Part shown: piece after piece, positions 1 to 64,000 of the stretch
How the letters are laid out: every line of letters begins with the position of its first letter
How positions within the stretch are numbered: the stretch's first letter is position 1
DNA from: Phycisphaera sp.
GTDB taxonomy: Bacteria > Planctomycetota > Phycisphaerae > Phycisphaerales > Phycisphaeraceae
Length of the DNA stretch: 64,000 bases
Reading direction: 5' to 3'
NCBI GenBank assembly: GCA_028285385.1
Contig: JANQPR010000071.1
Coordinates: 1-64,000, forward strand
Made by a program: the position numbers and the translations under genes
The notes under the pieces: generated by a model
What the model was told of the DNA's origin: nothing
The model's input: only the letters and a program-made list of their open reading frames with translations
Databases searched by the model: none

Positions 1-3
1 ATC

Positions 4-891
4 GTGGAGACGCCATTGGAAGGGGGGTGGGTGGGGACGTTCACGACGAGCCCGGAGAGCCAGGTGCGTCTGCGGTTCGAGGGGGCGAACGTGGCGTTCT
101 CGCAGACCAACCCGCCGTTCGACTTCTCGGGACGGGTGACGGACATCGACACCGATACGGACCCGGGGCGGATCGATGTCGTGCTCGACGATTGCAGCAA
201 CGAGGTGATGATCGGGATGAGCTACCGCGGGATTTTCCGGCTCAACGACGACGGGTCCGTGTGGATTGCGACACGGGACCCGGACGTCGACCCGGTGCGT
301 CCCGAGAACTTCGAAGAGGTCGGCAGCAACGGCGTGATGCTCATCAAGGCGACGCGGCAGGAACAGGAAGCGGTCGTCGCGGAGGCGCTCGGGCGGAAGG
401 CGGTGGACCACGGCATGATTCTTGAGCCGGTCGACGTGCCGTCGGAGTTCGTGCTGATGCGGACGATCGAGACGACACCGGAGCAGGTGGCGATGGCGAT
501 CCCGATGATGTTCATGCAGATGGAGCGGGTGCTGGAAGACGCCAAGATCGAGGTGACGGGGATGGCGGAGATGCGTTTCGCCGACCCGCCCGAGCCGGAG
601 GGCGACGCGCCGGTGAAGTGGCCGATGACGCTGATGATCCCGGTCGCGTGGGAGGACGACTTGCCGGCGCCGTTCCGTTTCGCCGACAGCGAGCCGTTCG
701 TGGGGGTCGAGTACGTGTTCGAGGGCACGGTTATGGAGATCGCCACGGCCGCAGAACGCGCGATCGAGCAGGCGATTTTCGACGGCCACGAGCTGACCGG
801 GAACTACCGCGAGTTGCCGCTCCGTTGGCTCGGGCCCGCGTCGGACGAGAACGTGTTCGCGATCCAGTTGGAGATCGTGCCAGAGGATTGA
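4..891 (+). CDS. TIGR03067-like / GyrI-like two-domain protein, probably cut by window edge
   Basis: The reading frame is open to the left edge. The first possible start is a GTG at base 4 with no room to see a ribosome binding site, so the true start may lie outside. Residues 1-120 read like the planctomycete TIGR03067 domain: a W-x-G-x-F opening, a stretch of beta strands, a G-I-F-R-L strand and a closing RPENF...GVMLI pattern. Residues 150-295 look like a GyrI-like small-molecule-binding domain (alternating strands and two helices, ending in a strand with LEIVPED). No catalytic motif is visible. It converges on miaA, with a GC-rich hairpin between the two stops. Function is unknown; the domain calls come from pattern memory and would need a profile search. 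Confidence 0.6.
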   Translation: METPLEGGWVGTFTTSPESQVRLRFEGANVAFSQTNPPFDFSGRVTDIDTDTDPGRIDVVLDDCSNEVMIGMSYRGIFRLNDDGSVWIATRDPDVDPVRPENFEEVGSNGVMLIKATRQEQEAVVAEALGRKAVDHGMILEPVDVPSEFVLMRTIETTPEQVAMAIPMMFMQMERVLEDAKIEVTGMAEMRFADPPEPEGDAPVKWPMTLMIPVAWEDDLPAPFRFADSEPFVGVEYVFEGTVMEIATAAERAIEQAIFDGHELTGNYRELPLRWLGPASDENVFAIQLEIVPED

Positions 892-893
892 CG

Positions 894-910
894 CCGCGCC
901 AGCGGCGCGG
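894..910. terminator. GC-rich hairpin between convergent genes
   Basis: CCGCGCC and GGCGCGG form a 7 bp perfect stem with a 3-base loop, between the stop of the first gene and the end of miaA. There is no T run on either side, so it may act as a transcript-end structure rather than a classic intrinsic terminator. Confidence 0.35.
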
Positions 911-919
911 CGGCACTCC

Positions 920-1921
920 TTAAGCCAACGGCACGGCTCGCAATGCGAGCTCGACGGCCGAGGCCTGGTCGTCGGGCCGAGGCATGTCGATCCAGTTCAC
1001 ACCGACGAACCGTTTGAGCCAGGTGCGTTGCTGCTTGGCGAACCGGCGGGTCAGCACTTTGGTGCGTTCCATCGCGTCGTCGAGTGTTTTGATCCTCTGG
1101 TCGTGCAGGTCGGCGGCGCCGAGCGCAGTGAGGGTCTGCTTGTAGCCGAGCGCTTCGCGGGCCTGCGGGCCGAGTTGGCCGGCGGATTCGAGGCGTTGGA
1201 CTTCGTCGGGTAACGACTCGCCGTTGATACACACCGCCCGCGCGACGTCGGGGGCGACGCTGGCGGGGTTGAACATCGCCTTGACGCGAAGGTTGATACG
1301 TGGGTTGATCTCTTCCGGTGACCAGCGCAAACCGATCAGCACCGGGTCGAAGCGGTAGGTGTCGGGCGGCGTGTCGTCCCACTGCTGCTGCAGCTCGCTG
1401 ATCGGTTGGCCGGTGAGGTGGAACACCTCGAGCGCGCGGGTGAGGCGTTGCCGGTCGTTGGGCTGGATGCGTTCGGCGGCGGCGGGGTCGCGTTCCTTGA
1501 GTCGTTCGTGCAGCTCCGGCGGCGTGAACGGCTCGAGCGACGCGCGGAAGTCGGCGTCGTGGTCCGGGCCGTCCATCAGCCCTTCGAGCAGCGCTTTGAG
1601 GTAGAGGTTGGTGCCGCCGCCGACGACGGGGTGCCTGCCTCGCTGTTGGATGTCGGCGATCACGCGCTCGGCGTGGTCGAGCCAGTCGCGTACGGTGAAG
1701 CGCTGCGTGGGTTCGACGAGGTCGATCAGGTGGTGCGGGGCGCGCTGGCGTAAGGCGGGCTCGGGCTTGGCGGTGCCCGCGTCGAGGCGGCGGTACACCT
1801 GCATCGAGTCGGCGCCGACCACCTCGCCGCCGGCCGGGAGTCGCTCACACAGCTCGACCGCGAGGTCGCTCTTGCCGCCGGCGGTGGGGCCGAGGATCAC
1901 GATAGTACGGGGTGGCGGCAT
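920..1921 (-). CDS. miaA: tRNA dimethylallyltransferase MiaA
   Basis: Transfers a dimethylallyl group from DMAPP to N6 of adenosine 37 in tRNAs that read UNN codons. The 333-residue length is normal for the family. Seen in the sequence: the P-loop GPTAGGKS at residues 8-15, the DSMQVYRRLDAGTAKP motif that follows it, the GGTNLYLKALLEG substrate loop, and the C-terminal RFAKQQRTWLKRF segment typical of MiaA. The ATG at 1921 lies 48 bp from the start of the divergent acetyltransferase gene, so the two share a short promoter region. No ligand or nucleotide-binding residue appears to be missing. Confidence 0.96.
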   Translation of the reverse strand: MPPPRTIVILGPTAGGKSDLAVELCERLPAGGEVVGADSMQVYRRLDAGTAKPEPALRQRAPHHLIDLVEPTQRFTVRDWLDHAERVIADIQQRGRHPVVGGGTNLYLKALLEGLMDGPDHDADFRASLEPFTPPELHERLKERDPAAAERIQPNDRQRLTRALEVFHLTGQPISELQQQWDDTPPDTYRFDPVLIGLRWSPEEINPRINLRVKAMFNPASVAPDVARAVCINGESLPDEVQRLESAGQLGPQAREALGYKQTLTALGAADLHDQRIKTLDDAMERTKVLTRRFAKQQRTWLKRFVGVNWIDMPRPDDQASAVELALRAVPLA

Positions 1922-1968
1922 GTCGCCCGGTGTTCTATCGCGCGATCTGCGGTCCGTACACTGCGTCG

Positions 1969-2559
1969 ATGCCCCAGCCGCTGAAATCGGTAGTTGTCCG
2001 TTGGAGGCCGGGCAAGGTTGACCCAGGTTCTTTAGACGACGTTCGCGCGATGCGGGCCAGGGCTTTTGTAGGGATGAGCCCGACCCCGGACGAGCAGACG
2101 CTGGCGCGCACGCGCGAGCGGGCGCACCGGCGCTGGGTCGCGGGCGAGGCTGCGGAAGCGGCGGGGCTGATGCACGTCGTCAAGGTGGATGGCGGGTACG
2201 CGGCCGTTGCGAACACCTTGCGACGAACCATCGATACCGCGACCGGGCTCGTTACCGTGCTGGGGCTGGCTGGCGTCGCCAGCGACCCGACGGTTCGCGG
2301 CAGTGGTTTCGGCAAGGCGGCGGTTCTCGACGCCTTCGCCCGGCTAGGCGAAGAAGGCCTGACTCATTGTCTATTCCAAACCGGCAAGGCACGAGGGTTC
2401 TATGAGAGGTTGGGCGCGGCGCTCGTGACGAATCGGTTTGTCGACCGCACCGCCGACGATATCGAGGCCAACCCGTGGTCGGACGACTGGGTGATGCGCT
2501 ACCCCGCCGACGCCGACTGGCCCGACGGCGTGATCGATCTCAACGGGCCGGGGTACTGA
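1969..2559 (+). CDS. GNAT-family N-acetyltransferase
   Basis: A 196-residue protein with a GNAT fold pattern: a central strand GLVTVLGLAGVASDPTVRGSG, then the acetyl-CoA loop R-G-S-G-F-G-K (the family's R/Q-x-x-G-x-G/A), then a helix and HCLFQTGKARGFYERLGA. The last part matches the usual A-x-x-F-Y-x-x-x-G-F block. The start was moved to ATG 1969 because the upstream part of the frame overlaps the divergent miaA start. The acceptor substrate cannot be told from sequence. The gene stands alone and a long promoter region for the next gene follows it. Confidence 0.8.
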   Translation: MPQPLKSVVVRWRPGKVDPGSLDDVRAMRARAFVGMSPTPDEQTLARTRERAHRRWVAGEAAEAAGLMHVVKVDGGYAAVANTLRRTIDTATGLVTVLGLAGVASDPTVRGSGFGKAAVLDAFARLGEEGLTHCLFQTGKARGFYERLGAALVTNRFVDRTADDIEANPWSDDWVMRYPADADWPDGVIDLNGPGY

Positions 2560-2654
2560 CGTACGCGGAGTGCGTGGTCGTCTGAGTCTCGTGTGAAGCT
2601 GGGCAGACCCGCTCGTGGCGTTTTGTTCGACGATCAGGCGGGGCCAGGTTTTCC

Positions 2655-2682
2655 TTGACTTGATTTGACGGCGATCTAATCT
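2655..2682 (+). promoter_or_regulatory. Candidate sigma-70-type promoter
   Basis: TTGACT at 2655-2660 and TAATCT at 2677-2682 are separated by 16 bases in an AT-richer patch, about 70 bases before the ATG of the secreted-protein gene at 2755. Prediction from pattern only. Confidence 0.4.
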
Positions 2683-2754
2683 ACTTAGTGCCGCTTGTGA
2701 AAAGGTGGCCCGTCTGTCGCCGCGGTCGCTAGCGGCATCTCTTTGGGAGAGACG

Positions 2755-4857
2755 ATGAAACCTGGTCGAGCTTTTCGTGGGACCACCGGGCTGTCGGCGT
2801 GTGTCGGTTGTGCGTTCGCCGCGTCGGTGTCGGCTCAAGTGACGAGCACCTTTGCGCCGCCGGTGATGCCGCCGTTCCTCCCGTCGGGTTCCTGGGACGA
2901 CCCGGACGACTGGGACACGGCCAACTTCCCGGACAACGGACAGCCGAACGCGGGCGACACATACAACGCGATCAACCGCGCCGGCACGGCCTTCGTCAAC
3001 GGCGACTTCACCATCGAAGACCTGACGCTCGGCACGGACGGGACCAACGACGGCAACCTCAGCCCCTCCGGGCCCACTGGCACGCGGCGGTCCCTCACAG
3101 TCAACGGCACCTTCAACTGGGAGGCCGGCCGGATCAGCGGCGAGCTCGACGTGACGGTCCTGGGCGGCATCGTGATCGACACGCCCGAGACGAAGCAGCT
3201 CAGCACCAGTCAACTGCTCAGCGACCCGCCGCAGTTCCTGGTCCCCAACCTGAACCACGGCGGCACGGGCACCTGGTCCGACGGCAACGTCACGGGGCAG
3301 ATCGTGGTCGGACCCGGCCTGAACCAGGCTCCGATGTTCAACAACCTCACCGGCGCGACGCTGACCACCACGGCCGCCGGACGGCGGTTCACCCCGCGCT
3401 TCAACAACGCCGGCACGCTTAATGTCGACGTCGGCGCCGGCGAGGACATCCGCATCGAGCGGCTGTTCAACGACGGCACGGTCAACGTGATCAGCGGCAC
3501 GCTCGACGTGCAGGAGGCGATCACTCAGGGCGACCAAACCCGCATCAGCAACGGCGACTTCGTGATCAGCCCGGGCGCCACGCTGCTGCTCAACAACCAC
3601 CAGGTGCTGGCGGGCGGTTCCATCACCGGCGGCGGCGACGTCGAACTTTCCGGCTTCGTCGCGTCTGAGCGGGTCGATGTGTTCGGCGGCTTCGCGGTCG
3701 GCGGCACCACGACCGTGCTCGGCGACGTCACGCTACCCAACGACGCGACCACGTCCCAGTTGGTCCTCGACGGCGACGACCCCAACCGAGTCATCGGCGG
3801 CGGTTTCAGCAGCGGCACGCAACTCGACGGCGACATCACCGTCAGCGGCCTGACCCGCTGGGTCGCCGGCGGCTACGACGGCCAGGGCACCATCCACGCC
3901 AACGGCGGCGTGAGCTTCGAGTCCACCGGCGGCGACGACTACGTGCTGTTCGGCGGCACCACCCTCAACATCGGGGCCGACAGCACCTACGACGGCGGCG
4001 AGCCGATCTTGGTGGAAGACGACGCGGCCCTGAACATCCTGCCCGGCGTCACCTTCGCCGTGACCGGGTCCGCGGGCCTGGGATCCACCGAGAACGGCGA
4101 CCGCGGGCTCATCACCAACGATGGCGTGATGACGTTCGCCGGCGGCGGTTCGTCCTTCTCCACCGAGATCCGCAACAACGGGCTGATCGTCGTCAACGCC
4201 GACGCCACGCTGAGCCGGTCGAGCCTGAGCACCACCGACGGCAACCTGTCCCAGGCCCCCGACGCCGAGATCCGCGTGCTCGGCGGCAACCTCCGCACGC
4301 TCAGCCGCGGGCCGGGCATCACCCCCGGCGGCACCATCACCGGCAGCGGCAGCATCTCCACCAACGCCTTCGGCGGCGGGACGGTGCTCTCGCCCGGGCT
4401 GGACCCCTCGGTCGGTTCGCCGATCGGGGTCTGGGAGGGCGAGTTCCTCACCCTGCTCGACGACGCCACGGTCGTGTTCGATCTGGCCGGTACCGACCCT
4501 TCGGAGTACGACCGCATCTTCAACGACGACACCGGCATCTTCGCGGACCCCGGCGATATCACGCTCGACGGCGACTTGGTCCTTCGCTTCGCCGCGGGCT
4601 TCGAGAGCCTGGTCACGATGGCCGACACCTTCGCGATCTTCGAGGCGCCGGAAGACATCGACGGCGCGTTCAACAACGTCGCCGCCGGCGCTCGCCTGCT
4701 GACGGCCGATGGGTCCGGTTCGTTTGTCGTGAACTACGGGCCGACCAGCCCGTTCGGAGACAACCGGGTCGTGCTCAGCGACTACGAAGTGATCCCGGAA
4801 CCCGCGGCCGGGCTGCTGCTGCTGACGCTCGGCTTCTCGAAGCGCCGCCGACGGTGA
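2755..4857 (+). CDS. Secreted beta-rich PEP-CTERM protein
   Basis: Starts at ATG 2755, preceded by GGGAGAGACG; the frame also has a TTG at 2743. A signal peptide (Lys/Arg, then a hydrophobic stretch ending ASVSAQ) covers residues 1-30. The body of about 650 residues is Gly/Asp/Thr-rich with repeated short strands such as TLNIGADSTYDGG and ITPGGTITGSGS, the pattern of autotransporter-like right-handed beta helices. Near the N terminus a GSWDDPDDWD motif recurs in form in other large proteins of this window. The C terminus is IPEPAAGLLLLTLGF followed by KRRRR, a PEP-CTERM sorting signal read by an exosortase (none is encoded here). Likely a cell-surface or extracellular structural or adhesive protein; no enzyme motif is visible. 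Confidence 0.75.
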   Translation: MKPGRAFRGTTGLSACVGCAFAASVSAQVTSTFAPPVMPPFLPSGSWDDPDDWDTANFPDNGQPNAGDTYNAINRAGTAFVNGDFTIEDLTLGTDGTNDGNLSPSGPTGTRRSLTVNGTFNWEAGRISGELDVTVLGGIVIDTPETKQLSTSQLLSDPPQFLVPNLNHGGTGTWSDGNVTGQIVVGPGLNQAPMFNNLTGATLTTTAAGRRFTPRFNNAGTLNVDVGAGEDIRIERLFNDGTVNVISGTLDVQEAITQGDQTRISNGDFVISPGATLLLNNHQVLAGGSITGGGDVELSGFVASERVDVFGGFAVGGTTTVLGDVTLPNDATTSQLVLDGDDPNRVIGGGFSSGTQLDGDITVSGLTRWVAGGYDGQGTIHANGGVSFESTGGDDYVLFGGTTLNIGADSTYDGGEPILVEDDAALNILPGVTFAVTGSAGLGSTENGDRGLITNDGVMTFAGGGSSFSTEIRNNGLIVVNADATLSRSSLSTTDGNLSQAPDAEIRVLGGNLRTLSRGPGITPGGTITGSGSISTNAFGGGTVLSPGLDPSVGSPIGVWEGEFLTLLDDATVVFDLAGTDPSEYDRIFNDDTGIFADPGDITLDGDLVLRFAAGFESLVTMADTFAIFEAPEDIDGAFNNVAAGARLLTADGSGSFVVNYGPTSPFGDNRVVLSDYEVIPEPAAGLLLLTLGFSKRRRR

Positions 4858-4882
4858 CCAACGCCACAACCTGATCCGCCCA

Positions 4883-4918
4883 GCGGGCCTTGCTACGATG
4901 CGAGGCCCGCCTCTTTTT
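4883..4918 (+). terminator. Intrinsic terminator just upstream of acnA
   Basis: GCGGGCCT and AGGCCCGC form an 8 bp perfect stem with a 12-base loop, followed by CTCTTTTT. It ends transcription of the preceding PEP-CTERM gene, but its T run stops only about 20 bases before the acnA ATG. acnA must therefore start transcription within this stretch or be read through it. Confidence 0.75.
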
Positions 4919-4937
4919 GCTGGAAAGACCCGAACCG

Positions 4938-7760
<2,823 letters not shown>

Positions 7761-7936
7761 GCGGGATAAGCCTTAGGTTCATTTCGCAAGTTGGTTCCAA
7801 CATCTTTCGAATCCCGCACAATTGGCGCACGAGTTCCTTCAGAGGAAACGTGATCCAAGCTGGCAATCGCTGCCGCGAGAGCGCTCAGGTACACTGTGTT
7901 TTTAGCGTACGGCAGTACATGCTAGGAGCACGACTG

Positions 7937-9925
7937 ATGTTAAAGCGCTTCTTATTGTTAGTTGTGATTTGCGGGGGATTGCAAGCGACGAGTATCGCAG
8001 AAACGCGGCCGCCCGAGGGGCAAGTCCTCCTGGAGGGGGTGGTCCACGATTCTTCGGGTAAAGCGATCCGAGGGGCGGAAATCAATGCGGTTATCCTGAG
8101 TCGCCGCTCGAAGCAGCACCCACTCGCGGGCGGGACCGTGGCGACGGTGGAGGGGCGCACGGCGTCGGACTCGGACGGTAATTTCCAGTTTTCAGTCCGG
8201 AAGCCGGACCGGAAACGAGACATTGATCTGGAGTTGTTTGCCTACGCGGACGGCCACGGTTTGGCGTTCCGGTTCTTAGAGATCGATCAGGACCACCATC
8301 AACTCGTGATGGAACTGCCGGAAGCCATGCCGGCCACCGGGAAGCTGTTGGGGCCCGGTGGAGAACCTCTGGCAGGCGTGCCGCTCAGTGTGGCCACGCT
8401 GAGGAGGACCGTCGAAGGCTCCGATCCGTGGTTCCCGTTTTCCGCGCCTCCGTCGAACATCACGGCTTGGCCTCCGGTCGTGACCACCGGGAGCGACGGC
8501 GCCTTCACGCTCCAGGGTATACCGCCGCAGACCGAACTTGTCTTGGAAACCGCTGACGAGCGGGTTGCCCGGCAGCGATGGCCGCTGGACGTGGGTCCGG
8601 ACTCAGAGGTGGTGAGGTTGCACGCCGCACCGCCACGTTACGTCGAGGGGACGGTGGTGTCCGCTGAGGACCGACGTCCGGTTGAAGACGCCGCGGTGGT
8701 TCTGACGGCGTGGGGTGCCGGGGACAGCTTTGTGGGCACGGTGTACACCGCGACGGATTCACGGGGACGGTTCGTGCTGCGGCCTTACTTTGCCGCCGAG
8801 TTGGGCCTAAGGGTGTCGGCGGACCCGGAACGCTACGAGGTGCTCGAACGGCGTATCCCTTGGCCCGCATCAACGACGGTGCAAGGGATGTCGCTGCCTC
8901 TATACCGAAAGGGGGCCGGCCCGGCTCACGGTACCAGCCGGGACGGCGAGACCGACGGCACGATCGAGGCGGAGGTCCCCGCGGTCGAGGTCACTCGGCA
9001 TGCCCCGTCCGGCAAACTGGAGGATCCACTAGAGGGCACGATCGTCGTCTCGGCACAAATAGGCTCCGACGACCCGGTCCACCGGATCATCGCTATCGAT
9101 CCGCAGACTGGGCGAACTCGGGATCTGGTCAAACAGGCGAACTCATCCAGGATTTCGCCGGACGGGAGGCACCTTGTTTACGGTTCGAGCGCGTCCGACG
9201 ACACGCGGGTGATGTCGCTGCTTCCCGAGGCAAGCGTGCGACGCATTGCCGGGGGCGATCTGCAGCAGGCGGCCTGGGTTCCGGGCACGGACGAGTTCTT
9301 CGTCAATGTGTCCGACCCTCGCCGGCGCCATTATTTTGGTGAGCAATACTGGGGAGAAGAGTCGAACAAGCTGCGGTTTAACACCCTGGGAGAACAAGTG
9401 GGAGAGCTGGCCGTGCCGGCTTTGTACGAAGTCTGCGACGTGTCGCCCGACGGGGGTTGGGTCGCGATGCACTGGGATACCCACGCCCACCTGACCGGGG
9501 CGCAGCTTTTCGTGTCTCGGATCGACGGCACCGACTTACGGCCGGTCGCGCGCAGACAAGCGCAGTACTATTGGTACCCGCGCTTTAGTCCTGACGGCAA
9601 GACGCTCTTGGCCAAGCACCTGAATGCGGCGGAGGGCGGAGGCGGCCGGATCAGCGTGCACACCATTGCGCTGGACGGGACCGAAGAGCGGTCCCTGTCG
9701 GTGAGCGAGGGCTACAGTCCCGAGGTGGCGTGTTGGTCTCCCGACGGCAGGTGGATCGCGGTCGCGGCCTATGCGAACAGCGCATTTGGCGGTGGAGAAA
9801 AACACAGCGAGATTTTCGTCATCGATCCGCAGGCCCACCGGGTGCGTCAGATCAGCTTCGGTGACAGCGCACGTTCGATCGTGTTCGATATCGATTGGAC
9901 GGCGAGGGATCTTCTGAAGCAATAA
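7937..9925 (+). CDS. Secreted carboxypeptidase-regulatory-like and PD40 beta-propeller protein
   Basis: Start ATG 7937 is fixed by AGGAG at 7924-7928; the frame extends upstream but has no other good site. Residues 1-20 form a signal peptide (KRFLLLVVICGG...). Residues 30-330 contain two or three carboxypeptidase-regulatory-like modules (LEGVVHDSSGKAIRGAEI, VEGTVVSAEDRRPVEDA), Ig-like folds common in secreted planctomycete proteins. Residues 370-660 hold at least four WD40-like/PD40 blades marked by S-P-D-G-x-x-x (ISPDGRHLVY, VSPDGGWVAM, FSPDGKTLLA, WSPDGRWIAV), like TolB. There is no peptidase domain after the propeller. Probably a periplasmic binding or sensor protein; its partner is unknown. 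A hairpin repeat begins directly after the stop. Confidence 0.75.
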   Translation: MLKRFLLLVVICGGLQATSIAETRPPEGQVLLEGVVHDSSGKAIRGAEINAVILSRRSKQHPLAGGTVATVEGRTASDSDGNFQFSVRKPDRKRDIDLELFAYADGHGLAFRFLEIDQDHHQLVMELPEAMPATGKLLGPGGEPLAGVPLSVATLRRTVEGSDPWFPFSAPPSNITAWPPVVTTGSDGAFTLQGIPPQTELVLETADERVARQRWPLDVGPDSEVVRLHAAPPRYVEGTVVSAEDRRPVEDAAVVLTAWGAGDSFVGTVYTATDSRGRFVLRPYFAAELGLRVSADPERYEVLERRIPWPASTTVQGMSLPLYRKGAGPAHGTSRDGETDGTIEAEVPAVEVTRHAPSGKLEDPLEGTIVVSAQIGSDDPVHRIIAIDPQTGRTRDLVKQANSSRISPDGRHLVYGSSASDDTRVMSLLPEASVRRIAGGDLQQAAWVPGTDEFFVNVSDPRRRHYFGEQYWGEESNKLRFNTLGEQVGELAVPALYEVCDVSPDGGWVAMHWDTHAHLTGAQLFVSRIDGTDLRPVARRQAQYYWYPRFSPDGKTLLAKHLNAAEGGGGRISVHTIALDGTEERSLSVSEGYSPEVACWSPDGRWIAVAAYANSAFGGGEKHSEIFVIDPQAHRVRQISFGDSARSIVFDIDWTARDLLKQ

Positions 9926-10100
9926 TGCCGGGTGCCACACCTCACGCACAGCGTGATGTGTGACGGGGGATGAAAAGCTGACCGCACACATCGCCTGCGG
10001 CGAGGTGTGGCACCACGTGGGGTGGGGTGTGATTGTGTGTTCTTGCGCACGCCCGCGCGGGTCGGCCCGGGGGTAGGAGCCACGTGGGGAGCGCGGCGGG
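9926..10100 (+). repeat. Dispersed intergenic hairpin repeat, copy 1
   Basis: About 175 bp that closely match 11452-11622 in the same orientation. The first half is bounded by the outer inverted repeat GTGCCACACCTC / GAGGTGTGGCAC (9932-9943 and 10002-10013) and contains two smaller hairpins, CACCTCACGC/GCGTGATGTG and one around ATCGCCTGCGGCGA. A GC-rich tail (CGCGCGGGTCGGCCC, GGGAGCGCGGCGGGG) follows. It starts right after the stop of the PD40 gene. The organisation resembles paired-hairpin REP/BIME elements. Confidence 0.8.
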
Positions 10101-10205
10101 GCGTGGGTTTCTTCATCGGGCTTGGAGAAAGGCGGCGGGGCGGATAATCTCGACCCGTTGGTCTTTGGGTTCCGGTTCCAATCCTCGAGCACGGGAGGTC
10201 TGGCG

Positions 10206-10634
10206 ATGAAGGCGCTGCTGATCACGTTCGTGGTGGTGGGGGCGTTGGTGTTTGCGTTGGTGAAGTTCGGCGGGGTGATGGACTTCGACCCCGCGAAGCA
10301 GGCCGGCGAGTTCCGGGCGTTGGCGACGCCGGGCACGGATTGGTCGGTGTTGGTCGACAAGGCCAAGCCGCAGGAGATCATGACCTACCACGCGGACAAG
10401 GAGCTCGGCGGGCTGGAGCTGGGGATGGCGATGAAGTACCGGCCGGACGTGTTCGAGCCGCAGATCGCGGAGGGCAAGTACACGGACGGGTTCGTGCTGC
10501 GGTGGGTGTTCGGGGCGGGCGACGTGTACGACCTGGCGTTCGATGGCGACGGCAAGCTCACGGGCGCGAGCGAGCCGATCACGACGAAGGACCTGCTGGA
10601 CGGCTCGGCGGTGGAGAAGATGAAGGACATGTGA
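10206..10634 (+). CDS. Small membrane-anchored protein of unknown function
   Basis: 142 residues from ATG 10206, which has GGGAGGT at 10193-10199 as its ribosome binding site. Residues 1-22 form one hydrophobic N-terminal helix (KALLITFVVVGALVFALVKF), so the protein is exported or anchored. The remaining 120 residues look like a small alpha/beta domain ending in helices (ITTKDLLDGSAVEKMKDM). I do not recognise the family. It lies between the first repeat copy and a PEP-CTERM gene reading the same way. Confidence 0.7.
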   Translation: MKALLITFVVVGALVFALVKFGGVMDFDPAKQAGEFRALATPGTDWSVLVDKAKPQEIMTYHADKELGGLELGMAMKYRPDVFEPQIAEGKYTDGFVLRWVFGAGDVYDLAFDGDGKLTGASEPITTKDLLDGSAVEKMKDM

Positions 10635-10753
10635 CGCGGCGGCGGGCGCGGCGCGACGCCGGGCGCGGGAAATCCCGGGGATGAGGGGATGGCCGGATGG
10701 GCGGTAGCCTGCGGAGTTTGTGACGGCGGACCCGTTCCGAGAGGAGAATCGAG

Positions 10754-11422
10754 ATGCGCAGCGTGTTCAGTGGTTGGAGCCGGGCCCGCGGTTGGTTTGT
10801 TCGTGGTCGGTTGGCCGGTGGCGTCGCGGCGGCGGGGTTGCTGGCGGGGCTGGCGTCGCCGGGCTCGGCCGCGACCAACTACGTTTTTGATGTCGAGTAC
10901 CTCGGGAACGACAATGCCCAGCTTGCGCCCGGCAGCGACGACCCGGTGGGGGCGATGCTGCTGCCGGGCGACACGTTCCAGTGGACGATCGCGTCGGCGG
11001 ACGCGCGGTTCTGGCGGGTGGAGACGGGGGGCGACTTCTTCCCGTTCATGGCGTTCGGGGTGAACCCGGCGGGCGTGCGGGTGGGCGACTTCAGCCTGGT
11101 GCTGCGGAACGACGGCGGAGACGTGTTCTCGCTGATCGGTACCGACGTCACGAACCAGGAGGTGCACCTGGGGACCAACACCGTGACGCTGCCGACGGGG
11201 CTGGACTTCGACGAGATGTTCCTGGATTACTCGCTGGACTCGGCGGATGACTTGGGCCAGCCGCCCACGCCGGCGAACACCACGCTGGAGGGGCTGCTGC
11301 CGATCTTCGGGGCGCCGGAGCAGAACCAGTTCAGCCCGGGGATCGTGTTCATCCCCGAGCCGGGCGTGGCGGCTTTGGGGATGGCGGCGTTGGTGCTGGT
11401 CGGGCGGGTGCGGCGGGATTGA
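10754..11422 (+). CDS. PEP-CTERM protein, 222 aa
   Basis: ATG 10754 is preceded by GAGGAGAATCGAG. A long N-region with several Arg precedes a hydrophobic core ending GSAA (residues 20-42), a signal peptide. The middle is a beta-sandwich-like domain with FQWTIASADARFWRVE and evenly spaced Asp/Gly turns. The tail is IPEPGVAALGMAALVLV plus GRVRRD, a PEP-CTERM sorting signal. No catalytic residues are recognisable. Spacing from the upstream gene (119 bp) suggests it has its own promoter. The second hairpin-repeat copy begins 30 bp after the stop. Confidence 0.75.
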   Translation: MRSVFSGWSRARGWFVRGRLAGGVAAAGLLAGLASPGSAATNYVFDVEYLGNDNAQLAPGSDDPVGAMLLPGDTFQWTIASADARFWRVETGGDFFPFMAFGVNPAGVRVGDFSLVLRNDGGDVFSLIGTDVTNQEVHLGTNTVTLPTGLDFDEMFLDYSLDSADDLGQPPTPANTTLEGLLPIFGAPEQNQFSPGIVFIPEPGVAALGMAALVLVGRVRRD

Positions 11423-11451
11423 GGCGCCGGGTCGGCGGGGCGGGTGAGTGA

Positions 11452-11622
11452 TGCCGGTGCCACACCTCGCGCGTGGCGCGATGTGTGCCGGGGAAATGAA
11501 CTGCTGACCGCACCCATCGCCTTGGGCGAGGTGTGGCACCCGGTGGTGTGAGAGTTCTGTGTTCCTGCGCACGTCCGCGGGGGTCGGCCCCTGGGTAGGA
11601 GCCACGCGGGGAGCGCGGCGGG
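11452..11622 (+). repeat. Dispersed intergenic hairpin repeat, copy 2
   Basis: Aligns end to end with the copy at 9926-10100: the same GTGCCACACCTC / GAGGTGTGGCAC boundary, the same two inner hairpins, then the shared TGCGCAC...GGTCGGCCC...GTAGGAGCCACG...GGGAGCGCGGCGGG tail. Changes fall mostly in loops, and paired bases are often compensated (CACGC/GCGTG in copy 1, CGCGC...GCGCG here), so base pairing seems conserved. Confidence 0.8.
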
Positions 11623-11885
11623 TGGGGACGGCCTCGGGCCGGGCGAACGGACAGACGGTGGGCAAGCCGGCGGGTCGTCTGCACGACGTGCGACGAGCAG
11701 TCCCGGCCGCGAGCTCCCCGCCGACCCCTCCGTCGCCCCGCCGGGGTCGCCGAAGAGTCCCGCACGAACGCGTGGCCCCCCCGGGAGTGGTGGACGAGTA
11801 GCGGTGAGCCGGATCGGCCCGCGCGTCCACGAATCGCTTCCGGGGTCGGGTTCTTTGACACGCGGAGCACGGGCGTATTGCCCAC

Positions 11886-11914
11886 AAAAATGAACCCCGC
11901 CGATGAAGGCGGGG
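11886..11914 (-). terminator. Intrinsic terminator of the large PEP-CTERM gene
   Basis: On the minus strand CCCCGCC (6-base loop) GGCGGGG is followed after a few bases by TTTTT. It lies 40 bases after the stop codon at 11954. Confidence 0.75.
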
Positions 11915-11953
11915 CTTGGGTGTGGATGTGTGTGCCGGAGATGGAGCCGTCTT

Positions 11954-14900
11954 TCAGCGGCGGCGGAGCCACAGCGCGCCGACGCCGAGCAGCGCGAACG
12001 CGGCGGGCTCGGGGACGGCCGACCCCGTGAAGTCGGGCGTTGCGGTGCTGCCCCAGTTCTGGAGGACGCCGTCGAGCTCGTTCTGGTCGACCTGCCCGTC
12101 GAAGGGGCCGCCGCCGACGAGGGCGGATTCGTCGCCGGTGAAGTTCGCGGTTCCCCAGTTCTGGAGGACGATGTCGAGGTCGCCTTGTTCGACCTGGCCG
12201 GAGCCGTCGTAGTCGCCGGTGATGACGCCGAGGTTGACGACGGCGAGGGCGACGCGGTTGGCCTCGTAGAGCACGTTGAATCCGAGGCCAGCGCTGAGGG
12301 TGGGGAGGCTGACGGAGCTGAACTGCCCGGAGACCGAGGCGGCGGTGATGAGGTCGAAGGTGTCGCCGGCGCTGACGATCAGGGGGAAGTCGGCGGTGAC
12401 GGTGAGGCCGCCGTCGACAGAGACGCTGCCGGCGACGTCGAGCCGGTCGGGCGCGCCGGCGTCGGTACCGACCGCGAAGGCGACGCCGCCGGTCGTGCCG
12501 AGCGTGAGCGCGTCGAGGGAGGAGGTGCCGACGACGGTGAGGTCGCCGTCGTTGTCGATGGTGCCGTTGAAGGTGGCGTCGATGAGGACGAGGTCACCGT
12601 TGTTCTCGAACTCGCCGGCGAAGGTGGCGGTGCCCTCGGCGATGACGACGTTGCCTTCGTTGCTGCCGTCGCCGGCAGACAGCGTGCCGCGGGCGACGCT
12701 GAGCAGCCCATCCGGTTGCACGAAGAACGACCCGGTGGTGTTGACGGTCTGGTCGTCGTCGATGACGAGGGCGCTGCCGAAGAGGCCGGCGTTGGTCACG
12801 ACGATGCTGGTGTTGGTGAGGTTGAGGGTGCCGGCGTCGAAGTCGACAAACTGTTGGAAGTTGGCGGCGGCGATGTTGCCGAGACTGAGCGTGCCGCCGT
12901 TGACGCGGACCTCGTCGCCGAACACGGTGACGCCTTCGACGGCGAGGTGCTGGTCGATGGAGAGGACGTGCGGGCCATTGTCGAAGATGTTGTTGAGCAA
13001 CGCGGCGTCGAGGGTATTGCCGCCGTTTTGGGTGAAGCGGAGGGTGCCGGTATTGAAGTTGAAGGTGGGGCTGCCGGTGCGTTCGGCGAAGTCTTGGAAC
13101 AGGAGAGTATCGGTGGCGAGCTCGCCGCCGTTGAGGGTGACGGTGCCGCGGTCCTTGATGACGGTTTGGCCGGTGACGTCGACGAGGCCGTTCTCGGTGA
13201 TGTTGAGGGTGCCGCTGCCGGAGGTCTGGCTGCCGTTGACGGCGAGGTTTGCGGAGCCGGCGATGTAGAGGCTGTTGCTGATTATCCAGGAAGCGAGATT
13301 ACCGTTGTCGCCCGGGCTGGCGTCGCCGACGTTGGCGGTGCCGTTGCTGCCGGAGTTCCGGCCGACGAAGCCTTGATCGCCGGTGGTAATGACGCCGCCG
13401 TCGGAGAGGTTGAACGTCCCGTTGGTGCCGACACCACCGGCGCCGATGGAGAAGTCGCCGCCGACCTCGTAGCGGGAGCCGGCGTCGGAGACGTTGAGGG
13501 TGCTGTTGCCGGTACCGTTCGCGCCGACCTCGGAAAAATCGTTGAGCTTGATCCGCCCGCCCTGGGTGACATTCGCGATGCCGCTGGAGCTGGCCGAGGC
13601 GTCGCCTAAGTTGAGGAAGCGTCCTTCGAGGAGTGAGCCAGCCCCGCGGACGTCGATCTGTCCGTTGCCGCCCGATTCGTCGCCGACCATGATGAAACCT
13701 TGGTCGGCGAGGGCTTCGCCGGGCTGGGCGAGTTGGACGACCCCGCCGTCGAGGATTTCGAGCAAGGCGCGGTTCGAGGTGCTGCCGCCGTTGAAGCCGA
13801 CGCTCAGGCGCTCGCTGTCCAAGTAATCCAGCCGGGTGCCGGCCCCGGTTACGGTGAGGCGAGAGCCGTCGGCACCGCCACCGTTGCCGATCAACAGGCG
13901 GCGGGTGTTGACGTCGGCCGCGTTGGCGGTGTCGGCGACGGTGACCTGGGCCCCATCGCTGACAGTCATGGTGCCGGGCCGGGTGTTGCCGACGAGGAGC
14001 TGCCCGTTGGTGGACACCGTCGAACCGTTGCCGGTGACGAGCAGGTCGGCGGCGGCGCTGCCGGAGCCGTTGCCGATCTGGATGGCCTCGGTGATCATCT
14101 CGCCGCCTTCGCGGACCTCGGCGAAGCCTTCGCCGGTGTGGCCGATGCGGAGGATGTCGTTGACGCTGCCGTCTTCGTGGTCGTAGATCGAGCCGGCCCC
14201 GGTGACGACGAGCCGACCCGAGCCGGTGGTGTTGCCGCCGATGTAGCCCTCGTTGGCGACGTTGAGTCGGCCGCCGTTCTGGACGGTGACCAGACCGGTG
14301 CCGCCGCTGCCGTCGGTGCGTCCGCCGATGATGAAGTCTTCGGTGTTGCCGGTCTGGGCGTTGACGGTGGCGTCGTCGATGGTCAGGGTGCCGTCGGCGT
14401 TGCCCTGGAACCCGACCCAGAAGAAGCCGAAGTTGTTGACGGTCGCGCCGTCGCTGACGGTGGCGACGCCCGTGCCGCTGGTCCCGACGACGAAGTCGTT
14501 GGTGGCGGTGAGCGTGCTGCCCGTACCGGTGACCAGCAGGGTGCCGTCCGAATCCACGCCGCTGCCGACGCGGGGGCGAGCCGAGTTGACGGTCGCGCCG
14601 TTGCGGATCTCAACCGTGCCGGTGCCGTTCTCACCGGCAAAGAGCACGTCGCCGATTGTTGCGGTGACGTTGGCCCCGTCGAAGATGGCTTTGTTGTCGA
14701 AGGCGTTTGCGACGCCGGTGCCGACGCGCAGGTCGCTGGCGACGCTGAGTTCGCCAAAGCCGCCGGAGGCGGCGGTGCTGCCGGTGAGGTCTTGCCCAAC
14801 GCGGAGCTCGCCCAAACCCTCGAGCCCGACGTAGATGTCGCGGGTCGAGGTAAGACGCGAGGCGTTGCCCCCCTCGCTGCCGAAGACCGCGACCGAGCCG

Positions 14901-15967
14901 GCGGCGGTTGCCTGATCGCCGATGATCATGTCGTCGACGGCCGTGGTGCCGGACTCGACGAGCCCGCCGGCCTCGACCGAGAGCGTGCCGCTGCCGTTGT
15001 TTCCGATCTCGGTCCGGCTGGAGGCCCAGCGCGAGCCGTCGCCGTTGACCACGACGCTGCCGGTAGAACCCGCGACGCTGCCCACGAACGCGTCGGGGCT
15101 GCCGCCGATGTTCTGCAGTAAAGCGGCGCCGTTGGTGATATTGAGCGATCCGGTGCCAGAGTTACCGACGAACACGTCCTCGGCGATGATCTGCGTGCCG
15201 ACGCCGTCGATGTTGCCCGTGCCGTTGCCGGTGGCGTTGCGGCCGAACACGAAGTCGGCGATGCCGCCGGAGGTGTCGTTGACGATGCGGGCGGTGGCCC
15301 CGTTGATCACGTTGAGCGTGCCCGTGCCGTCTTCGCCGATGAAGAAGCCGAAGTTCCCGTCCGGCCCGTCGGTCTGGAAGAGCGTGCCGCTGCCGGTGAC
15401 GTTGAGCTCGCCCTCCGCGCCGAGCTGCCGGCCGACATAAACGGTTTGAACGCGGGCGCTGCCGCCGCCCTCGTAGGTCAGCGTGCCGTAACCCGCTTCC
15501 CCGACGAGCACGTCGAGCGCGTTGTCCCAGTCGACCCCGCCGGTGAAAGTGAGCTGGGCACCGTTGCCCAGCGCGTTGGCGAGGAGGTCGTCGACTGTGG
15601 TCGTGCCTTCGGTGTCCAGGTTCGCGCCGCCGGCTCCGGTAAACGTCCAGGCGTTGTCGGTGAAGTCGAGGTCCAGGCCGTTGCTGGGCGAGCCGAGCAC
15701 GATCGGGCTGCCGCCCAGGTCGATGCTGAAAGTCAGGTTGTCCGCGTCGGTGGGGCCGGTCGGGCCGGAGTCGGGGTCCCAGTTCGCGGCGGTGTCGTAG
15801 AACAGCAGCGCCCCGGTCGCTTCCCACTCGAGGTCGACCGCCTGCGCGGCCGGTTGCCAGGCCAGCCCGCTGACCGCGCCGGCCGCCAGGAGCGCCGCGC
15901 TGCTGAACCGTTGAACCGAAACGAAACCGCCCGCCGCGTCGCGGCGCCGCTTGCTGACTGCTGCCAT
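11954..15967 (-). CDS. Large autotransporter-like repeat protein with dockerin-like module and PEP-CTERM
   Basis: 1,337 residues from the ATG at 15967; ATGs at 15979 and 16012 are alternatives, but GAGAGG lies best for 15967. The N terminus has a basic stretch and a hydrophobic signal ending PAAQAVD. Residues 60-1100 consist of many repeats of roughly 50 residues built on the pattern G-x-G-T-L-x-V-x-x-G (GTLNVINGATARI, GTGSLNITNGAAL, GTGVATVSDGATV), the hallmark of PEP-CTERM autotransporter-like beta helices. Residues 1230-1310 carry two half-motifs GQVEQGDLDIVLQNWG and VDQNELDGVLQNWG, a dockerin/EF-hand-like pair. The tail is VPEPAAFALLGVGALW plus LRRR. Likely a long surface fibre. The module may mediate Ca2+-dependent docking, which is an inference. 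Confidence 0.78.
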   Translation of the reverse strand: MAAVSKRRRDAAGGFVSVQRFSSAALLAAGAVSGLAWQPAAQAVDLEWEATGALLFYDTAANWDPDSGPTGPTDADNLTFSIDLGGSPIVLGSPSNGLDLDFTDNAWTFTGAGGANLDTEGTTTVDDLLANALGNGAQLTFTGGVDWDNALDVLVGEAGYGTLTYEGGGSARVQTVYVGRQLGAEGELNVTGSGTLFQTDGPDGNFGFFIGEDGTGTLNVINGATARIVNDTSGGIADFVFGRNATGNGTGNIDGVGTQIIAEDVFVGNSGTGSLNITNGAALLQNIGGSPDAFVGSVAGSTGSVVVNGDGSRWASSRTEIGNNGSGTLSVEAGGLVESGTTAVDDMIIGDQATAAGSVAVFGSEGGNASRLTSTRDIYVGLEGLGELRVGQDLTGSTAASGGFGELSVASDLRVGTGVANAFDNKAIFDGANVTATIGDVLFAGENGTGTVEIRNGATVNSARPRVGSGVDSDGTLLVTGTGSTLTATNDFVVGTSGTGVATVSDGATVNNFGFFWVGFQGNADGTLTIDDATVNAQTGNTEDFIIGGRTDGSGGTGLVTVQNGGRLNVANEGYIGGNTTGSGRLVVTGAGSIYDHEDGSVNDILRIGHTGEGFAEVREGGEMITEAIQIGNGSGSAAADLLVTGNGSTVSTNGQLLVGNTRPGTMTVSDGAQVTVADTANAADVNTRRLLIGNGGGADGSRLTVTGAGTRLDYLDSERLSVGFNGGSTSNRALLEILDGGVVQLAQPGEALADQGFIMVGDESGGNGQIDVRGAGSLLEGRFLNLGDASASSSGIANVTQGGRIKLNDFSEVGANGTGNSTLNVSDAGSRYEVGGDFSIGAGGVGTNGTFNLSDGGVITTGDQGFVGRNSGSNGTANVGDASPGDNGNLASWIISNSLYIAGSANLAVNGSQTSGSGTLNITENGLVDVTGQTVIKDRGTVTLNGGELATDTLLFQDFAERTGSPTFNFNTGTLRFTQNGGNTLDAALLNNIFDNGPHVLSIDQHLAVEGVTVFGDEVRVNGGTLSLGNIAAANFQQFVDFDAGTLNLTNTSIVVTNAGLFGSALVIDDDQTVNTTGSFFVQPDGLLSVARGTLSAGDGSNEGNVVIAEGTATFAGEFENNGDLVLIDATFNGTIDNDGDLTVVGTSSLDALTLGTTGGVAFAVGTDAGAPDRLDVAGSVSVDGGLTVTADFPLIVSAGDTFDLITAASVSGQFSSVSLPTLSAGLGFNVLYEANRVALAVVNLGVITGDYDGSGQVEQGDLDIVLQNWGTANFTGDESALVGGGPFDGQVDQNELDGVLQNWGSTATPDFTGSAVPEPAAFALLGVGALWLRRR

Positions 15968-16195
15968 GTTGTCCAACATCCTCTCTTCAAAAGTTGCACG
16001 GACCGGGGACATGAAAAACGCTCAACCCCTAGCCAAACGCCCCCCGGGTCTCGCGTCGGTCCGCTTTGATTGTAAGTATTTGACCCGGAATGGATGCTCG
16101 GACGCAAGGGAAATCCGCCCGCCGGCATATTTCTTCACGGTTCACAGGACGGCGGGCACGTTGCCCGGAAGGTGAAAGGGGAAGCTGGGTTGGCG

Positions 16196-16792
16196 TCACC
16201 CCGCGTGTCGCGGAACAAGACGGCGGACGCGGCGGCGGAGCTTGGGCAGCACCTCGGCGGCAAACCAAGGGTGTTTGGCGAGCCAGCGGTTGTTGCGCGG
16301 TGAGGGGTGTGGCAGGGCAACACGGACGGGTCGCGCGGCGAGCAGCCTTGCGTGATCACCGACCGCATCGGTCATGGTGCGATATGGGTGTTGGGCGTAG
16401 CCTTCGATCGCGTGACGCCCGAGCAGCACGGTGAGTCGGACGTTCGGGAGGGCGGCAAGCAACGGCGGGTGCCAGCGCGGCGCACACTCGGGTCGTGGCG
16501 GCAGGTCGCCGGATCTGCCGGTACCGGGGTAGCAAAAACCCATGGGGAGCAGCGCGACGGTGTCGGGGTCGAAGAACTGTTCGGCGGTGAGGCCGAGCCA
16601 ATCGCGGAGGCGTTCGCCGCTGGCGTCCTGCCAGGGCGTGCCGGCGTCGTGGGCACGCCGGCCGGGCGCTTGGCCGATGATCAACAGCTTCGCGCCGCGG
16701 CCGGCGTGGAGCAGTGGCTTGGCGCCCAGCGGCAGGTTGGGCTCGCACAAGGTGCAAGCGCGGGTGTCGGCGAGGAGTTGGGGGAGTTGCAT
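16196..16792 (-). CDS. Uracil-DNA glycosylase family protein (COG1573-like)
   Basis: Predicted base-excision repair glycosylase. Residues 15-25 contain C-T-L-C and LPLGAKPLL. The active-site-like loop is GQAPGRRAHDAGTPW, followed by SGERLRDWLG. The C-terminal DNA-contact motif is LPHPSPRN, as in this branch of the superfamily. Only one Cys pair is obvious, so a four-Cys Fe-S cluster is not supported. Length from ATG 16792 is 198 residues. A GTG at 16837 would add a basic 15-residue N terminus, and neither start has a strong ribosome binding site. The next gene in the same direction ends 79 bp upstream. Confidence 0.75.
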   Translation of the reverse strand: MQLPQLLADTRACTLCEPNLPLGAKPLLHAGRGAKLLIIGQAPGRRAHDAGTPWQDASGERLRDWLGLTAEQFFDPDTVALLPMGFCYPGTGRSGDLPPRPECAPRWHPPLLAALPNVRLTVLLGRHAIEGYAQHPYRTMTDAVGDHARLLAARPVRVALPHPSPRNNRWLAKHPWFAAEVLPKLRRRVRRLVPRHAG

Positions 16793-16871
16793 GGCTTGCC
16801 TGCGGTGGAAGGAAGCCCGAGCGGCGCGTTTGGTCACGGCCCGGGCGAATGGGGTGCCGGGTTGTCGGTGC

Positions 16872-17270
16872 TCACGCGGCGCGGAGCGTCGGGGTTGTGT
16901 CGGCGGCTCCTTCTGGCTTGAGTTCGGGCTTGTTCAGCGCGACGACGGTCGCCACCACGGCGCCGTTGAACAGGAAGTACGCCAGGTCGAGCCCGGCGAA
17001 CCCGAGCAGCAGCGGTGCGGCGAGGAACGTCACGCCAACCACGGCATCCGCCACGACGTGGAGCCAGTATGGCAGCACGCGGAAGACGCCGAGGTGGTGG
17101 TCGGTCAGCAGCGTGAGTAGCAACGCGGCGACACCGGTCGCGACGGAGAGCCACGGCGCGAACGGGTGCGATGCGCCGAGCCCGAGCCCGAACGGGGCGA
17201 CGAGCAGCATCAGTGCGACCGGGTAGTCCAGGTACGCGTGGATGCGTTTGGTGATGAAGCGGGGGTCCAT
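16872..17270 (-). CDS. SPW-repeat-like small membrane protein
   Basis: 132 residues from ATG 17270, chosen because AAAGGA lies 9 bases before it; the longer open frame has no signal. Four hydrophobic segments (about 16-33, 41-55, 66-85 and 92-115) with the pattern Y-L-D-Y-P-V-A-L-x-L-L-V-A-P-F and a second half of similar rhythm fit the SPW/DoxX-like 4-helix family. Function is not known. It shares orientation and the same AAAGGA ribosome binding site with the YHS gene 58 bp upstream, so the pair may be co-transcribed. Confidence 0.65.
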   Translation of the reverse strand: MDPRFITKRIHAYLDYPVALMLLVAPFGLGLGASHPFAPWLSVATGVAALLLTLLTDHHLGVFRVLPYWLHVVADAVVGVTFLAAPLLLGFAGLDLAYFLFNGAVVATVVALNKPELKPEGAADTTPTLRAA

Positions 17271-17328
17271 GGTGGGGTTTCCTTTCGGTTTGGTGTGGGT
17301 CTGACCGTAATGACAAAGCGCAGCCGAG

Positions 17329-17868
17329 TTACTCGCTGGGCTCAACGACCGGCTTGGCGGGTCGGTTCCAGAACGTGTCGGCTTTGGCGATGAGCTCGCG
17401 CTCGTCGCCTTGCTCCCAGAGTTCCTTGGTGTCGGCCTCCTCGTCGAGCAGGAACAGGTGAGTCCGGCCGCCAATAATCTTGAAGCTGTTGGGGTTCGGG
17501 ATGAACCTTCCCTCGACCGCACAGCCGTAGGCGCAGTAGCCGCCGTAGGCCGGGAGGAATCGATCGGGGTCGCCGTTGAAGGTCTCGCGTTGTTGGTCGG
17601 ACGCGAAGAAGTAGGTCACGCCGTTGTGCGTGGCCTGGAAGCGCGGGGACCCCGGCTCGGCGCGGTGGTCGTCGAGGTAGGACACCGGGCTGTACCCGGC
17701 CAAGCCAAGACGGAGGGTATACGGCGCATTGGCCGTTTCGGCGTTGGCGCCGCAGGGGGCGCAGGTCTCGCTGTCGGCGTCGCATCCGCCGCAGTCGGCC
17801 GACGCGGGGGTGGTGGTCAGCGCGACCAGCGCAAACGCCGTAACGATGAGTGTCGAGAAACGGGGCAT
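17329..17868 (-). CDS. Exported YHS-domain protein
   Basis: 179 residues with a signal peptide (residues 1-24, ending PASAD) and then a Cys-rich stretch CGGCDADSETCAPC likely to bind metal or form disulfides. Residues 55-120 form a YHS-type domain: G-Y-S-P-V-S-Y-L, a G-V-T-Y-F-F-A-S strand, F-x-x-D-P-D-R-F-L-P-A-Y-G-G-Y-C-A-Y-G. A C-terminal tail of about 45 residues includes FWNRPAKP. YHS proteins are linked to copper and other metal handling, so periplasmic metal sensing or binding is plausible. AAAGGAACTCTCGCC precedes the ATG. Confidence 0.8.
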   Translation of the reverse strand: MPRFSTLIVTAFALVALTTTPASADCGGCDADSETCAPCGANAETANAPYTLRLGLAGYSPVSYLDDHRAEPGSPRFQATHNGVTYFFASDQQRETFNGDPDRFLPAYGGYCAYGCAVEGRFIPNPNSFKIIGGRTHLFLLDEEADTKELWEQGDERELIAKADTFWNRPAKPVVEPSE

Positions 17869-18292
17869 GGCGAGAGTTCCTTTGGTTGGGGTGCGCGGCC
17901 GATCGCCGACGCAACGTGGATGCGGGGAGTGGTGTCGTCACGGCAACGCGCCGCGGCAACGGTGTCGGGACGAGGAGCGGTACGCGGCACGGGTAAACCA
18001 AACCGCGCGGCGACCAGCACCGCGTCATCGATTCGATGTCTTCAGTTCAGGTTGTGGGGACGTGTTCCGCGCGGAGGATCGCGCGGGACAAAGGGCCGGC
18101 GTCAGAAGAGGCTGAGACCGGTGCCGTCGAGCGCGGCCTGGAGCGGCTCGGCGCGGTCGCGGCGGTTAGAGCGGGGGGAGTGCTCGGGAGAACGCATGGG
18201 TTCCTAATGCTGAGACGAGCACGGTTATTCCGGCAAAGATCAACGGCAGCTGCCTGGCCGCTCAGGGCGGCTATGAAGCGGCGGCGTTTCGG
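17869..18292. other. Gene-free stretch
   Basis: About 420 bases upstream of the YHS gene. No open frame with a plausible start or composition is seen on either strand. It should contain the promoter of the YHS gene, but no clear -35/-10 pair stands out. Confidence 0.5.
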
Positions 18293-18509
18293 TTAGTCGT
18301 CGCTCCACTTGATCTGGAACTCCGATCTCGTGGTGGCCGTCTGTGCGTTCGTGTTCGATGTTGTACGTCGCGCGGACGGGGACGTTGACCCGCTCGTTGG
18401 CGATCTGGATCTCTAGCTGCTCGCCGTTCTCGAGGTCGTCGGCGAGGCGGCGGAACTTGGCGATGAACTGGTCGATTGGGTAGGTCTTCTCGAAGTCTCG
18501 GTCGGGCAT
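18293..18509 (-). pseudogene. amphi-Trp domain protein with a single-base frameshift
   Basis: From ATG 18509 the frame encodes a typical amphi-Trp small protein: FEKTYPIDQFIAKFRRLADD, then LEIQIANERVNVPV, then an EHERTDGHHEI strand. At 18322-18323 an extra C (G on the coding strand) shifts the frame. Without it the protein would end EFQIKWSDD and stop at 18293, exactly the family's terminal strand with its conserved K-W. As written, the frame runs on to 18240 with an unrelated Arg/Pro tail. Either a recent inactivating mutation or a sequencing error; about 71 residues when corrected. The family's role is unknown. Confidence 0.75.
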
Positions 18510-18761
18510 GGCGGGGCTCGGGTGGCGTTATGAATCGGCCGTACACATCTCGGGACAAGCAAACGCGGGGTCAGGACGGGGCCTGTGCTCGGCAACGCCT
18601 GCATGTCCGCGAAGCGTTGCGGATTGCAACGACGAAGGCGGTGCTCGTGAGAACTGGCGTTGCTGATTCGGCGGTTGCGTCGGTATACTCAACACAGAAG
18701 TGGGGCTTGTACTCCGATGGGTCGCGTTGGGTGCGTTGATCCAGATTCCGAGGTGGATGCC

Positions 18762-19910
18762 ATGTTGATCGATTCTGTCCGCGGTGTCGTGAAGCGTGCG
18801 GGGCTGCGCGTTGGGGCGTGGAGCGTGGTGGTCGTCGGTGGGGTCACGGCGACACTCACTGCCGACGCCGGTGTCATCGACTTCCGCGTTGAACACAGCA
18901 CGGTCGCGGGCAGCGGCGGCACGTTCACGACGAACGACCTGCTCATCGACTTCACCGGCCGATACCTCGGCTCGCAGGTCGTCGTGTCGCTCAACGCGGG
19001 TACGATCCACCAGGAGACGCTGGGCGGCGCGGGGTTTGACGTGGCGGTCTCTGCCGGGGTGCGAGAGATGTTCCCGGCTTTAGAAGCGGACACCTTCTTC
19101 AGCAACGGCGGGGCGGGCGGTCGGCCGAGTTTCGGCGACCCGTTCATCGTCGGCGGGCCGGTCAACCTGGCGCCAGACCAGTCCGCGAGGCTACAAACCC
19201 CGACCCAACTCGCGGCCGCTTGGGCCGTCACGCCCGACACGGTGATCGAAGACCAGACCGACTTCCGCACGCTACGGCTGTCGCTGAGTGACGACGCCGA
19301 AGGCAGCATCCAGTACTTCGCCTCGGCGGGCGGTGAGTTCTTCTACACCCTCGCGGGCAGCGGCGCGGGCCAAGCGCCGACGTACGAGATCCGCGGCGGC
19401 AAGGTGGTACCCGCGGCGGTCGTGCCCGAACCCGCTCCCGAGCCCGAGCCCAAGCTCGATCCCGAACCCGAGCCCGAGCCTGAAACAGAGCCGGCGGCGG
19501 CGCCGACGCCCGAGCCGACGATGAGCCCGCATCCGTGGTGGACGGCGCCCACCGACGACTTGTTCACGCAGCACCGCCATGACCTCTCCGAATACTTCCG
19601 TCCTTACGAGCACTATTCGTACAGCCTGCCTCTTGTGACGGACTATCGAACCCGCAAGGCGACCTACGCGATCAACCCGTTCATGGACGGGCACGGTTGG
19701 ACCGTTCGCGACCCCAAGTTTGTCAGCTTCGATCGGATGGTCGCGGCGCCTTGGCTCGACGGACAATACGCTTCCGCCGGCCAGTGGGATGCGCGGCTTC
19801 AAGCCCCGGAGCCGGGCGCGGCCGGCCTGCTCCTCACGGCGGGGTTGCCGCTGCTTCGGGCGAGGCGATCTCGCCGGCCTTGTTTGACCGGCCGAACGCC
19901 GCCGCGCTGA
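18762..19910 (+). CDS. PEP-CTERM-like secreted protein with Pro-Glu linker
   Basis: 382 residues from ATG 18762, preceded by GAGGTGGATGCC; earlier in-frame ATGs lack a site. A twin-basic N terminus and a hydrophobic stretch ending TADAG form the signal. Residues 40-220 are a beta-rich domain. Residues 220-260 are a Pro/Glu repeat (PEPEP alternating), probably a rigid wall-spanning spacer. Residues 260-350 form a second domain rich in Tyr/Trp (HDLSEYFRPYEHYSY). The tail is PEPGAAGLLLTAGLPLL followed by an Arg-rich end. No known enzyme family is recognised. It ends 17 bases before purM on the same strand. Confidence 0.7.
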   Translation: MLIDSVRGVVKRAGLRVGAWSVVVVGGVTATLTADAGVIDFRVEHSTVAGSGGTFTTNDLLIDFTGRYLGSQVVVSLNAGTIHQETLGGAGFDVAVSAGVREMFPALEADTFFSNGGAGGRPSFGDPFIVGGPVNLAPDQSARLQTPTQLAAAWAVTPDTVIEDQTDFRTLRLSLSDDAEGSIQYFASAGGEFFYTLAGSGAGQAPTYEIRGGKVVPAAVVPEPAPEPEPKLDPEPEPEPETEPAAAPTPEPTMSPHPWWTAPTDDLFTQHRHDLSEYFRPYEHYSYSLPLVTDYRTRKATYAINPFMDGHGWTVRDPKFVSFDRMVAAPWLDGQYASAGQWDARLQAPEPGAAGLLLTAGLPLLRARRSRRPCLTGRTPPR

Positions 19911-19927
19911 GCCACTACGATGCCGGG

Positions 19928-21028
19928 ATGCCCGATGCCCCGACTAAGCCCGGCCTGACCTACGCCGCGTCGGGCGTCGACATCGACGCCGGGGACCGCG
20001 CGGTCGACCTGATCCAGTCGCACCTCCGCCGGACCCACGGCCCGCGCGTGCTCGGCAAGCACGGCGCCTTCGCGGGCATGTTCCGGCTCGACTACAACGA
20101 GAAGCTCTTCCAACGCAACTACAAGGACCCCGTCCTCGTCGCCTGCACCGACGGCGTCGGCACGAAGGTCAAGCTCGCGATTCAGCTCGGCGTGCACGAC
20201 ACCATCGGGCAGGATTGTGTCGCGATGAACGTCAACGACATGATCGTCCAGGGCGCCGAGCCGCTGCTGTTCCTCGATTACGTCGGCCTGCACAAAGTCG
20301 TGCCCGAGCAGATGGAGCGGGTCGTCAAGGGCGTTTCCGACGGCTGCGCGATTGCGGGTTGCGCGCTGCTCGGCGGAGAGACGGCGGAGATGCCGGACGT
20401 CTACGCAGCGGGCGATTACGACCTCGCGGGTTTCGCGGTCGGCGTGGTCGAACTAAAGAAGGTGATCGAGGGGCACGAGCGCGTCGAGCCGGGGGACGTG
20501 ATCCTCGGGCTGGCGTCGTCGGGTGTACACAGCAACGGGTACTCGCTGGTCCGCGCGGTGGTGGAGCACGCGAAGCTCAAACTCGACCGTGTCTACGACG
20601 ACTACGCGGACGACCCGCTGCACGCCGGGCGGGCGTTGGGCGACGTGCTGTTGGAGCCGACGCGGATCTACGTTAAGCCGATCGTGTCGCTGCTGCGGGG
20701 GTACAAGGTCAAACGGCCGATCTCGGGCATGGCGCACGTCACCGGCGGGGGGCTGCCCGGTAACCTGAACCGCGCTTTGCCGCCGGACATCGATGCCAAG
20801 GTGGACCGCAAGAGCTGGGACGTGCCGCCGCTGTTCCGCTTCCTTCAAAGGCACGGGGACATCGACGAGGACGAGATGTTCCGCGTCTTCAACATGGGGA
20901 TCGGGTACACGCTGATCGTCCGGCCGCACTTCGCGGACGCCGTTGCCGACAAGCTCCGCCGGGCGGGGCAGACCGTGCACGTATTGGGCAAGGCGGTGCG
21001 GGGGAAGGGCCGGGTCCGGCTCGTCTGA
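19928..21028 (+). CDS. purM: Phosphoribosylformylglycinamidine cyclo-ligase
   Basis: Fifth step of de novo purine synthesis: ATP-dependent ring closure of FGAM to AIR. ATG 19928 gives 366 residues, near the usual 345-350. Seen: T-Y-A-A-S-G-V-D-I-D at the N terminus, the ATP-binding block VACTDGVGTKVKLA, DCVAMNVNDMIVQGAEPLLF-type core with dimer-interface residues, CALLGGETAEMPDVY, GLASSGVHSNGYSLVR, and the C-terminal N-M-G-I-G-Y-T strand. No substitutions in these blocks are obvious. The gene follows a PEP-CTERM gene closely but is functionally unrelated to it. Confidence 0.96.
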   Translation: MPDAPTKPGLTYAASGVDIDAGDRAVDLIQSHLRRTHGPRVLGKHGAFAGMFRLDYNEKLFQRNYKDPVLVACTDGVGTKVKLAIQLGVHDTIGQDCVAMNVNDMIVQGAEPLLFLDYVGLHKVVPEQMERVVKGVSDGCAIAGCALLGGETAEMPDVYAAGDYDLAGFAVGVVELKKVIEGHERVEPGDVILGLASSGVHSNGYSLVRAVVEHAKLKLDRVYDDYADDPLHAGRALGDVLLEPTRIYVKPIVSLLRGYKVKRPISGMAHVTGGGLPGNLNRALPPDIDAKVDRKSWDVPPLFRFLQRHGDIDEDEMFRVFNMGIGYTLIVRPHFADAVADKLRRAGQTVHVLGKAVRGKGRVRLV

Positions 21029-21211
21029 ACCCGTTTTCGGTCACAGGACCCGGAAGGCACACCGACCAGAGCGCGAACCCGGCGGGTTTGCCTGCGTAAT
21101 ATGAGGCCTTGCTGCAGACGCCCCGAGTCGGGTGTTGCCGCGCGGCCGAATGTGCCGACACTCGCATGGGTTGAGACCCGGTTGTTCGTCTAGTTTTCAG
21201 GAGACCCGCCG

Positions 21212-22870
21212 ATGTCCCGTTTCCGCTGGTATGGCCCGACGCTTGTGTTGCTGGTCACGACGCTGGGCGTGATGTTCGCCACCCCCGCCGTGATCCGCAC
21301 GGTGACCTGGGCCGGCACGAACGCGAAGATCACGACCATCCGCAACGACCTGGCGCAGAACCCGTCGCTGGTCGACCTGTCGGACGCGTTCAAGCAGGTG
21401 GCCCGCGCCGTCGAGCCCAGCGTGGTCCACATCGAGATCCAATCCAAAGCCCGCAACCGCGACCGCATGCGGTTCCAAACTCCGCCACGCAACCCGTTCG
21501 AGGACTTCTTTGACAGCCTGCCGCCGCAGTTCCGTGAGGAGTTCGAGCGTCGGGAGCGGTTCGAGCGCGAACGCCAGGAACAACGCGACCGCGGCGACGA
21601 CTACAGCGAGTACAACACGTTTCGTCCGGTTGCCAACGGCTCGGGCTGGGTTTACGCCCACAGCGGGAGCGACCGGGCGGGCAACTACATCGTGACCAAC
21701 GCGCACGTCGTCGCCAACGTCGGCAGCAGCGAACGGATCAAGGTCACGTTCAGCGACGAGCGCGAGGCGTTCGCCACGATCGTCGGCGAGCCCGACGAGA
21801 AGACCGACGTCGCGGTGCTGAAGATCAACGGCAACGAGAGCTACCTGCACCCCGCCGCGGTCGCGTCCGACCCGGTCGAGCAGGGCGAGATCGTCTTCGC
21901 GTTCGGCTCGCCATTCGGCGTGGCGTACTCGTTCTCGATGAGCCAAGGCATCGTCTCGGCGGTTGGGCGCCGCGTCGGGATCATCGGCATCGACAGCTAC
22001 GAGAACTTCATCCAGACTGACGCCGCGATCAACCCCGGCAACTCAGGCGGGCCGCTGGTCAACACCCGTGGCCAAGTCGTCGGGATGAACACCGCCATCG
22101 CGTCGCGTACCGGCACCTTCACCGGTATCGGCTTCGCCATCCCCGTCGACCTCGCCGCCAACATCGCGGACCGCATCATCACCGACGGCACCGTGCAACG
22201 CGGGTTTCTCGGCGTCGAGATCGAACCCCTCACGGACGACTGGGCCGAAGCGTTCGACTACGACGGCGAGGGCGTGCTCGTCCAGAACGCCATCCCCGGC
22301 GGCGCGGCGGAGGAAGCCGGTGTCCAACCCGGCGACATCATCACCGCCGTCAACGGCCAGGCGGTGACCGACGTGCGCGACCTGCGCTTCCTCGTCGCGG
22401 ACCTCCCGCCCGGCGAAGTCGTCGCCGTCAGTGTGTTCCGCGGCGGTGAATCCATCCAGGTCGACGTCACCCTCGGCAGCCGCGAGCAACTCTTCGCCAG
22501 CAACGACCGCCCGACCCGCCGCGGCAACGACCGTGGCGACACTGGCACCGACGAACGCTTGCTCAAGTTCGGCATCGTCGGTGCCGAGGCGTTCACCCGC
22601 GCCGCCGCCGATCGCAACGGCGTCGAACACACGCCCGGCGTCCTCATCACCGCGGTCCGCCCCGGCTCGGTCGCCGCCAGCCCCGCCGCGCGGCTCGACG
22701 CCGGCTCGATCATCACCCAGGTCTTCGACACCCCGGTTTCCAACGTCACCGAGCTCATCAAAGCCATCGGCGACACCGATCCGAACAAACCCGTTCGGCT
22801 CACGATCAAGACGTGGAACCGTGACCAGCAGCGCTACCAACAGCGCTTCACGCTGCTCAAGCTCGATTGA
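21212..22870 (+). CDS. HtrA/DegP-type periplasmic serine protease with two PDZ domains
   Basis: 552 residues with ATG 21212 preceded by CAGGAGACCCGCCG. An N-terminal hydrophobic segment (residues 7-25) serves as signal or anchor. The trypsin-like domain covers about 140-330, with catalytic His165 (VTNAHVVA), Asp199 (KTDVAVLKI) and Ser278 (NPGNSGGPLV). A charged, Arg/Glu-rich insert at 95-135 replaces the usual LA loop. PDZ1 lies near 345-425 (GVLVQNAIPGGAAEEAGVQPG) and PDZ2 near 470-545 (GVLITAVRPGSVAASPAARLDAG). Degrades or refolds misfolded envelope proteins, a fitting partner for the many secreted beta-rich proteins here. It ends in a strong terminator. Confidence 0.92.
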   Translation: MSRFRWYGPTLVLLVTTLGVMFATPAVIRTVTWAGTNAKITTIRNDLAQNPSLVDLSDAFKQVARAVEPSVVHIEIQSKARNRDRMRFQTPPRNPFEDFFDSLPPQFREEFERRERFERERQEQRDRGDDYSEYNTFRPVANGSGWVYAHSGSDRAGNYIVTNAHVVANVGSSERIKVTFSDEREAFATIVGEPDEKTDVAVLKINGNESYLHPAAVASDPVEQGEIVFAFGSPFGVAYSFSMSQGIVSAVGRRVGIIGIDSYENFIQTDAAINPGNSGGPLVNTRGQVVGMNTAIASRTGTFTGIGFAIPVDLAANIADRIITDGTVQRGFLGVEIEPLTDDWAEAFDYDGEGVLVQNAIPGGAAEEAGVQPGDIITAVNGQAVTDVRDLRFLVADLPPGEVVAVSVFRGGESIQVDVTLGSREQLFASNDRPTRRGNDRGDTGTDERLLKFGIVGAEAFTRAAADRNGVEHTPGVLITAVRPGSVAASPAARLDAGSIITQVFDTPVSNVTELIKAIGDTDPNKPVRLTIKTWNRDQQRYQQRFTLLKLD

Positions 22871-22911
22871 CCAGGCGACGATTTCCAGATCGACACTGTT
22901 TGTCGCTCCGA

Positions 22912-22934
22912 CCCGCCAGATCGGCGGGTTTTTT
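22912..22934 (+). terminator. Intrinsic terminator of the HtrA gene
   Basis: CCCGCC, a 5-base loop, GGCGGG, then TTTTTT: a textbook rho-independent terminator 42 bases after the stop. Confidence 0.9.
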
Positions 22935-23029
22935 CTTGAAACAGAAACCCAAGGGTGACGCTCGGCTCGCGCCCGGTGAGTACATGTGGACATGAAGCGT
23001 GAGGAAAAGAATCGCGTGTGGCATCGCCG

Positions 23030-23490
23030 ATTGGCATGGCCCTGCGCTGTCGACGCACGACCGACTGTGGGATGCCCTGGAACCATTCCGATCAGGCCTG
23101 TTTTCATCGGCGGTGGTTTGGCGTGACGGGGTCGAGTTTTTTCTGGAGAGGACGCGGGTACGGTCCGGCACGTGTTTTCCTGCACCAAAGCTGTGAGGTC
23201 GACGTGCCTGGGCTTGCTGATTGGGGAAGGGCGGTGCGGCTTGGACGATGAGCTGTCCAGCTGGGTCGGGGCCGCCTTGCCGGGGATGACGCTTCGCCAT
23301 TTCGCGACGATGACCAGCGGCTACAACGCCCGCGGCGCGATGTACCCGCCGGACCATCCGATCGACGGCAGCCAGACCCCGCTGGCCCCCCGAGCCGTTG
23401 TTTGAGCCGGGCACGATGTGTTCACACGACTCGCGGGCGCGCTGGCGTGACGCGCTTGCGATGCGTTGCCTCTGGTCTGTGCGGTTCTGC
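23030..23490 (+). pseudogene. Decayed serine hydrolase (beta-lactamase/esterase class C-like)
   Basis: Fragments of one protein lie in three successive frames. The first reads RSGLFSSAVVWRDGVEFF (near 23090-23150). The second, from about 23127, reads SGEDAGTVRHVFSCTKAVR with the S-x-x-K nucleophile motif SCTK at 23178-23189, then LGLLIGEG, LDDELSSWV and MTLRHFATMTSGYN. The third, from about 23385, reads PPEPLFEPGTMCSHD, matching the family's (F-x-P-G-T) block, and then degrades. The second shift falls at a run of six C near 23386-23391. The rest of the gap 22935-23722 has no usable frame. At least two shifts plus loss of the C-terminal part argue for true decay rather than one read error. Confidence 0.65.
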
Positions 23491-23722
23491 CAACCCGTGC
23501 TTAGTTTGTCCGCTCGTTCCGAGTTCGCTCGCCAATGCCGCACGACGCTACAGCGCCTGCCCGACGGCTTGGCGGGAGACGAGGACAGCGGCGAAATGTC
23601 CGCGTGGTTTCTCTGGCCCTGCTTGGGTCGGTTCCCGCAGTAGCCGGCGGGCAAGCGGTACGCCAGCGCCGTACCGTATGCCAGCAGCCTGCGCGTCGTG
23701 ACGGACGACGGCGGGAACGACG

Positions 23723-24631
23723 TCACGGCTTGGGTACGTTGAACGCCCAGGTGAGCTTGTACTGCTCGGAGGTGTAGTTGGCGTCATCCTTGCTCAGGAA
23801 GGCTTGGCTGACGAACGGGTTGCCTGCCCCCTGTTCGCCCGACGGGAGTTCCTCCTTCGCTACCGACCCGGCGTGTCCGTCGCCGAACGCGAAGTTCGCC
23901 ACCGTCTCGCCGGCGTGACGCAAGTGGATACGCTGTGGGCCGCTCCCCGTGTACTGGTAGCCGTCACCAACCATGACCAAGGTGGACAGGTCGTCCATCT
24001 GGTCAACCTTCGGCCAGCGGAAGGCTTGGTTCGCCGGGCTGCCCGGGACGAACGTCTGGATCGTGACGTATGGCATCGGAAAGTGGTTGGCGAGCAGTTC
24101 GCCGGACCACGGCGCGACGGACGAGAAGTACGCCGAGTTGGTGAGGTATGACGACTGGTACGACCCAGGCTCTCCCTTGCGCGGGTTCGGCCCATACGAC
24201 ATGACCACGAGGTGGCGTGTATCGGTCCAGCTCACCGGCTCGGGGGGACCGAACTCGGCGTCGTCGGGTGTCTCGGGGCAGATGTACACATTGCTGGCCT
24301 CTTTGACGGTCACGTCATCCGCTAGGGGCGAGCCGCAATACCCGAACTCAGACAAGAAGCCGTTCCACATCGCGTCGCCGGCGGTCCGTTCCCAGCCCGG
24401 GATGGTCGCCGTGTTCCCGTTGGCGAATAGCTGGTTCAGCGGGAAGTGTCCGTGATGGTCGGTCGAGTAGGCGTAGAGACCGACCCCAATCTGCTTAAGG
24501 TTGGACAGGCACTTGACGCTGCGGGCCGTGGCCCGCGCCGCGCCCAGGGCCGGCAGCAAGATCCCGATCAGCAGCGCGATGATTGAGATGACAACCAGGA
24601 GTTCGATGAGGGTGAAGGCGCGGCGTCGCAT
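23723..24631 (-). CDS. Prepilin-like protein (N-methylation motif, DUF1559-like)
   Basis: 302 residues starting [29 protein letters not shown]: a type IV prepilin leader with Glu at +5 and the usual 20-residue hydrophobic helix. The residue before the cleavage site is Ala rather than Gly. The body carries the [20 protein letters not shown] segment typical of planctomycete pseudopilins, and near the C terminus [15 protein letters not shown], akin to the H-X9-DG motif. Such proteins are numerous in this phylum; roles in secretion or surface structures are suspected but unproven. It lies 103 bp downstream of a PEP-CTERM gene on the same strand. Confidence 0.85.
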
Positions 24632-24686
24632 GGCATACCTCGGGGGCAGACGGGACGAAGATTCGTGGAAGGGTCGGCTTGGGAAA

Positions 24687-24717
24687 CCCCGCCACGGCGC
24701 ACGCGGCCGCGCCGGGG
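24687..24717 (-). terminator. GC-rich hairpin after the PEP-CTERM gene
   Basis: On the minus strand CCCCGGCGCGGC pairs imperfectly with GCGCCGTGGCGGGG, followed by TTTCCC, just after the stop at 24734. Moderately convincing. Confidence 0.45.
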
Positions 24718-24733
24718 TGGATGGTTCGGGAGG

Positions 24734-25750
24734 TCAGCGCCGGCGACGGAAAACCCCGGCGACCCCGAGCAGCACCAGCGACGCGGGTTCGGGCACAGCG
24801 GTGCCGGCGAAACGCGGCGCAGAGGTGCTGCCCCAATTCTGCAGGACGCGGTCGAGCTCGGCCTGCTCGACGACGCCGATGCCCACGTTGTCGTTGATCC
24901 AGTTGACGGGCAGCCCGTTGGCGTCGGTATCGACGCCCCAGTTCTGGAGCACGAGGTCGAGGTCGCCCTGTTCGACTTGGCCGCTGTCGTTGTAGTCGCC
25001 TAGCAGGATCCCGCTGCCGAAGTCTTCGAACACCTTCAGGTTGTCGAAATGCAGCCCCTTGCCCGGGCCGAAGCCGTAGTTGTTCCCGCCGTCGGCGATC
25101 TCGATCTGGAAGGTATGTTCCGCCGGGTTCAGCAGGAAGTCGTTCTCCGTGCCGACGGTGATCGTGCCCTCGCTGAACCGGGCTTCGAGCGTGGTGTACT
25201 CGGCCGGGTCCTCGCCGGGGTTCGGGAAGGTCACGTCCATCTCGACCCGGAAGTTGCCCTCGCCGCCGACCGTCGGCCGTTGGCCGTAAACCAACCGGTA
25301 GGCGACATCGCCCAGGCTCGGGTCCACACCGAAGGGCAGCACGTCCAGGCTCATGACGATCTGCGAGAAGTCCGTCGTGGTGAACCCGTCGTCGAACGGG
25401 TCCTGGTCACCGGGGGCGTACACGAATCCGAACTGCGCGACCCAAAAGCCCGCGCCGAGTTGGGCGGGGTCGGCGAAGGTCGTGTCGTATGAGATCGAGC
25501 CGGATCGGGTGCCGTCGACGCCGTTCTGGGTGACCTCGAACAGCTCCTGTGTGACCTGGAAACTCGGTTGCCAGAGGTTCGCGGTGCCGCCGTACCACGG
25601 CCCGCCTTGGTTGAAGTCGAGTTGCTGACCGACGGAGAAGTCGTCTTCGTCGAAGGTGCGGTCCATCACGTTCGCTTGGCCCCAAGCCACTGGCGACGCC
25701 ACGATCAGCCCCAAGACCAGTGCCAGCCGTCGTGTCGTTCCCGTGCTCAT
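24734..25750 (-). CDS. Secreted beta-sandwich protein with dockerin-like module and PEP-CTERM
   Basis: 338 residues from ATG 25750, which has GGAGGAAACACG before it; the longer frame upstream has no site. The signal peptide ends VAWGQ. Residues 25-240 form a jelly-roll-like domain (DRTFDEDDFSVGQQLDFNQGGPW..., FRVEMDVTFPNPG, HTFQIEIADGGNNYG) that could bind glycan, although no named family is recognised. Residues 250-310 contain NDSGQVEQGDLDLVLQNWG and VVEQAELDRVLQNWGS. The tail is VPEPASLVLLGVAGVF plus RRRR. It sits downstream of the GH30 gene on the same strand and is plausibly part of the same carbohydrate response. Its own ~200 bp upstream region carries an operator-like sequence. Confidence 0.75.
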   Translation of the reverse strand: MSTGTTRRLALVLGLIVASPVAWGQANVMDRTFDEDDFSVGQQLDFNQGGPWYGGTANLWQPSFQVTQELFEVTQNGVDGTRSGSISYDTTFADPAQLGAGFWVAQFGFVYAPGDQDPFDDGFTTTDFSQIVMSLDVLPFGVDPSLGDVAYRLVYGQRPTVGGEGNFRVEMDVTFPNPGEDPAEYTTLEARFSEGTITVGTENDFLLNPAEHTFQIEIADGGNNYGFGPGKGLHFDNLKVFEDFGSGILLGDYNDSGQVEQGDLDLVLQNWGVDTDANGLPVNWINDNVGIGVVEQAELDRVLQNWGSTSAPRFAGTAVPEPASLVLLGVAGVFRRRR

Positions 25751-25886
25751 CGTGTTTCCTCCGGGCGTTGCCGCCGAGTTCACTGAATCGAAAAGGATTG
25801 AGAATCGCGAGCGAAAAAGGGGGTGAGACGCGGGCAAGGCTGCGGGTTGCATGATGCAAACTCAGCCGCCGTGCCCAGATCGTACT

Positions 25887-25900
25887 TGAAAACGCTATAA
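25887..25900 (-). promoter_or_regulatory. Possible LacI-type operator half-match
   Basis: TGAAAACGCTATAA shares its first 8 bases with the better operator at 29122-29135 and lies about 140 bases upstream of the ATG at 25750. The second half is poor, so this is tentative. Confidence 0.25.
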
Positions 25901-25968
25901 ATTGCAAAGCTTTTCGAATAGAGCCTGTAAAAAGTTGTTTGCTTCATAAAATATTTTCAAATTTGGAT

Positions 25969-27924
25969 TTATCGTCGACGTTGTCGCGTGAACAACGAGG
26001 TAAACCCGGTTACGACGGCACTGGCCGCGGGCTCGGGCACGCTTAGGGCGGATAGGTCTGGAGAGGTAGCCGAGCCCCAGTTCTGGAGCACGCGGTCCAG
26101 CTCGCCCTGGTCCACGACGCCTTGGGGCGGGTCGTTGGTCCAGCCGTTGGGCACGCCGGCCGCGTTGGTATCCAGGCCCCAGTTCTGCAGCACCAGGTCG
26201 AGGTCGCCCTGCTCGACTTGACCGGACCCGTCGAAGTCGCCGGGCAACCCGATCAGCGAGAACGCCCCGAAGAGGGTGACGACGCTCAGCCGGGGGACGA
26301 TGATCGACGCCCGGCCTTCGGTGAACGCCAGGTCCGCGTACTGGCGGAAGCTGTCCGTCGCCGACGTGCGGTAGACCGCGAAGTCCTCGAAGTTGTAGCC
26401 GTCGGGCAGCACGACCTCGACGGTTTCGTTGTCGCCGGTGGCGTTGAGCAGGACGTAGGTGAGTGTCTGGTCTTGTTCGTGCAGGAAGGCAGCGGCGTTC
26501 ACGCTGTGGGCGGTGTCGTAGATGTTGTTGCCGCCGACGGAGGCCTCGCCGTTCTCGAAGCCGGCGTCGATACGGACGGCGCCGGGTCGGATGAAGCGGG
26601 TGAAGTGTTTGTAAGCCGAGTACTTCTTGCTGCCGGCGGTCGGGTTAGCGAGGTCGCTGCTGCCGATGAGCGTGCCGGAGCTCTCCTGGTTGCCGCCGTC
26701 GTAGATCTGCCAGTAGATGTAGGCGGTGGCGTCGGCGTGGACGAGCGCGTTGAAGGCGTTCATGGCGACGCCCATCGCGTTGAGGTCGTCGCTGTTGACG
26801 GCCCAGGCGGGGTCTTCGCCATTGACCTCGGAGAACCACATCGGTTTACCGTCGTTGATCACGCCGGGCGCGTAGCCCCACTGCGCCCAGTTTCCGCCGA
26901 CCGCGTCTTTGCCGCGGTAGTAGCCGGCCAAAGCGCGGACGGCGTCCTCGCCCTGGGGGTTGTTGCCGTCCAGGCCCATGTAGTAGTTCGAGCCGTAGTA
27001 GTCGAGGAAGTCGATCAGTTCCGGGTCGGCGTGGCTCTTGACCGCGTCGATCATCCGCATCTGCTGGCTGACCGCCCAGGGGTTGCCGATCTGCGGCCCG
27101 ACCGAGCTGTGGTGCGGACCCTTGATCTTGGTGTCCAGGCCGAACTGTTCCCACGCGTCTTTGACGGCCTTGAGGGCGTCGGCGTACTGCTCGGGCGCCT
27201 CGTTGCCGTTGGCGTCGTGCAGCAGTGTCATGCTGTTGTGCGGGCTCTCGAAGGTCGACTCGTTCTGGATCGACATCGCATAGATCGGCACGCCGTACCG
27301 CTGCTCGAAGCCCTTCATGTAGGCGGCGAGGTACCGGCCGTATTGTTCGAGGTTCGCGGCGTCTTCGGTCCGGAGCCGGCCGCCGATGCTGTTGCCGCTG
27401 GTGCCCTGTCCGTTGCCGCCGGAGCTGAGCCAGGGCGTGGGGTAGTTGGGCGTGATCCCGATGAAGTTCTGCGTGTTGCCGGTTGGCCCCTTCATCCAAT
27501 GCGGCGGCGACCACACGGAGCCGACGATCTTCACGCGGTCGGGCTCGAGCGCGTTGTCGTCCAGCCACGACGCCAGCTCGCCAAAGACGTTGATGTACGG
27601 GTGATCGAAATCGAACTGGTCGACGTTCTGCTGCAAGTCGTTGCCCAGCGTGACGGGGATGGTCAGGTTCCCGCTGGCATGCTGCAACGCCTCCTTGGCG
27701 AAGTCGATGCGGACCATGTTGAGCCCGAGGTCGCGGTAGGCGGCGCGGAAGGCGTCGGTCTCGTACGTGTTCCGGACGCCCTGGTCCCACCACACCAGGC
27801 TTGTGCCCCAGCCCTCGATCTGCTGGTAGCGCGTGTTGGGGTCGGCGGCGAGCGTCAGAGCCTGCGCTTGGCGGACGACGGCCGCGGTCAACACCAGTCC
27901 GATGAATAGAACCGATGCCTTCAT
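25969..27924 (-). CDS. Glycoside hydrolase family 30-like enzyme with dockerin-like module and PEP-CTERM
   Basis: 651 residues from ATG 27924 (CAGGAG ten bases upstream). The signal peptide ends QAQALT. Residues 25-480 look like a GH30 (beta/alpha)8 barrel with side beta domain: RYQQIEGWGTSLVWW at the start, the acid/base Glu222 in SIQNES, and the nucleophile Glu366 in MWFSEVNGE. The C-terminal side domain (VEVVLPDGYNFEDFAVYRTS) follows. A GQVEQGDLDLVLQNWG / VVDQGELDRVLQNWG pair and a VPEPAASAVV...RQRRR tail come last. GH30 enzymes cleave beta-1,6-galactan, beta-1,6-glucan or xylan; which one cannot be decided. The neighbouring LacI regulator 111 bp upstream is the likely controller. Confidence 0.82.
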   Translation of the reverse strand: MKASVLFIGLVLTAAVVRQAQALTLAADPNTRYQQIEGWGTSLVWWDQGVRNTYETDAFRAAYRDLGLNMVRIDFAKEALQHASGNLTIPVTLGNDLQQNVDQFDFDHPYINVFGELASWLDDNALEPDRVKIVGSVWSPPHWMKGPTGNTQNFIGITPNYPTPWLSSGGNGQGTSGNSIGGRLRTEDAANLEQYGRYLAAYMKGFEQRYGVPIYAMSIQNESTFESPHNSMTLLHDANGNEAPEQYADALKAVKDAWEQFGLDTKIKGPHHSSVGPQIGNPWAVSQQMRMIDAVKSHADPELIDFLDYYGSNYYMGLDGNNPQGEDAVRALAGYYRGKDAVGGNWAQWGYAPGVINDGKPMWFSEVNGEDPAWAVNSDDLNAMGVAMNAFNALVHADATAYIYWQIYDGGNQESSGTLIGSSDLANPTAGSKKYSAYKHFTRFIRPGAVRIDAGFENGEASVGGNNIYDTAHSVNAAAFLHEQDQTLTYVLLNATGDNETVEVVLPDGYNFEDFAVYRTSATDSFRQYADLAFTEGRASIIVPRLSVVTLFGAFSLIGLPGDFDGSGQVEQGDLDLVLQNWGLDTNAAGVPNGWTNDPPQGVVDQGELDRVLQNWGSATSPDLSALSVPEPAASAVVTGFTSLFTRQRRR

Positions 27925-28035
27925 AGTCGTGACGCTCCTGAACCAGCGGGCGGAATGCCTTGTGCGGGCTGACAGATCACACACGGCGCAGACGGAGTGG
28001 GAGCCAAAGTGGGCGAAGCCAAACCGGCAAGACGG

Positions 28036-29073
28036 CTACCGCTTGACACGCGGCGGGAGGATCGTGTCTTTACGGTCGAACCAGCGGTAAGGGACCGCCC
28101 GTGAACGCATGGGGCGGTCCGGCTTGCGGATCAATGCCTCGACCATCTCCGCCGCGGTCTCGCCGACTTTTCGGAACGGGATCACGAGCGTCGGCATCGG
28201 GATGCCGGTGGCCGCGTGGAACTCGCGCTCGTGGAAGCAGACGATCGACAGGTCGTTGAGTCGGCCCGTCAGCGCCGCCGCTTCGCGCAGGCTGATCGCC
28301 AACTCGATCTTGTAGGTCACCACGCCGGTCATGTCGGGGTACCGCTCGAGGAAACGGCGGGCATACGGGACCGCGTCGTCGCGGTCGTAGTCGGCGTCGA
28401 CGCAGAGGCGGTCGGGACGGAGGCCCGCGTCCCGCATTGCCATGCCGAATCCTTCGGCCCGATCTGGCTCGGAGTGGTGGGCCCCGCGTCGGCTCGGGAT
28501 GCCCCCCGTGAGGAACCCGATCTCGGTGTGCCCCGCCTCGATGAGCCCGCGCGCCGCCATCTCGCCGCCGGCGACGTCGTCGGGGTAGACGCTGTGCAGT
28601 TCGGCCTTGTGGTTCACATACACCACCGGCAACGGGTCACGCTCGAACAGCGCGCCGGCGGTCTTCTCCTCGTGGGTCCCGAGGTGGACGATCAACCCGT
28701 CCACCATCGATTCCCGGAGCACGTCGGGCGCGTAATCCGGGTCCTGGAACCGTCGCCCCTCGATCTCGGTGATGGCCAAACGCGACCCGAACGAGGCCGT
28801 CTTTTCGTGGATGCCGTGAAGCAGGCTACGCGGGAACCAGTCGAAGCCGAGGTCTCCGCAGTTGAGCAACGCGATCAGGTCGAATCGGCCGCGGAGCATC
28901 TGGCGGGCCGCCACATTGGGCCGGTACCCCAGCTCGGCGGCGACGCGCCGGATCCGCTCGGCCCGCTTGGCGATGGCGGGCCGGTTTTCCTTGTTTTTCC
29001 CGTTCAGGACCCGGGAAACCGTGCCCGGCGAGACGCCGACGCGTTGGGCGATCTGTTCGATGGTGGCACTCAT
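28036..29073 (-). CDS. LacI-family transcriptional regulator
   Basis: 345 residues from ATG 29073; the frame is open further upstream but crosses the operator region. Residues 4-25 form the helix-turn-helix (TIEQIAQRVGVSPGTVSRVLNG), with the hinge-helix region around YRPNVAARQM. Residues 65-340 form the periplasmic-binding-like effector domain (FDLIALLNCGDLGFDW, VDGLIVHLGTHE, GFLTGGIPSRRG). No Shine-Dalgarno sequence is obvious. Two operator-like palindromes lie 33-62 bases upstream, suggesting autoregulation and control of the divergent gene at 29254. The effector is probably a sugar released by the adjacent hydrolases. Confidence 0.92.
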   Translation of the reverse strand: MSATIEQIAQRVGVSPGTVSRVLNGKNKENRPAIAKRAERIRRVAAELGYRPNVAARQMLRGRFDLIALLNCGDLGFDWFPRSLLHGIHEKTASFGSRLAITEIEGRRFQDPDYAPDVLRESMVDGLIVHLGTHEEKTAGALFERDPLPVVYVNHKAELHSVYPDDVAGGEMAARGLIEAGHTEIGFLTGGIPSRRGAHHSEPDRAEGFGMAMRDAGLRPDRLCVDADYDRDDAVPYARRFLERYPDMTGVVTYKIELAISLREAAALTGRLNDLSIVCFHEREFHAATGIPMPTLVIPFRKVGETAAEMVEALIRKPDRPMRSRAVPYRWFDRKDTILPPRVKR

Positions 29074-29105
29074 CAACCAGAATTGTAACACGGAAACACC
29101 GAAAT

Positions 29106-29119
29106 CAAAAACGATTGCA
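29106..29119. promoter_or_regulatory. LacI-type operator 1
   Basis: CAAAAACGATTGCA fits the family consensus TGNAANCGNTTNCA except for its first two bases, centred on the invariant CG. It lies between the lacI-family gene and the divergent PEP-CTERM gene. Confidence 0.55.
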
Positions 29120-29121
29120 AA

Positions 29122-29135
29122 TGAAAACGTTTGCG
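29122..29135. promoter_or_regulatory. LacI-type operator 2 overlapping a candidate promoter
   Basis: TGAAAACGTTTGCG fits the TGNAANCGNTTNCA consensus with one mismatch and contains the perfect palindrome AAACGTTT. A TATACT (29137-29142) directly follows and TTGCAA (29115-29120) precedes, so a bound repressor would cover the promoter of the gene at 29254. Confidence 0.6.
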
Positions 29136-29253
29136 GTATACTGGCATCCCGGCCGCCACGGGCACCGAAAAGGCCTCCGATTCGTGTCCGTATATCGCGG
29201 AGCACTCGAGTCCGACTTCCCATCCTTTCTGACCCATCTGGAGGATTGAAACT

Positions 29254-29967
29254 ATGAGCACGTGGTCAAAGACTTTGTTCTTGGGAACGGTGGCGACCAG
29301 CCTTGGGGTGGCCACCGCGGGTTCCGCCCAGTTGCTGAACTCGTTCGAGGACCCCACCACGACCAACGGCGACGGCGACACCGTGTTCCCCGGCGCGGCT
29401 CCGGCGAGCTTTGGCGACGGGGGTGGCTCGCCCACCGCTAGCGCGGTCGCGCAGGTCACCGGCACCGGCGTTACGGACGGGACGTTCGCCGCCGCGACCA
29501 GTCCGCTCAGCGCCGGGTTCGCGATCCAGTTCCAACTCGACCTTACCCCGGCTGATGCCATGGCCCTCGCGGCGGCCGGGCAGTTCGCGATTGACGTCTA
29601 CGGCGACGTGAACAACGACCCCGACAACGGCTTCGGCATCCAGCTCGCCACGCTCACCGAGGCGGGTGCCGACCTGACCCCGGGAACCGGCGACGACTTT
29701 GGGAACTTCAACCTCGTTGACGACCCGATCGCGGGCGGGAACTTCTTCTATGTCGGCGACGAGACGCAGACGACCCTCACGATCAACCTCGACGCGGACA
29801 ACATCTCGCACTTCAGCTCACCCGGCAGCGTCGGGATCCTCTTCGTCGTCGTCAACAACGACACCGCGTCGCGGGTCACGTTCGACAACGCCCGCATCGT
29901 CCCCGAGCCCGCGTCTGCAACGCTCATCGGGTTGGGGGCAGTGGCGATGCTGTGTCGGCGTCGTTGA
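29254..29967 (+). CDS. PEP-CTERM protein divergent from the LacI regulator
   Basis: 237 residues; GGAGG at 29240-29244 is ten bases before the ATG. The signal peptide ends TAGSAQ. The body is a beta-sandwich with acidic turns (NGDGDTVFPG, DNGFGIQLATL) that could bind carbohydrate or calcium, but no named domain is recognised. The tail is VPEPASATLIGLGAVAML plus CRRR. The promoter overlaps two LacI-type operators, so this surface protein is probably induced together with the local glycoside hydrolases. It ends in a strong terminator. Confidence 0.72.
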   Translation: MSTWSKTLFLGTVATSLGVATAGSAQLLNSFEDPTTTNGDGDTVFPGAAPASFGDGGGSPTASAVAQVTGTGVTDGTFAAATSPLSAGFAIQFQLDLTPADAMALAAAGQFAIDVYGDVNNDPDNGFGIQLATLTEAGADLTPGTGDDFGNFNLVDDPIAGGNFFYVGDETQTTLTINLDADNISHFSSPGSVGILFVVVNNDTASRVTFDNARIVPEPASATLIGLGAVAMLCRRR

Positions 29968-30007
29968 CGACGGTTCAGGCACAGGTGACGGGGGGCACCG
30001 CTTCCGA

Positions 30008-30041
30008 GGCAAGCCGTTGCTGACGCCACGGCTTGCCTTTT
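30008..30041 (+). terminator. Intrinsic terminator
   Basis: GGCAAGCC and GGCTTGCC form an 8 bp perfect stem with a 14-base loop, followed by TTTT. It lies 40 bases after the PEP-CTERM stop. The remaining ~300 bases up to the next gene contain no reading frame I can support. Confidence 0.8.
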
Positions 30042-30343
30042 CTCCATCGGCACGTGTTGCCGACTCCCGTTGATGATCTCGATGCCCCTCCTCCTCGTTC
30101 GCACATACCCTCATGATGGTCGCAACAGCGCCGAGGTTGGTCAACGCGATGCTATTGGCTCGGAGCGCGACAACCCCTCGACTTGGTCGCGCGATCGGAG
30201 TTTTGGTCGAAGGTCTGGTCGCCGGTGACGGTCACCGCGGCGGTCTTCCTGCTCGCCCGTCCAGGTTGTTTGATTCCGCCGTGACGCCGGCATGCTGAGC
30301 TTTTGCTATTTGTTCCAGCCCGTTCCCGATTCGGAGTCGTTTC

Positions 30344-31423
30344 GTGTCAACCACCGTCGTCAGCATCGAAGGCGGAGACTTCCGCGTTAACGGTCAGCCA
30401 ACGTACGCCGGCCGGAGTTGGCGGGGGAACCGCATCGAGGGGTTGTTGCTCAACAGCCGGATGGTCCAGGGCGTCTTCGACGACCTGAACCCCGCGACAC
30501 GCAGCCAATGGGACTACCACGACGGCCCGTGGGACCCCGACCGCAATACCGACGTGTTCGTCGCCGCGATGCCAGAGTGGCACGGACACGGCCTGGCCGC
30601 GTTCACGTTGAACCTCCAGGGCGGCAGCCCGCGGGGGTACAGCAAGGAGCAGCCCTGGCACAACTCCGCGTTCGACGCCGACGGCTCGCTGCGCAACGAC
30701 TACCGGCTCCGGACGGAGCGTATCCTCGACGCGGCGGACGCGTTGGGCATGGTCGTGATCCTCGGGCTGTTCTATTTCGGCCAAGACGAGCGCCTGCGGG
30801 ATGAAGCCGCCGTCGTGCGTGCGGTGGACGAGGCCGTGGACTGGCTAGTCGATCGGCAGGATCGGCACGTGCTGGTCGAGGTCGCGAACGAGTGCGATAT
30901 CAACGACTGCGCGTTCGAAGGCAACTTCCGGTACGAGCACGCGGTCCTCGCCCCGCCGCGCGAGGCCGAGCTGGTCGAGCACGTCCAACGCCGCAGCGCC
31001 GGCCGGCTCGACACCCCGGCGGGGCGGTTGCTGGCCAGCACGAGCTACCGCGGCGGGGGCCGGTTACAGCCTGGCTTGGCACGCCTGGCGGACTTCGTTC
31101 TGCTGCACGGCAATGGGCTCGACGAGCCGCGTCATCTCGTCGAGCTGATCGACCACGCCCGCGCCGTCGATGGATACCACGGCCAGCCGATTGTTGTGAA
31201 CGAAGACGACCACTTCGATTTTGACCGGGACGACAACCACTTCGGCACCGCCCTGAGCCGACGCGCGTCGTGGGGCCTTTTCGATTACCGCTTTCCGGGT
31301 GAGGGTTTCGAAGAGGGGTACCAATCCGTGCCGACCGATTGGTCGATCGGTTCGGAGCGCAAGCGCGGCTTCTTCCGGCAACTCCGTGCGGTCACCGGCG
31401 GCAACCCAACGGTCAATGCTTGA
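30344..31423 (+). CDS. Glycoside hydrolase-like (beta/alpha)8-barrel protein
   Basis: 359 residues from GTG 30344 with GGAG nine bases upstream. There is no signal peptide, so it is probably cytoplasmic. Seen: an N-terminal strand G-D-F-R-V-N-G-Q-P as in GH-A enzymes, a YGRN-like Y-x-x-R-S-W-R-G-N-R-I-E-G region, D-A-A-D-A-L-G-M-V-V-I-L-G-L-F-Y after a helix, Glu183 in EVANECD (candidate acid/base on strand 4) and Glu287 in VVNEDDH (candidate nucleophile on strand 7). This arrangement fits clan GH-A, but I cannot name the family. The gene precedes GH9 by 69 bp on the same strand and likely forms an operon with it. Confidence 0.68.
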   Translation: MSTTVVSIEGGDFRVNGQPTYAGRSWRGNRIEGLLLNSRMVQGVFDDLNPATRSQWDYHDGPWDPDRNTDVFVAAMPEWHGHGLAAFTLNLQGGSPRGYSKEQPWHNSAFDADGSLRNDYRLRTERILDAADALGMVVILGLFYFGQDERLRDEAAVVRAVDEAVDWLVDRQDRHVLVEVANECDINDCAFEGNFRYEHAVLAPPREAELVEHVQRRSAGRLDTPAGRLLASTSYRGGGRLQPGLARLADFVLLHGNGLDEPRHLVELIDHARAVDGYHGQPIVVNEDDHFDFDRDDNHFGTALSRRASWGLFDYRFPGEGFEEGYQSVPTDWSIGSERKRGFFRQLRAVTGGNPTVNA

Positions 31424-31492
31424 GATGCCCCCCACACGTTTCGATTGCGAACGCTGAGTTTCCTTTCCGTAGCCCCTGACCCTGGAGCCATC

Positions 31493-33868
31493 ATGCAGAC
31501 CACCCTCAATCCGATGGACGGGTCGATGGACCCCCAGCCGGTTCACGCTCTTAAGGCGGCGTGGCGCAACGCCTTGACCGCTGCGGTTGGGGCCGCGAGC
31601 CTCGGCGCCGCGGTGGCGGCGTCGGGCGCGAAGTTCGTCGAAGCCCGCGCGGTCGACGACGAGCACATCATGGTCCACTGGCTCGACGGCGAGATCGAGT
31701 ACCAGGACGATGGCAAGCACCCGTCGGCTTTCATGGGCCACGAGAGCATGGGCGACGACAGGGTCGTTCGGTACGACCCGCCGCTCGACACCAACGCCGC
31801 GTTGAAGCCGCAGACGTTTTCCGTCGTGTCGGACGACGACCCCGGTTTCGAGTCCGGCGTCGCGCCGATCGCGGCCTTCCGCCGGGCCAAGGTCAACGGC
31901 ACGCCCGCCGTCTGGCCCGAGCCGCCGCACACGCTCGAGCACACCGTGTTCCTGAAGCTCCCCCGCAAGCTCCAGCCCGGGAACACCTACACCGTCCGCT
32001 TCGACCCCGCGCTGAACTCGGACCGTTCCACGGCCACGTTCGACTTCGACCTCACGACCAACGTCTCCGAGGCGATCCACGTCAACATCGTCGGCTACCA
32101 CCCGGACCATACCGACCGCAAGGCCGCGGACCTGTACATGTGGCTCGGCGACGGCGGCGCCCGCGACTACTCGGCCTACGAAGGCAACACGGTCTGGCTG
32201 TACAACCTCGACACCGAAGAGCAACATGAAGTCGGGCGGGTCGCCTTCGGCCGGGAGCGAAGCAAACAGGACTACGGCGGCTGGGACTACACCGCGTCGG
32301 ACGTCTGGTTCTGCGACTTCTCCGGCTTCGAGGGCACCGGGCGTTTCCGGCTCGTCGTCGACGGCGTCGGTTGCAGCCCGACGTTCGAGTTCCGGCCAGA
32401 CGTGTACCGGGAACCCTTCGCCAAATCGGTCATCGGGTTCTACTACATGCGGATCGGCGAGCCCAAGGACGCCCGGAACCCGCCGCCGCGTCAGCCGCGC
32501 TTCGTCCCCGGCGTCGACCCGCCCGCCTTCAAGGTCATCCGCACCACGATGGGTCCGAAGCACCCGGACTGGAAGACGCTCGGCCACGACCCCTGGGACA
32601 ACAAGGACTGGTCGGCGTACGTCGAGCCCGGCGAGCCGACCAACCCCGACGCGTACGGCGGCCACTCCGACGCGCTCGATTGGGACCGCCGCGCCGAGCA
32701 CGTGCAGATCGTGTGGGACCTTTGCCTGCCGTTCCTGCTGAGCCACGGCGCGCTCGACGACGACGACCTGGGCATCCCCGAGAGCGGGAACGGCGTCCCC
32801 GACCTGCTCGACGAGGCGCGCAACGAGGCAGATTTCTGGCTCCGGCTCCGCGACGGCAAGGGCAACTACAGCTTCGGCGTGAACAACCCGACGAAGGACC
32901 ATCAGCGCGCGTACCAAGCCGCGGCCGCGCCGTGGATGGCTTGGGCCAACGCCGCCAACGCCGCCGTGCTCGCCGACTGCTTCCGGCTGTCCGGGCACAC
33001 CGATCTGATGGCTGAGTACCGCGACGCGGCCCTCGAAGCCTACACCCGCGCAGCCGACCGAGACCTGGACTACGCCCACAACGTCGGCAACAACAAGGCC
33101 CGCGGCCGGGACCTTAAGGCCCTCGCCGCCGCGAGCCTCTACAACGTCACCGGAGAGCGCCGCTTCGAAGACGACTTCGCCGACACCACCTCGGTCACCG
33201 GGCCAAAGGCCGAAATCGACAAGAAAGGCGAGTACAGCCAGTACTGGGCGGCGGCGGCGTACCTGTTGTGTGCGAAGCACGGTTGGCAGCCGATCCACCA
33301 CGCGGAGTTGCTGGCCAATGTCAATGCCGCCGTGATTCACGAAGCCGTCGCCAAGAACCTGGTCGGCCCGCGCGAGTGGCCGTCCCGCCGTAGCAGCGAC
33401 ACTGCCTACGGCTGGTTCCAGGCGGTTACCGCAAACCAAGCGTTGCTCATCGCGCACGCCGCCGCGGATGTGGACGGCGACCTACGCAGCGAGATGCTCG
33501 ACGCGCTGTACCTCGAGGCCGACTGGGGCTTGGGCCGCAACCCGCTGAACATGGTGCTCATGACCGGTCTGGGGAGCCGACACGTCACCGACATCTACAC
33601 CAGCGGCCGGAACGACGGCGTGCCCGGCGTACACCCGGGCCACACGCCGTACATGAACGCCGAACCCTGGGGCGAGGGCTTCATGGCCGACCCCAAGGGC
33701 TGGTACGGCGGACGCGGCTACCCCGCCTGGGAGCACTGGCCGCACGGCGAAGCGCTCTGGCGGGCACGCTACTGCTACTCCAACAACGAGTTCACCCCCC
33801 AGCAGACCATGGGCGGCAAGACCGCGCTGCTCGGCTACCTCTACGCGCTGTCGAAGCAAGCGGAGTAG
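31493..33868 (+). CDS. Glycoside hydrolase family 9-like enzyme with N-terminal Ig-like domain
   Basis: 791 residues from ATG 31493 (TGGAGCC before it). The N terminus has only a weak hydrophobic stretch (AVGAASLGAAVAAS), so export is uncertain. Residues 35-280 include a beta domain and the CelD_N-like Ig fold (DVWFCDFSGFEGTGRFRLVVDGVG). Residues 300-790 are the (alpha/alpha)6 barrel: the base/nucleophile pair sits in S-D-A-L-D-W-D (Asp393 and Asp396, replacing the family's DAGD), then GNGVPDLLDEARNEADFWL, WGLGRNPLNMVLMTG, and the acid Glu766 in SNNEFTPQQ. GH9 enzymes cleave beta-1,4-glucans or act as exo-glucosidases/glucosaminidases; the divergent DALD motif suggests a non-classical specificity. 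Confidence 0.8.
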   Translation: MQTTLNPMDGSMDPQPVHALKAAWRNALTAAVGAASLGAAVAASGAKFVEARAVDDEHIMVHWLDGEIEYQDDGKHPSAFMGHESMGDDRVVRYDPPLDTNAALKPQTFSVVSDDDPGFESGVAPIAAFRRAKVNGTPAVWPEPPHTLEHTVFLKLPRKLQPGNTYTVRFDPALNSDRSTATFDFDLTTNVSEAIHVNIVGYHPDHTDRKAADLYMWLGDGGARDYSAYEGNTVWLYNLDTEEQHEVGRVAFGRERSKQDYGGWDYTASDVWFCDFSGFEGTGRFRLVVDGVGCSPTFEFRPDVYREPFAKSVIGFYYMRIGEPKDARNPPPRQPRFVPGVDPPAFKVIRTTMGPKHPDWKTLGHDPWDNKDWSAYVEPGEPTNPDAYGGHSDALDWDRRAEHVQIVWDLCLPFLLSHGALDDDDLGIPESGNGVPDLLDEARNEADFWLRLRDGKGNYSFGVNNPTKDHQRAYQAAAAPWMAWANAANAAVLADCFRLSGHTDLMAEYRDAALEAYTRAADRDLDYAHNVGNNKARGRDLKALAAASLYNVTGERRFEDDFADTTSVTGPKAEIDKKGEYSQYWAAAAYLLCAKHGWQPIHHAELLANVNAAVIHEAVAKNLVGPREWPSRRSSDTAYGWFQAVTANQALLIAHAAADVDGDLRSEMLDALYLEADWGLGRNPLNMVLMTGLGSRHVTDIYTSGRNDGVPGVHPGHTPYMNAEPWGEGFMADPKGWYGGRGYPAWEHWPHGEALWRARYCYSNNEFTPQQTMGGKTALLGYLYALSKQAE

Positions 33869-33876
33869 CCGGCCAT

Positions 33877-34686
33877 TCAACGCGACAACATGCGGTGCAC
33901 GCGATCGACATTCTGCCGGGCCACCTCGACAGGCGGCAGCGACGGGTGGTGCTCGTGCTCGACGACCATCCACTCGGTCTGCGGGTCGTCGTTCAACAGG
34001 GCCAGTACCTTCGGCCAAGGGACGTCGCCGTCGCCGATCAGGTCGGCGCCGTGACCGTGGACGCGCGAGCTCTCCTTAAGGTGCACCAGCGGCCGACGCC
34101 CCGCACACGCGTGTAACCCGGCGACCGGCTCCTCCCCGCCCGACACCGCGTTGCCCACGTCGTACTCGAGCAGGAAATCGCTGGGCATCGCCGCCGTCAT
34201 GACCTCCCACGGCGTCCGCCCCGACTCGAGCGGCCGTACGTCGAAGTCGTGGTTGTGGTATCCAAAGCGCAAGCCCAGCGAACGCACGCGGTCGTGGATC
34301 AAGTGGAGCCGATCGACCGTCGCCGCGACGGCCTCTTCGGAGTCTCGGCGCTCAGGTGGCAACCAGACCAGCAGCAGCGTGTCGGCCCCGAGCGCCAGGT
34401 GGGCTTCGGCTGCTGCCTGGAGCGCGTCACCCTCGAGGTCCGGCAGCAACGCTAAGCCGCCAACGCAGGCGAGGCCATGATCGTCCAGCAACCGCGCCGC
34501 GTCATGCGGGTCGCCGACGTGCTCAAGCCCGCAGAACTCGATTCCTTGGATCGGCAGCCCGGATAACTCGCCCAACGTCGTGGCCAATCCCACTTCGGCC
34601 ACCCGCTCGCGCACGGAGTAGAGCTGCAACGCTAGGCTTGGGCGTTCCGTCGGTGCCGTTGGTCGTCGAGCCCCCGGATCGCTCAC
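33877..34686 (-). CDS. Sugar phosphate isomerase/epimerase-like TIM barrel
   Basis: 269 residues of the xylose-isomerase-like AP endonuclease 2 superfamily. Seen: LALQLYSVRE on strand 1, GIEFCGLEHVG, GADTLLLVWLPPE, the metal-binding region FGYHNHDFD (His and Asp), FLLEYDVGN, VHLKES and a final strand VVEHEHH. These Glu/Asp/His positions form the usual divalent-metal site. Its start overlaps the stop of the dehydrogenase gene by 4 bp (ATGA), which shows translational coupling. Together they form a typical sugar-interconversion pair. Confidence 0.85.
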   Translation of the reverse strand: MSDPGARRPTAPTERPSLALQLYSVRERVAEVGLATTLGELSGLPIQGIEFCGLEHVGDPHDAARLLDDHGLACVGGLALLPDLEGDALQAAAEAHLALGADTLLLVWLPPERRDSEEAVAATVDRLHLIHDRVRSLGLRFGYHNHDFDVRPLESGRTPWEVMTAAMPSDFLLEYDVGNAVSGGEEPVAGLHACAGRRPLVHLKESSRVHGHGADLIGDGDVPWPKVLALLNDDPQTEWMVVEHEHHPSLPPVEVARQNVDRVHRMLSR

Positions 34687-35774
34687 GCCGAAACCACCGC
34701 GTCGGCATCCATCATTGCCGGGCGTTCAATCTCGTGTGGCACCTCAATACGCCGACCCTCTTCCGAGGACATGAGCGCCGCGTGCATGACCTGCAACGCG
34801 TGCCACGCCAAGGCCCCCGATGCCCGCGGCGAACGGCCGGCGGCGATCGCCTCGATCATCTCGGCCACCCCCAGCGATCGGCCGTTGGGGTGCGCGAACG
34901 CCGACTCGATAAGCTCGTCCTCGCCGTCGGGCCCGTGTCGCAGGTACACCGGCCCGTCGAATCCGTTGGGGTCCGGGACACGGAGCGTGCCCTCCGTGCC
35001 GTACACCGTGATCGGGTTCTGCGCGTCGTGTGGCGAGTGTTGCCCGGCAAAACTCGTGACCAGCGTGCCGATCGCGCCATCCTCGAACTGCAGGGAAGCC
35101 GTGATGTGGTCCGGCGTCTCCACGTCGATTGTTTGCCCGCGTTTCGGCTCCGACGTGATCGTGCGCGGCGTGATCTGGACCCCCGCCTCCGCGCTGACGC
35201 GTTGCACCGGCCCGAGCAGGTTCACCAGAGCGTGAATGTAGTACGGCCCCATGTCCAGTAGCGGCCCACCACCCGGCGCGTAATAGAAGCCCGGGTCCGG
35301 GTGCCACGACTCGTGCCCCGCGATGATCATGAACGCCGTCGCGGCCACCGGCCGGCCGATCGCGCCGTCGTCGATCAGCTTCCGGCAGGTCTGGTGCGCC
35401 GTGCCCAGGAACGTGTCCGGCGCACAACCCAGCGCCAGGCCGCGCCGCTTCCCGGCCGCCATCACCTCTTGGCCTTGTTCAACCGTCGCTGTGAACGGCT
35501 TCTCGCCATAGACGTGCTTCCCCGCCTCGATCGCCCGCAGCGCAACCTCGGCGTGGGCCGCCGGGATGGTCAAGTTGATCACCAACTCAACCTCGTCTCC
35601 GCCCAGGAGCTCGTCCACGGTTCCCGAACGAGCAATACCGAAGCGTTCGGCCATCGCCGCCGCGCGTTCTCGATCCAGGTCTGCCAACGCAGCGATCTCG
35701 AGTCCCCCGAACTGCCGGGCGTACTCGAGGTACTGACCACAGATGTTGCCGCAACCGATGACGCCGACCTTCAT
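34683..35774 (-). CDS. Gfo/Idh/MocA-family NAD(P)-dependent oxidoreductase
   Basis: 363 residues from ATG 35774, with GGAG ten bases upstream. The Rossmann fold begins VGVIGCGNICGQY, then AALADLDRERA, NLTIPAAHAEVALRAIEAGKHVYGEKPFT (the EKP motif with the catalytic Lys). The C-terminal alpha/beta domain contains FYYAPGGGPLLDMGPYYIHALVNLLGPV, where Asp and His sit at the family's active-site positions. Oxidises or reduces a sugar or inositol derivative. It is the promoter-proximal gene of the two-gene unit with the isomerase. The unit faces away from the GH9 operon but ends only a few bases from it, consistent with a shared carbohydrate pathway. Confidence 0.9.
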   Translation of the reverse strand: MKVGVIGCGNICGQYLEYARQFGGLEIAALADLDRERAAAMAERFGIARSGTVDELLGGDEVELVINLTIPAAHAEVALRAIEAGKHVYGEKPFTATVEQGQEVMAAGKRRGLALGCAPDTFLGTAHQTCRKLIDDGAIGRPVAATAFMIIAGHESWHPDPGFYYAPGGGPLLDMGPYYIHALVNLLGPVQRVSAEAGVQITPRTITSEPKRGQTIDVETPDHITASLQFEDGAIGTLVTSFAGQHSPHDAQNPITVYGTEGTLRVPDPNGFDGPVYLRHGPDGEDELIESAFAHPNGRSLGVAEMIEAIAAGRSPRASGALAWHALQVMHAALMSSEEGRRIEVPHEIERPAMMDADAVVSA

Positions 35775-36349
35775 CTTCAACTACTCCGCGCATTATGTGA
35801 TCGTGTTCTCTAGCAACCGATCCCTCGGATATCGACGCTGACGGTAGCTGACCGGCCGCCCCGTCTAAGTACACAGAACAGCCTAACACCAATACCACGT
35901 TCGTTCGCATCTCGGCAGGTTGTTCAGTTTGGTCCGAGCGCGCGATAGGTCGTATGGGCATCGCGGATGCAGCTCGTCATTGACGGTGGTCTGATCACAG
36001 ACCTGAACTCCAACCTTGGATCCGCTCGTGAAACGAGTCGGCGACCGCGAATCACCTCACCAGCCGGCTCCGGCTTGGGTCGGATACGCCGTTGCCGCTT
36101 TAGGCAAGTCTTCCGGCATCAGAAAAAGCCGCAAGGAACGGTGAACGGTCGGTACTCACCGCGTCTTCCACCATGAACTCATGCAGCGACAACGGCCGCT
36201 GTGCCGACGATCGACCCGGTCCGACGTTGCGTTTAGAAAAGTGAGCGGAAGCGGCGGGGGCGTTTTACCCAGGTCGGAGTCGTGCGCCACGTGTAACCTC
36301 ACCAAGGGCCGTCGTTTCGGAAGCGACCTGAATCGGTAACCACTGAATA
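35775..36349. other. Gene-free stretch
   Basis: About 575 bases between the dehydrogenase start and the tRNA 3' end. It should hold the promoter of the dehydrogenase-isomerase unit. No reading frame, repeat or clear terminator was found. Confidence 0.5.
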
Positions 36350-36610
<261 letters not shown>

Positions 36611-36679
36611 GCGCTTGACGGCGGATAGTTCGAGTTACCACACCTAGCTTGGTCATCAGCCCTCTTCTTCCTACGGGAG

Positions 36680-36829
36680 TCAGGGGCAGGAAAGGGTTTT
36701 GCCCAGGAACTCCCGGAGCGGCACTGTCACCAGGACCCACAACCCCGAAACCCAGAACATCGCTCTCTTTCCGTAGGAGGAATGAGGGTTCTCGATGATC
36801 TCCTCCAGTCGGTGTCGCTTCCTGCTCAT
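36680..36829 (-). CDS. Possible 49-residue single-pass membrane protein
   Basis: ATG 36829 is preceded by AGGAGAGGGCAGGCCG. The peptide has a charged N terminus (MSRKRHRLEEIIEN) and one hydrophobic helix (AMFWVSGLWVLVTV), then ends GKTLSCP. Its first 12 residues resemble IS3-family OrfA proteins, but the rest does not. It lies in the otherwise empty 36422-37036 stretch. It could be a small membrane protein or chance. Confidence 0.3.
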   Translation of the reverse strand: MSRKRHRLEEIIENPHSSYGKRAMFWVSGLWVLVTVPLREFLGKTLSCP

Positions 36830-37036
36830 CGGCCTGCCCTCTCCTGAATGCATCAGTGCTCGAATCCATGAGATTCAAGCCGGACTCGGGTAAGTGGCGA
36901 GGTCAGTCGGAGTGGCTGTATAGCGATTTCGGGAAGCAGCAAGCCGAATGGTCATTGTTTTCGATGCTATGAAATGATCCATGTTCTACTGCAGCCTTGC
37001 TCGGCGGATTGAATCTGACGACTTGGCTCAGTGCAG

Positions 37037-38548
37037 TCATGTGAGTTTCTTCTTGACTGAAGTGCCGTTGGATGAGGTGCGGACTTCATAACCGAGCTGG
37101 ATCAACTGCTGCCGATGCCCGTCTGCTGCCGCATAATTACGCGCACTTCGCGCTACGTCGATCAACGCGCACAAGCTGGCAACGGTATCACTTTCGGTAT
37201 CCTCCGAGCGATTGTCGTTTGAGGCAAGCTCCCACACCCCTAAGACTTGATCTAAAGCCAGTAAGACACCGTAAGACTCCGCGGCATCTGAACCAGGAGA
37301 TGCAACCCAAGCATGCACGACCGCCATGGCCTCACTGACATTCAAGTCGTTTGCTAAGGCATGCAGGAATGCTCTCACGACTGGATGTTCGGTTTGATCA
37401 ATCTCCTCGGGGACTCCGCCAGATGCGTCGCGTAGTCGCTGGCCAAGTTCCGTCAGCCGCCGAACAGTACCCGCAGATTCAATCAGCCCCTTGGTCGTGA
37501 AGTTGCTTTGCGAACGGTAATGAGATTTGATGAGTTCCATACGGAGGACCGCCGGATGCACGGGCGACCCCGTAGCTTTGCCGGATAGAACATCGCGGAC
37601 AGTGAAGAAGTTGCCCTTACGTTTGGACATCTTCTCACCTTCCACCAACAAGAAGCGGGCATGCATCCAAAACCTGGAAAACAGATCGTTACCGGTAGCT
37701 CCGCAGGATTGAGCAATCTCACACTCGTGATGGGGAAAGATCAGATCCTCGCCGCCAGTATGAATGTCCAACACATCGGTTTCCAGGGCGCGCATCGACA
37801 TCGTTGAGCATTCGATGTGCCAGCCTGGGTATCCAGCCCCCCATGGCGAATCCCATCTCATGATATGTGTCGGATCAGGCTTCCAAAGCATGAAGTCTGC
37901 CGGGTGTCGCTTGAAGCTCTGGTTACTGATGTCGATACGCCCGCCGGCTCCAACCTGTAGAGCCTCGAGCGGGTTGCCGCTGAGTTGACCGTATTGGGAG
38001 AATGACTCAACGCTGTAATAGACTGCACCGTCACCACCCACGTACGCATGTCCGCGCTCGATGAGCGTAGAGATCATCTGCTGAATATCAGCAATGTAGT
38101 CCGTCGCCTTCGGTACTCGCTGCGGGAACTCACTGGCGACCTTTAGTCCCAGCTTGCGGCCATCATCAAGGAATGCTCGCGTGAAGTACTCCGCCACTTC
38201 GTACGGATCGTCTGGGTTGGTTACGGCCTCATCCTCAACTTTGCCAGCCTTTTTGTCGTGCTTGAGCCGGCGCGCCGCCGCCTGCATCTTATCTTCGCCG
38301 ACGCCGTCAGCTGCCGCGTCGTCAGTCATATGACCCACGTCCGTAATGTTCATCACATGCCAGACTTCGAAACCACTGGCCTCCAGAAACCTTCGTAACA
38401 AGTCTGCGAACAGAAAAGATCGAAAGTTACCAATGTGCGCAAAATCGTAGACAGTCGGCCCACAACTGTACATTTTGACCAAGCCAGAATTGAGCGGCTC
38501 AAATGGCGTCACTTGGTTCGTGAGTGTGTTGTAAAACCGAATGTTCAT
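37037..38548 (-). CDS. cysS: Cysteinyl-tRNA synthetase
   Basis: 503 residues from ATG 38548; a GTG at 38560 is also possible. Charges tRNA-Cys. Class I motifs: HIGN at 38-41 and [11 protein letters not shown] for KMSKS. All four zinc ligands of the E. coli enzyme type seem present: Cys29 in YSCGPTVYD, Cys in IECSTMSM, and His and Glu in [11 protein letters not shown], so this is not a zinc-free version. GC and codon use are plainly lower than in the housekeeping genes at 1-22,900. In other bacteria extra cysS copies are listed among genes linked to COG0523 metallochaperones and Zur (Haas et al. 2009). Whether a second copy exists elsewhere in this genome is unknown. Confidence 0.93.
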
Positions 38549-38949
38549 CTTGTCGCTCACACCCGTTCCACGGTCCGACTGGCGTAATAGGTGGCGCCAT
38601 CCTTCCCATTCCGACCCCAGCCCGAGGCTAAATCGCAGGCCGATACCAGCGGTCGATTTCAGTAACACATCGTAGTATCCAACAGTGGCCCGAACGCTTG
38701 GCACACACCTGTCAGTTTGTCTGCAGCCTGCTTAGCGATGCGGCAAACCGAGCCGGGGGCTGGGAGTCCAATGGCGAGTGCGGACGGCGCGTGTATTCGT
38801 GCCGGCGCCATCACTCGGTCGGCACCTTCGCTTCCTTCAGCGCGTGGCAGACCTCGCAGGACCAGGTCATGTTCTAGGTTCGCCCTCGGCCAGATTCTGT
38901 CAAAACTCTGGATCCTGATCTTGAGAAGAGATCCGAATAGAAGCTCGCA
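38549..38949. other. Gene-free stretch upstream of cysS
   Basis: About 400 bases. No reading frame with a credible start was found on either strand, and no palindrome like the Zur-type box at 48801 is visible. Confidence 0.5.
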
Positions 38950-39984
38950 TTACCGTAGTTTCTTGGCGCCTTCGATCACACGTTCCCAATCGAAGGCCGG
39001 GCCGGGGTCGACCTTCTGGGTCGTGATGTGGTGGTGCCCGATTAGCCCTTGGAACTCAGCCTGCTCCCCGGGCGTGAGTACATCCATCCGCACATCGCCT
39101 CCGACGTCGCGAGGGGCGTCGAGTTCGATCTTCGGCAAGACCTTGTTAAGAGTGGCGGTGAGTTTGATCAGTGCTTCGTATTGCGCCTCGGTCAGGTCAT
39201 ACTGCACCAATTCCTGGCCGTGGATCACGCCAACCACGGGCTCGTCGCGTGACGGGGAGTACTCGGTATTGGGGTCCAAGTGTCCCATCCGATCGGCGGG
39301 GATCTTGATCACCGTCTGCTGGTCCTCGGACTCCATGTACCACTGGTTCAGGAGCTCACGGTCGTCAGGCGAGACGGCCCCGATGTTGGCAATCTCGATA
39401 CCAACGGACCGGCTGTTCGAGGTGGTGGCGTGCCAAGCACGCTCCTTGACGTCCAGCGTCTGGTAGATCGTGCCGTCCACATCCAGCAAGAAGTGCACGC
39501 TCAAGCTTCGCATGTCCTGCAGCACCTCGAAGCAGTACTTGCTCGTGCCGCAGGCGTCGTAGTGAATCACGAACTGATCAACGATGTCCTGCAGCTGTTC
39601 GAGTTCCCAAGTGCCGCCGCGCACGGCCTCGATCTCTTCGGGAGTGAAGTCGGGGCGGCCGTTGTTGAAGCGATCAATCCGCATGCCGTAGCGGTTCGGC
39701 GAGCCCCATTCAGGCAGCTTGTCCTTAATCGCATCCCAGCTCGACTGATCAAAGTCCGCGAAACGCGCCTCCACGCGGTATGCGTCGTAGCCCTGCGCAT
39801 CCAGCCACGTCACGACCTTGGCCCCCGTGCGGTAGAACTGACCAGCCACGACGATCTCGTCGCCATACCGCACGGTCTCCTCGCCCGTCGGATTGGTCGT
39901 CTTGCATGCCGGGATCATCATGATCAAAAGTAACGCAAACAGGTTGACGAGTCGGAAACGTGGCGCGGCCGAGCACTCGAACAT
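38950..39984 (-). CDS. Lipoprotein N-acetylmuramoyl-L-alanine amidase (Amidase_2)
   Basis: 344 residues from ATG 39984 (TTTGGAGTTCACGCC upstream). The signal ends in a lipobox-like M-I-P-A-C near residue 27, followed by KTTNPTGEE, so the enzyme is probably lipid-anchored. Residues 130-320 form the amidase domain: FVIHYDACGTSKYCF with the first zinc His, ERAWHATTSNSRSVGIEIAN with the second, VIHGQELVQYD, and GHHHITTQKVDPGPAFDW with the third ligand region. Cleaves the lactyl-amide bond in peptidoglycan. Amidase paralogs recur in zinc-limitation gene sets; this one retains its ligands. Its promoter region is shared with the divergent gene at 40235. Confidence 0.87.
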   Translation of the reverse strand: MFECSAAPRFRLVNLFALLLIMMIPACKTTNPTGEETVRYGDEIVVAGQFYRTGAKVVTWLDAQGYDAYRVEARFADFDQSSWDAIKDKLPEWGSPNRYGMRIDRFNNGRPDFTPEEIEAVRGGTWELEQLQDIVDQFVIHYDACGTSKYCFEVLQDMRSLSVHFLLDVDGTIYQTLDVKERAWHATTSNSRSVGIEIANIGAVSPDDRELLNQWYMESEDQQTVIKIPADRMGHLDPNTEYSPSRDEPVVGVIHGQELVQYDLTEAQYEALIKLTATLNKVLPKIELDAPRDVGGDVRMDVLTPGEQAEFQGLIGHHHITTQKVDPGPAFDWERVIEGAKKLR

Positions 39985-40234
39985 GGCGTGAACTCCAAAC
40001 CGAGTAAAGTACTCCATAGATCGCAGTGTATACGCTCAAAGTTTCGGAGATTGCCGGCGTATTCGCCGCTACCCAAGAGATCGATTCCAGTCAGCGCGGG
40101 GGTCCCAGAGACGTTCGAGACTTCAGACAGGCCATTTTCGACCTCGCTCCAAAGACCCGATCTGGACAATGGGTGTGACGTCACCGCAATCTCAGAGTTG
40201 GCTCAAACCTCGGGACGAAAATCAGGAGATGGCA

Positions 40235-40540
40235 ATGACTGACCAATCGCACACTTGCCCGATGACTGCGTCCAACGTTATCGAGACCTACTTTCTTGAG
40301 CATCGCGGCAAACTTCTCGATATCGCCGCATTCCTTGATCGGGTCGACCGTGCTTCCGGCGCTCCGGATGCGAAGGGTGACTTCCTCATTAAGGCATTAC
40401 ACGAGGGGCTTCGGTTGGTTGCGAGCGATGAGCCTGGTCGGGCCCGGCGGTTACTGGAGTCACTTTCAGATCCGACAAATGAGCCAATCCCTGCTGCCCA
40501 CACCAAGTCTGCCAGCGGCGCGTACGACGAGAAGAGTTGA
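40235..40540 (+). CDS. Conserved-looking 101-residue protein, partner of the TatD-like hydrolase
   Basis: ATG 40235 lies six bases after AGGAG; the ATG at 40229 abuts that site and is less likely. The protein is helical (IETYFLEHRGKLLDIAAFLD, KALHEGLRLVASD), with a short Cys-containing N terminus and a polar tail. I do not recognise a family. Its TGA overlaps the ATG of the next gene (TGATG), so the two are translationally coupled and probably work together. Confidence 0.7.
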   Translation: MTDQSHTCPMTASNVIETYFLEHRGKLLDIAAFLDRVDRASGAPDAKGDFLIKALHEGLRLVASDEPGRARRLLESLSDPTNEPIPAAHTKSASGAYDEKS

Positions 40541-41346
40541 TGCATTACATCGAACCGCACATCCACATGATCAGCCGTACCACCGACGATTACCATCGCA
40601 TGGCGATGGCCGGTTGTGTGGCGTGCACGGAGCCGGCGTTCTGGGCGGGGTACGATCGACCACACCCTGAGGCGTTCGCGGACTATTTCGAGCACCTGAC
40701 CAGCTTCGAACGCGGCCGCGCCGCCCGATTCAGCATCGCCCACCACTGTTGGCTGTGCATCAACCCGAAGGAAGCGGAGGACGTCGCCTTTTCCCGCGAG
40801 GTGATTCAGATCGTTCGCCAGTTCATCGATCGACCTGGCGTAGTCGGCATCGGCGAGATCGGGTTCAACAAGAACTCTCGAAACGAACTGACCATCCTCG
40901 AAGAACAGGTCGCGCTCGCTGTCGAGTTGAATCAACTGATCCTTGTGCACACGCCTCACATGGAGGACAAGCTCAAGGGAACGCGGCTGACGCTGGACGT
41001 ACTGGATGCGCACGGTGTTTCGCCAGACCGTGCGATGATCGATCACATGGAAGAGCATACGACTCGCCTTGTGCGCGATCGCGGTTATTGGGTGGGCATG
41101 ACGATCTATCCGGATACGAAGTTCACCCCACAGCGCGCCGTAGACACCATCGAGACCCTTGCCGGCGATCGCCTCTGGATTAACTCTTCAGCTGACTGGG
41201 CCTACTCCGATCCGCTCTTGCTACCGCAAACACGCTTCGAGATGCAGCGGCGCGGTCACACCGAGGCGATGATTCAGAAGGTGCTCTACGATAATCCGCT
41301 TCAGTTCCTCTCGCAGAGCGGTAAGTTCAAAGTAACCGTAACCTAG
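40540..41346 (+). CDS. TatD-like metal-dependent hydrolase (EboC-like)
   Basis: 268 residues starting at ATG 40540. A TIM-barrel amidohydrolase fold with the metal motif H-x-H at His7/His9 (EPHIHM), Glu in GIGEIGFNK, His in LILVHTPHMEDKL, His in MIDHMEEHT and Asp in NSSADWAYSDP. These correspond to the five ligands of the TatD superfamily. The long conserved stretch SRTTDDYHRMAMAG and EPAFWAGYDR is characteristic of the EboC-like branch rather than of DNase TatD. The substrate is unknown. The gene is coupled to the small upstream gene and lies inside the zinc island, but on the strand opposite the main operon. Confidence 0.8.
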   Translation: MHYIEPHIHMISRTTDDYHRMAMAGCVACTEPAFWAGYDRPHPEAFADYFEHLTSFERGRAARFSIAHHCWLCINPKEAEDVAFSREVIQIVRQFIDRPGVVGIGEIGFNKNSRNELTILEEQVALAVELNQLILVHTPHMEDKLKGTRLTLDVLDAHGVSPDRAMIDHMEEHTTRLVRDRGYWVGMTIYPDTKFTPQRAVDTIETLAGDRLWINSSADWAYSDPLLLPQTRFEMQRRGHTEAMIQKVLYDNPLQFLSQSGKFKVTVT

Positions 41347-41753
41347 ACATCTGACAAGCCGAAATCAACGAACGCAAACTAACGAACTGATCTGCGTCAT
41401 TTGGAATAGGCGTCAACGGCGTCAACGGCGTCAACGGCGGAGCCGCGGCAACGCCGAAGGGTCAAGGGAGAGCGGGCCGCGCTGCAGAGTGTGCCGCTGG
41501 GTATGTTCAAGCAGATCGGGTCGGTCGAGGCGATTAGCAAACGACTGCTCGGATGGCGATCAAACCACCCTCGATTCTCTCAAAACGACTAGCCCAATGA
41601 GCCCAAGGGGATCACTTGCCTTTCAAAATCTCACCCTGTCAACTTGGACCAGACTAACTCTTCAAGCGGACCTGTTTCCGTAACCTCGACCAGCGGTCAA
41701 CTTCGTAGCGATGTTCGAAGTCGCGATGATCCAGCGACAGTTCAAAAATCCAC
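41347..41753. other. Gene-free stretch with a short tandem repeat
   Basis: About 400 bases between the hydrolase and the last gene of the minus-strand operon. It holds three 9-bp tandem units at 41409-41435. A plus-strand frame near 41480-41591 reads QSVPLGMFKQIGSVEAISKR without a start, which could be a gene-end relic. Confidence 0.45.
41409..41435 (+). repeat. Three tandem copies of a 9-bp unit
   Basis: GGCGTCAAC occurs three times in a row without change, followed by GGCGG. Confidence 0.9.
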
Positions 41754-42176
41754 TTACGGGGCATGGCCTGGTGGGGAGAAAAGGTCAGCGTCTTTCGGAT
41801 CTGCGGCGGATGACTCAGGCATTGTCGAAGAGTGGTGCTCGACAATCATCCATCGCTTGCCGTGCCGGCGGTAGACAAAGGTGAACCTAGCTTGCACCCT
41901 AGTGCCTTCCTTAAAGGCAAAGGTGTATACACCGGAGTTGATCGCGGTCTCGCCAAAGGCCCTGATGTTCGCCTCGTCGATCTTTCCCATCGGTCCCTTT
42001 GCCAAGAAACCAACGAAATAATCTTCGATCTCTTCGTGGCTGTGCCGCACTTGGTCGGACATAGTCGGCAGCAAGACGCCACTGTCGTCATAAAGGGCCG
42101 TGACTTTCTTAGGGTCTCCGGTCTGCAGCGCCTGATTCCATTCGTCGAATTGTTCAGCGATATCGTTCTCGATCAT
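41754..42176 (-). CDS. SgcJ/EcaC-type protein resembling iota-class carbonic anhydrase
   Basis: 140 residues, no signal peptide, cystatin/NTF2-like alpha+beta fold (DEWNQALQTGDPKKVTALY; SGVYTFAFKEGTRVQARFTF; RRHGKRWMIVEHHSSTMPE). The HHSSxMPE block at 114-121 is the signature that links bacterial proteins labelled SgcJ/EcaC oxidoreductase to iota carbonic anhydrases, which hydrate CO2 and in studied examples can work without zinc. It is the last gene of the minus-strand run, 65 bp after the COG0523 gene. In a zinc-limitation operon, a metal-independent carbonic anhydrase would replace zinc-dependent ones. The enzyme assignment is an inference from the motif; other NTF2-like functions remain possible. 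Confidence 0.72.
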   Translation of the reverse strand: MIENDIAEQFDEWNQALQTGDPKKVTALYDDSGVLLPTMSDQVRHSHEEIEDYFVGFLAKGPMGKIDEANIRAFGETAINSGVYTFAFKEGTRVQARFTFVYRRHGKRWMIVEHHSSTMPESSAADPKDADLFSPPGHAP

Positions 42177-42241
42177 TTGCTTCTTCTACTCAACATTGTG
42201 ACTAGTTTGTGGGAAGCAATGAGCTGTCGTCCACGACGGAT

Positions 42242-43297
42242 CTAGTTAACGTTCAGCGAGTCGGCGATCTCCTGCCAGTTCAGTGGCCGGTCGATTTCCA
42301 TGAGCATCTGCGCTTGGTCTACGACACCGGGTTTCGTGATCCATTCCATCCGGTTGTCGCGGCGGTGCGCGGAGTGGCGGAACGATATCTCGCCGTTGGC
42401 GATCTCGAGAGACTGCCAGCCGGCCGAGGTGTGAAAGACGCCCTTGAGGCGGAGCACTTCATTGCCGGCGATGCCCTGCTGACAGACGCGCATGAGGTTC
42501 ACGAGCAGCACTTCTTCCTCGAAGCACCGCTCGGCCTCGAGGATAAAGCCGCCGGGGTGGATCGAGGGATCGTGGTGGTGGTGATGATCGTCATCGTGAC
42601 CGTGGTGGTGGCTATGATCAACGTGGTCGTTGTGACGGTGGTCTGTCGGCGATGTGTCCAGCGTTTCGTTTGCTTCCGGCGAGGCGGCGGGAAGGTCGAA
42701 GAGTTCGGCGGGGAGTTGGCCGTGCGTTGTGGTAACGACGCAGAGCTTCGGCGGATCAAGTTGGTCGGCCCACAGTTTCGCGCGATCGATCTTGGACGTA
42801 TCGGTTTGGTCGCAGCGGTTGAAGACCAGAATGTCGGCAGCTTCGCAGAACATGTGGAAAAACGGCATCCGCGCAAACATCTCCTCGTCGAACTCTGGGG
42901 CGCCGAGCAGGACGATAGCGGGGTGCAGGAGGATGTTGAGTTCGTCCTGGAGACTACGGAGCAGGTCGATCACCTGCGCCGGCGAAGCCATGCCGCTGGG
43001 CTCGATGATCAGCCGATCCAGCGCCTGCTCGGAAATTAAACGCCGGATGCACCCGGGAAGTTCTGCAAGCATGGTGCAGCAGATGCACCCCCCGGGCACG
43101 TTCAGGACTTGGGTCCCCGGGGCTTCGGCCTGCAGCGTGGTGCTGTCGAGGCCGACGGGGCCGAAGTCATTTACAAGCACGCCGACTCGCTGGTGGGAGG
43201 CGTGCTCGCGGAGATAGCTGAGGATTGCCGATGTCTTGCCGACACCCAACGGGCCGGCGACGATGTGGCAGGGGATAGATGAGCTGTCTGGTGTCAA
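42242..43297 (-). CDS. COG0523 (CobW-like) GTPase with His-rich loop
   Basis: 351 residues. A G3E-family GTPase thought to be a metallochaperone. P-loop GPLGVGKT at 15-22 (Pro and Val differ from the usual GFLGAGKT), switch region NDFGPVGLD, metal motif CxCC at Cys71, Cys73, Cys74 (GGCICCTML), Walker-B-like IIEPSGMASP, and guanine motif FNRCDQTD (N-R-x-D). A loop at about 220-247 is almost all His and Asp (HNDHVDHSHHHGHDDDHHHHHD), a metal store or transfer site. The C-terminal CobW_C domain (VLRLKGVFHTSAGWQSLEIA) is intact. It precedes the iota-CA-like gene in the operon and is the second COG0523 protein here. Confidence 0.92.
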   Translation of the reverse strand: MTPDSSSIPCHIVAGPLGVGKTSAILSYLREHASHQRVGVLVNDFGPVGLDSTTLQAEAPGTQVLNVPGGCICCTMLAELPGCIRRLISEQALDRLIIEPSGMASPAQVIDLLRSLQDELNILLHPAIVLLGAPEFDEEMFARMPFFHMFCEAADILVFNRCDQTDTSKIDRAKLWADQLDPPKLCVVTTTHGQLPAELFDLPAASPEANETLDTSPTDHRHNDHVDHSHHHGHDDDHHHHHDPSIHPGGFILEAERCFEEEVLLVNLMRVCQQGIAGNEVLRLKGVFHTSAGWQSLEIANGEISFRHSAHRRDNRMEWITKPGVVDQAQMLMEIDRPLNWQEIADSLNVN

Positions 43298-43388
43298 TTG
43301 TGTTCCTGTCTAGCCGATTGATTACCAAATCGGGCAGCTAACGCAACTCGTATGGAGCGCCGTTGGCGCCGAGCAGGCCATGTCCACA

Positions 43389-43598
43389 TCAAGAAGCTTC
43401 CGCGAGTTCGAGCACGACGTTGCTGATATGTGTGACGAATGCCCGATTGTCCGACGGGTCTTGAATCAACACGTACCCACTGCTGACGCAGTACTCCACC
43501 GAAGCATTGCCGACTTCTGACCGAGGCTCGATGATCGTCGCCTTGGCAACCGACTTCTGGACGGTCGTCGCAAAGTGCTGAAGCGATTCCTGAGGCAT
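43389..43598 (-). CDS. Small protein of unknown function, 69 aa
   Basis: ATG 43598 follows GAAAGGTAATGCC. The sequence starts PQESLQHFATTVQKSVAKAT and ends in a strand-like segment (YVLIQDPSDNRAFVTHISNVV). I do not recognise it. Position between hisI and the COG0523 gene, with the same orientation, suggests it belongs to the operon. Confidence 0.55.
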   Translation of the reverse strand: MPQESLQHFATTVQKSVAKATIIEPRSEVGNASVEYCVSSGYVLIQDPSDNRAFVTHISNVVLELAEAS

Positions 43599-43612
43599 GG
43601 CATTACCTTTCG

Positions 43613-43690
43613 TTAGTTGATGAGCGTAAACAAGTGAACACCCCTTGCCACAGCAGCTAAGAGGTAATGATTGGGGCGCGCGATCTTCAT
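43613..43690 (-). CDS. Possible 25-residue peptide
   Basis: ATG 43690 follows GAAAGAACAGAAC. The peptide is MKIARPNHYLLAAVARGVHL then FTLIN, stopping 14 bases before the next ATG. It could be a leader peptide or chance. Confidence 0.25.
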   Translation of the reverse strand: MKIARPNHYLLAAVARGVHLFTLIN

Positions 43691-43716
43691 GTTCTGTTCT
43701 TTCTTGATCGAGGCGG

Positions 43717-44187
43717 TCAGAGCTGGGTCGGATTGGGAGCGTCGCCGTAGACCGCCTTGGGGTCGAATACCTTCTGTGTCTCCGTGAACTCCAGTTGCTG
43801 GCCTGCCTGGTTGCCAACGGGCACGGCCCGGTAGAAACAGGAGCGATAGCCCACATGGCAACTAGCCCCTCCCTGGACATCCACGCGCAGCCAGACGCAG
43901 TCCTGGTCGTCATCAATCCGCATCTCACGGACGCGCTGTACGAGGCCGCTCGTCGCGCCCTTGTGCCAAAGACACCTTCGGCTGCGACTCCAATACACCG
44001 CCTCGCCTAGCTGGATCGTCTGCGTGAGCGCCTCGATGTTCATGTAGGCATGCATGAGCACTTCGCCGGATGCGTAGTCCGTCGTGACCACGGGGATCAG
44101 CCCGTGCTCGTCGAACTTGGGCGCCAGCTCGACGCCTTCCTCTACCTGCTCGATGGTCTGTCTTCGCGAAAACGGTGAAACACTCAT
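43717..44187 (-). CDS. hisI: Phosphoribosyl-AMP cyclohydrolase, stand-alone, altered zinc ligand
   Basis: 156 residues from ATG 44187 (GAGGGAAG upstream). Third step of histidine synthesis: opens the purine ring of PR-AMP. Seen: [20 protein letters not shown], the [19 protein letters not shown] block, R-I-D-D-D-Q-D at 90-96, and [15 protein letters not shown]. The family normally has D-C-D-x-D with the Cys as one of three zinc ligands; here that position (93) is Asp, while Cys110 and Cys117 remain. A Cys at 97 is close by. It lies inside the Zur-headed gene run and is probably the zinc-sparing HisI2 type; a standard copy should exist elsewhere. Confidence 0.9.
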
Positions 44188-44245
44188 TGGCAAACTTCCC
44201 TCGTTATGTGTCACGGATTGATTGCCCTATCGCGGCGAGGCATGG

Positions 44246-44545
44246 TTATTCGTCTCCCGCACCGATGACGTTCGGCCCTTTGCCTGCTCGCTTTTCGTAG
44301 TAGCCGTCGCCCGCCTTGACGTATTTGGCCATGCCTTGCGCTTCGAGGTTTTTGTCGGACAGTTGCTGCCTGGCTCCGGCTTCAGACCACTGCCCCGCAA
44401 TGTGGGGCGGCTGAATCACCCGGCGTACCGGCTGGCCCGTGGTGGGATGAGTCGTCAGCGGCGCATCGGACATCTTCTGCATCACCTCGAACACCTGGCC
44501 GGCCTCGCCGTTGGCCAACACGACCTCGTACACATAGATGGGCAT
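44246..44545 (-). CDS. FmdB-like protein that has lost every zinc-ribbon cysteine
   Basis: 99 residues from ATG 44545, which overlaps the previous stop (TGATG). It keeps the FmdB/zinc-ribbon framework: MPIYVYE start, VFEVMQKMSDAPLT, then G-Q-P-V-R-R-V-I-Q-P-P. Where the family has two C-x-x-C pairs it has Y-E-V-V-L-A-N-G and H-P-T-T-G, and the whole protein contains no Cys. The C-terminal half (KNLEAQGMAKYVKAGDGYYEK) is a polar tail seen in FmdB relatives. By analogy to zinc-free ribosomal or DksA paralogs it may replace a zinc-ribbon protein when zinc is scarce. The partner and function of FmdB itself are not known. Confidence 0.78.
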   Translation of the reverse strand: MPIYVYEVVLANGEAGQVFEVMQKMSDAPLTTHPTTGQPVRRVIQPPHIAGQWSEAGARQQLSDKNLEAQGMAKYVKAGDGYYEKRAGKGPNVIGAGDE

Positions 44546-44904
44546 CACCTTGGCTCCGAAGCTGTATCCGGCGAAACGCCGAAACGATTCAGGGGGGCAG
44601 CGGCGGGCCGTCGTCGGTAGGCGACGACGCCCACGGTGAGTCCAACGGCAGCCGAGAGCAGCCCCCGCAGGCAGGCCATGATCACCCCGCCGCAGCACGG
44701 GCAAGGCGTGAAGATCAAGGCAGAGATCAGGCCACCGCCCAGGCCCTTGGAGGTTGCCCGCCCCAGGCGTGAGGACAGCCAGAAGATTCGATGGTCGTTC
44801 TTATGGCCGCGGCTATCCGCGTGGCCATGATGACTGCCGTGGCAGTCACACGCCGAGTCACAGGCGGTAAGTGCCTGATCCGCCGCTATAGATGCTGTGG
44901 TCAT
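44545..44904 (-). CDS. His/Cys-rich small membrane protein
   Basis: 119 residues from ATG 44904 (GGAGACAGTTGAG upstream). The N terminus has a dense metal-binding stretch at 15-38 (CDSACDCHGSHHGHADSRGH). One or two hydrophobic helices at 53-95 enclose a CPCCGG motif. The tail is Arg-rich and then polar. No family is recognised. It overlaps its upstream gene by 4 bp and its downstream gene by 1 bp, so all three are translationally coupled. Possible roles are metal transfer at the membrane or a transporter subunit; this is an inference from residue content only. Confidence 0.72.
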   Translation of the reverse strand: MTTASIAADQALTACDSACDCHGSHHGHADSRGHKNDHRIFWLSSRLGRATSKGLGGGLISALIFTPCPCCGGVIMACLRGLLSAAVGLTVGVVAYRRRPAAAPLNRFGVSPDTASEPR

Positions 44905-45134
44905 CTCAACTGTCTCCGGCGGAGCAAGGCTACGGCGATGTTGGCAATCAACCACGCCGGCGCGGCAGACAGCTGCAAGTAGTCTCCGATGAAACTGATC
45001 CGGTAGGCGAAAACGCTTGTGATCCAGCGAAGGCTGGCCGCGGTCTGGCCAAGCCACTCGATCGGCAGCATCTTGGCCAGCCAAGCCGGTATCGGATCCA
45101 TGGCAATGGAACGATCGACCTCATTGGTCAACAC
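44901..45134 (-). CDS. Small membrane protein
   Basis: About 77 residues. The start codon is ambiguous: GTG 45134 (or TTG 45131) lies just after GAGGAG, inside the last codons of the flavoprotein gene; an internal ATG also exists. Amphipathic N terminus (PIPAWLAKMLPIEWLGQT), then a hydrophobic segment (SAAPAWLIANIAVALL) and a basic end (RRRQLR). No family is recognised. The 4-bp overlap with the His/Cys-rich gene suggests the two proteins form a unit. Confidence 0.6.
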   Translation of the reverse strand: MLTNEVDRSIAMDPIPAWLAKMLPIEWLGQTAASLRWITSVFAYRISFIGDYLQLSAAPAWLIANIAVALLRRRQLR

Positions 45135-46270
45135 ACACACTCCTCTCCGCAGCAGGACAGGTCGTCGAGGTACATGCCCCAGTTACGGTAATGCTCTAAG
45201 CGTTCAGCAGGCAGGCCGAGGGACGTGGCGATCGCTTTGGCAACTACGGCGAAACGCTGCCGGTACTTGTAGATAAAACAGAACACATGATCGCCATGCC
45301 GAACGGCGGGCCCACACAGAAACAAGCCCGGTACCAGCGTCGACTCGTCATTGTCGTTCAACAGCGGAAACCCATCCTGGCGTCTTTCGAACAAGTCTGC
45401 GACCAACCTGTGGCTGCCTTCAAACCCGCCCGCCAAGAGTGGCGGGATGTCGGTGTGAAACCAGCGGCCGTCGGACGTGGTGACTTCGTACCTGTCATCA
45501 ATATGCATGACCGAGGCTATCAGCGCGTTGGAGAACATCTCCACGTATCGTTCGAACCACTCCTCTTTCATGCGCTCGAGTGAATACGTTGATAACGCGG
45601 CGCTGGGGTCGGAACTCTCTTCCTGCCACGGACACCCTCTATCAAACAGGCGGACTCGTCTGTCTTGATACGCAAGGTGATAAGCCGCGTCGACACCGCT
45701 CTCGCAACCGCCAATGATGACGAACTCGTCTCCTTCGAGCTGTTGATAGCTGCCGATCGTCGCGGTGTGCCGACAGAGCTCGCTGCCGACGAAGCCGTTG
45801 AGGCGGGGGTACTGAAATTCGCCACCCGCCCAGATCACGTGCTTGGCACGCAGTGTTTCTTCGGCGGTGTCGATCAGGAAGTCTTCCCCGTGTTTCGTGA
45901 TGCGTAGGACGCTGGCCCTCTCACGGATAGGCAGATTAAAGAACGCCGCGACGCCCCGCAGGTGTGCCGCGTAGTCTCTACCTGTGGGGTGCTCGACCTT
46001 GAGGCTGAAAGCGGGTGAAACACCGATCGCAATCGAGTTCAGATCGAGCATCCCGATCGAGTTGGTTGCGAAAGACGGGGTGATAAACCGAGTCTCCTTC
46101 GGCCAAGCGGCAAACGATGACCCGACCGTGCGCCGTTCTAGCACGACGGAGTTTTCGACGCCCGCGTCTTTGAGTGCGATCGCCACCCCCACGCCCGCGG
46201 CGCCACCTCCGACGACGACGGCATCGAAAGACTCCGCAGGTCCTGATGTCGTCGCCAGACGTTTGATCAT
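45128..46270 (-). CDS. FAD/NAD(P)-dependent oxidoreductase with Cys-rich tail
   Basis: 380 residues from ATG 46270. FAD-binding GxGxxG is in VVVGGGAAGVG (about 19-29); a second dinucleotide site is in VIIGGCESGVDAAYH; an IWAGGEFQYPRLNGF block and the final LFLCGPAVRHGDHVFCFIYK are like flavin monooxygenases/thioredoxin-reductase-like proteins of the COG2072 type. The C terminus is LDDLSCCGEECVC, with five Cys in nine residues, probably a metal- or redox-active tail. Such flavoproteins occur beside COG0523 GTPases in other bacteria. Role unknown; metal reduction or Cys-tail redox transfer are possibilities. The small membrane gene starts inside its 3' end. Confidence 0.8.
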   Translation of the reverse strand: MIKRLATTSGPAESFDAVVVGGGAAGVGVAIALKDAGVENSVVLERRTVGSSFAAWPKETRFITPSFATNSIGMLDLNSIAIGVSPAFSLKVEHPTGRDYAAHLRGVAAFFNLPIRERASVLRITKHGEDFLIDTAEETLRAKHVIWAGGEFQYPRLNGFVGSELCRHTATIGSYQQLEGDEFVIIGGCESGVDAAYHLAYQDRRVRLFDRGCPWQEESSDPSAALSTYSLERMKEEWFERYVEMFSNALIASVMHIDDRYEVTTSDGRWFHTDIPPLLAGGFEGSHRLVADLFERRQDGFPLLNDNDESTLVPGLFLCGPAVRHGDHVFCFIYKYRQRFAVVAKAIATSLGLPAERLEHYRNWGMYLDDLSCCGEECVC

Positions 46271-46298
46271 GGATCTGATGCGTTCCACGCGTTTGCCA

Positions 46299-46793
46299 CT
46301 AGTGCCTGTGGTCTTCAACCCATACGTGCTCGATGCCGTGGATAGCGTCACGCAGTCTGGCCGCGGCGGCGACATCGGTCGTCTGTTTGGACTTCATCGC
46401 CGCGACCAACAGCTCGTGATGTAGCGCGAGGGTATTGAGATAGGTCTCATACCCTTCCGCCCCTTTCGCGACGGGCTTGAGCTTCTGTGTGAGGAAGTAC
46501 TCGCTCGTCACGGCGATCACACGTGACGCGTGTTCTTCTTTGGCATGCGTCCATCGCACGAACTGCTGCTGGCTCTGCGCGTCGTCCTCGCCCGCCAACT
46601 CGTTCATCCGCTTCATGGCCTTGTCGATAGTGGTCGCATCTTCGTAGAGGGCCTTGATCCGGGCGTCCTCATCGAAGATGCCGCAAGGCACCTGGCAGTG
46701 CGCCTCGGTGATGGAGGCCGACTCATTGAGCAGGGCGACGCCGGCGGCGAGGGCGGAGAGAACCAGTGCGATGGTGGCGAGTGGCTTCAGCAT
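46299..46793 (-). CDS. sodN: Nickel superoxide dismutase (SodN)
   Basis: 164 residues from ATG 46793 (CGGAGCAAGC upstream). The nickel hook His32-Cys33-x-x-Pro-Cys37-Gly-x-x-Asp (HCQVPCGIFDED) is intact. The rest is the expected four-helix bundle (LYEDATTIDKAMKRMNEL, FVRWTHAKEEHASRVIAV, YETYLNTLALHHELLVAAMK). In known NiSODs a leader is cut so that His becomes residue 1. Here the leader is a hydrophobic signal-like segment (residues 5-22), implying export. NiSOD needs neither copper nor zinc, so it can replace Cu,Zn-SOD under zinc limitation. It lies between the ZigA-type GTPase and the flavoprotein. Confidence 0.9.
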   Translation of the reverse strand: MLKPLATIALVLSALAAGVALLNESASITEAHCQVPCGIFDEDARIKALYEDATTIDKAMKRMNELAGEDDAQSQQQFVRWTHAKEEHASRVIAVTSEYFLTQKLKPVAKGAEGYETYLNTLALHHELLVAAMKSKQTTDVAAAARLRDAIHGIEHVWVEDHRH

Positions 46794-46847
46794 GCTTGCT
46801 CCGTTTGGTTTGGTTTGGATTGCGGTGCTGCATAAAGGCATCGCCGA

Positions 46848-48080
46848 CTAACCGGCGTGCACTTCTTCGGGCATGTGCGGATCCCAACTCGGGATCGGAT
46901 CTTCGAACCGAGACCAGTGCTCGGGGCCGGCCGCCATCTCTTCATCCGTGATCAGTGCTGCGTCCAGGCCTGCCTCGATCTTCTTACGGTCCATCTCGAC
47001 ACCGATGAACACGATCTCCTGTCGACAGTCGCCGACTTCTTCATCCCAGAGTTCATCGATCCGCTTTCGGGTATCCGGATCATCTGGCCAGCGATCCTTG
47101 CCCACCGCCGCAAACCAATAACCCGCCCGATCCATCTGTAGCGACGAGCCGGCCTGAGACCACACCCCGCAGTACTGGGGCCGGGAGGCGATCCAGAGGT
47201 AACCCTTGGAACGGATCACGCCGTTCAAGCTGGATTCGGTCGCGTCTATCAATCGCTGGGGATGAAACGGTCGGCGACGGCGGTACACGAAGCTGCCGAT
47301 GCCATACTCCTCGGTCTCCGGGATGTGCTCGCCGTTGAGTTCCTTAATCCAGCCGGGCATCAACGACGCTTCATCTTCGTCGTAGAGACCCGTACCGACG
47401 ACCTGATTCAGGTCGATCCGGCCGCGAGACGTTCGCACGAGCCTAGCGTCCGGATTCATATGATGGAGGATGCCCTCCAGTCGTTCGATCTCTTCGGCCT
47501 TGACCAGGTCGCACTTGTTGATGACGATCACGTTGGCGAACTCGATCTGGTCTGTCAGCAAATCGACGATGGTGCGTTCGTCCTCTTCGCTCACGCCCAG
47601 ATCGCGATCGCGCAGACCCTGGTGACTGTCAAAGTCGCGGAGGAAGTTGGCGGCATCCACCACGGTGACCATCGTGTCGATGCTGGCGGTGTCGCTGAGT
47701 GATTGACCGTTTTCGTCGCGGAACGAGAACGTCGCCGCTACGGGCATGGGCTCGGCGATCCCGGTCGCTTCGATGAGCAGGTGGTCAAACCGGCCCTCCC
47801 TTGCCAGCCGATTGACTTCGATCATCAGGTCTTCCCGAAGCGTGCAGCAGATGCAGCCGTTGGTCATCTCGACCATCTTCTCTTCGGTGCGAGAGAGCTT
47901 CGCGCCGCCATCACGGACCAGTGAGGCGTCGATGTTGACTTCAGACATGTCATTGACGATGACCGCCACGCGCAATCCCTCGCGGTTGTTCAGGATGTGA
48001 TTGAGCACTGTGGTCTTTCCGGCTCCGAGGAAGCCGGAAAGGACGGTAACTGGCAGGCGTTTCGTGTTGGCGGTTGACAT
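46848..48080 (-). CDS. ZigA-type COG0523 GTPase (zinc metallochaperone)
   Basis: 410 residues from ATG 48080 (AGGGAACACTCA upstream). P-loop GFLGAGKT at 16-23, E-V-N-I-D switch region, metal motif at Cys76, Cys78, Cys79 ([11 protein letters not shown]), IEATGIAEP, and guanine motif VINKCDLV (N-K-x-D). The C-terminal domain has [11 protein letters not shown] and an S-K-G-Y-L-W-I-A block like ZigA/YciC proteins, unlike the shorter CobW protein at 42242. Expected role: GTP-dependent delivery of zinc to client enzymes when zinc is low. Second structural gene after the regulator, which supports Zur control. Confidence 0.93.
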
Positions 48081-48113
48081 TGAGTGTTCCCTGAGTCCTG
48101 AATCCAGTTCTGA

Positions 48114-48356
48114 TCAGTCTCCGCACCCGTGCGTGCCGCAGCATCGCGCCCCAAACCTCGACAGCTGATCGGGCTTACGAGCCATGACGATCCCTGCGCC
48201 GATTTGCCTCTGTACCGGTGATTCACGCGGTGTCCGACCCGCGTCAATCGAGGCACGGTCACACAGTTCGCCCCACGTAGTGATCCGCTCGCTCATGGCG
48301 TGATAGACGGCAACCTCGCGCCCGTTCTCTGGGCAGTGGTAGTCATAGGTCGGCAT
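48114..48356 (-). CDS. Second FmdB-like protein, cysteine-poor
   Basis: 80 residues from ATG 48356, two bases after the regulator's stop. It starts MPTYDYHCPENGREVAVYHAMSE, the FmdB pattern, but has one Cys (HCPENG) instead of a C-x-x-C pair. The following W-G-E-L-C-D-R-A-S-I-D region belongs to a known branch of FmdB-like proteins. The C terminus RCCGTHGCGD is Cys-rich, as in that branch. A canonical zinc ribbon is not formed by the N-terminal domain. Function unknown; it may bind metal with its tail. Confidence 0.72.
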   Translation of the reverse strand: MPTYDYHCPENGREVAVYHAMSERITTWGELCDRASIDAGRTPRESPVQRQIGAGIVMARKPDQLSRFGARCCGTHGCGD

Positions 48357-48358
48357 GG

Positions 48359-48751
48359 TCAACCGGCCGTCCGCTCTGACGTGACGCACTCCCCACATCG
48401 TCCAAAGAGCGTCAGCTCGTGCTCTTGGACCTCAAAGCCGGGCGGCACCATATTCGCGATGCCACCTGCGCAACCGTGTACGTCAAAGGCTTCCCCACAC
48501 TCACGGCAGAGGAAATGGTGATGATGCCCCCGGTCGGTCGGCTCGTAGCGCACATCATTGCGGCCCAGTCCCACGGCCCGAACTTCACCGGACTCCCGCA
48601 GGTGTTTGAGATGCCGATAGACCGTCGCGATGCCCAGCGTCGGCACCATGCGGGACGCGAGATTGAGAATCTCTCGGGGGTGCAGGGGACCCGGAGCGCT
48701 GCGGATGACCTCCCCTATGGCACTGCGCTGACAGGTGACTCTGGTGCTCAC
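48359..48751 (-). CDS. zur: Fur-family regulator, probably Zur
   Basis: 130 residues from GTG 48751, chosen because AAAGGAGA lies seven bases before it; the open frame upstream contains the operator. Winged helix at 10-70 with recognition helix ATVYRHLKHL. Regulatory metal residues in HHHHF (76-79), Cys82 and Cys85 (CRECG), His92, His111, and Cys119/Cys122 (CGEC), forming the Cys4 structural zinc and the sensory site. The Zur rather than Fur assignment rests on the content of the operon (two COG0523 genes and replacement enzymes), since the families are not separable by eye. A palindrome 50-70 bases upstream suggests autoregulation. Confidence 0.85.
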   Translation of the reverse strand: MSTRVTCQRSAIGEVIRSAPGPLHPREILNLASRMVPTLGIATVYRHLKHLRESGEVRAVGLGRNDVRYEPTDRGHHHHFLCRECGEAFDVHGCAGGIANMVPPGFEVQEHELTLFGRCGECVTSERTAG

Positions 48752-48800
48752 GCGGATGTCTCCTTTGAGTCGCTGGTCTGATGGGCACGGGCACGCCCGT

Positions 48801-48820
48801 AATGATACTTGATTATCATT
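48801..48820. promoter_or_regulatory. Fur/Zur-type operator upstream of the regulator gene
   Basis: AATGATA, six bases, TATCATT: a perfect 7-6-7 inverted repeat in an AT-rich patch, resembling TGATAAT..ATTATCA boxes of Fur/Zur proteins. It lies 50-70 bases before the start of the regulator gene, where it would cover the promoter of the whole gene run. Confidence 0.65.
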
Positions 48821-49222
48821 TCTCAACAGGAAGCGACGTATTGTGTTTTCGCCTCGGTAGCGGATGTGGAGGGCGCATTCCCCGCGACCCGACAGCAGAA
48901 GTCGACAACGCACTGCACGCTGAAGGCCGACGCTCGATGAAGAGAAGGAAGTCGATCTCGATCCGGCTTGGGCCCGGGGCAACCGAACTCGCACGTCGTA
49001 GCGCATCCGGGGAGATAATCCAAGGAATTCAACGCGGATCGCGCCGGACACATGGCCAGTGCGGTCACGGAACACATAAAGTCGTACGCGGTCGATCCTG
49101 GTCGATCGAGGACGACTTGGGTCGAATCATCAACCTGTGTCAACCCAAGACGGATAGTCCGAAGTGACTGCCGGAAAACGACTTACCGAGTGTCGCCCCA
49201 ATCGCTCAATGGCTCATCTATC
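48821..49222. other. Gene-free stretch at the island edge
   Basis: About 400 bases between the operator and the tRNA fragment. Frames on both strands are short, start poorly and show no coding character. No integrase or excisionase remnant is recognisable. Confidence 0.5.
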
Positions 49223-49450
<228 letters not shown>

Positions 49451-50139
49451 TGTCCAGATCTGCGTTGAGTTCAGCCATCTCGCGTTCGATCTCCGCCCGC
49501 TTGTCGTGCGTCGACGGCTCCAGGTAGTGGCCCCCCATTACGAAACCTTCCGACGCAATGAGCGCTAGCAACTCGTCATCCCCCTCCGTTTCCAGCCCCA
49601 TCGGGTCGCGGTAGCTGACGGGGTCGTTCATCACGTAGGCGTACGCGTTCGGCCCGTCGACGTAGCCCGCCGGGTCGGGGTTCAGCCAGCGTTGCAGCTC
49701 GGGGCTGTAGAAGCGGTGGCGGAAGTGGTAAGCGTCCAACGCTTCCACGTACCGCCCGCCCTGGTGGCCGTGGAGCATCTCGACATCGCTCACGGCGTCC
49801 GCGTCGTCGGTGAAGTCGGCGTCGAGGACGGTGCGGTTGCCGTAGGGGTCGTAGCGGTAGCGTTCCAGGATCGCCCCCGTCTCGTCGGCGACGGCGGTCA
49901 CGTTCATGTTCGCGTCTTGCATGACGTAGACGCGTTCTTCTAATCCACTTGCCAAGGAACTATCCGCGTCCCGGTCCCGCAGGATCAGGCCGTCAATATA
50001 CCCCGGGTCCCAGACGTACGAGGCGTAGACCTGCCCGTTGCGGTGCTCTTCGAGCAGTTGCCAGTTGGACGCGCCGCCGTAGAAATAGTTCTCGTTGGCG
50101 GTGGTGTTTTCGACGAGCCGGCGGCAAGCGAACCATGCT

Positions 50140-50176
50140 CGCACACATCGCCTTCGGCGAGGTGTGTGGCACCCGG
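50140..50176 (+). repeat. Dispersed hairpin repeat, partial copy 3
   Basis: Matches the right-hand hairpin of copies 1 and 2 (CACACATCGCC, loop, GGCGAGGTGTG-TGGCACCCGG) in the same orientation. It marks the broken 5' end of the RHS tip. Confidence 0.7.
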
Positions 50177-50220
50177 CTTCGAACGTCATCCATCAAAGTC
50201 GATCAATATCCCAACCAAGT

Positions 50221-50643
50221 TCAATAGTAAAGAATCCAGTTTTCATGAATCCGGTCCTTTCGATAGGTGCCTCCCCACCCCAACTCCGAACCTGTCCATG
50301 CCTCATCGGTTTGCTCCCACTCAAGAGGAAAGTAAACCAACAATTCATCTGCCTGAAGACTGTGCGTTGGGAGCAAAATCACAAAAACGAACTTACCCTC
50401 GCTCGCTCTGGACGGGATCATGTAAGTAACGTCGTAATCCTCAAGCAGCTTTGAGTAAGGCGAGAACACATCGCTAGAAAAACCAGAAGGGAGCTCTCCT
50501 TCTCGCTGGTGATACGAGCTTATCTCGCTAATCAAGGCCGTAAAGGCGGATGAAATCTGCTTTACCTGCAAGTCTCGTGGCGATGGCTCGCTACCACAAC
50601 CAACAAGTACGAGAACAGTCAGCAACATCGAAAAGCCCTTCAT
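50221..50643 (-). CDS. Small lipoprotein, candidate immunity protein of the RHS toxin
   Basis: 140 residues from ATG 50643 with AGAGGACTGAAT upstream. Residues 1-15 form a lipoprotein signal (MKGFSMLLTVLVLVGC) with Cys15 as the lipidation site. The mature part is a small alpha/beta domain (VKQISSAFTALISEISSYHQ, GKFVFVILLPTHS, ELLVYFPLEWEQ) with no named family recognised. It begins 19 bp after the toxin stop and shares the toxin end's low GC. By analogy to polymorphic toxin loci it is the immunity gene. Membrane anchoring would suit a toxin that acts in the periplasm or enters through it; this is an inference. Confidence 0.65.
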   Translation of the reverse strand: MKGFSMLLTVLVLVGCGSEPSPRDLQVKQISSAFTALISEISSYHQREGELPSGFSSDVFSPYSKLLEDYDVTYMIPSRASEGKFVFVILLPTHSLQADELLVYFPLEWEQTDEAWTGSELGWGGTYRKDRIHENWILYY

Positions 50644-50662
50644 ATTCAGTCCTCTTAAGACA

Positions 50663-53600
50663 TTAATAAATCCTACCTGTTCCCGTAACACCATTTACAG
50701 GGGTATTCCATGGTTTTCCAACCTGACGATTTGGGAAGGTGAAGCTGCCATCGTGCAACGCCCCCTCTTGAATCCTCTGTCGAATGTAGTCAGATGGGTC
50801 ACCGCCTGCCTTCTCATACCTTGCGGCATCGATTCCAATCTGAATGGCGCGCTGATCAAAAGGATCATCGCCATAAGCAACCTCGAATGGAGCCGTTACA
50901 AGATCTTTCCATTCGAAATGATCGCCATCTCTGTCCGTATCTTGAAAGATGCCAGCGCCAAGCTTCAACGTGGTGTCGTAGAAATTCGCATGATGCCCGA
51001 CATAGCCAAAGTGAATATTTGCGACGGCGTCGTAGCGGACTGGCGTCTCATACAAAGTTACATAGCGACGCTTGATGTTCCCTTCATCAACCTTATTCAT
51101 CTTGTTCAACTGCGGCTTGTAATCCCAGCGACCTCCCGGCTTAACTAACTCAACAAAAGTTGAATATGAAGTAACGGTCGTCATCGTACCGCCCGGCCCG
51201 GTATTGCCTACAAATTCTGCAGTCTTTCTGTTGTTCTTCAATTCTTCATTGAACCAACCAGTGATATCGCGGCCCGCCGCATTGTTCTCGACGAAGTCGT
51301 TCCACGTCTCCGCAGCACCGCGGAGCAGCTTGTAGCGGAGAAGGTCTTCTCTCCACGTTGACTCACGGTCCCGGAACTGTTCGCCAGGCTGAGATGTCCT
51401 GAACGGGTTTCGGACCGGGAGGTCCGTGTCGTCCTGCGGAGTATCTAAACCCGAAGGATCGACCGTTGAACCAAAGATGTGATATCCGGCATAGCGGTTC
51501 ATGCCGTCTGGGTAGCCCGCCGGGTCGCGGCTGATGAAGCGGCCAAGGTCGGAATGCCAGTAGCGGGCGCGTTGGTGGTGCAGGCCGGAGGCGTCTTCGC
51601 GCAGGCCCTGGAAGCCGACGGTCAGGTCGGAGTTGCTCTCGCCGTCGTCGTCGTCGGTGAAGTCGGCGTCGAGCACGGTGCGATTGCCATAGGGGTCGTA
51701 GCGGAAGCGTTCGACCACCGTCCCGGTATCGTCGGTTAACGCGACGACGCTGTAGCTCTCGTCGGTCAGGGCGTAGCGGCGTTCGTCGAGCGTGCCGTTG
51801 CCGTCGGTGTCGCGATCCTGCAGCAGCAGGGCGTCGATGTACTCCGGCGACCAGACGTACTGGCGGTCGATCGTCGCGCTGCCGCCGCTGGGCGTCACCG
51901 TCTCCTCGATCACTGAGCCCGCGTCGTGGTAGAAGTCACGGGTCTCGGTGAGCGTGCCGCTGCTGTACGTCGCCTCCGACACGCGGCGGTGGTTGGCGTC
52001 GTATCCGTAGGTGAAGGCCGTATTGCTTGTGCCGCTGTCCTTGAGTTCGACCAGCCGGTTCCACGCGTCGTACACGGCGGTGTAGCCCGAGGCCGGGTCG
52101 CCTGGGACCGGGAGTGTGGTGAGGTTGCCGGCGGAGTCGTGGGCGGGCGTGGTCCAGCCGCCGCCGGTGATGGCCGTTACCTCATTGGCGGCGTTGTGGG
52201 TGCGGGTCTGCGTGAGGTCGGCGGTGCCGTCGCCGTCGTCGTCCTGGGTGAGCTGGTCCCAGTTGCCCAGGGCGTTGAGGGCCCAGTCCTGGCTGAAGGT
52301 GCCGGTGCCGGCCTGGATGGCGGTGGCGCCGGCGTTGAGCTCGCCGCGCTCGGTGGCGCTGAGGCGGTGGAGGGCGTCGTAGGTGTAGAGTTCGTCTTGG
52401 GCGACGCTGTTGACCGTGGCGACGGTGTCGTTGCGGGAGGTGCGTTGGCCGAGGCGGTTGTGGGTGTACTGGAGGCGGGCGAGATCGGTCGACGCGGAGG
52501 TGTCGAGCCAGCGCTGGTCGGCGAGTCGGCCGAAGCGGTCGAGGCCGTTGTATGGGTCGCCGGCGTCGCCGTTGGGCTCGGCGCCCTGTTTGAGGTAGGT
52601 CAGTTCGAGGGCGGGCTCGTCGAGGGTGCGGCGGATGGTGTTGCCCAGACCGAGGTAGGCGTAGGTGGCGAGCGTGCCGGTCGTTGCGCTGTCGGTGATG
52701 GATGAGAGGCGGGAGACGTCGTCGTCGATGCCCGCGGCGTAGTTGAAGGTGAGCGTGCGGCCGTCGGGGTAGGTCAGGCCGGTGAGGCGGGAGTGGTTCG
52801 CGCCCGAGGCCATCTCGGAGTAGGTGTACTGGACGCTCGGGCTGGTGGAGGTGTTGACCGCGCCGCCGTGGGCCTGGTACTCGGCGACGAGTTGGCCGAG
52901 GCCGTTGAACTCGCGTTGGACCTGGTTGACGATGTTGCCGCCCGAGTCGGTGTCGTAGCTGGTGAAGAGGTACGCGCGGCCGGCGGAGTCGTAGGCGGTG
53001 TCGATGCGGCGGACGGAGCCGTCGACGCCGGTGCCGAGGGTCGTGACGGCGTCGCTGGTGACCCTGCCGAGGTCGTCGTAGGCGTAGGTGTGGACGTTGC
53101 CGTTGAGGTCGGTCTTGGTCTCGACCTGGCCGAGGGCGTTGTAGGTGTAGGTTTCCTGCTGGGAGGTGCTGGCTGCGCCGGTGCTGCGGTCGGGGTATTT
53201 GATCGCGGCGAGGAGGTCATTGGAGGCCAGGTCGGACCCACTTCCGGGCGTGACGCCGTAGACGTACTCGGTGGTTTGGTCGGCCTCGCCGGCGGGGAGG
53301 TCGGCGGTAAGGGTGACTAGGTTGCCCAAGCCGTCGTAGGTGTAACGGGTCGTGCGGTCGTCTTCGTCAGAGGGGGTGCCGTCGATGTAGGATTCGATTT
53401 GCGTCAGCGTGCGCCCGAGGTCGTCGTACTCGAAGCGGGTGACGGTCCCGGTCGGGTCGGTGGACTCGTAGAGGTGGCCGGCGGGCGTGTAGGTGTAAGA
53501 GGACACGAGCACGTCGTCGGAACGGGTGGGTACGGCACCCGGACGGGCGTAGGCGCTGCCGCCGTTGGTGCCGACCGAGACGTCGGCGGTCTTGCGGTCG

Positions 53601-56600
53601 GCGCGGTCGTAGTAGCTGGCGGCGTAGCTGACGCGGGCCTTCGGCGCGGTGGTGCTGGCGGGGTCGCCGAGTTCGCCGGTGCCGGTTGCGTCGTGGAAGC
53701 GCTGTCGGCTAGTGACCAGGAGCAGGTTGCCCGCGTTGTCGTAGTCGAACTCTGCCTGCTCCAGAACGATGTCACCGGTCACGTTGAAGGCGTCCGCGTA
53801 AGCGGTATCGCCCCCGCCATCGCCGGAGTAGGTCGCCGTCAAACGGCCGGCGCCGTCGTAGGCGTTTTTGGTGACCAGGCCGCCGGGCTCGGAGGACTTG
53901 ACCAGTTGCCCGCGGGCGTCGTGCCAGAACGCGCTGTCGAGGCTGTCAGTCGAGACGGTGCCGTTGCTCGGGTCGACGCTGAAGGTCTGTGAGCGGTACA
54001 CCCGGCCCAAGTCGTCGAAGTCCTGTGTGGACTTGGCGCGGAGCAGCGAGGCCGAAGGCGCATCGGGCACACCGTCGCTGTTGGCGTCGGTGATGGTGAC
54101 ACCGTCCCCGTCGTAGACCTCGGTGGTCACTGCCTGGTTCAGGTTGTCGTAGGTCGTGAAGACGATGGGCCGCTGAACGCTGGCGGCTTCGGTCCCGGCA
54201 CCCACGCCGGACTTGGTCGCGACGAGGCGGTTGCGCCAGTCGTAGAAGTTGTCGGTGACACGGGCCTCGTTCCCGTTCGGGCCGGTGAAGGACTCGCTAC
54301 GGGTCAGGTCGCCGTCGCCGACGCCGTCCTCGTCGTAGGTGAACCGGCTGACCAGCGTCATGTTGGACGCGGTCGCGGCGTTGGCGGGGGTCCACGGCTC
54401 GCTGTCGGTCGTGGTGTCGTCCGTACCGACATAGACACCCCGGGCCCGGCCTAGGCCGTCGCGCAGCGTGACGGTGATGGTGCCGTTGGCGTTGACCATC
54501 CGGTCCTGCTTGGCGTGGTGGTCCAAGCTGAAAGCCGAGCGATAGTAGTTCGTGCCTTCGGTGCCGAGGTTGGCCGAGGTGGAGTACGTCAAGCCACCGA
54601 GTTGGTGGTAGACGCGGTCTTCAACGATCTGGCCGGCATCGTTTTTGAATGAGCGTGAAAGCGATTCGAGACTGCCGATCGCCTCCGTGCCGTCCGGCCG
54701 TCCGTTGGTCAGGTTCGGCGTCGCCGACATCGTCAGCGTCTCGACGTAGCTGCCTGGCCGGTCGCTGCGGATCACGCGGGTCGGGCCGGTGGGCGTGTTG
54801 GTCCCGCTGTCCCAACCGCTGTAGATGCGGACCTCATGGTCGGCGTCGTTGTAGACGGTGTAGTCGACGTTGCCGTTGGCGTCGGTCGCCCTGGTGACCC
54901 GGCCCAATCCATCCACCTCATAGGTGTTGGTCAGGTGTAGGCCCCCGCTCGCTGGCGTCGACCAGCCGGTCGGTAGGCCGGTGAAGTCCGCAGTCTGTGT
55001 CGTGTCAACGTCGGCGATGGTCTTGGTGACCGCGCCGGTCCTGTGGTCGTACTCGGTGTAGTGCAGGAACCCGTCGGCGTCGCGTTGCCAGGTCAGTCGG
55101 CCGTCGACGTCGAACACAGCGTCCGTCGAGTTGGCGACGCCCGAGCCGTTCTGGGTCGTGTCGATCACTGGCAAGGTGGCCTCGATCGACTCGGCCTGCA
55201 CCTTGCCCGTGTGCCAGTCGTAGTCGTAGCTCGTGGTCTGCGGGTCGGTGCCGTTGCCGCGGTAGACGGTCGAGGTGGCCCGCGGGCTCACGCTCGCTAC
55301 ACCGGCGGAACGCGTGAAGTAGGTCTGCTCGGTCAGCTTGACCGGGGTGCCAAGCTCGCCGTGCTTGATGAAGCGTGACTTGACATACCCGTCGACGCTG
55401 CCGGCTGAAGTCTCCGTGGCCGTGGTTGTGTCGTAGTACTGCGTGGTGCGGATAACGCCGTTGGCGTCGTCGAGGTACTGGAAGTTCCCGCCGACTTGAT
55501 TCAGCAGGTCGCCGGCGCTCTCGTCGTAGCCGGTGACCGCGGGCGACTCCGCTTTCCAGATGAGGCGGCCGTCGTCGTCGTAGCGGTAGTAGGTGAGCCA
55601 CTCCTCGCCCTGCAGCCCGGTGTTGACCGTGTCCTGTACGTTCTTGAACACCTTCAACATGATGTTGCCGGCGCTGTTCGAGTAGATGACGTTCTGGTTG
55701 CCGTTGGGCAGCGTCTCGGTGGTCCGGGTCATCCAGTAGTTGTGGTCCGCGATGTAGTCCGAGGGCGGCGGCCCGCCGGGGACTCCCAGCAGAATGCGTC
55801 GGTAATAGTCGTAGGTATACGTCCCGACCCCGCCATTCTCCGAATCGCCCATACCCTGTATGTCGTGTCGCGTGGCCCGACGCTGCGCGTCGTACTCGAA
55901 GTAGTGGTTCGCGTAGGGCGCAACTTGGGTGTCCGTCGCGGAGAACGGGTCGGCCACTGCTGCGTCAAGCCGAGCGAAGCTCTCGGCGTGGAGGACATAC
56001 TTCAGGCCGTGGGTGTAGCCACCGACCTCGCCGTACTCGTAGTAGCGGTAGTACTTCTGATCGATGGCCGCCTCCGCCGAGTCCTTGACGGTCACCAGCT
56101 TGAGGTCGCCCAGGTTGCCGTAGTCCTGACCGGCCTCGTAGTAGACGTAATCCGCCTCGCGCACCACGTCCCAGCCGCCGGAACCGTCCGGCCGACGCAA
56201 CTGTCCATTCGTGATCTTGCCCTCGTTCGGATTGCCGGACCCGGCGTAAGTGTAGAGCCACGACTCTCCGTCCACGCTCGCGGTGTCCTGGCGGCGGATC
56301 TCCGCGATGTCCCCGTCGGCGGTCCATGCGGCCACGTATGTTCGGTTGCCCGCGCCGTCAAACGACTCTTTGAACTGGCCGCGCTGTTTCTCGGGCAAAG
56401 CGCCATCAAAATCGAAGAACACGTACCGCTCGCCGGTCGTCGTCGTGAACGTGAACTCACCCCCGGATTCGGTCAAGCGGTTGTCCAGGTGGCCCGCGGC
56501 GGTATAGGCCCCGCCGCTGCCGCGATAGAACGCGCGGACGTCCGTGCCGCTGCCGATGACTTCGATCGTGCCCCCGCCGTTGAGACGCTTGAGTGAGGGC

Positions 56601-59600
56601 AGCTCCGAGTTCACAAAGCCGTTGCCGTACCGCTCCGAGGTCAGGAACTGGCCGCGGTTGGTCCAGCTACGGCGGTGACCGAACGGATCGCCGAACCCGT
56701 CGGACTCGAGATCGGTGGTCTGATAGACCACAGCCCCGTCGTGGTAGCGGATCGGGTCGTCGCTCAGGTTGTCCGGGACCGGTACGTCGCCCGCGGCGTC
56801 GGGGTTCTCGTTACCAAGGTCCGACGTGCCCGGCGACAGGTTCTCGTCAACCTCTTCGAACTCGATGTCGAACTCTTCGATCTGATTGGCGGTATAGGTC
56901 CCGTAGAAGTCAGGCACATCGCCAATATGGGCGATCTTCCAGCCGCTCCACCCCGAAAGAATGTCGAAAGTTCGGTAGCGGATGAAACCGTAACCTCCGT
57001 CGGTATTCTGGTCCGGCCAAAAGTCATCGGGGATGACAGTGCCGTTGATGTCGGTGCCCGCCAGAAGATCGTTGGCGACGACATCGGGTGAACCGGTGAC
57101 GGTCTTGCCGGTTTCGACACCCATGTCAGCTGAGATGTCGACACCGTTCTCGTCGCGGATCGCGTTGATCCGCATGGGCCCGCCCGTGTTAGGCTGATCG
57201 AGGGTTTGTGTCCCGTTGGTGTAGACAATCACCTGACCGCCGCCGGCTTGGGCCGCGGACGCCCGGGCAAACACGGAAGTGTTACGCGGGAGGTTTTGCG
57301 CGATGACCGCATTGTCCTGATTCAGCCCAGTAGCTGTGTAGAACGTCGCGTTATCGACCGAGGTCTCGAAAGTGAGTGGGCCAGTCCCGACCGTCGACAA
57401 GCCGTCGACCGCCACACGGATCTCGTCGCCTGAGAACGCCCTCGTCGAAGTCGAAACATCTACGCCGGATTCACGGTAGGTCGACCCGGCCCCGATCTCG
57501 GTTAGTCCGGCATTGACATAGGTGGTCGGGTTGACCTCTAGACGACCACCGTTTGAGGCTTTCAGGGCGCCATCGTTCCGGAAGGTTGTCGCCGAAACCT
57601 TTAAGCTCGTACCGGACTGGTCGGCATCAATTGTGCCTTGATTGATCAGGGTGGCGTCGCCGTTGAACGTTCCGTTGCTGCCGATGTAATAGATGGCGTG
57701 CTTGTGGTGCCGGTAGACATCGCCTTCTCCTTCGATCAAAACGTCGGCGCCAACGGTCAGCGTCATGTCGGTATCGGCATCGATACCCGTCATCCGCAAG
57801 TTGCTGCCGCCCTGCAGTGTGATCGTGCCGTTCCCACCGAGTGTCTGGGTGCCCTGGAAGGTGACCTGTTCGTCGTCGATCAATGTGATCGCGGTGTTCA
57901 GCGTCAGCCCGTCGCGCACCCAGAGCTCACCACCATCGAAGTTGATCCCGGAATCGAGGGTGACGCCCCCCTCCAAGATGCCCGTGCCGCTGCTCCCGGT
58001 TCCGATCAGCCACTCGGCTCCGGCCGTCGCGGCAAGCGTTCCGCCGACCACCGTGCCGTACGTCGGCCCGGACGCCGTGATGATGCGCCATGATCCGGTG
58101 GTCGAGTCAAGCTGCAGTGTTTCGCCGGTGTTGTCCAGCTCGCCGTACAAGAAGACATCGCCCCCGCTGCGAGACCACGAGCCGAGGTCACCCGTGGCAA
58201 ACTTGCCGCCAAGCCAGAGCTCCCCCCCGGAGACATCGAACGCGGAGTCGACATCGCCGCTCCAGACACCGCCGAGATCGATCTCGCCGTTCGTGGGCAC
58301 CTCAACCGTGCCGCCCTGGGTCCAGACCTGTGTCGTGTTGCCCTTGTAGACGGATAGCCGGCCTCCACCTTCTGCCCGCAAGGTGCCTTGGTTATCAAGC
58401 GGAAGCGTCAGCCTCAGGGATTCGCCCGTAGCGTCGTCCCCGATCGCGGCCCCTTCGAGCAGGAGTGATTCGTTGCCGGTATGCGTTCCGTACCCGGTTC
58501 CGTTCCAGTAGCTGTTGACCGTGTAGGCCTGGCCGTGACCACGCAGTTTGATGCCACTCCCGAGCGTAATCTGTACATCGCCGGATGACGAGTTACCGAC
58601 GATCTTGAGTGCGCCGCCGTCCAACACCAAATCCCCGGTTCCGGAGACGGTCTGCTGTCCTTGCAGAACAAGGTCACGGTTGTCTGGAATCGTCAGAACG
58701 CCGTCTAGGGTGAGGCCGTTCTCAACCCAGAGATCACCATCAGAGATCGTGACATCCCCGGTGATAACCACGCCATCGAAGAGCGAGTTCACGACGCTGA
58801 TGCCCGACGGCACAACCCAGGAGCCGCCGGCGATCTCGCTAGTACCGGTGACACTGACGGCACCCGCAACATCGGCTGTGGTCTGCACGGTCAGAGTCGC
58901 GTCGTCGACCGACAACGCCTCTTCGCTGTCCAGGCTTCGAACCGCCTGAGTGCCCGAATCGATCGTGATGGTGGGCGTGCCCGCCACGTCGATGACTACG
59001 TCGTGATTCCCATTTGGGACGGCGTCAGACGACCAGTTCAGGGGGTCATCCCAAGAAGTCTCATCGCCGCCGCCGTCCCACTCGACGGTGCTGATCGCGG
59101 CGAGGTCCGCGACGTCCTGGGCGGACAGCGTCTGGTCGTACAGCCGGAAGTCGTCGAGCGCCCCGTCGAGGTAGCGGCCGGATTGTGGGTACTGGTGGCC
59201 GAGGTACACATCGCCCGATCCCGCGTCGAGACTGCCGTTGCCGGTGCCCGTCACGGAGGCCGTCTTGTCGACCCCGTCGACGTAGATCTTGACGTCGCCG
59301 GTCGCCGGGTCGTAGGTGCCGGCGTAGTGGTGCCAGTCGGTGATGTCGAAGTTCGCTTCGTTGTCGCCGTCGAACTCAGCATACTTCCACGCGCCGTTGA
59401 TCCGCACGTAGAATCGGTTCTTCTCGGAGTTCTTGATCGGGTGGATGATGAAGTTGTTCTGGCGGCTGGAGAGGACGCCGTGCTCGTTCCACGTCGCGGT
59501 ATCGCTTTTCGCCCACAAGGCAACCGACAGCGGTCCCGTGAGGTTGGGGACGTTCGCGATGCTGACTTGGTCGTCGACCCCATCGAACTGTAGAGCGCTC

Positions 59601-61168
59601 CCGTCCAGCCCGGTCACGGACGTGGTGCCGGTCACGTTGCCGTCATAGCCGTTCCCGCTGGAGTCGGTGGTCGAGCCGCTCGTCACCGAGTCCAACTTCA
59701 GGTGGGCCAGCAATCCCCCGGTCGTTGCCGATTCCAAGGAGTACAGGTTCGTCACGTCGGCAAGGCTGAGTGTGGCGTCGTACAGCCGGAGGTTCGCAAT
59801 CGCGCCGTCGAGGTGGCGGTCCAGCGTGTCGTGATCGTCCATCCCGATGGCCAGCGGGCCGGTATCCGAGGCAGCCGGCCCAACCGATGAGTCAGGAGCG
59901 GTGTCGTCATCGGTGGCTTCAAGGACGCCATCAACGTAAAGCTCTACATTACCCGTCGCGCTGTTGTAGGTGCCGACGTAGTGGTGCCACTGCGTGATGT
60001 CGAAGCCGGTCGGTGCCGTGAACTTGGCGATCTTCCACGTCGCCTGGTCCGTGCGGACGTACATCCAGACATCCTTAGACCCCTGCCTCGGGAAGAGGAT
60101 GAACTGGGTGCGTTTCGACGCGAGGGTCCCGTGCTCGTTCCACGTCGCGGTGTCGCTCTTGGCCCAGAGCGAAACCGAGAACGACCCCTCGAGATTCGGA
60201 GCGTTCGTGATTTCGACCACGTCGTCCACGCCGTCGAACTGGAACGCGGTGTCGACCTGACCGCCCGGCCCCGTGGTGGACGTCGCCCCGGTGACGGTGC
60301 CGTTCCGCCCTTCGGAGGAGTTGTCGACCGCCGTGACGCCCGTCCCGTCGTCGAACTTCCAGTGTCCTTCCAAGTCGGCGTCGCGGTCTGTCGACTCGTT
60401 CATCACCGCGTCGATCGCCGCCGCCGAAAGCGTGCTGTCGAAGACCTGGACGTCGTCGAGCGCACCGTCGAGAACCCGGCTACTGATCGTCGCGTGCTGC
60501 CCGATGTAGACGTCACCCGAGCCGGCATCTAGGCTTCCGCCAGATGTGGCCTTGGTCGCTTTCAAGACCCCGTCGACGTAGATCTTGACGTCGCCACTGG
60601 TGGGGTCATATGTGCCCGCGTAGTGGTGCCAGTCGGTGATGTCGAAGTTCGCTTCGCTGTCGCCGTCGAACTCTGCGATCTGCCAAGCGCCGCCGAGCCG
60701 GACGTAGAACCGGTTCTTCTCGGTCCCGACGATCGGGTGCATGATGAAGTTGTTGTTCCGCATGACGTGGGTGCTGTGCTGGTTCCACGTCGCCTGGTCG
60801 CTCTTGGCCCAATAAGCAACCGTCAGCGCTCCGGTCAAATTCGGAACGCTGGCCACCGTCACCTTGTCATCAACGCCATCGAACTCCAACGCCTCGCCGA
60901 CCACGCCCCACGTCGTCACCGCGCCGGAGTTGGTGCCGTCGTACGAGTTCGCCGACGAATCGACGACCGTGGCGGTGTCGGAGTCGAGGCGCCATTGTGC
61001 GAACGGCGTCGGGGCGCTGGAAAGCAGCAGCCGGGGTTCGAGCGTCTCGGGCTGGCACGGGCCTTTGGGCCGGCTTCCAGGATATGCGTACTGTCGGGCG
61101 TCAGCGTCGTGCTGGCGCAGGCGGTTCAGATGCGACCAGTGGACAAGACAACTCCACCAATGCGGCAT
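50663..61168 (-). CDS. Giant LamG / beta-helix / YD-repeat (RHS) protein with type 44 toxin-like C terminus
   Basis: 3,501 residues from ATG 61168 (GGGGAGCACGCT upstream). Residues 40-52 hold the planctomycete LEPRLLLSS motif. Three LamG/concanavalin-like domains follow (about 55-255, 265-475, 485-690), each with W-H-H-Y-A/V-G-T-Y and V-x-x-Y-V-D-G-V. A beta-rich region at 695-1230 begins WDDPLNWSS. YD repeats run from about 1570 to 3180, closed by the RHS core (RFRYDPYGNRTVLDADF; RYWHSDLGRFISRDPAGY; TVDPSGLD, near 3230). Residues 3250-3501 are the variable tip: WDYKPQLN, NIHFGYVGHHANFYD, GAGIFQD, DDPFDQRAIQIGIDAA, which match polymorphic toxin type 44. Tip GC is much lower than the core. Probably secreted; the toxin activity is untested. 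Confidence 0.85.
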   Translation of the reverse strand: MPHWWSCLVHWSHLNRLRQHDADARQYAYPGSRPKGPCQPETLEPRLLLSSAPTPFAQWRLDSDTATVVDSSANSYDGTNSGAVTTWGVVGEALEFDGVDDKVTVASVPNLTGALTVAYWAKSDQATWNQHSTHVMRNNNFIMHPIVGTEKNRFYVRLGGAWQIAEFDGDSEANFDITDWHHYAGTYDPTSGDVKIYVDGVLKATKATSGGSLDAGSGDVYIGQHATISSRVLDGALDDVQVFDSTLSAAAIDAVMNESTDRDADLEGHWKFDDGTGVTAVDNSSEGRNGTVTGATSTTGPGGQVDTAFQFDGVDDVVEITNAPNLEGSFSVSLWAKSDTATWNEHGTLASKRTQFILFPRQGSKDVWMYVRTDQATWKIAKFTAPTGFDITQWHHYVGTYNSATGNVELYVDGVLEATDDDTAPDSSVGPAASDTGPLAIGMDDHDTLDRHLDGAIANLRLYDATLSLADVTNLYSLESATTGGLLAHLKLDSVTSGSTTDSSGNGYDGNVTGTTSVTGLDGSALQFDGVDDQVSIANVPNLTGPLSVALWAKSDTATWNEHGVLSSRQNNFIIHPIKNSEKNRFYVRINGAWKYAEFDGDNEANFDITDWHHYAGTYDPATGDVKIYVDGVDKTASVTGTGNGSLDAGSGDVYLGHQYPQSGRYLDGALDDFRLYDQTLSAQDVADLAAISTVEWDGGGDETSWDDPLNWSSDAVPNGNHDVVIDVAGTPTITIDSGTQAVRSLDSEEALSVDDATLTVQTTADVAGAVSVTGTSEIAGGSWVVPSGISVVNSLFDGVVITGDVTISDGDLWVENGLTLDGVLTIPDNRDLVLQGQQTVSGTGDLVLDGGALKIVGNSSSGDVQITLGSGIKLRGHGQAYTVNSYWNGTGYGTHTGNESLLLEGAAIGDDATGESLRLTLPLDNQGTLRAEGGGRLSVYKGNTTQVWTQGGTVEVPTNGEIDLGGVWSGDVDSAFDVSGGELWLGGKFATGDLGSWSRSGGDVFLYGELDNTGETLQLDSTTGSWRIITASGPTYGTVVGGTLAATAGAEWLIGTGSSGTGILEGGVTLDSGINFDGGELWVRDGLTLNTAITLIDDEQVTFQGTQTLGGNGTITLQGGSNLRMTGIDADTDMTLTVGADVLIEGEGDVYRHHKHAIYYIGSNGTFNGDATLINQGTIDADQSGTSLKVSATTFRNDGALKASNGGRLEVNPTTYVNAGLTEIGAGSTYRESGVDVSTSTRAFSGDEIRVAVDGLSTVGTGPLTFETSVDNATFYTATGLNQDNAVIAQNLPRNTSVFARASAAQAGGGQVIVYTNGTQTLDQPNTGGPMRINAIRDENGVDISADMGVETGKTVTGSPDVVANDLLAGTDINGTVIPDDFWPDQNTDGGYGFIRYRTFDILSGWSGWKIAHIGDVPDFYGTYTANQIEEFDIEFEEVDENLSPGTSDLGNENPDAAGDVPVPDNLSDDPIRYHDGAVVYQTTDLESDGFGDPFGHRRSWTNRGQFLTSERYGNGFVNSELPSLKRLNGGGTIEVIGSGTDVRAFYRGSGGAYTAAGHLDNRLTESGGEFTFTTTTGERYVFFDFDGALPEKQRGQFKESFDGAGNRTYVAAWTADGDIAEIRRQDTASVDGESWLYTYAGSGNPNEGKITNGQLRRPDGSGGWDVVREADYVYYEAGQDYGNLGDLKLVTVKDSAEAAIDQKYYRYYEYGEVGGYTHGLKYVLHAESFARLDAAVADPFSATDTQVAPYANHYFEYDAQRRATRHDIQGMGDSENGGVGTYTYDYYRRILLGVPGGPPPSDYIADHNYWMTRTTETLPNGNQNVIYSNSAGNIMLKVFKNVQDTVNTGLQGEEWLTYYRYDDDGRLIWKAESPAVTGYDESAGDLLNQVGGNFQYLDDANGVIRTTQYYDTTTATETSAGSVDGYVKSRFIKHGELGTPVKLTEQTYFTRSAGVASVSPRATSTVYRGNGTDPQTTSYDYDWHTGKVQAESIEATLPVIDTTQNGSGVANSTDAVFDVDGRLTWQRDADGFLHYTEYDHRTGAVTKTIADVDTTQTADFTGLPTGWSTPASGGLHLTNTYEVDGLGRVTRATDANGNVDYTVYNDADHEVRIYSGWDSGTNTPTGPTRVIRSDRPGSYVETLTMSATPNLTNGRPDGTEAIGSLESLSRSFKNDAGQIVEDRVYHQLGGLTYSTSANLGTEGTNYYRSAFSLDHHAKQDRMVNANGTITVTLRDGLGRARGVYVGTDDTTTDSEPWTPANAATASNMTLVSRFTYDEDGVGDGDLTRSESFTGPNGNEARVTDNFYDWRNRLVATKSGVGAGTEAASVQRPIVFTTYDNLNQAVTTEVYDGDGVTITDANSDGVPDAPSASLLRAKSTQDFDDLGRVYRSQTFSVDPSNGTVSTDSLDSAFWHDARGQLVKSSEPGGLVTKNAYDGAGRLTATYSGDGGGDTAYADAFNVTGDIVLEQAEFDYDNAGNLLLVTSRQRFHDATGTGELGDPASTTAPKARVSYAASYYDRADRKTADVSVGTNGGSAYARPGAVPTRSDDVLVSSYTYTPAGHLYESTDPTGTVTRFEYDDLGRTLTQIESYIDGTPSDEDDRTTRYTYDGLGNLVTLTADLPAGEADQTTEYVYGVTPGSGSDLASNDLLAAIKYPDRSTGAASTSQQETYTYNALGQVETKTDLNGNVHTYAYDDLGRVTSDAVTTLGTGVDGSVRRIDTAYDSAGRAYLFTSYDTDSGGNIVNQVQREFNGLGQLVAEYQAHGGAVNTSTSPSVQYTYSEMASGANHSRLTGLTYPDGRTLTFNYAAGIDDDVSRLSSITDSATTGTLATYAYLGLGNTIRRTLDEPALELTYLKQGAEPNGDAGDPYNGLDRFGRLADQRWLDTSASTDLARLQYTHNRLGQRTSRNDTVATVNSVAQDELYTYDALHRLSATERGELNAGATAIQAGTGTFSQDWALNALGNWDQLTQDDDGDGTADLTQTRTHNAANEVTAITGGGWTTPAHDSAGNLTTLPVPGDPASGYTAVYDAWNRLVELKDSGTSNTAFTYGYDANHRRVSEATYSSGTLTETRDFYHDAGSVIEETVTPSGGSATIDRQYVWSPEYIDALLLQDRDTDGNGTLDERRYALTDESYSVVALTDDTGTVVERFRYDPYGNRTVLDADFTDDDDGESNSDLTVGFQGLREDASGLHHQRARYWHSDLGRFISRDPAGYPDGMNRYAGYHIFGSTVDPSGLDTPQDDTDLPVRNPFRTSQPGEQFRDRESTWREDLLRYKLLRGAAETWNDFVENNAAGRDITGWFNEELKNNRKTAEFVGNTGPGGTMTTVTSYSTFVELVKPGGRWDYKPQLNKMNKVDEGNIKRRYVTLYETPVRYDAVANIHFGYVGHHANFYDTTLKLGAGIFQDTDRDGDHFEWKDLVTAPFEVAYGDDPFDQRAIQIGIDAARYEKAGGDPSDYIRQRIQEGALHDGSFTFPNRQVGKPWNTPVNGVTGTGRIY

Positions 61169-62235
61169 AGCGTGCTCCCCGTGCGAAGGTGCGGAGAGTT
61201 CCCTCCGGGACGGATGACCGTCTCCCCAGAACCCCCGATACTGAATAAAACTCAGACACCGCAATCGAGTTTCTTGCCACGCCGAGCGTTTGTCAAGAGA
61301 TCGCCTGACGTTGCAGTCGAAACCCTCCGATGCCACCGCTCAGCCACGGTGATACGCGTTTGCTGCCAATGCCTCGCGACTAAAGCGGATCGACATGAAT
61401 CTTGTTCATGCTGTCGACGGCTCTACAGCCTCAGTGACATCGAGAGAGTTCCTCACGGACGCTGACTCATCCGTGTCGCCATGTTTAGATTTGTCAGCGG
61501 GACGCTCGACTGTTCCCCCGGAGTCCGGCCTCAACCGAACGGACGCGCAGAAACACACCGCCAAGCCATGGGAGGTATTAGAACGGTCGATTACGGAATG
61601 AGTTTCGTGTTCGTCTTGGATTTCAGCCAGTACCTGGCGAAAAAGCCGTTTGTTCCGATACTGGGGCCTATGTTCTCTAACTGAGAGCCTCCGCAGATAG
61701 TGGCTATGCTCTGAGCAGAACCGCGTTGTATCGTTATCGGGAAATCCTACCCAGCCTGCGGCCGACGTGATTCTCTCACTAGTTCGCTCAAGATTTCCGG
61801 AGGGGTGCATAGCCCGTGACATCAACGTTGGGGGCAGGTCAAAAACCGGCCGGCGAGTCGACCAGCCGAAAAACTCTCTAGGAAAGGCAAAGCCTTGAAA
61901 CCCTAGAAAAGCGGCCATCAACTACATCGTGATGATGTAGAGTTCAGTGAGATCGCACCATAATTTTGTGTTCGCGTCATTCCATTTTCTTCGAAAAGAC
62001 TCGGGAGTTATCCCGCTGGCTCGAGACGCAATCTGCTGCAGAAGTGAAAACCTGATCTTCCGAAACCTCACGATAGGAGGGCGGGCCACCGATGCCAGTT
62101 GATCAGTTCGGAAACTCCAATGAACAGTAAAGCAGGACAAGGTCGAGTTAAAAGCCGACGCCGATAGTTAACACGGCCCAGCACTTTCATGCCGGGCCGC
62201 GATTGATGTCAGTGATTCGTAATGCCGCCGATCGG
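61169..62235. other. Gene-free stretch upstream of the giant gene
   Basis: About 1,070 bases, AT-richer than the flanks. Open frames on the minus strand at 61406-61921 and 61922-62140 have no ribosome binding site and no recognisable domains. A 7-bp-stem hairpin (CTACATC/GATGTAG) lies at 61924-61942, and a terminator-like hairpin at 62174-62199. Presumably contains the promoter of the RHS gene. Confidence 0.5.
62174..62199 (-). terminator. Hairpin after the PEP-CTERM gene
   Basis: CGGCCCGGCA and TGCTGGGCCG (one G-U pair) form a 10 bp stem with a 6-base loop, 37 bases after the stop at 62236. The T-rich tail is short. Confidence 0.55.
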
Positions 62236-63156
62236 TCAAGCCAGACGTCGACGAGCCATGGCCAGGCCGAATAGACCGGCCAACGCAAGCGTCGCGGGCT
62301 CAGGCACGACGCTGCCCGAGAAGTCGGGCGCGGCGGTGTTGCCCCAGTTCTGCAGCACGCCGTCCAACTCGTTCTGGTCGACGGTGCCGTCGAAGGGTCC
62401 GCCGCCCACGAGGGTGGCTTCGTCGCCCGTGAAGGTGCCCGTCCCCCAGTTCTGGAGGACGATGTCGAGGTCGCCCTGCTCGACCTGGCCGGAGTTGTCG
62501 TAGTCGCCCACAATGATGGAGACGGCGGGCACGGTGAGCACGTCGGAGATGACGTAGATCGGGGCGAGATTGTTGCCGTTGCCGCCGAAGGTGCCCATCC
62601 AGAGGTCGCCGGTCGCGCCGATCTGGCCGCGACCTACAAGGAATGTTGAACCCAGTGGTTGGGCGGTGTTGATCTCGCCGTCCGCAGTCGTGCCCGTCCA
62701 TGCCGTTGTGGCAGACGAGGCGGTGCCGGTTTCGGTGATGTTGAGCGGGGCGTCGATGGTGCGGTCCCAGAGGTCGTCGTAGTGGTCGGCGATCCCGACG
62801 CCGTCGACGCGGAAGATCGGCACGCCGTTGTCGCCGGCGGGGCTGTCGTCCGTGCCGGTGTTTTCTTTTGCCGAGATGCCCGGGCTGCCAGGCTCCGAGA
62901 CGATGGCGAACCAGTCGGTGCCGAGCGCCGCCAGGTCGGTCTGGCTGTTGGCGGCATCGGTGGCGAGTTGGTTATAGATGCTGATGTCTGTGGACACGGC
63001 GTTGGTCAGGAACGCATCGGAGGTGACGAACGCGATACGGTACTGATCGCCGGGGTTAAGGCCCGGGGGCGGGGTTAGGTCGGCGTGGACGGTGCCTGAC
63101 ACCGCCAAGCAAGCGGCAGCAATCAGGGGGTAGTGGGTGATGCGTCGAGTCGTCAT
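62236..63156 (-). CDS. Secreted protein with dockerin-like module and PEP-CTERM
   Basis: 306 residues from ATG 63156 (AAGGAGGCAATGCC upstream). The signal peptide ends GTVHAD. Residues 30-200 are a beta-rich domain (LNPGDQYRIAFVTSDAFLT, GTDWFAIVSEPGSPG, VPIFRVDGVGIAD, DLWDRTIDAPLNIT) that I cannot name. Residues 215-285 hold YDNSGQVEQGDLDIVLQNWG and VDQNELDGVLQNWG. The tail is VPEPATLALAGLFGLAMA plus RRRLA. The module is nearly identical in DNA to that of the large gene at 11954, pointing to recent exchange or strong constraint. Confidence 0.75.
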   Translation of the reverse strand: MTTRRITHYPLIAAACLAVSGTVHADLTPPPGLNPGDQYRIAFVTSDAFLTNAVSTDISIYNQLATDAANSQTDLAALGTDWFAIVSEPGSPGISAKENTGTDDSPAGDNGVPIFRVDGVGIADHYDDLWDRTIDAPLNITETGTASSATTAWTGTTADGEINTAQPLGSTFLVGRGQIGATGDLWMGTFGGNGNNLAPIYVISDVLTVPAVSIIVGDYDNSGQVEQGDLDIVLQNWGTGTFTGDEATLVGGGPFDGTVDQNELDGVLQNWGNTAAPDFSGSVVPEPATLALAGLFGLAMARRRLA

Positions 63157-63271
63157 GGCATTGCCTCCTTCAAGGGCGTGGCTGGGGACCGTTTCCCGAG
63201 GGTGGTCAATCGGTCTGTGTTGAGAAAAACCGGTAAGAAGGCGTTGCCTCGGGGTCGGACAATCGCCTGAA

Positions 63272-63301
63272 AGCGCTGCCAAGCTTAAGGCTTGGCAGCG
63301 C
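63272..63301 (-). terminator. Strong intrinsic terminator
   Basis: GCGCTGCCAAGC and GCTTGGCAGCGC form a perfect 12 bp stem with a 5-base loop, followed on the minus strand by TTTC, twelve bases after the stop of the last gene. Confidence 0.75.
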
Positions 63302-63313
63302 CGGAGGAGGGAA

Positions 63314-63976
63314 TCAATGTAGTCGCCAACGGCGGGTGAGCATGAGCATGCCGCCCAGGCCCAGCAGCCCGAACAACGCGGGCTCAGGGACGGCGGTGAC
63401 TTGGCCGATCAACACGGACCCACCGCTAAACGGCAGGCCGTCGTACGTCCGTGCCAGGGCGAACGGCGAGGATGAATCGGACCATTCGCTCAGTCGTGGT
63501 ACGACGTAGATCCCAAAGTCGCCTTGGGCGTCGTCCGACGCCTCGAGCCGGTAGTTGAACAACGGCGCGCCGGGGTCGGCGGGTACCTGCACGGGCGGGG
63601 CGAAGAGGATGAAGTCGAACACCGTCAGGTTCTCGCCGTTGCGGTTGGCGCCGAGCCCGAAGCCCGATCCTTCCAGGAGGTAGCCCGTCGCGGGCTGACT
63701 GACATCGAAAACCTCCACCGTCCCGGTCGCGCCCGGCAGCGGCTCGATATCGAGCGTCACCTGCCAGCCGGTCAGCAGGTCGTCCGGGGCGTCGTTGGCG
63801 ACCGCATTGACCAAGGTGAAGGTAAATGGGCTGCTGACCGCACCGGGCAAGACCCCGGGCGACGCCGCGACAGTCGCGTCGGTCACCAGCGTCAGCGGTG
63901 CCGCACGGACCGCGGAACAAAGGCCGCACGCCGCGGCGAACCCAGCGAATAGTGCCGAACAGAATAGTGGCTGCAT
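63314..63976 (-). CDS. PEP-CTERM protein at the window end
   Basis: 220 residues from ATG 63976, with CGAAAGGGC about ten bases upstream. The signal peptide spans residues 1-25 (FCSALFAGFAAACGLCSAVRA). Residues 26-185 are beta-rich (FTFTLVNAVANDAPDDLLTGWQVTLDI, GTVEVFDVS, FDFILFAPP), resembling secreted proteins of unknown role in this phylum. The tail is VPEPALFGLLGLGGMLML plus TRRWRLH. The promoter lies mostly beyond the window. It is separated from the next minus-strand gene by the strong terminator, so they are not co-transcribed. Confidence 0.75.
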   Translation of the reverse strand: MQPLFCSALFAGFAAACGLCSAVRAAPLTLVTDATVAASPGVLPGAVSSPFTFTLVNAVANDAPDDLLTGWQVTLDIEPLPGATGTVEVFDVSQPATGYLLEGSGFGLGANRNGENLTVFDFILFAPPVQVPADPGAPLFNYRLEASDDAQGDFGIYVVPRLSEWSDSSSPFALARTYDGLPFSGGSVLIGQVTAVPEPALFGLLGLGGMLMLTRRWRLH

Positions 63977-64000
63977 CGTTTTAGCCCTTTCGGGCTCCGC

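Follow-up and report, generated by a model that had tools for sequence, protein, structure and literature searches.

Genes and features of the run

On the minus strand of the 64,000-nucleotide window, the whole stretch of DNA analysed from Phycisphaera sp., an uncultured planctomycete, 13 reading frames follow each other in one direction from 48751 down to 41754 according to the ORF coordinates (Table 1). Summed gene lengths come to 6639 of the 6998 bases, each overlap entering twice; the intergenic distances are, in order, 2, 33, 54, 28, −7, −4, −1, 58, 26, 14, 91 and 65 bp. An earlier note on this DNA had described about 13 same-strand genes with several overlaps and gaps of at most ~120 bp, which agrees with these values, the largest gap being 91 bp. 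Its identities for the Fur-family, COG0523, NiSOD, flavoprotein, HisI and iota-CA-like genes are confirmed by family and PDB matches.

Table 1. Positions of the features in the window, with the matches on which their assignment rests.
Feature	Position	Strand	Match or evidence
Candidate Zur box, near-palindromic, 51 bp before the first gene	48803..48825	.	Two overlapping 16-bp matches, 1 mismatch each
Fur-family regulator, proposed Zur, first gene; HHHH and two CxxC motifs	48359..48751	-	PF01475, 72.9 bits
Cys-poor FmdB-like small protein, CCGTHGC tail	48114..48356	-	PF09723, 23.2 bits, under cut-off 34.4
ZigA, COG0523 zinc metallochaperone GTPase	46848..48080	-	NF038288, 629 bits, cut-off 600
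Nickel superoxide dismutase (NiSOD), HCQVPCGIF after signal-peptide-like start (by eye)	46299..46793	-	PF09055, 107 bits
FAD-dependent oxidoreductase (flavoprotein), Cys-rich C-terminus	45128..46270	-	PF13738, 307 bits
mem1, small membrane-like protein (membrane character by eye)	44901..45134	-	No family match
mem2, small membrane-like protein (by eye), His/Cys-rich start, TPCPCCGG motif	44545..44904	-	No family over cut-off
Cys-free FmdB protein	44246..44545	-	PF09723, 36.1 bits, cut-off 34.4
HisI2, phosphoribosyl-AMP cyclohydrolase, Asp93 for catalytic-zinc Cys	43717..44187	-	NF000768, 154 bits, cut-off 126
25-residue open frame, possibly a peptide	43613..43690	-	Position and spacing only; no family in Pfam or NCBIfam
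69-residue protein	43389..43598	-	No family in Pfam or NCBIfam
Second COG0523 GTPase with His-rich loop	42242..43297	-	PF02492, 107 bits
Iota-carbonic-anhydrase-like protein, last gene	41754..42176	-	PDB 3h51, 119 bits; iota-CA 7c5x, 38 bits

The count of 13 genes is least secure for the frames of 25 and 69 residues, because they match no family and, at the locus L038 of a relative, the COG0523 gene follows hisI2 too closely to leave them space. The flavoprotein resembles PDB 3d1c over residues 17–380 (242 bits), a likeness that includes the Cys-rich tail. L024 and L031 have copies of it in their znuABC clusters, with mem1 conserved behind it at both loci, and mem2 is conserved in L031, L032, L035 and L038. 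The second COG0523 gene comes after hisI2 in L037, L038, L128 and L130 as well.

No terminator-like site on the minus strand lies inside an intergenic gap of the run, and one follows the last gene (41603–41591); the region holds 10 such sites, a count close to the 6.1 of shuffles. The sigma-70 consensus gave one match, on the opposite strand, fewer than in shuffles, and an Rfam scan of 40000–50000 returned no match. Genes for a CysRS (37037–38704) and an amidase (38950–40017) were excluded as operon members, since two plus-strand frames (40169–41346) intervene, no box with up to two mismatches was found before them, and both CysRS copies of the genome retain the expected zinc ligands.

Regulator, candidate box and related clusters

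The two CxxC structural-zinc motifs of the Fur-family regulator are CREC at 82 and CGEC at 119. Among its nearest solved relatives PerR ranks top, just ahead of actinobacterial Zur; the best NCBIfam scores are those of PerR models, far under cut-off, and the Zur model NF008646 reaches only 22 bits. The sensor-site ligands Asp65 and Cys79 of actinobacterial Zur (ScZur) align with Arg and Thr in the regulator, and the His residues are kept. Cyanobacterial Zur likewise uses other ligands according to Sarasa-Buisan et al. (2024, PMC10957091). The ligands of the regulator do not settle which metal is sensed. A paralogue is present on contig C47.

On the minus strand the two matches that make up the candidate box read TGATAATCAAGTATCA and TGAGAAATGATAATCA. 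A search of the 4.42-Mb genome for the pattern TGAKAANNNNTTMTCA, allowing at most one mismatch, gave 9 matches, which occupy 8 distinct sites, and the backward-read control gave 0. Four exact sites were seen vs 0.12 expected genome-wide, two of which (both on contig C78) had helped to define the pattern. Sites with one mismatch, the class of the window box, are not enriched genome-wide (5 seen vs 5.2 expected); the window box carries weight because of its place, the chance being about 1e-4 per 100 bp. Other boxes precede znuABC, MerC-zigA, a second flavoprotein gene and a homologue of ZepA (all3515, Zur-repressed). The neighbour on C78 is znuA (PF01297), with an ABC-3 permease, and that at C47:5748 scores 256 bits (cut-off 75) against NF040463, "all3515 family Zur-repressed PEP-CTERM protein". 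In this way the run was found to share an operator with zinc-uptake genes, the window site departing from the pattern by one mismatch.

Among the relatives, exact boxes stand before zur in L021/L035, L034, L038 and L129 and before zigA in L023; in G023 the exact box and zur are 3.3 kb apart, the box being upstream. None with up to one mismatch was found near zigA in G004, G038, G043 and G055, or at the Opitutus locus described below, where a perfect A+T-rich palindrome with arms of at least 7 was likewise missing, a test too strict for such a box.

The gene order in relatives, a comparison suggested by the earlier note, reveals mosaics in which the modules of the run are shuffled: zigA-flavoprotein-mem1-zfHC2-DUF1826-mem2-znuABC-hisI2 (G024), zigA-znuA-znuB (G004), zur-P1B-zigA-nisod-mem2-fmdB2-hisI2-COG0523 (L038) and zur-hisI2-hemB (G013), the HemB of which reads DVALDPYSSDGHDG and is without zinc cysteines. 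A MAG of Opitutus, which belongs to a different phylum, holds zigA, COG0523, HisI2, FmdB2, MetE, COG0523, iota-CA-like and Dcd genes within 17 kb, together with CysRS and ThrRS recognised by eye. In several relatives a Cd/Zn-type P1B ATPase stands in the same cluster, which is odd for a pure starvation response. Since the box is common to znuABC and the ZepA homologue, and the relatives carry such mosaics, the predicted Zur control of the run and its link to zinc starvation are well supported.

Enzymes of the run and their standard counterparts

HisI2 exceeds the cut-offs of both PF01502 and NF000768. At the three-Cys catalytic zinc site described for HisI (PMC8102479) it has Asp93, Cys110 and Cys117, Asp93 replacing the Cys of DCDxD, a catalytic-zinc Cys described there as universally conserved; the suspected loss of one zinc ligand is thereby verified. 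In a tree of 25 different sequences, fewer than all HisI matches, seven Asp-form rows make a tight clade with support of 100/100, and the Cys is changed in four further sequences too. A single clade of all Asp-form HisI is not rejected (p-AU 0.24), and this form and zigA go together in no more than 3 of 6 relatives (P = 0.052). HisI2-type proteins are the only HisI found in 3 of 61 genomes, so that HisI2 is probably functional. The standard hisI expected elsewhere in the window genome was found on contig C35, which supports the view that in the case of HisI a zinc enzyme is replaced.

The NiSOD matches PF09055 over cut-off and has the HCxxPCGx[YF] hook after a leader (by eye), with Phe at the usual Tyr position here and in L038; against the TIGR02753 equivalog it scores 42.7 bits and does not reach the cut-off of 90. 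A copy at the same place in L038 is 76% identical, and NiSOD is part of such a run in this genome and in one other species. Seven of 60 relatives have it unlinked and not beside zigA; Cu,Zn-SOD is also present in only two of these seven, the other five giving no match. The window genome encodes a Cu,Zn-SOD on contig C184, the standard copy looked for, and a role of NiSOD as its replacement is possible.

No signal-peptide-like start was seen by eye in the iota-CA-like protein, which bears a C-terminal HHSS at 114–117. Thr38 and Tyr53 are invariant in three rows, the alignment with 7c5x spanning residues 70–125 only. The iota-CAs of Hirakawa et al. (2021, PMC8132391) share the HHSS motif aligned with 7c5x, and the conserved Thr and Tyr of the window protein may correspond to their catalytic residues. 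They differ in that the window protein is without a signal-peptide-like start and lies in a Zur-type operon. It is nearest to 3h51, on a side likened to COG4875, unlike the COG4337 proteins shown to be metal-free in that paper. The three relatives that possess an iota-CA each possess zigA too (P = 0.0035), though on a different contig. No iota-CA beside zigA was found in relatives, and their iota-CAs lack a nearby box of up to one mismatch, apart from G041, where one stands at a distance of 3 kb. A standard carbonic anhydrase had also been expected in the genome, and the search, which covered the beta class, found no beta-CA.

The earlier proposal of the Cys-free FmdB as a zinc-sparing replacement had to be rejected. 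Of the 48 loci caught with the Cys-free profile, 45 hold a Cys-free FmdB (exceptions L039, L051 and L082), in a sample leaning to such forms as the query itself is Cys-free. Zinc-starvation genes lie near FmdB, in flanks of up to 10 kb, in only seven (L035, L036, L037, L038, L046, L050, L078), or in 14 of 48 if pseudopilin, HemB, MerC and P1B matches are included. Being common away from zinc genes, Cys-free FmdB is therefore no mark of zinc sparing. In place of a standard copy, profile A1 found only the two Cys-free ones in the genome. Proteins related to the Cys-poor FmdB-like one accompany zigA in clusters of G026, G024 and G041.

Proposed zinc-starvation operon, rival readings and known systems

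We read the 13-gene run as a Zur-controlled zinc-starvation operon, with a probability of roughly 0.86. At high cell zinc the regulator, or its C47 paralogue, would occupy the box and block the promoter, and falling zinc would lift the repression. ZigA and the second COG0523 GTPase could then pass scarce metal to clients, HisI2 with its Cys2-Asp site for Cys3 would make histidine with another metal or less zinc, NiSOD would take over from Cu,Zn-SOD, and zinc-free carbonic anhydrase activity may come from the iota-CA-like protein. Zinc repression, operon transcription and export, as well as metal use and activity of each enzyme, we infer from the sequence. The zinc-sparing operon proposed earlier is supported as to Zur, zinc starvation and HisI replacement, possible for SOD, unproven for carbonic anhydrase and not supported for FmdB. 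More broadly, and with somewhat less than even confidence, we suggest that PVC bacteria possess a patchy, mosaic zinc-sparing kit under Zur, comprising NiSOD as a substitute for Cu,Zn-SOD, a Cys2-Asp PR-AMP cyclohydrolase that uses a non-zinc metal and is the sole HisI of some species, and an iota-type CA for zinc-free CO2 hydration.

The NiSOD here and in L038, the flavoprotein and the top rank of PerR would also suit a nickel (Nur-like), iron or peroxide sensor governing a mixed oxidative-stress and metal operon centred on NiSOD. This is improbable, as the same box precedes znuABC and the ZepA homologue, the zur-like genes of relatives accompany zigA, HisI2 and HemB without zinc cysteines, and the NiSODs of the seven relatives have no box of up to one mismatch within a distance of 1.5 kb. 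We give very little credence to a metal-excess or detoxification cluster of MerC, P1B ATPase and flavoprotein with COG0523 proteins as buffers, to which a TIGR01512 Cd-family ATPase in L038 (442 bits; homologues in L036, L034 and L128) and MerC on C78 (80 bits; weaker copies in L033 and L129) would point. Efflux genes can form part of a Zur regulon, as the Zur targets tabulated in the 2018 Zur review include an ATPase and a CDF effluxer, in a row that we take to be that of Corynebacterium glutamicum. Moreover, the ZnuABC importer is found in the same clusters under the same box.

Weightier, if still rather doubtful, is the alternative of a Zur operon in which HisI2, NiSOD and iota-CA are not zinc-sparing and owe their place to dose, chance or transfer, HisI2 still using zinc via Cys2-Asp. 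The unlinked NiSODs of relatives, mostly without Cu,Zn-SOD match, speak for it, as do the iota-CAs on the side of COG4875, for which Mn has been reported or Zn binding supposed (Hirakawa et al. 2021, PMC8132391); the change of the conserved Cys in the 100/100 clade and four further sequences and the HemB of the zur-hisI2-hemB operon speak against it.

On balance we regard the run as a new form of the known COG0523/Zur zinc-sparing cluster; in the literature searched, NiSOD, iota-CA and a HisI short of a zinc ligand were not found joined in such a cluster. The Zur-regulated clusters of beta- and gamma-proteobacteria (Haas et al. 2009, PMC2770081) likewise unite COG0523, zur, znuABC and HisI and HemB paralogues under Zur sites, and their DUF1826 also occurs in relatives of the window genome. 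There the HisI paralogues keep the zinc residues, one of which HisI2 has lost, and the CA is gamma-class instead of iota-CA-like; the main text has no mention of FmdB and names superoxide dismutase once, in another context. The zepA-zur neighbourhoods of PVC bacteria and others (Sarasa-Buisan et al. 2024, PMC10957091) similarly show a Fur-family gene near zepA, COG0523, PEP-CTERM proteins and palindromic sites of 15 and 16 bp like the window box. In the window genome, by contrast, zepA is on another contig than the run, and the main text of that paper does not mention carbonic anhydrase or superoxide dismutase.

If true, our reading would lengthen the list of enzymes swapped out by bacteria short of zinc, give a physiological reason for iota-type carbonic anhydrases in some bacteria and provide a natural HisI with altered catalytic metal site. 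It also offers a candidate Zur box for planctomycetes, which are absent from the main texts of Haas et al. (2009) and the 2018 Zur review. The window ZigA falls, over cut-off, into the same NCBIfam equivalog as the zinc metallochaperone ZigA. The latter comes from Acinetobacter, where its genomic partners appear to differ from those in the window.

The gene run and its proposed operator

The 13 open frames of the run account for 6639 of its 6998 bases, with three overlaps, a largest gap of 91 bp and no terminator-like site on the minus strand within the gaps; one such site lies 3' of the last gene on this strand. The arrangement of about 13 closely packed genes read in one direction, as described in the earlier note, was thus confirmed. 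Judged from the sequence, the run is best explained as a Zur-type operon for zinc starvation; it would be a variant of the COG0523 zinc-sparing cluster.

Two overlapping copies of a 16-bp palindrome, each with one mismatch, are located 51 bp upstream of the first gene. The pattern, TGAKAANNNNTTMTCA, was picked after viewing the sites in the window, in the fetched loci L021 and L024 and at other zigA loci, and the genome was scanned afterwards; two of the four exact boxes, both on contig C78, were already known before the scan. With at most one mismatch it matches nine times in the whole genome, at eight separate places, while the backward-read control gave 0. Measured against a first-order model built on 144 kb of own sequence, the exact boxes are strongly enriched (4 seen, 0.12 expected), whereas the one-mismatch class is not (5 seen, 5.2 expected). 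The window box belongs to the latter class and draws its weight from its position, with a chance of about 1e-4 per 100 bp. The box on C254 is perhaps a chance match. A second Zur-like gene was found on C47, and a second zinc-starvation locus on C78. Comparison of the ligands gives no proof of which metal the regulator senses.

Location and content of the loci in the own genome and in relatives
Locus	Position	Strand	Content
Window, run	48751 to 41754	minus	Fur-family regulator (zur), Cys-poor FmdB-like protein (fmdB1), ZigA, NiSOD, flavoprotein, small membrane-like proteins mem1 and mem2, Cys-free FmdB (fmdB2), HisI2, two small frames, second COG0523 GTPase, iota-CA-like protein
Window	37037-40017	minus	CysRS, N-acetylmuramoyl-L-alanine amidase; downstream of run
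Window	50663-61336	minus	3557-aa frame, YD/RHS-repeat-like; LamG-like repeats at start (by eye)
L024 (G000:C78:11000-30000)	5201-13531		Flavoprotein, mem1, MerC, zigA, PEP-CTERM-like protein, Cys-free FmdB, znuABC set; three boxes, upstream of znuA, of MerC-zigA and of second flavoprotein-mem1 pair
L095 (C47)	1265-6673		Second Zur-like gene, ZepA/all3515 homologue, pseudopilin-like frame
C47, exact box			Covers start of gene matching NCBIfam all3515-family Zur-repressed PEP-CTERM (256 bits, cut-off 75)
C47, box			At start of pseudopilin-like frame
L096 (G000:C120:74000-93000), exact box	8844		88 bp upstream of unassigned PEP-CTERM-like gene 7881-8756
C254, box			Within gene start
L022 (G023), frames ending in zur-zigA	9127-14159	minus	Small His-rich frame, pseudopilin-like frame, two PEP-CTERM-like frames
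L022 (G023), exact box	14133		3.3 kb upstream of zur, heading these same-strand frames
G024			zigA, flavoprotein, mem1, zfHC2, DUF1826, mem2, znuABC, hisI2
L035 (taken as G026 contig)			zur, fmdB1, zigA, zfHC2, DUF1826, fmdB1, mem2, fmdB2, hisI2
L038 (outside the 61 genomes)			zur, P1B ATPase, zigA, nisod, mem2, fmdB2, hisI2, COG0523
G010			fmdB2, hisI2, COG0523, P1B
G004			zigA, znuA, znuB
L037	290-5185		CobN-like protein with His-rich stretches, immediately 5' of fmdB2-hisI2-COG0523
L125 (G055)	3110-4733		Tyrosine recombinase and iota-CA-like gene
L126 (G043)	3910-5329		Tyrosine recombinase and iota-CA-like gene

Rearranged parts around zigA in relatives

ZigA is patchily distributed, occurring in 11 of 61 genomes (own counted) and missing from a genome of the same genus. 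Around zigA, common parts come back in changed order; the gene-order comparison proposed earlier accordingly recovered the parts of the run, rearranged, in G024, L035, L038, G010 and G004. Exact boxes are situated upstream of zur in G026, G024, L038 and G013 and upstream of zigA in G030, and a one-mismatch box upstream of zigA in G010. The frames of L022 through zur-zigA perhaps form a single Zur operon. No box with at most one mismatch was found near zigA in G004, G038, G043 and G055, and the contig of G041 begins too near zigA for a box call. In loci L027, L028 and L030, from another family, zur and zigA point away from each other; the promoter region between them lacks the 16-bp box but contains a GCAAATGGGAATGCG-like stretch that may represent a distinct Zur operator.

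The box of G013 precedes zur-hisI2-hemB. The encoded HemB (PF00490, 461 bits) reads DVALDPYSSDGHDG, and the cysteines of zinc-type HemB are missing. HemB variants are mentioned in the accessible parts of Haas et al. (PMC2770081). A Cd/Zn-type P1B ATPase lies within the zinc-starvation clusters of L036, L038, L034 and L128.

Candidate new members of the cluster

HisI2 is a strong candidate. It exceeds the cut-offs of PF01502 and NF000768 and carries Asp93 at the Cys position of DCDxD, with Cys110 and Cys117 kept, so that the loss of one zinc ligand claimed earlier was verified. According to the accessible text of PMC8102479, the zinc site comprises the DCDxD Cys, universally conserved, and two further cysteines. 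HisI paralogues of Zur regulons retain the zinc residues in the portions available of Haas et al. (PMC2770081), whereas HisI2 lacks one. Among the 25 distinct HisI sequences compared, 11 have the Asp form. Seven of these group in one 100/100 clade, which spans at least four genera of the family (own genome, G010, G024, G026). These four genomes also contain a second, more distant HisI, which in the own genome, the sole one read, is canonical; G012, G013 and G016 (94-96% complete) have one HisI match each, of the Asp form. Over 60 relatives, zigA accompanies the Asp form in 3/6 genomes (P = 0.052) and the tight clade in 3/3 (P = 0.0035).

The iota-CA-like protein is a moderate candidate. Its gene occurs in 4/61 genomes, and all three relatives with it possess zigA (P = 0.0035), on separate contigs. 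A TGA is marked inside each of the three relatives' matches and was taken for the gene end; the L126 stretch reads without a stop. The protein was aligned to 3h51 (residues 5-125) and to the iota-CA 7c5x (residues 70-125); HHSS is present, and Thr38 and Tyr53, invariant across the three rows, may correspond to the Thr and Tyr described as essential in COG4337 enzymes in the accessible parts of PMC8132391. In the same text the COG4875 side, to which 3h51 is likened, is linked either to Mn or to presumed Zn binding, so that metal independence of the protein is no more than possible. The earlier note proposed a genome search for standard counterparts: a canonical hisI and a Cu,Zn-SOD gene are present, and a beta-CA was not found. 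In an Opitutus sp. MAG (L078), the iota-CA-like gene adjoins a COG0523 gene, with Asp-form HisI2 and Cys-free FmdB within 5 kb; it neighbours Dcd and two genes that look by eye like CysRS and ThrRS. This zinc island has three COG0523 genes in all, and also holds a TonB receptor, MetE and a second FmdB with Cys. In L125 and L126, whose flanks are almost identical, the iota-CA-like gene either abuts the tyrosine recombinase or overlaps its end; by eye, this recombinase resembles an integron integrase.

For NiSOD the candidacy is moderate to weak. PF09055 matches occur in 8/61 genomes, zigA in 4/7 relatives with NiSOD (P = 0.011), and NiSOD stands within the operon solely in the window and L038; the other seven NiSODs have no box (at most one mismatch) within 1.5 kb, with a weak two-mismatch site at two. 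As the own genome encodes Cu,Zn-SOD (C184) and Fe/Mn-SOD (C248), NiSOD may possibly stand in for Cu,Zn-SOD. Cu,Zn-SOD matches are found in only 2/7 NiSOD relatives (G010, G013) and 2/10 zigA relatives (G010, G023), which counts against such replacement as a general rule. In G013, the genes for NiSOD and Cu,Zn-SOD lie back to back.

Cys-free FmdB was ruled out as a zinc-sparing sign: 45 of the 48 loci caught with the Cys-free profile have this form, most of them not near zinc genes. Of the proposed zinc-sparing operon enlarged by NiSOD, iota-CA and Cys-free FmdB, the Zur-type operon stands as the best reading, the first two are retained as candidates and FmdB drops out.

Reported Zur operons and neighbouring genes

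In agreement with the earlier claim of novelty, no description of NiSOD, iota-CA or zinc-ligand-less HisI in a Zur operon was found in the accessible parts of PMC2770081, PMC6103462, PMC8132391, PMC8102479 and PMC10957091, a search that left most subscription papers out of scope. Nothing found ties iota-CA to zinc limitation; judged by title, no paper on NiSOD with Zur and zinc was on topic, and sodN is absent from the best 10 of 185 matches for sodN, zinc limitation and Zur. As far as accessible, the literature joining iota-CA and Zur includes gamma-CA work in Pseudomonas aeruginosa, and that joining Planctomycetes and Zur is one ribosomal protein S4 paper. CysRS and N-acetylmuramoyl-L-alanine amidase, encoded downstream of the run, are both among the types named in the available portions of Haas et al. 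(PMC2770081). The second CysRS of the own genome is split over C41 and C9.

What the first reader, a model, noticed from the sequence alone, without database searches (positions are those of the whole stretch)
41754..42176. A candidate metal-independent iota carbonic anhydrase under zinc control
The protein carries the HHSSTMPE block of iota carbonic anhydrases, reported to work without zinc, and is the last gene of a Zur-type operon. A CO2-hydrating enzyme held in reserve for zinc starvation would be a neat physiological link.
Basis: partly seen in the sequence, partly recalled or inferred. Interest (0 to 1): 0.7.

Follow-up and report, generated by a model that had tools for sequence, protein, structure and literature searches.

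The report
Zinc-starvation operon carrying an iota-type carbonic anhydrase
A planctomycete-like bacterium keeps a small CO2-hydrating enzyme, of a class reported in part to work without metal, in an operon predicted to switch on only when zinc runs out, and close relatives of this enzyme sit among zinc-starvation genes in several other bacterial phyla.

Summary
The ORF is real (41754-42176, minus strand, 140 aa). It belongs to the COG4875-type iota carbonic anhydrase family: PDB 3h51 matches at E 1.7e-33 and the AlphaFold2 model superposes on it at Z 22.1, rmsd 1.0 A. The four active-site residues of iota-CAs (T38, Y53, H114, S116) are present with the diatom enzyme's spacing. It is the last gene of a same-strand cluster headed by a Fur-family gene. 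Upstream lies a 20-bp palindrome that recurs in this genome at znuA and at a second ZigA cluster, so the operon is very probably Zur-controlled. New here: 39 relatives (56-76% identity) from at least seven phyla lack signal peptides. Ten of the 39 lie among zinc-starvation genes; ZigA lies in 6 loci against 0.08 expected. Exported iota-CAs on plasmids have signal peptides and no zinc neighbours. Zur-controlled carbonic anhydrases are known (gamma in Pseudomonas, beta in Bacillus); an iota-class one was not found in the held literature. Catalysis and metal-independence are inferred: metal-free work was shown for COG4337 iota-CAs, while reports on COG4875 members conflict (Mn, Zn, some metal-free activity). 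New variant of a known kind.

The parts
41754..42176 (-). iota-class carbonic anhydrase homologue (COG4875/CaMKII_AD type, 140 aa, no signal peptide); predicted catalytic residues T38, Y53, H114, S116
42242..43297 (-). second COG0523/CobW-type GTPase with a His-rich stretch, immediately upstream of the iota-CA (65-bp gap)
43389..43598 (-). small ORF (about 70 aa) of unknown family between HisI2 and the COG0523 gene
43717..44214 (-). HisI2, second phosphoribosyl-AMP cyclohydrolase (another copy lies on contig C35); HisI paralogues are known Zur-regulon members
44246..44542 (-). FmdB-type zinc-ribbon paralogue that has lost all its cysteines
45128..46375 (-). FAD-dependent oxidoreductase (YpdA-like, below cut-off); a paralogue sits in the znuA cluster on contig C78
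46299..46841 (-). NiSOD-like protein with the nickel-hook sequence HCQVPCG after a signal-like N-terminus
46848..48080 (-). ZigA, zinc metallochaperone GTPase (629 bits, curated cut-off 600)
48114..48398 (-). FmdB-like small protein
48359..48751 (-). Fur-family regulator heading the operon (Zur role inferred from its regulon); start placed at the GTG near 48751
48801..48820 (.). Zur-type operator AATGATACTTGATTATCATT at the head of the operon, shared with znuA and a second ZigA cluster in the same genome

Best explanation
The protein is a cytoplasmic iota-class (COG4875) carbonic anhydrase kept as the last gene of a Zur-repressed operon. When zinc is plentiful, the Fur-family regulator encoded at the operon head (a Zur) sits on the palindrome at 48801-48820 and blocks transcription. 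When zinc is short, the whole operon is made: zinc chaperone GTPases, paralogues that may replace or back up zinc enzymes (HisI2, the Cys-less FmdB, an Ni-SOD-like protein), and this carbonic anhydrase. It would hydrate CO2 with a Thr-Tyr-Ser-His pocket (T38, Y53, S116, H114) without needing zinc. That would supply bicarbonate if the genome's only other carbonic anhydrase found, a gamma-class homologue, loses metal. Shown here: family, fold, catalytic residues, absence of a signal peptide, operon position, shared operator, recurrence across phyla. Inferred: repression by Zur, expression under zinc shortage, CO2-hydrating activity, metal-independence.
For: Family and fold: Pfam CaMKII_AD 2.1e-22; 3h51 1.7e-33 and solved iota-CA 7c5x 1.6e-8, 2.9e-12 by profile; model pLDDT 83; 3h51 Z 22.1, rmsd 1.0 A over 122 residues, well above the next unrelated fold at 18.4. 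Active site: T38, Y53, H114, S116 are invariant in 41 sequences and match Thr62/Tyr77/His139/Ser141 of the diatom iota-CA with the same 15- and 2-residue spacings. Zinc control: the box recurs in the genome at znuA and beside a second ZigA/flavoprotein cluster; 10 forward matches against 2 for the reversed pattern. ZigA passes its curated cut-off. Recurrence: 10 of 39 relatives lie with Zur, Znu, ZrgA, ZigA, HisI2, DUF1826, FolE2 or ThrRS; strict ZigA in 6 loci against 0.08 expected, Poisson 4e-10. Veronia (L059) has a perfect Zur-like palindrome upstream of its copy. The genome has no alpha- or beta-CA and one gamma-CA homologue with its metal histidines.
Against: No activity, metal content or expression data. 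The operator is about 6.6 kb from the gene, and two gaps of about 92 and 116 bp near the 3' end of the cluster could hide a promoter. Twenty-nine of 39 relatives have no zinc neighbour within the DNA held, and most have no recognisable Zur box in front, so zinc control is not universal in this clade. In the window's own class the other carriers looked at are stand-alone genes. Metal reports for COG4875 enzymes conflict. 7c5v (Anabaena, metal-free) was not among the rows printed, so superposition on a proven metal-free active site was not measured.
Confidence: 0.62

Rival explanations
1. It is a Zur-controlled iota-CA, but uses another metal (Mn, Fe, Co or scavenged Zn) rather than none. It would spare zinc through a metal swap, as proposed for the Zur-controlled gamma-CA.
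For: The diatom COG4875 enzyme was reported as Mn-dependent and the Burkholderia one as Zn-associated. A metal site at the HHSS dimer interface has been proposed.
Against: The catalytic residues are those of the metal-free COG4337 enzymes. No conserved 3-His or Cys set is present in the 41-sequence alignment beyond the two adjacent His of HHSS. The diatom enzyme shows activity without metal and is inhibited by Zn.
Confidence: 0.22
2. It is an NTF2-like protein of the iota-CA family whose role in zinc starvation is not CO2 hydration, for example a small-molecule binder or enzyme with another substrate.
For: The NTF2-like fold hosts many functions, and many unrelated NTF2-like structures score Z 16-18 with the model. 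CA activity of the closest solved protein, 3h51, was not confirmed according to PMC8132391.
Against: All four residues needed for catalysis are invariant in the clade. The match to 3h51 stands clear of other NTF2-like folds. Carbonic anhydrases are known Zur targets.
Confidence: 0.13
3. The regulator is not Zur but another Fur-family sensor (Mn, Fe or peroxide), so the operon answers another signal.
For: The Fur-family protein matches PerR and Fur models better than Zur, all under cut-off. The C78 transporter also resembles Mn systems.
Against: The same box serves ZigA-type zinc GTPases twice. HisI2, the COG0523 pair and the Cys-less FmdB are zinc-shortage markers. Relatives in other phyla lie next to Zur-like regulators, ZrgA and FolE2.
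Confidence: 0.12
4. Chance neighbour: the gene follows the operon but is transcribed on its own and has nothing to do with zinc.
For: In related genomes of the class it is a stand-alone gene, and most relatives have no zinc neighbour in the DNA held.
Against: ZigA lies in 6 of 39 loci against 0.08 expected. The gene is on the same strand with a 65-bp gap, and no terminator-like site falls between it and the COG0523 gene.
Confidence: 0.08

Closest known systems
COG4875-type iota-CAs (Thalassiosira pseudonana LCIP63, Burkholderia territorii BteCA-iota; solved relative 3h51 of Xanthomonas)
   Same: Same domain, HHSS motif, catalytic Thr/Tyr/His/Ser with identical spacing within pairs to the diatom enzyme, single domain as in bacteria
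   Different: No signal peptide or N-terminal extension (bacterial members are described as exported), lacks the two Cys of the exported plasmid-borne clade, encoded in a zinc-shortage operon
COG4337-type metal-free iota-CAs (Anabaena all2909, Bigelowiella Bn86287, PDB 7c5v-7c5y)
   Same: Fold class, HHSS motif and catalytic residues
   Different: Distant in sequence (7c5x E 1.6e-8); shorter Thr-to-Tyr loop (15 residues against 17-18); metal-free activity not tested for this protein
Zur-controlled gamma-CA of Pseudomonas and Cupriavidus and carbonic anhydrase ytiB of Bacillus subtilis
   Same: An alternative carbonic anhydrase in a Zur regulon beside COG0523, HisI2 and other paralogues
   Different: Those belong to other, metal-using classes (gamma; ytiB is beta-class from my own knowledge); here the iota class fills the role

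Membership tests
iota-class carbonic anhydrase (COG4875 branch) | CaMKII-AD/NTF2-like domain homologous to known iota-CAs | tested here: met
iota-class carbonic anhydrase (COG4875 branch) | HHSS motif near the C-terminus | tested here: met
   residues 114-117, invariant in 41 sequences
iota-class carbonic anhydrase (COG4875 branch) | catalytic Thr, Tyr, His, Ser at matching positions | tested here: met
   T38, Y53, H114, S116 against Thr62/Tyr77/His139/Ser141
iota-class carbonic anhydrase (COG4875 branch) | CO2 hydration activity | not testable with these tools
   needs purified protein
metal-independent iota-CA (COG4337 branch) | superposition of the active site on a metal-free structure (7c5v-7c5y) | tested here: inconclusive
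   not among the 50 rows; sequence match to 7c5x only
metal-independent iota-CA (COG4337 branch) | activity without metal | not testable with these tools
   literature conflicts for COG4875 members
Zur regulon member | operon preceded by an operator shared with zinc uptake genes of the same genome | tested here: met
Zur regulon member | regulator is a zinc-sensing Zur | tested here: inconclusive
   Fur family; no subtype model over its cut-off
Zur regulon member | derepression under zinc limitation | not testable with these tools
   needs expression data

The most novel reading that the evidence does not exclude
A clade of signal-less, cytoplasmic COG4875 iota-CAs, passed between at least seven phyla, serves in many of them as a metal-free carbonic anhydrase switched on by Zur: a zinc-free bypass of carbonic anhydrase rather than a metal swap.
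Probability: 0.42. Interest if true: 0.75.

Novelty: new variant of a known kind. Interest (0 to 1): 0.6.

Why it matters
Carbonic anhydrase is a textbook zinc enzyme, and cells short of zinc need another way to make bicarbonate. Zur-controlled gamma- and beta-CAs are known, but they are metalloenzymes. If this clade works without metal, bacteria carry a zinc-free carbonic anhydrase exactly where theory predicts one. It would also give a physiological reason why COG4875 iota-CAs should be metal-independent, an open biochemical question. The clade supplies small, soluble, cytoplasmic proteins well suited to settling it.

Tried and rejected
A gene-proximal Zur box in front of the iota-CA: none in the window; a Zur-like palindrome is clear in L059, possible in L040 and L031, and not found in most relatives. 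Zinc context in the same class of bacteria: the other carriers looked at are stand-alone genes. Phage origin: no match. Plasmid relatives: 376 records, all under 60% identity; five of the six examined are exported proteins and the sixth (Klebsiella) looks N-terminally truncated, none with zinc-starvation neighbours; used as contrast. Boxes before ZigA elsewhere in the carriers' genomes: gamma-type Zur boxes appear before ZigA in two genomes but not before their iota-CA. Direct superposition on 7c5v was not available, and model coordinates could not be read. One Pfam call failed for wrong coordinates.

Full report
Observation. The ORF at 41754-42176 on the minus strand encodes 140 aa with HHSSTMPE at residues 114-121. 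It matches Pfam CaMKII_AD (2.1e-22), with DUF4440 and SnoaL-type models behind it, and NCBIfam TIGR02246 SgcJ/EcaC. That is the label under which most bacterial iota-CAs are annotated (PMC8425729). Best solved relatives are 3h51 (1.7e-33) and the iota-CA 7c5x (1.6e-8). It is the only copy in its genome.

Fold and active site. The AlphaFold2 model on a 41-row alignment has mean pLDDT 83, with most of the core above 90. Foldseek ranks 3h51 first. VIA-align gives Z 22.1, rmsd 1.0 A over 122 residues, against 18.4 for the next, unrelated NTF2-like fold. PMC8132391 reports that 3h51 shares the fold of the metal-free enzymes (DALI 15.2) and most cavity residues. PMC8395977 names the catalytic set of the diatom enzyme as Thr62, Tyr77, His139, Ser141 with Phe78 and Phe81. 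The window protein has T38, Y53, H114, S116, F54 and F57, with the same spacings within each pair; all are invariant in the 41 sequences.

Metal. This protein belongs to the COG4875 branch. There Mn (diatom) and Zn (B. territorii) were proposed, while the diatom enzyme also works without metal and is inhibited by zinc. Metal-independence is therefore plausible but not established.

Operon and operator. From about 48750 down to 41754 every recognised gene lies on the minus strand with short gaps: Fur-family regulator, FmdB-like, ZigA (629 bits, cut-off 600), NiSOD-like, flavoprotein, small membrane protein, FmdB-like without cysteines, HisI2, 70-aa ORF, COG0523, iota-CA. No terminator-like site falls between the COG0523 gene and the iota-CA. 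About 50 bp before the regulator's start lies AATGATACTTGATTATCATT, the only such site in the window. Searched in the whole genome with up to 3 mismatches, the pattern gave 10 forward matches against 2 for the reversed control. Three of these lie within 6 kb on contig C78: at the start of a znuA-type gene followed by its ATPase and permease, and beside a second ZigA and a paralogue of the operon's flavoprotein. This makes the operator a Zur box by the company it keeps. The regulator's subtype itself is not resolved by models.

Genomic need. The genome lacks alpha- and beta-CA and has one gamma-CA homologue with its metal-binding histidines. It has a second HisI on contig C35. Zur regulons with HisI, CysRS, amidase and gamma-CA paralogues were described by Haas et al. 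2009 (PMC2770081). The review PMC6103462 lists can (gamma) in Pseudomonas and ytiB in Bacillus. No held paper that was found links iota-CA to Zur.

Relatives. One scan of 84,980 species genomes returned 39 relatives at 56-76% identity from Thermodesulfobacteriota, Pseudomonadota, SAR324, Planctomycetota, Verrucomicrobiota, Acidobacteriota, Gemmatimonadota and Binatota. None shows a signal peptide: the reading frames start at or a few residues before the domain, or have no signal-like extension. Ten of the 39 lie among zinc-starvation genes: L028 (ZnuC, ZnuB, Zur-like, ZrgA), L031 (DUF1826, Zur-like, HisI2, FolE2, ThrRS, ZigA, ZnuA), L032, L043, L044, L047, L051, L053, L054, L062 (genes not covered were named from clustering or by reading the sequence). 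Counting only strong ZigA hits in the carriers' whole genomes, 0.08 would be expected inside the loci and 6 are seen (5 with the Oceanicoccus pair taken once), Poisson 4e-10 and 3e-8. In Veronia (L059) a perfect 24-bp palindrome TTTGTGATGTTATAACATCACAAA, resembling the Zur-type boxes seen before ZigA in two other genomes, lies upstream of the iota-CA.

Contrast. Six plasmid-borne relatives at 43-56% identity were examined. Five carry signal peptides and two conserved cysteines and the sixth (Klebsiella) is N-terminally truncated; none has zinc-starvation neighbours. In a tree they form one group with 3h51 beside it, apart from the signal-less proteins. So the exported iota-CAs described so far and this signal-less clade differ in place and, in part, in regulation.

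Mechanism and judgement. The best reading is a cytoplasmic iota-CA made under zinc shortage to keep bicarbonate supply when metal-dependent carbonic anhydrase fails. Family, residues, operon, operator and recurrence are shown. Expression, activity and metal-independence are inferred. It is a new variant of a known kind: a Zur-controlled alternative carbonic anhydrase, of a class not previously reported in that role in the library searched.

Noticed in passing
46299-46841 (-): NiSOD-like protein with the nickel-hook sequence HCQVPCG directly after a signal-like N-terminus, inside the predicted Zur operon (Sod_Ni Pfam 1.7e-30, but sodN model under cut-off). An exported Ni-SOD under zinc control would parallel the iota-CA as a zinc-sparing swap for Cu,Zn-SOD.
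   Followed up: no
44246-44542 (-): FmdB-type zinc-ribbon protein with all cysteines lost, as in the Cys-less ribosomal paralogues of Zur regulons.
   Followed up: partly
45128-46375 (-), with paralogues in L022, L031, L032, L061: A YpdA-like flavoprotein (all under model cut-off) recurs in zinc-starvation clusters beside ZigA or the iota-CA in several phyla; role unknown.
   Followed up: partly
contig C120:82841-82860 of the own genome (L020:18841-18860), outside the window: A perfect copy of the Zur-type box (AATGATAATCCCTTATCATT) lies about 86 bp before a PEP-CTERM-like secreted protein gene of unknown role.
   Followed up: no
37037-38704 (-) and 38950-40017 (-): A cysteinyl-tRNA synthetase and an AmpD-like amidase lie just beyond the operon; both families occur as zinc-regulon paralogues elsewhere, but no Zur-type box was found near them.
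   Followed up: partly
L066:7980-8354 (Klebsiella pneumoniae plasmid): An N-terminally truncated iota-CA homologue lies next to qnrB on an enterobacterial plasmid, and near-identical copies occur on many others; it may have been carried along with the resistance gene.
   Followed up: no
L051:3844-4311: HisI2 of a Gemmatimonadota MAG is 83% identical to the window's HisI2, pointing to recent transfer of zinc-starvation genes between phyla.
   Followed up: no
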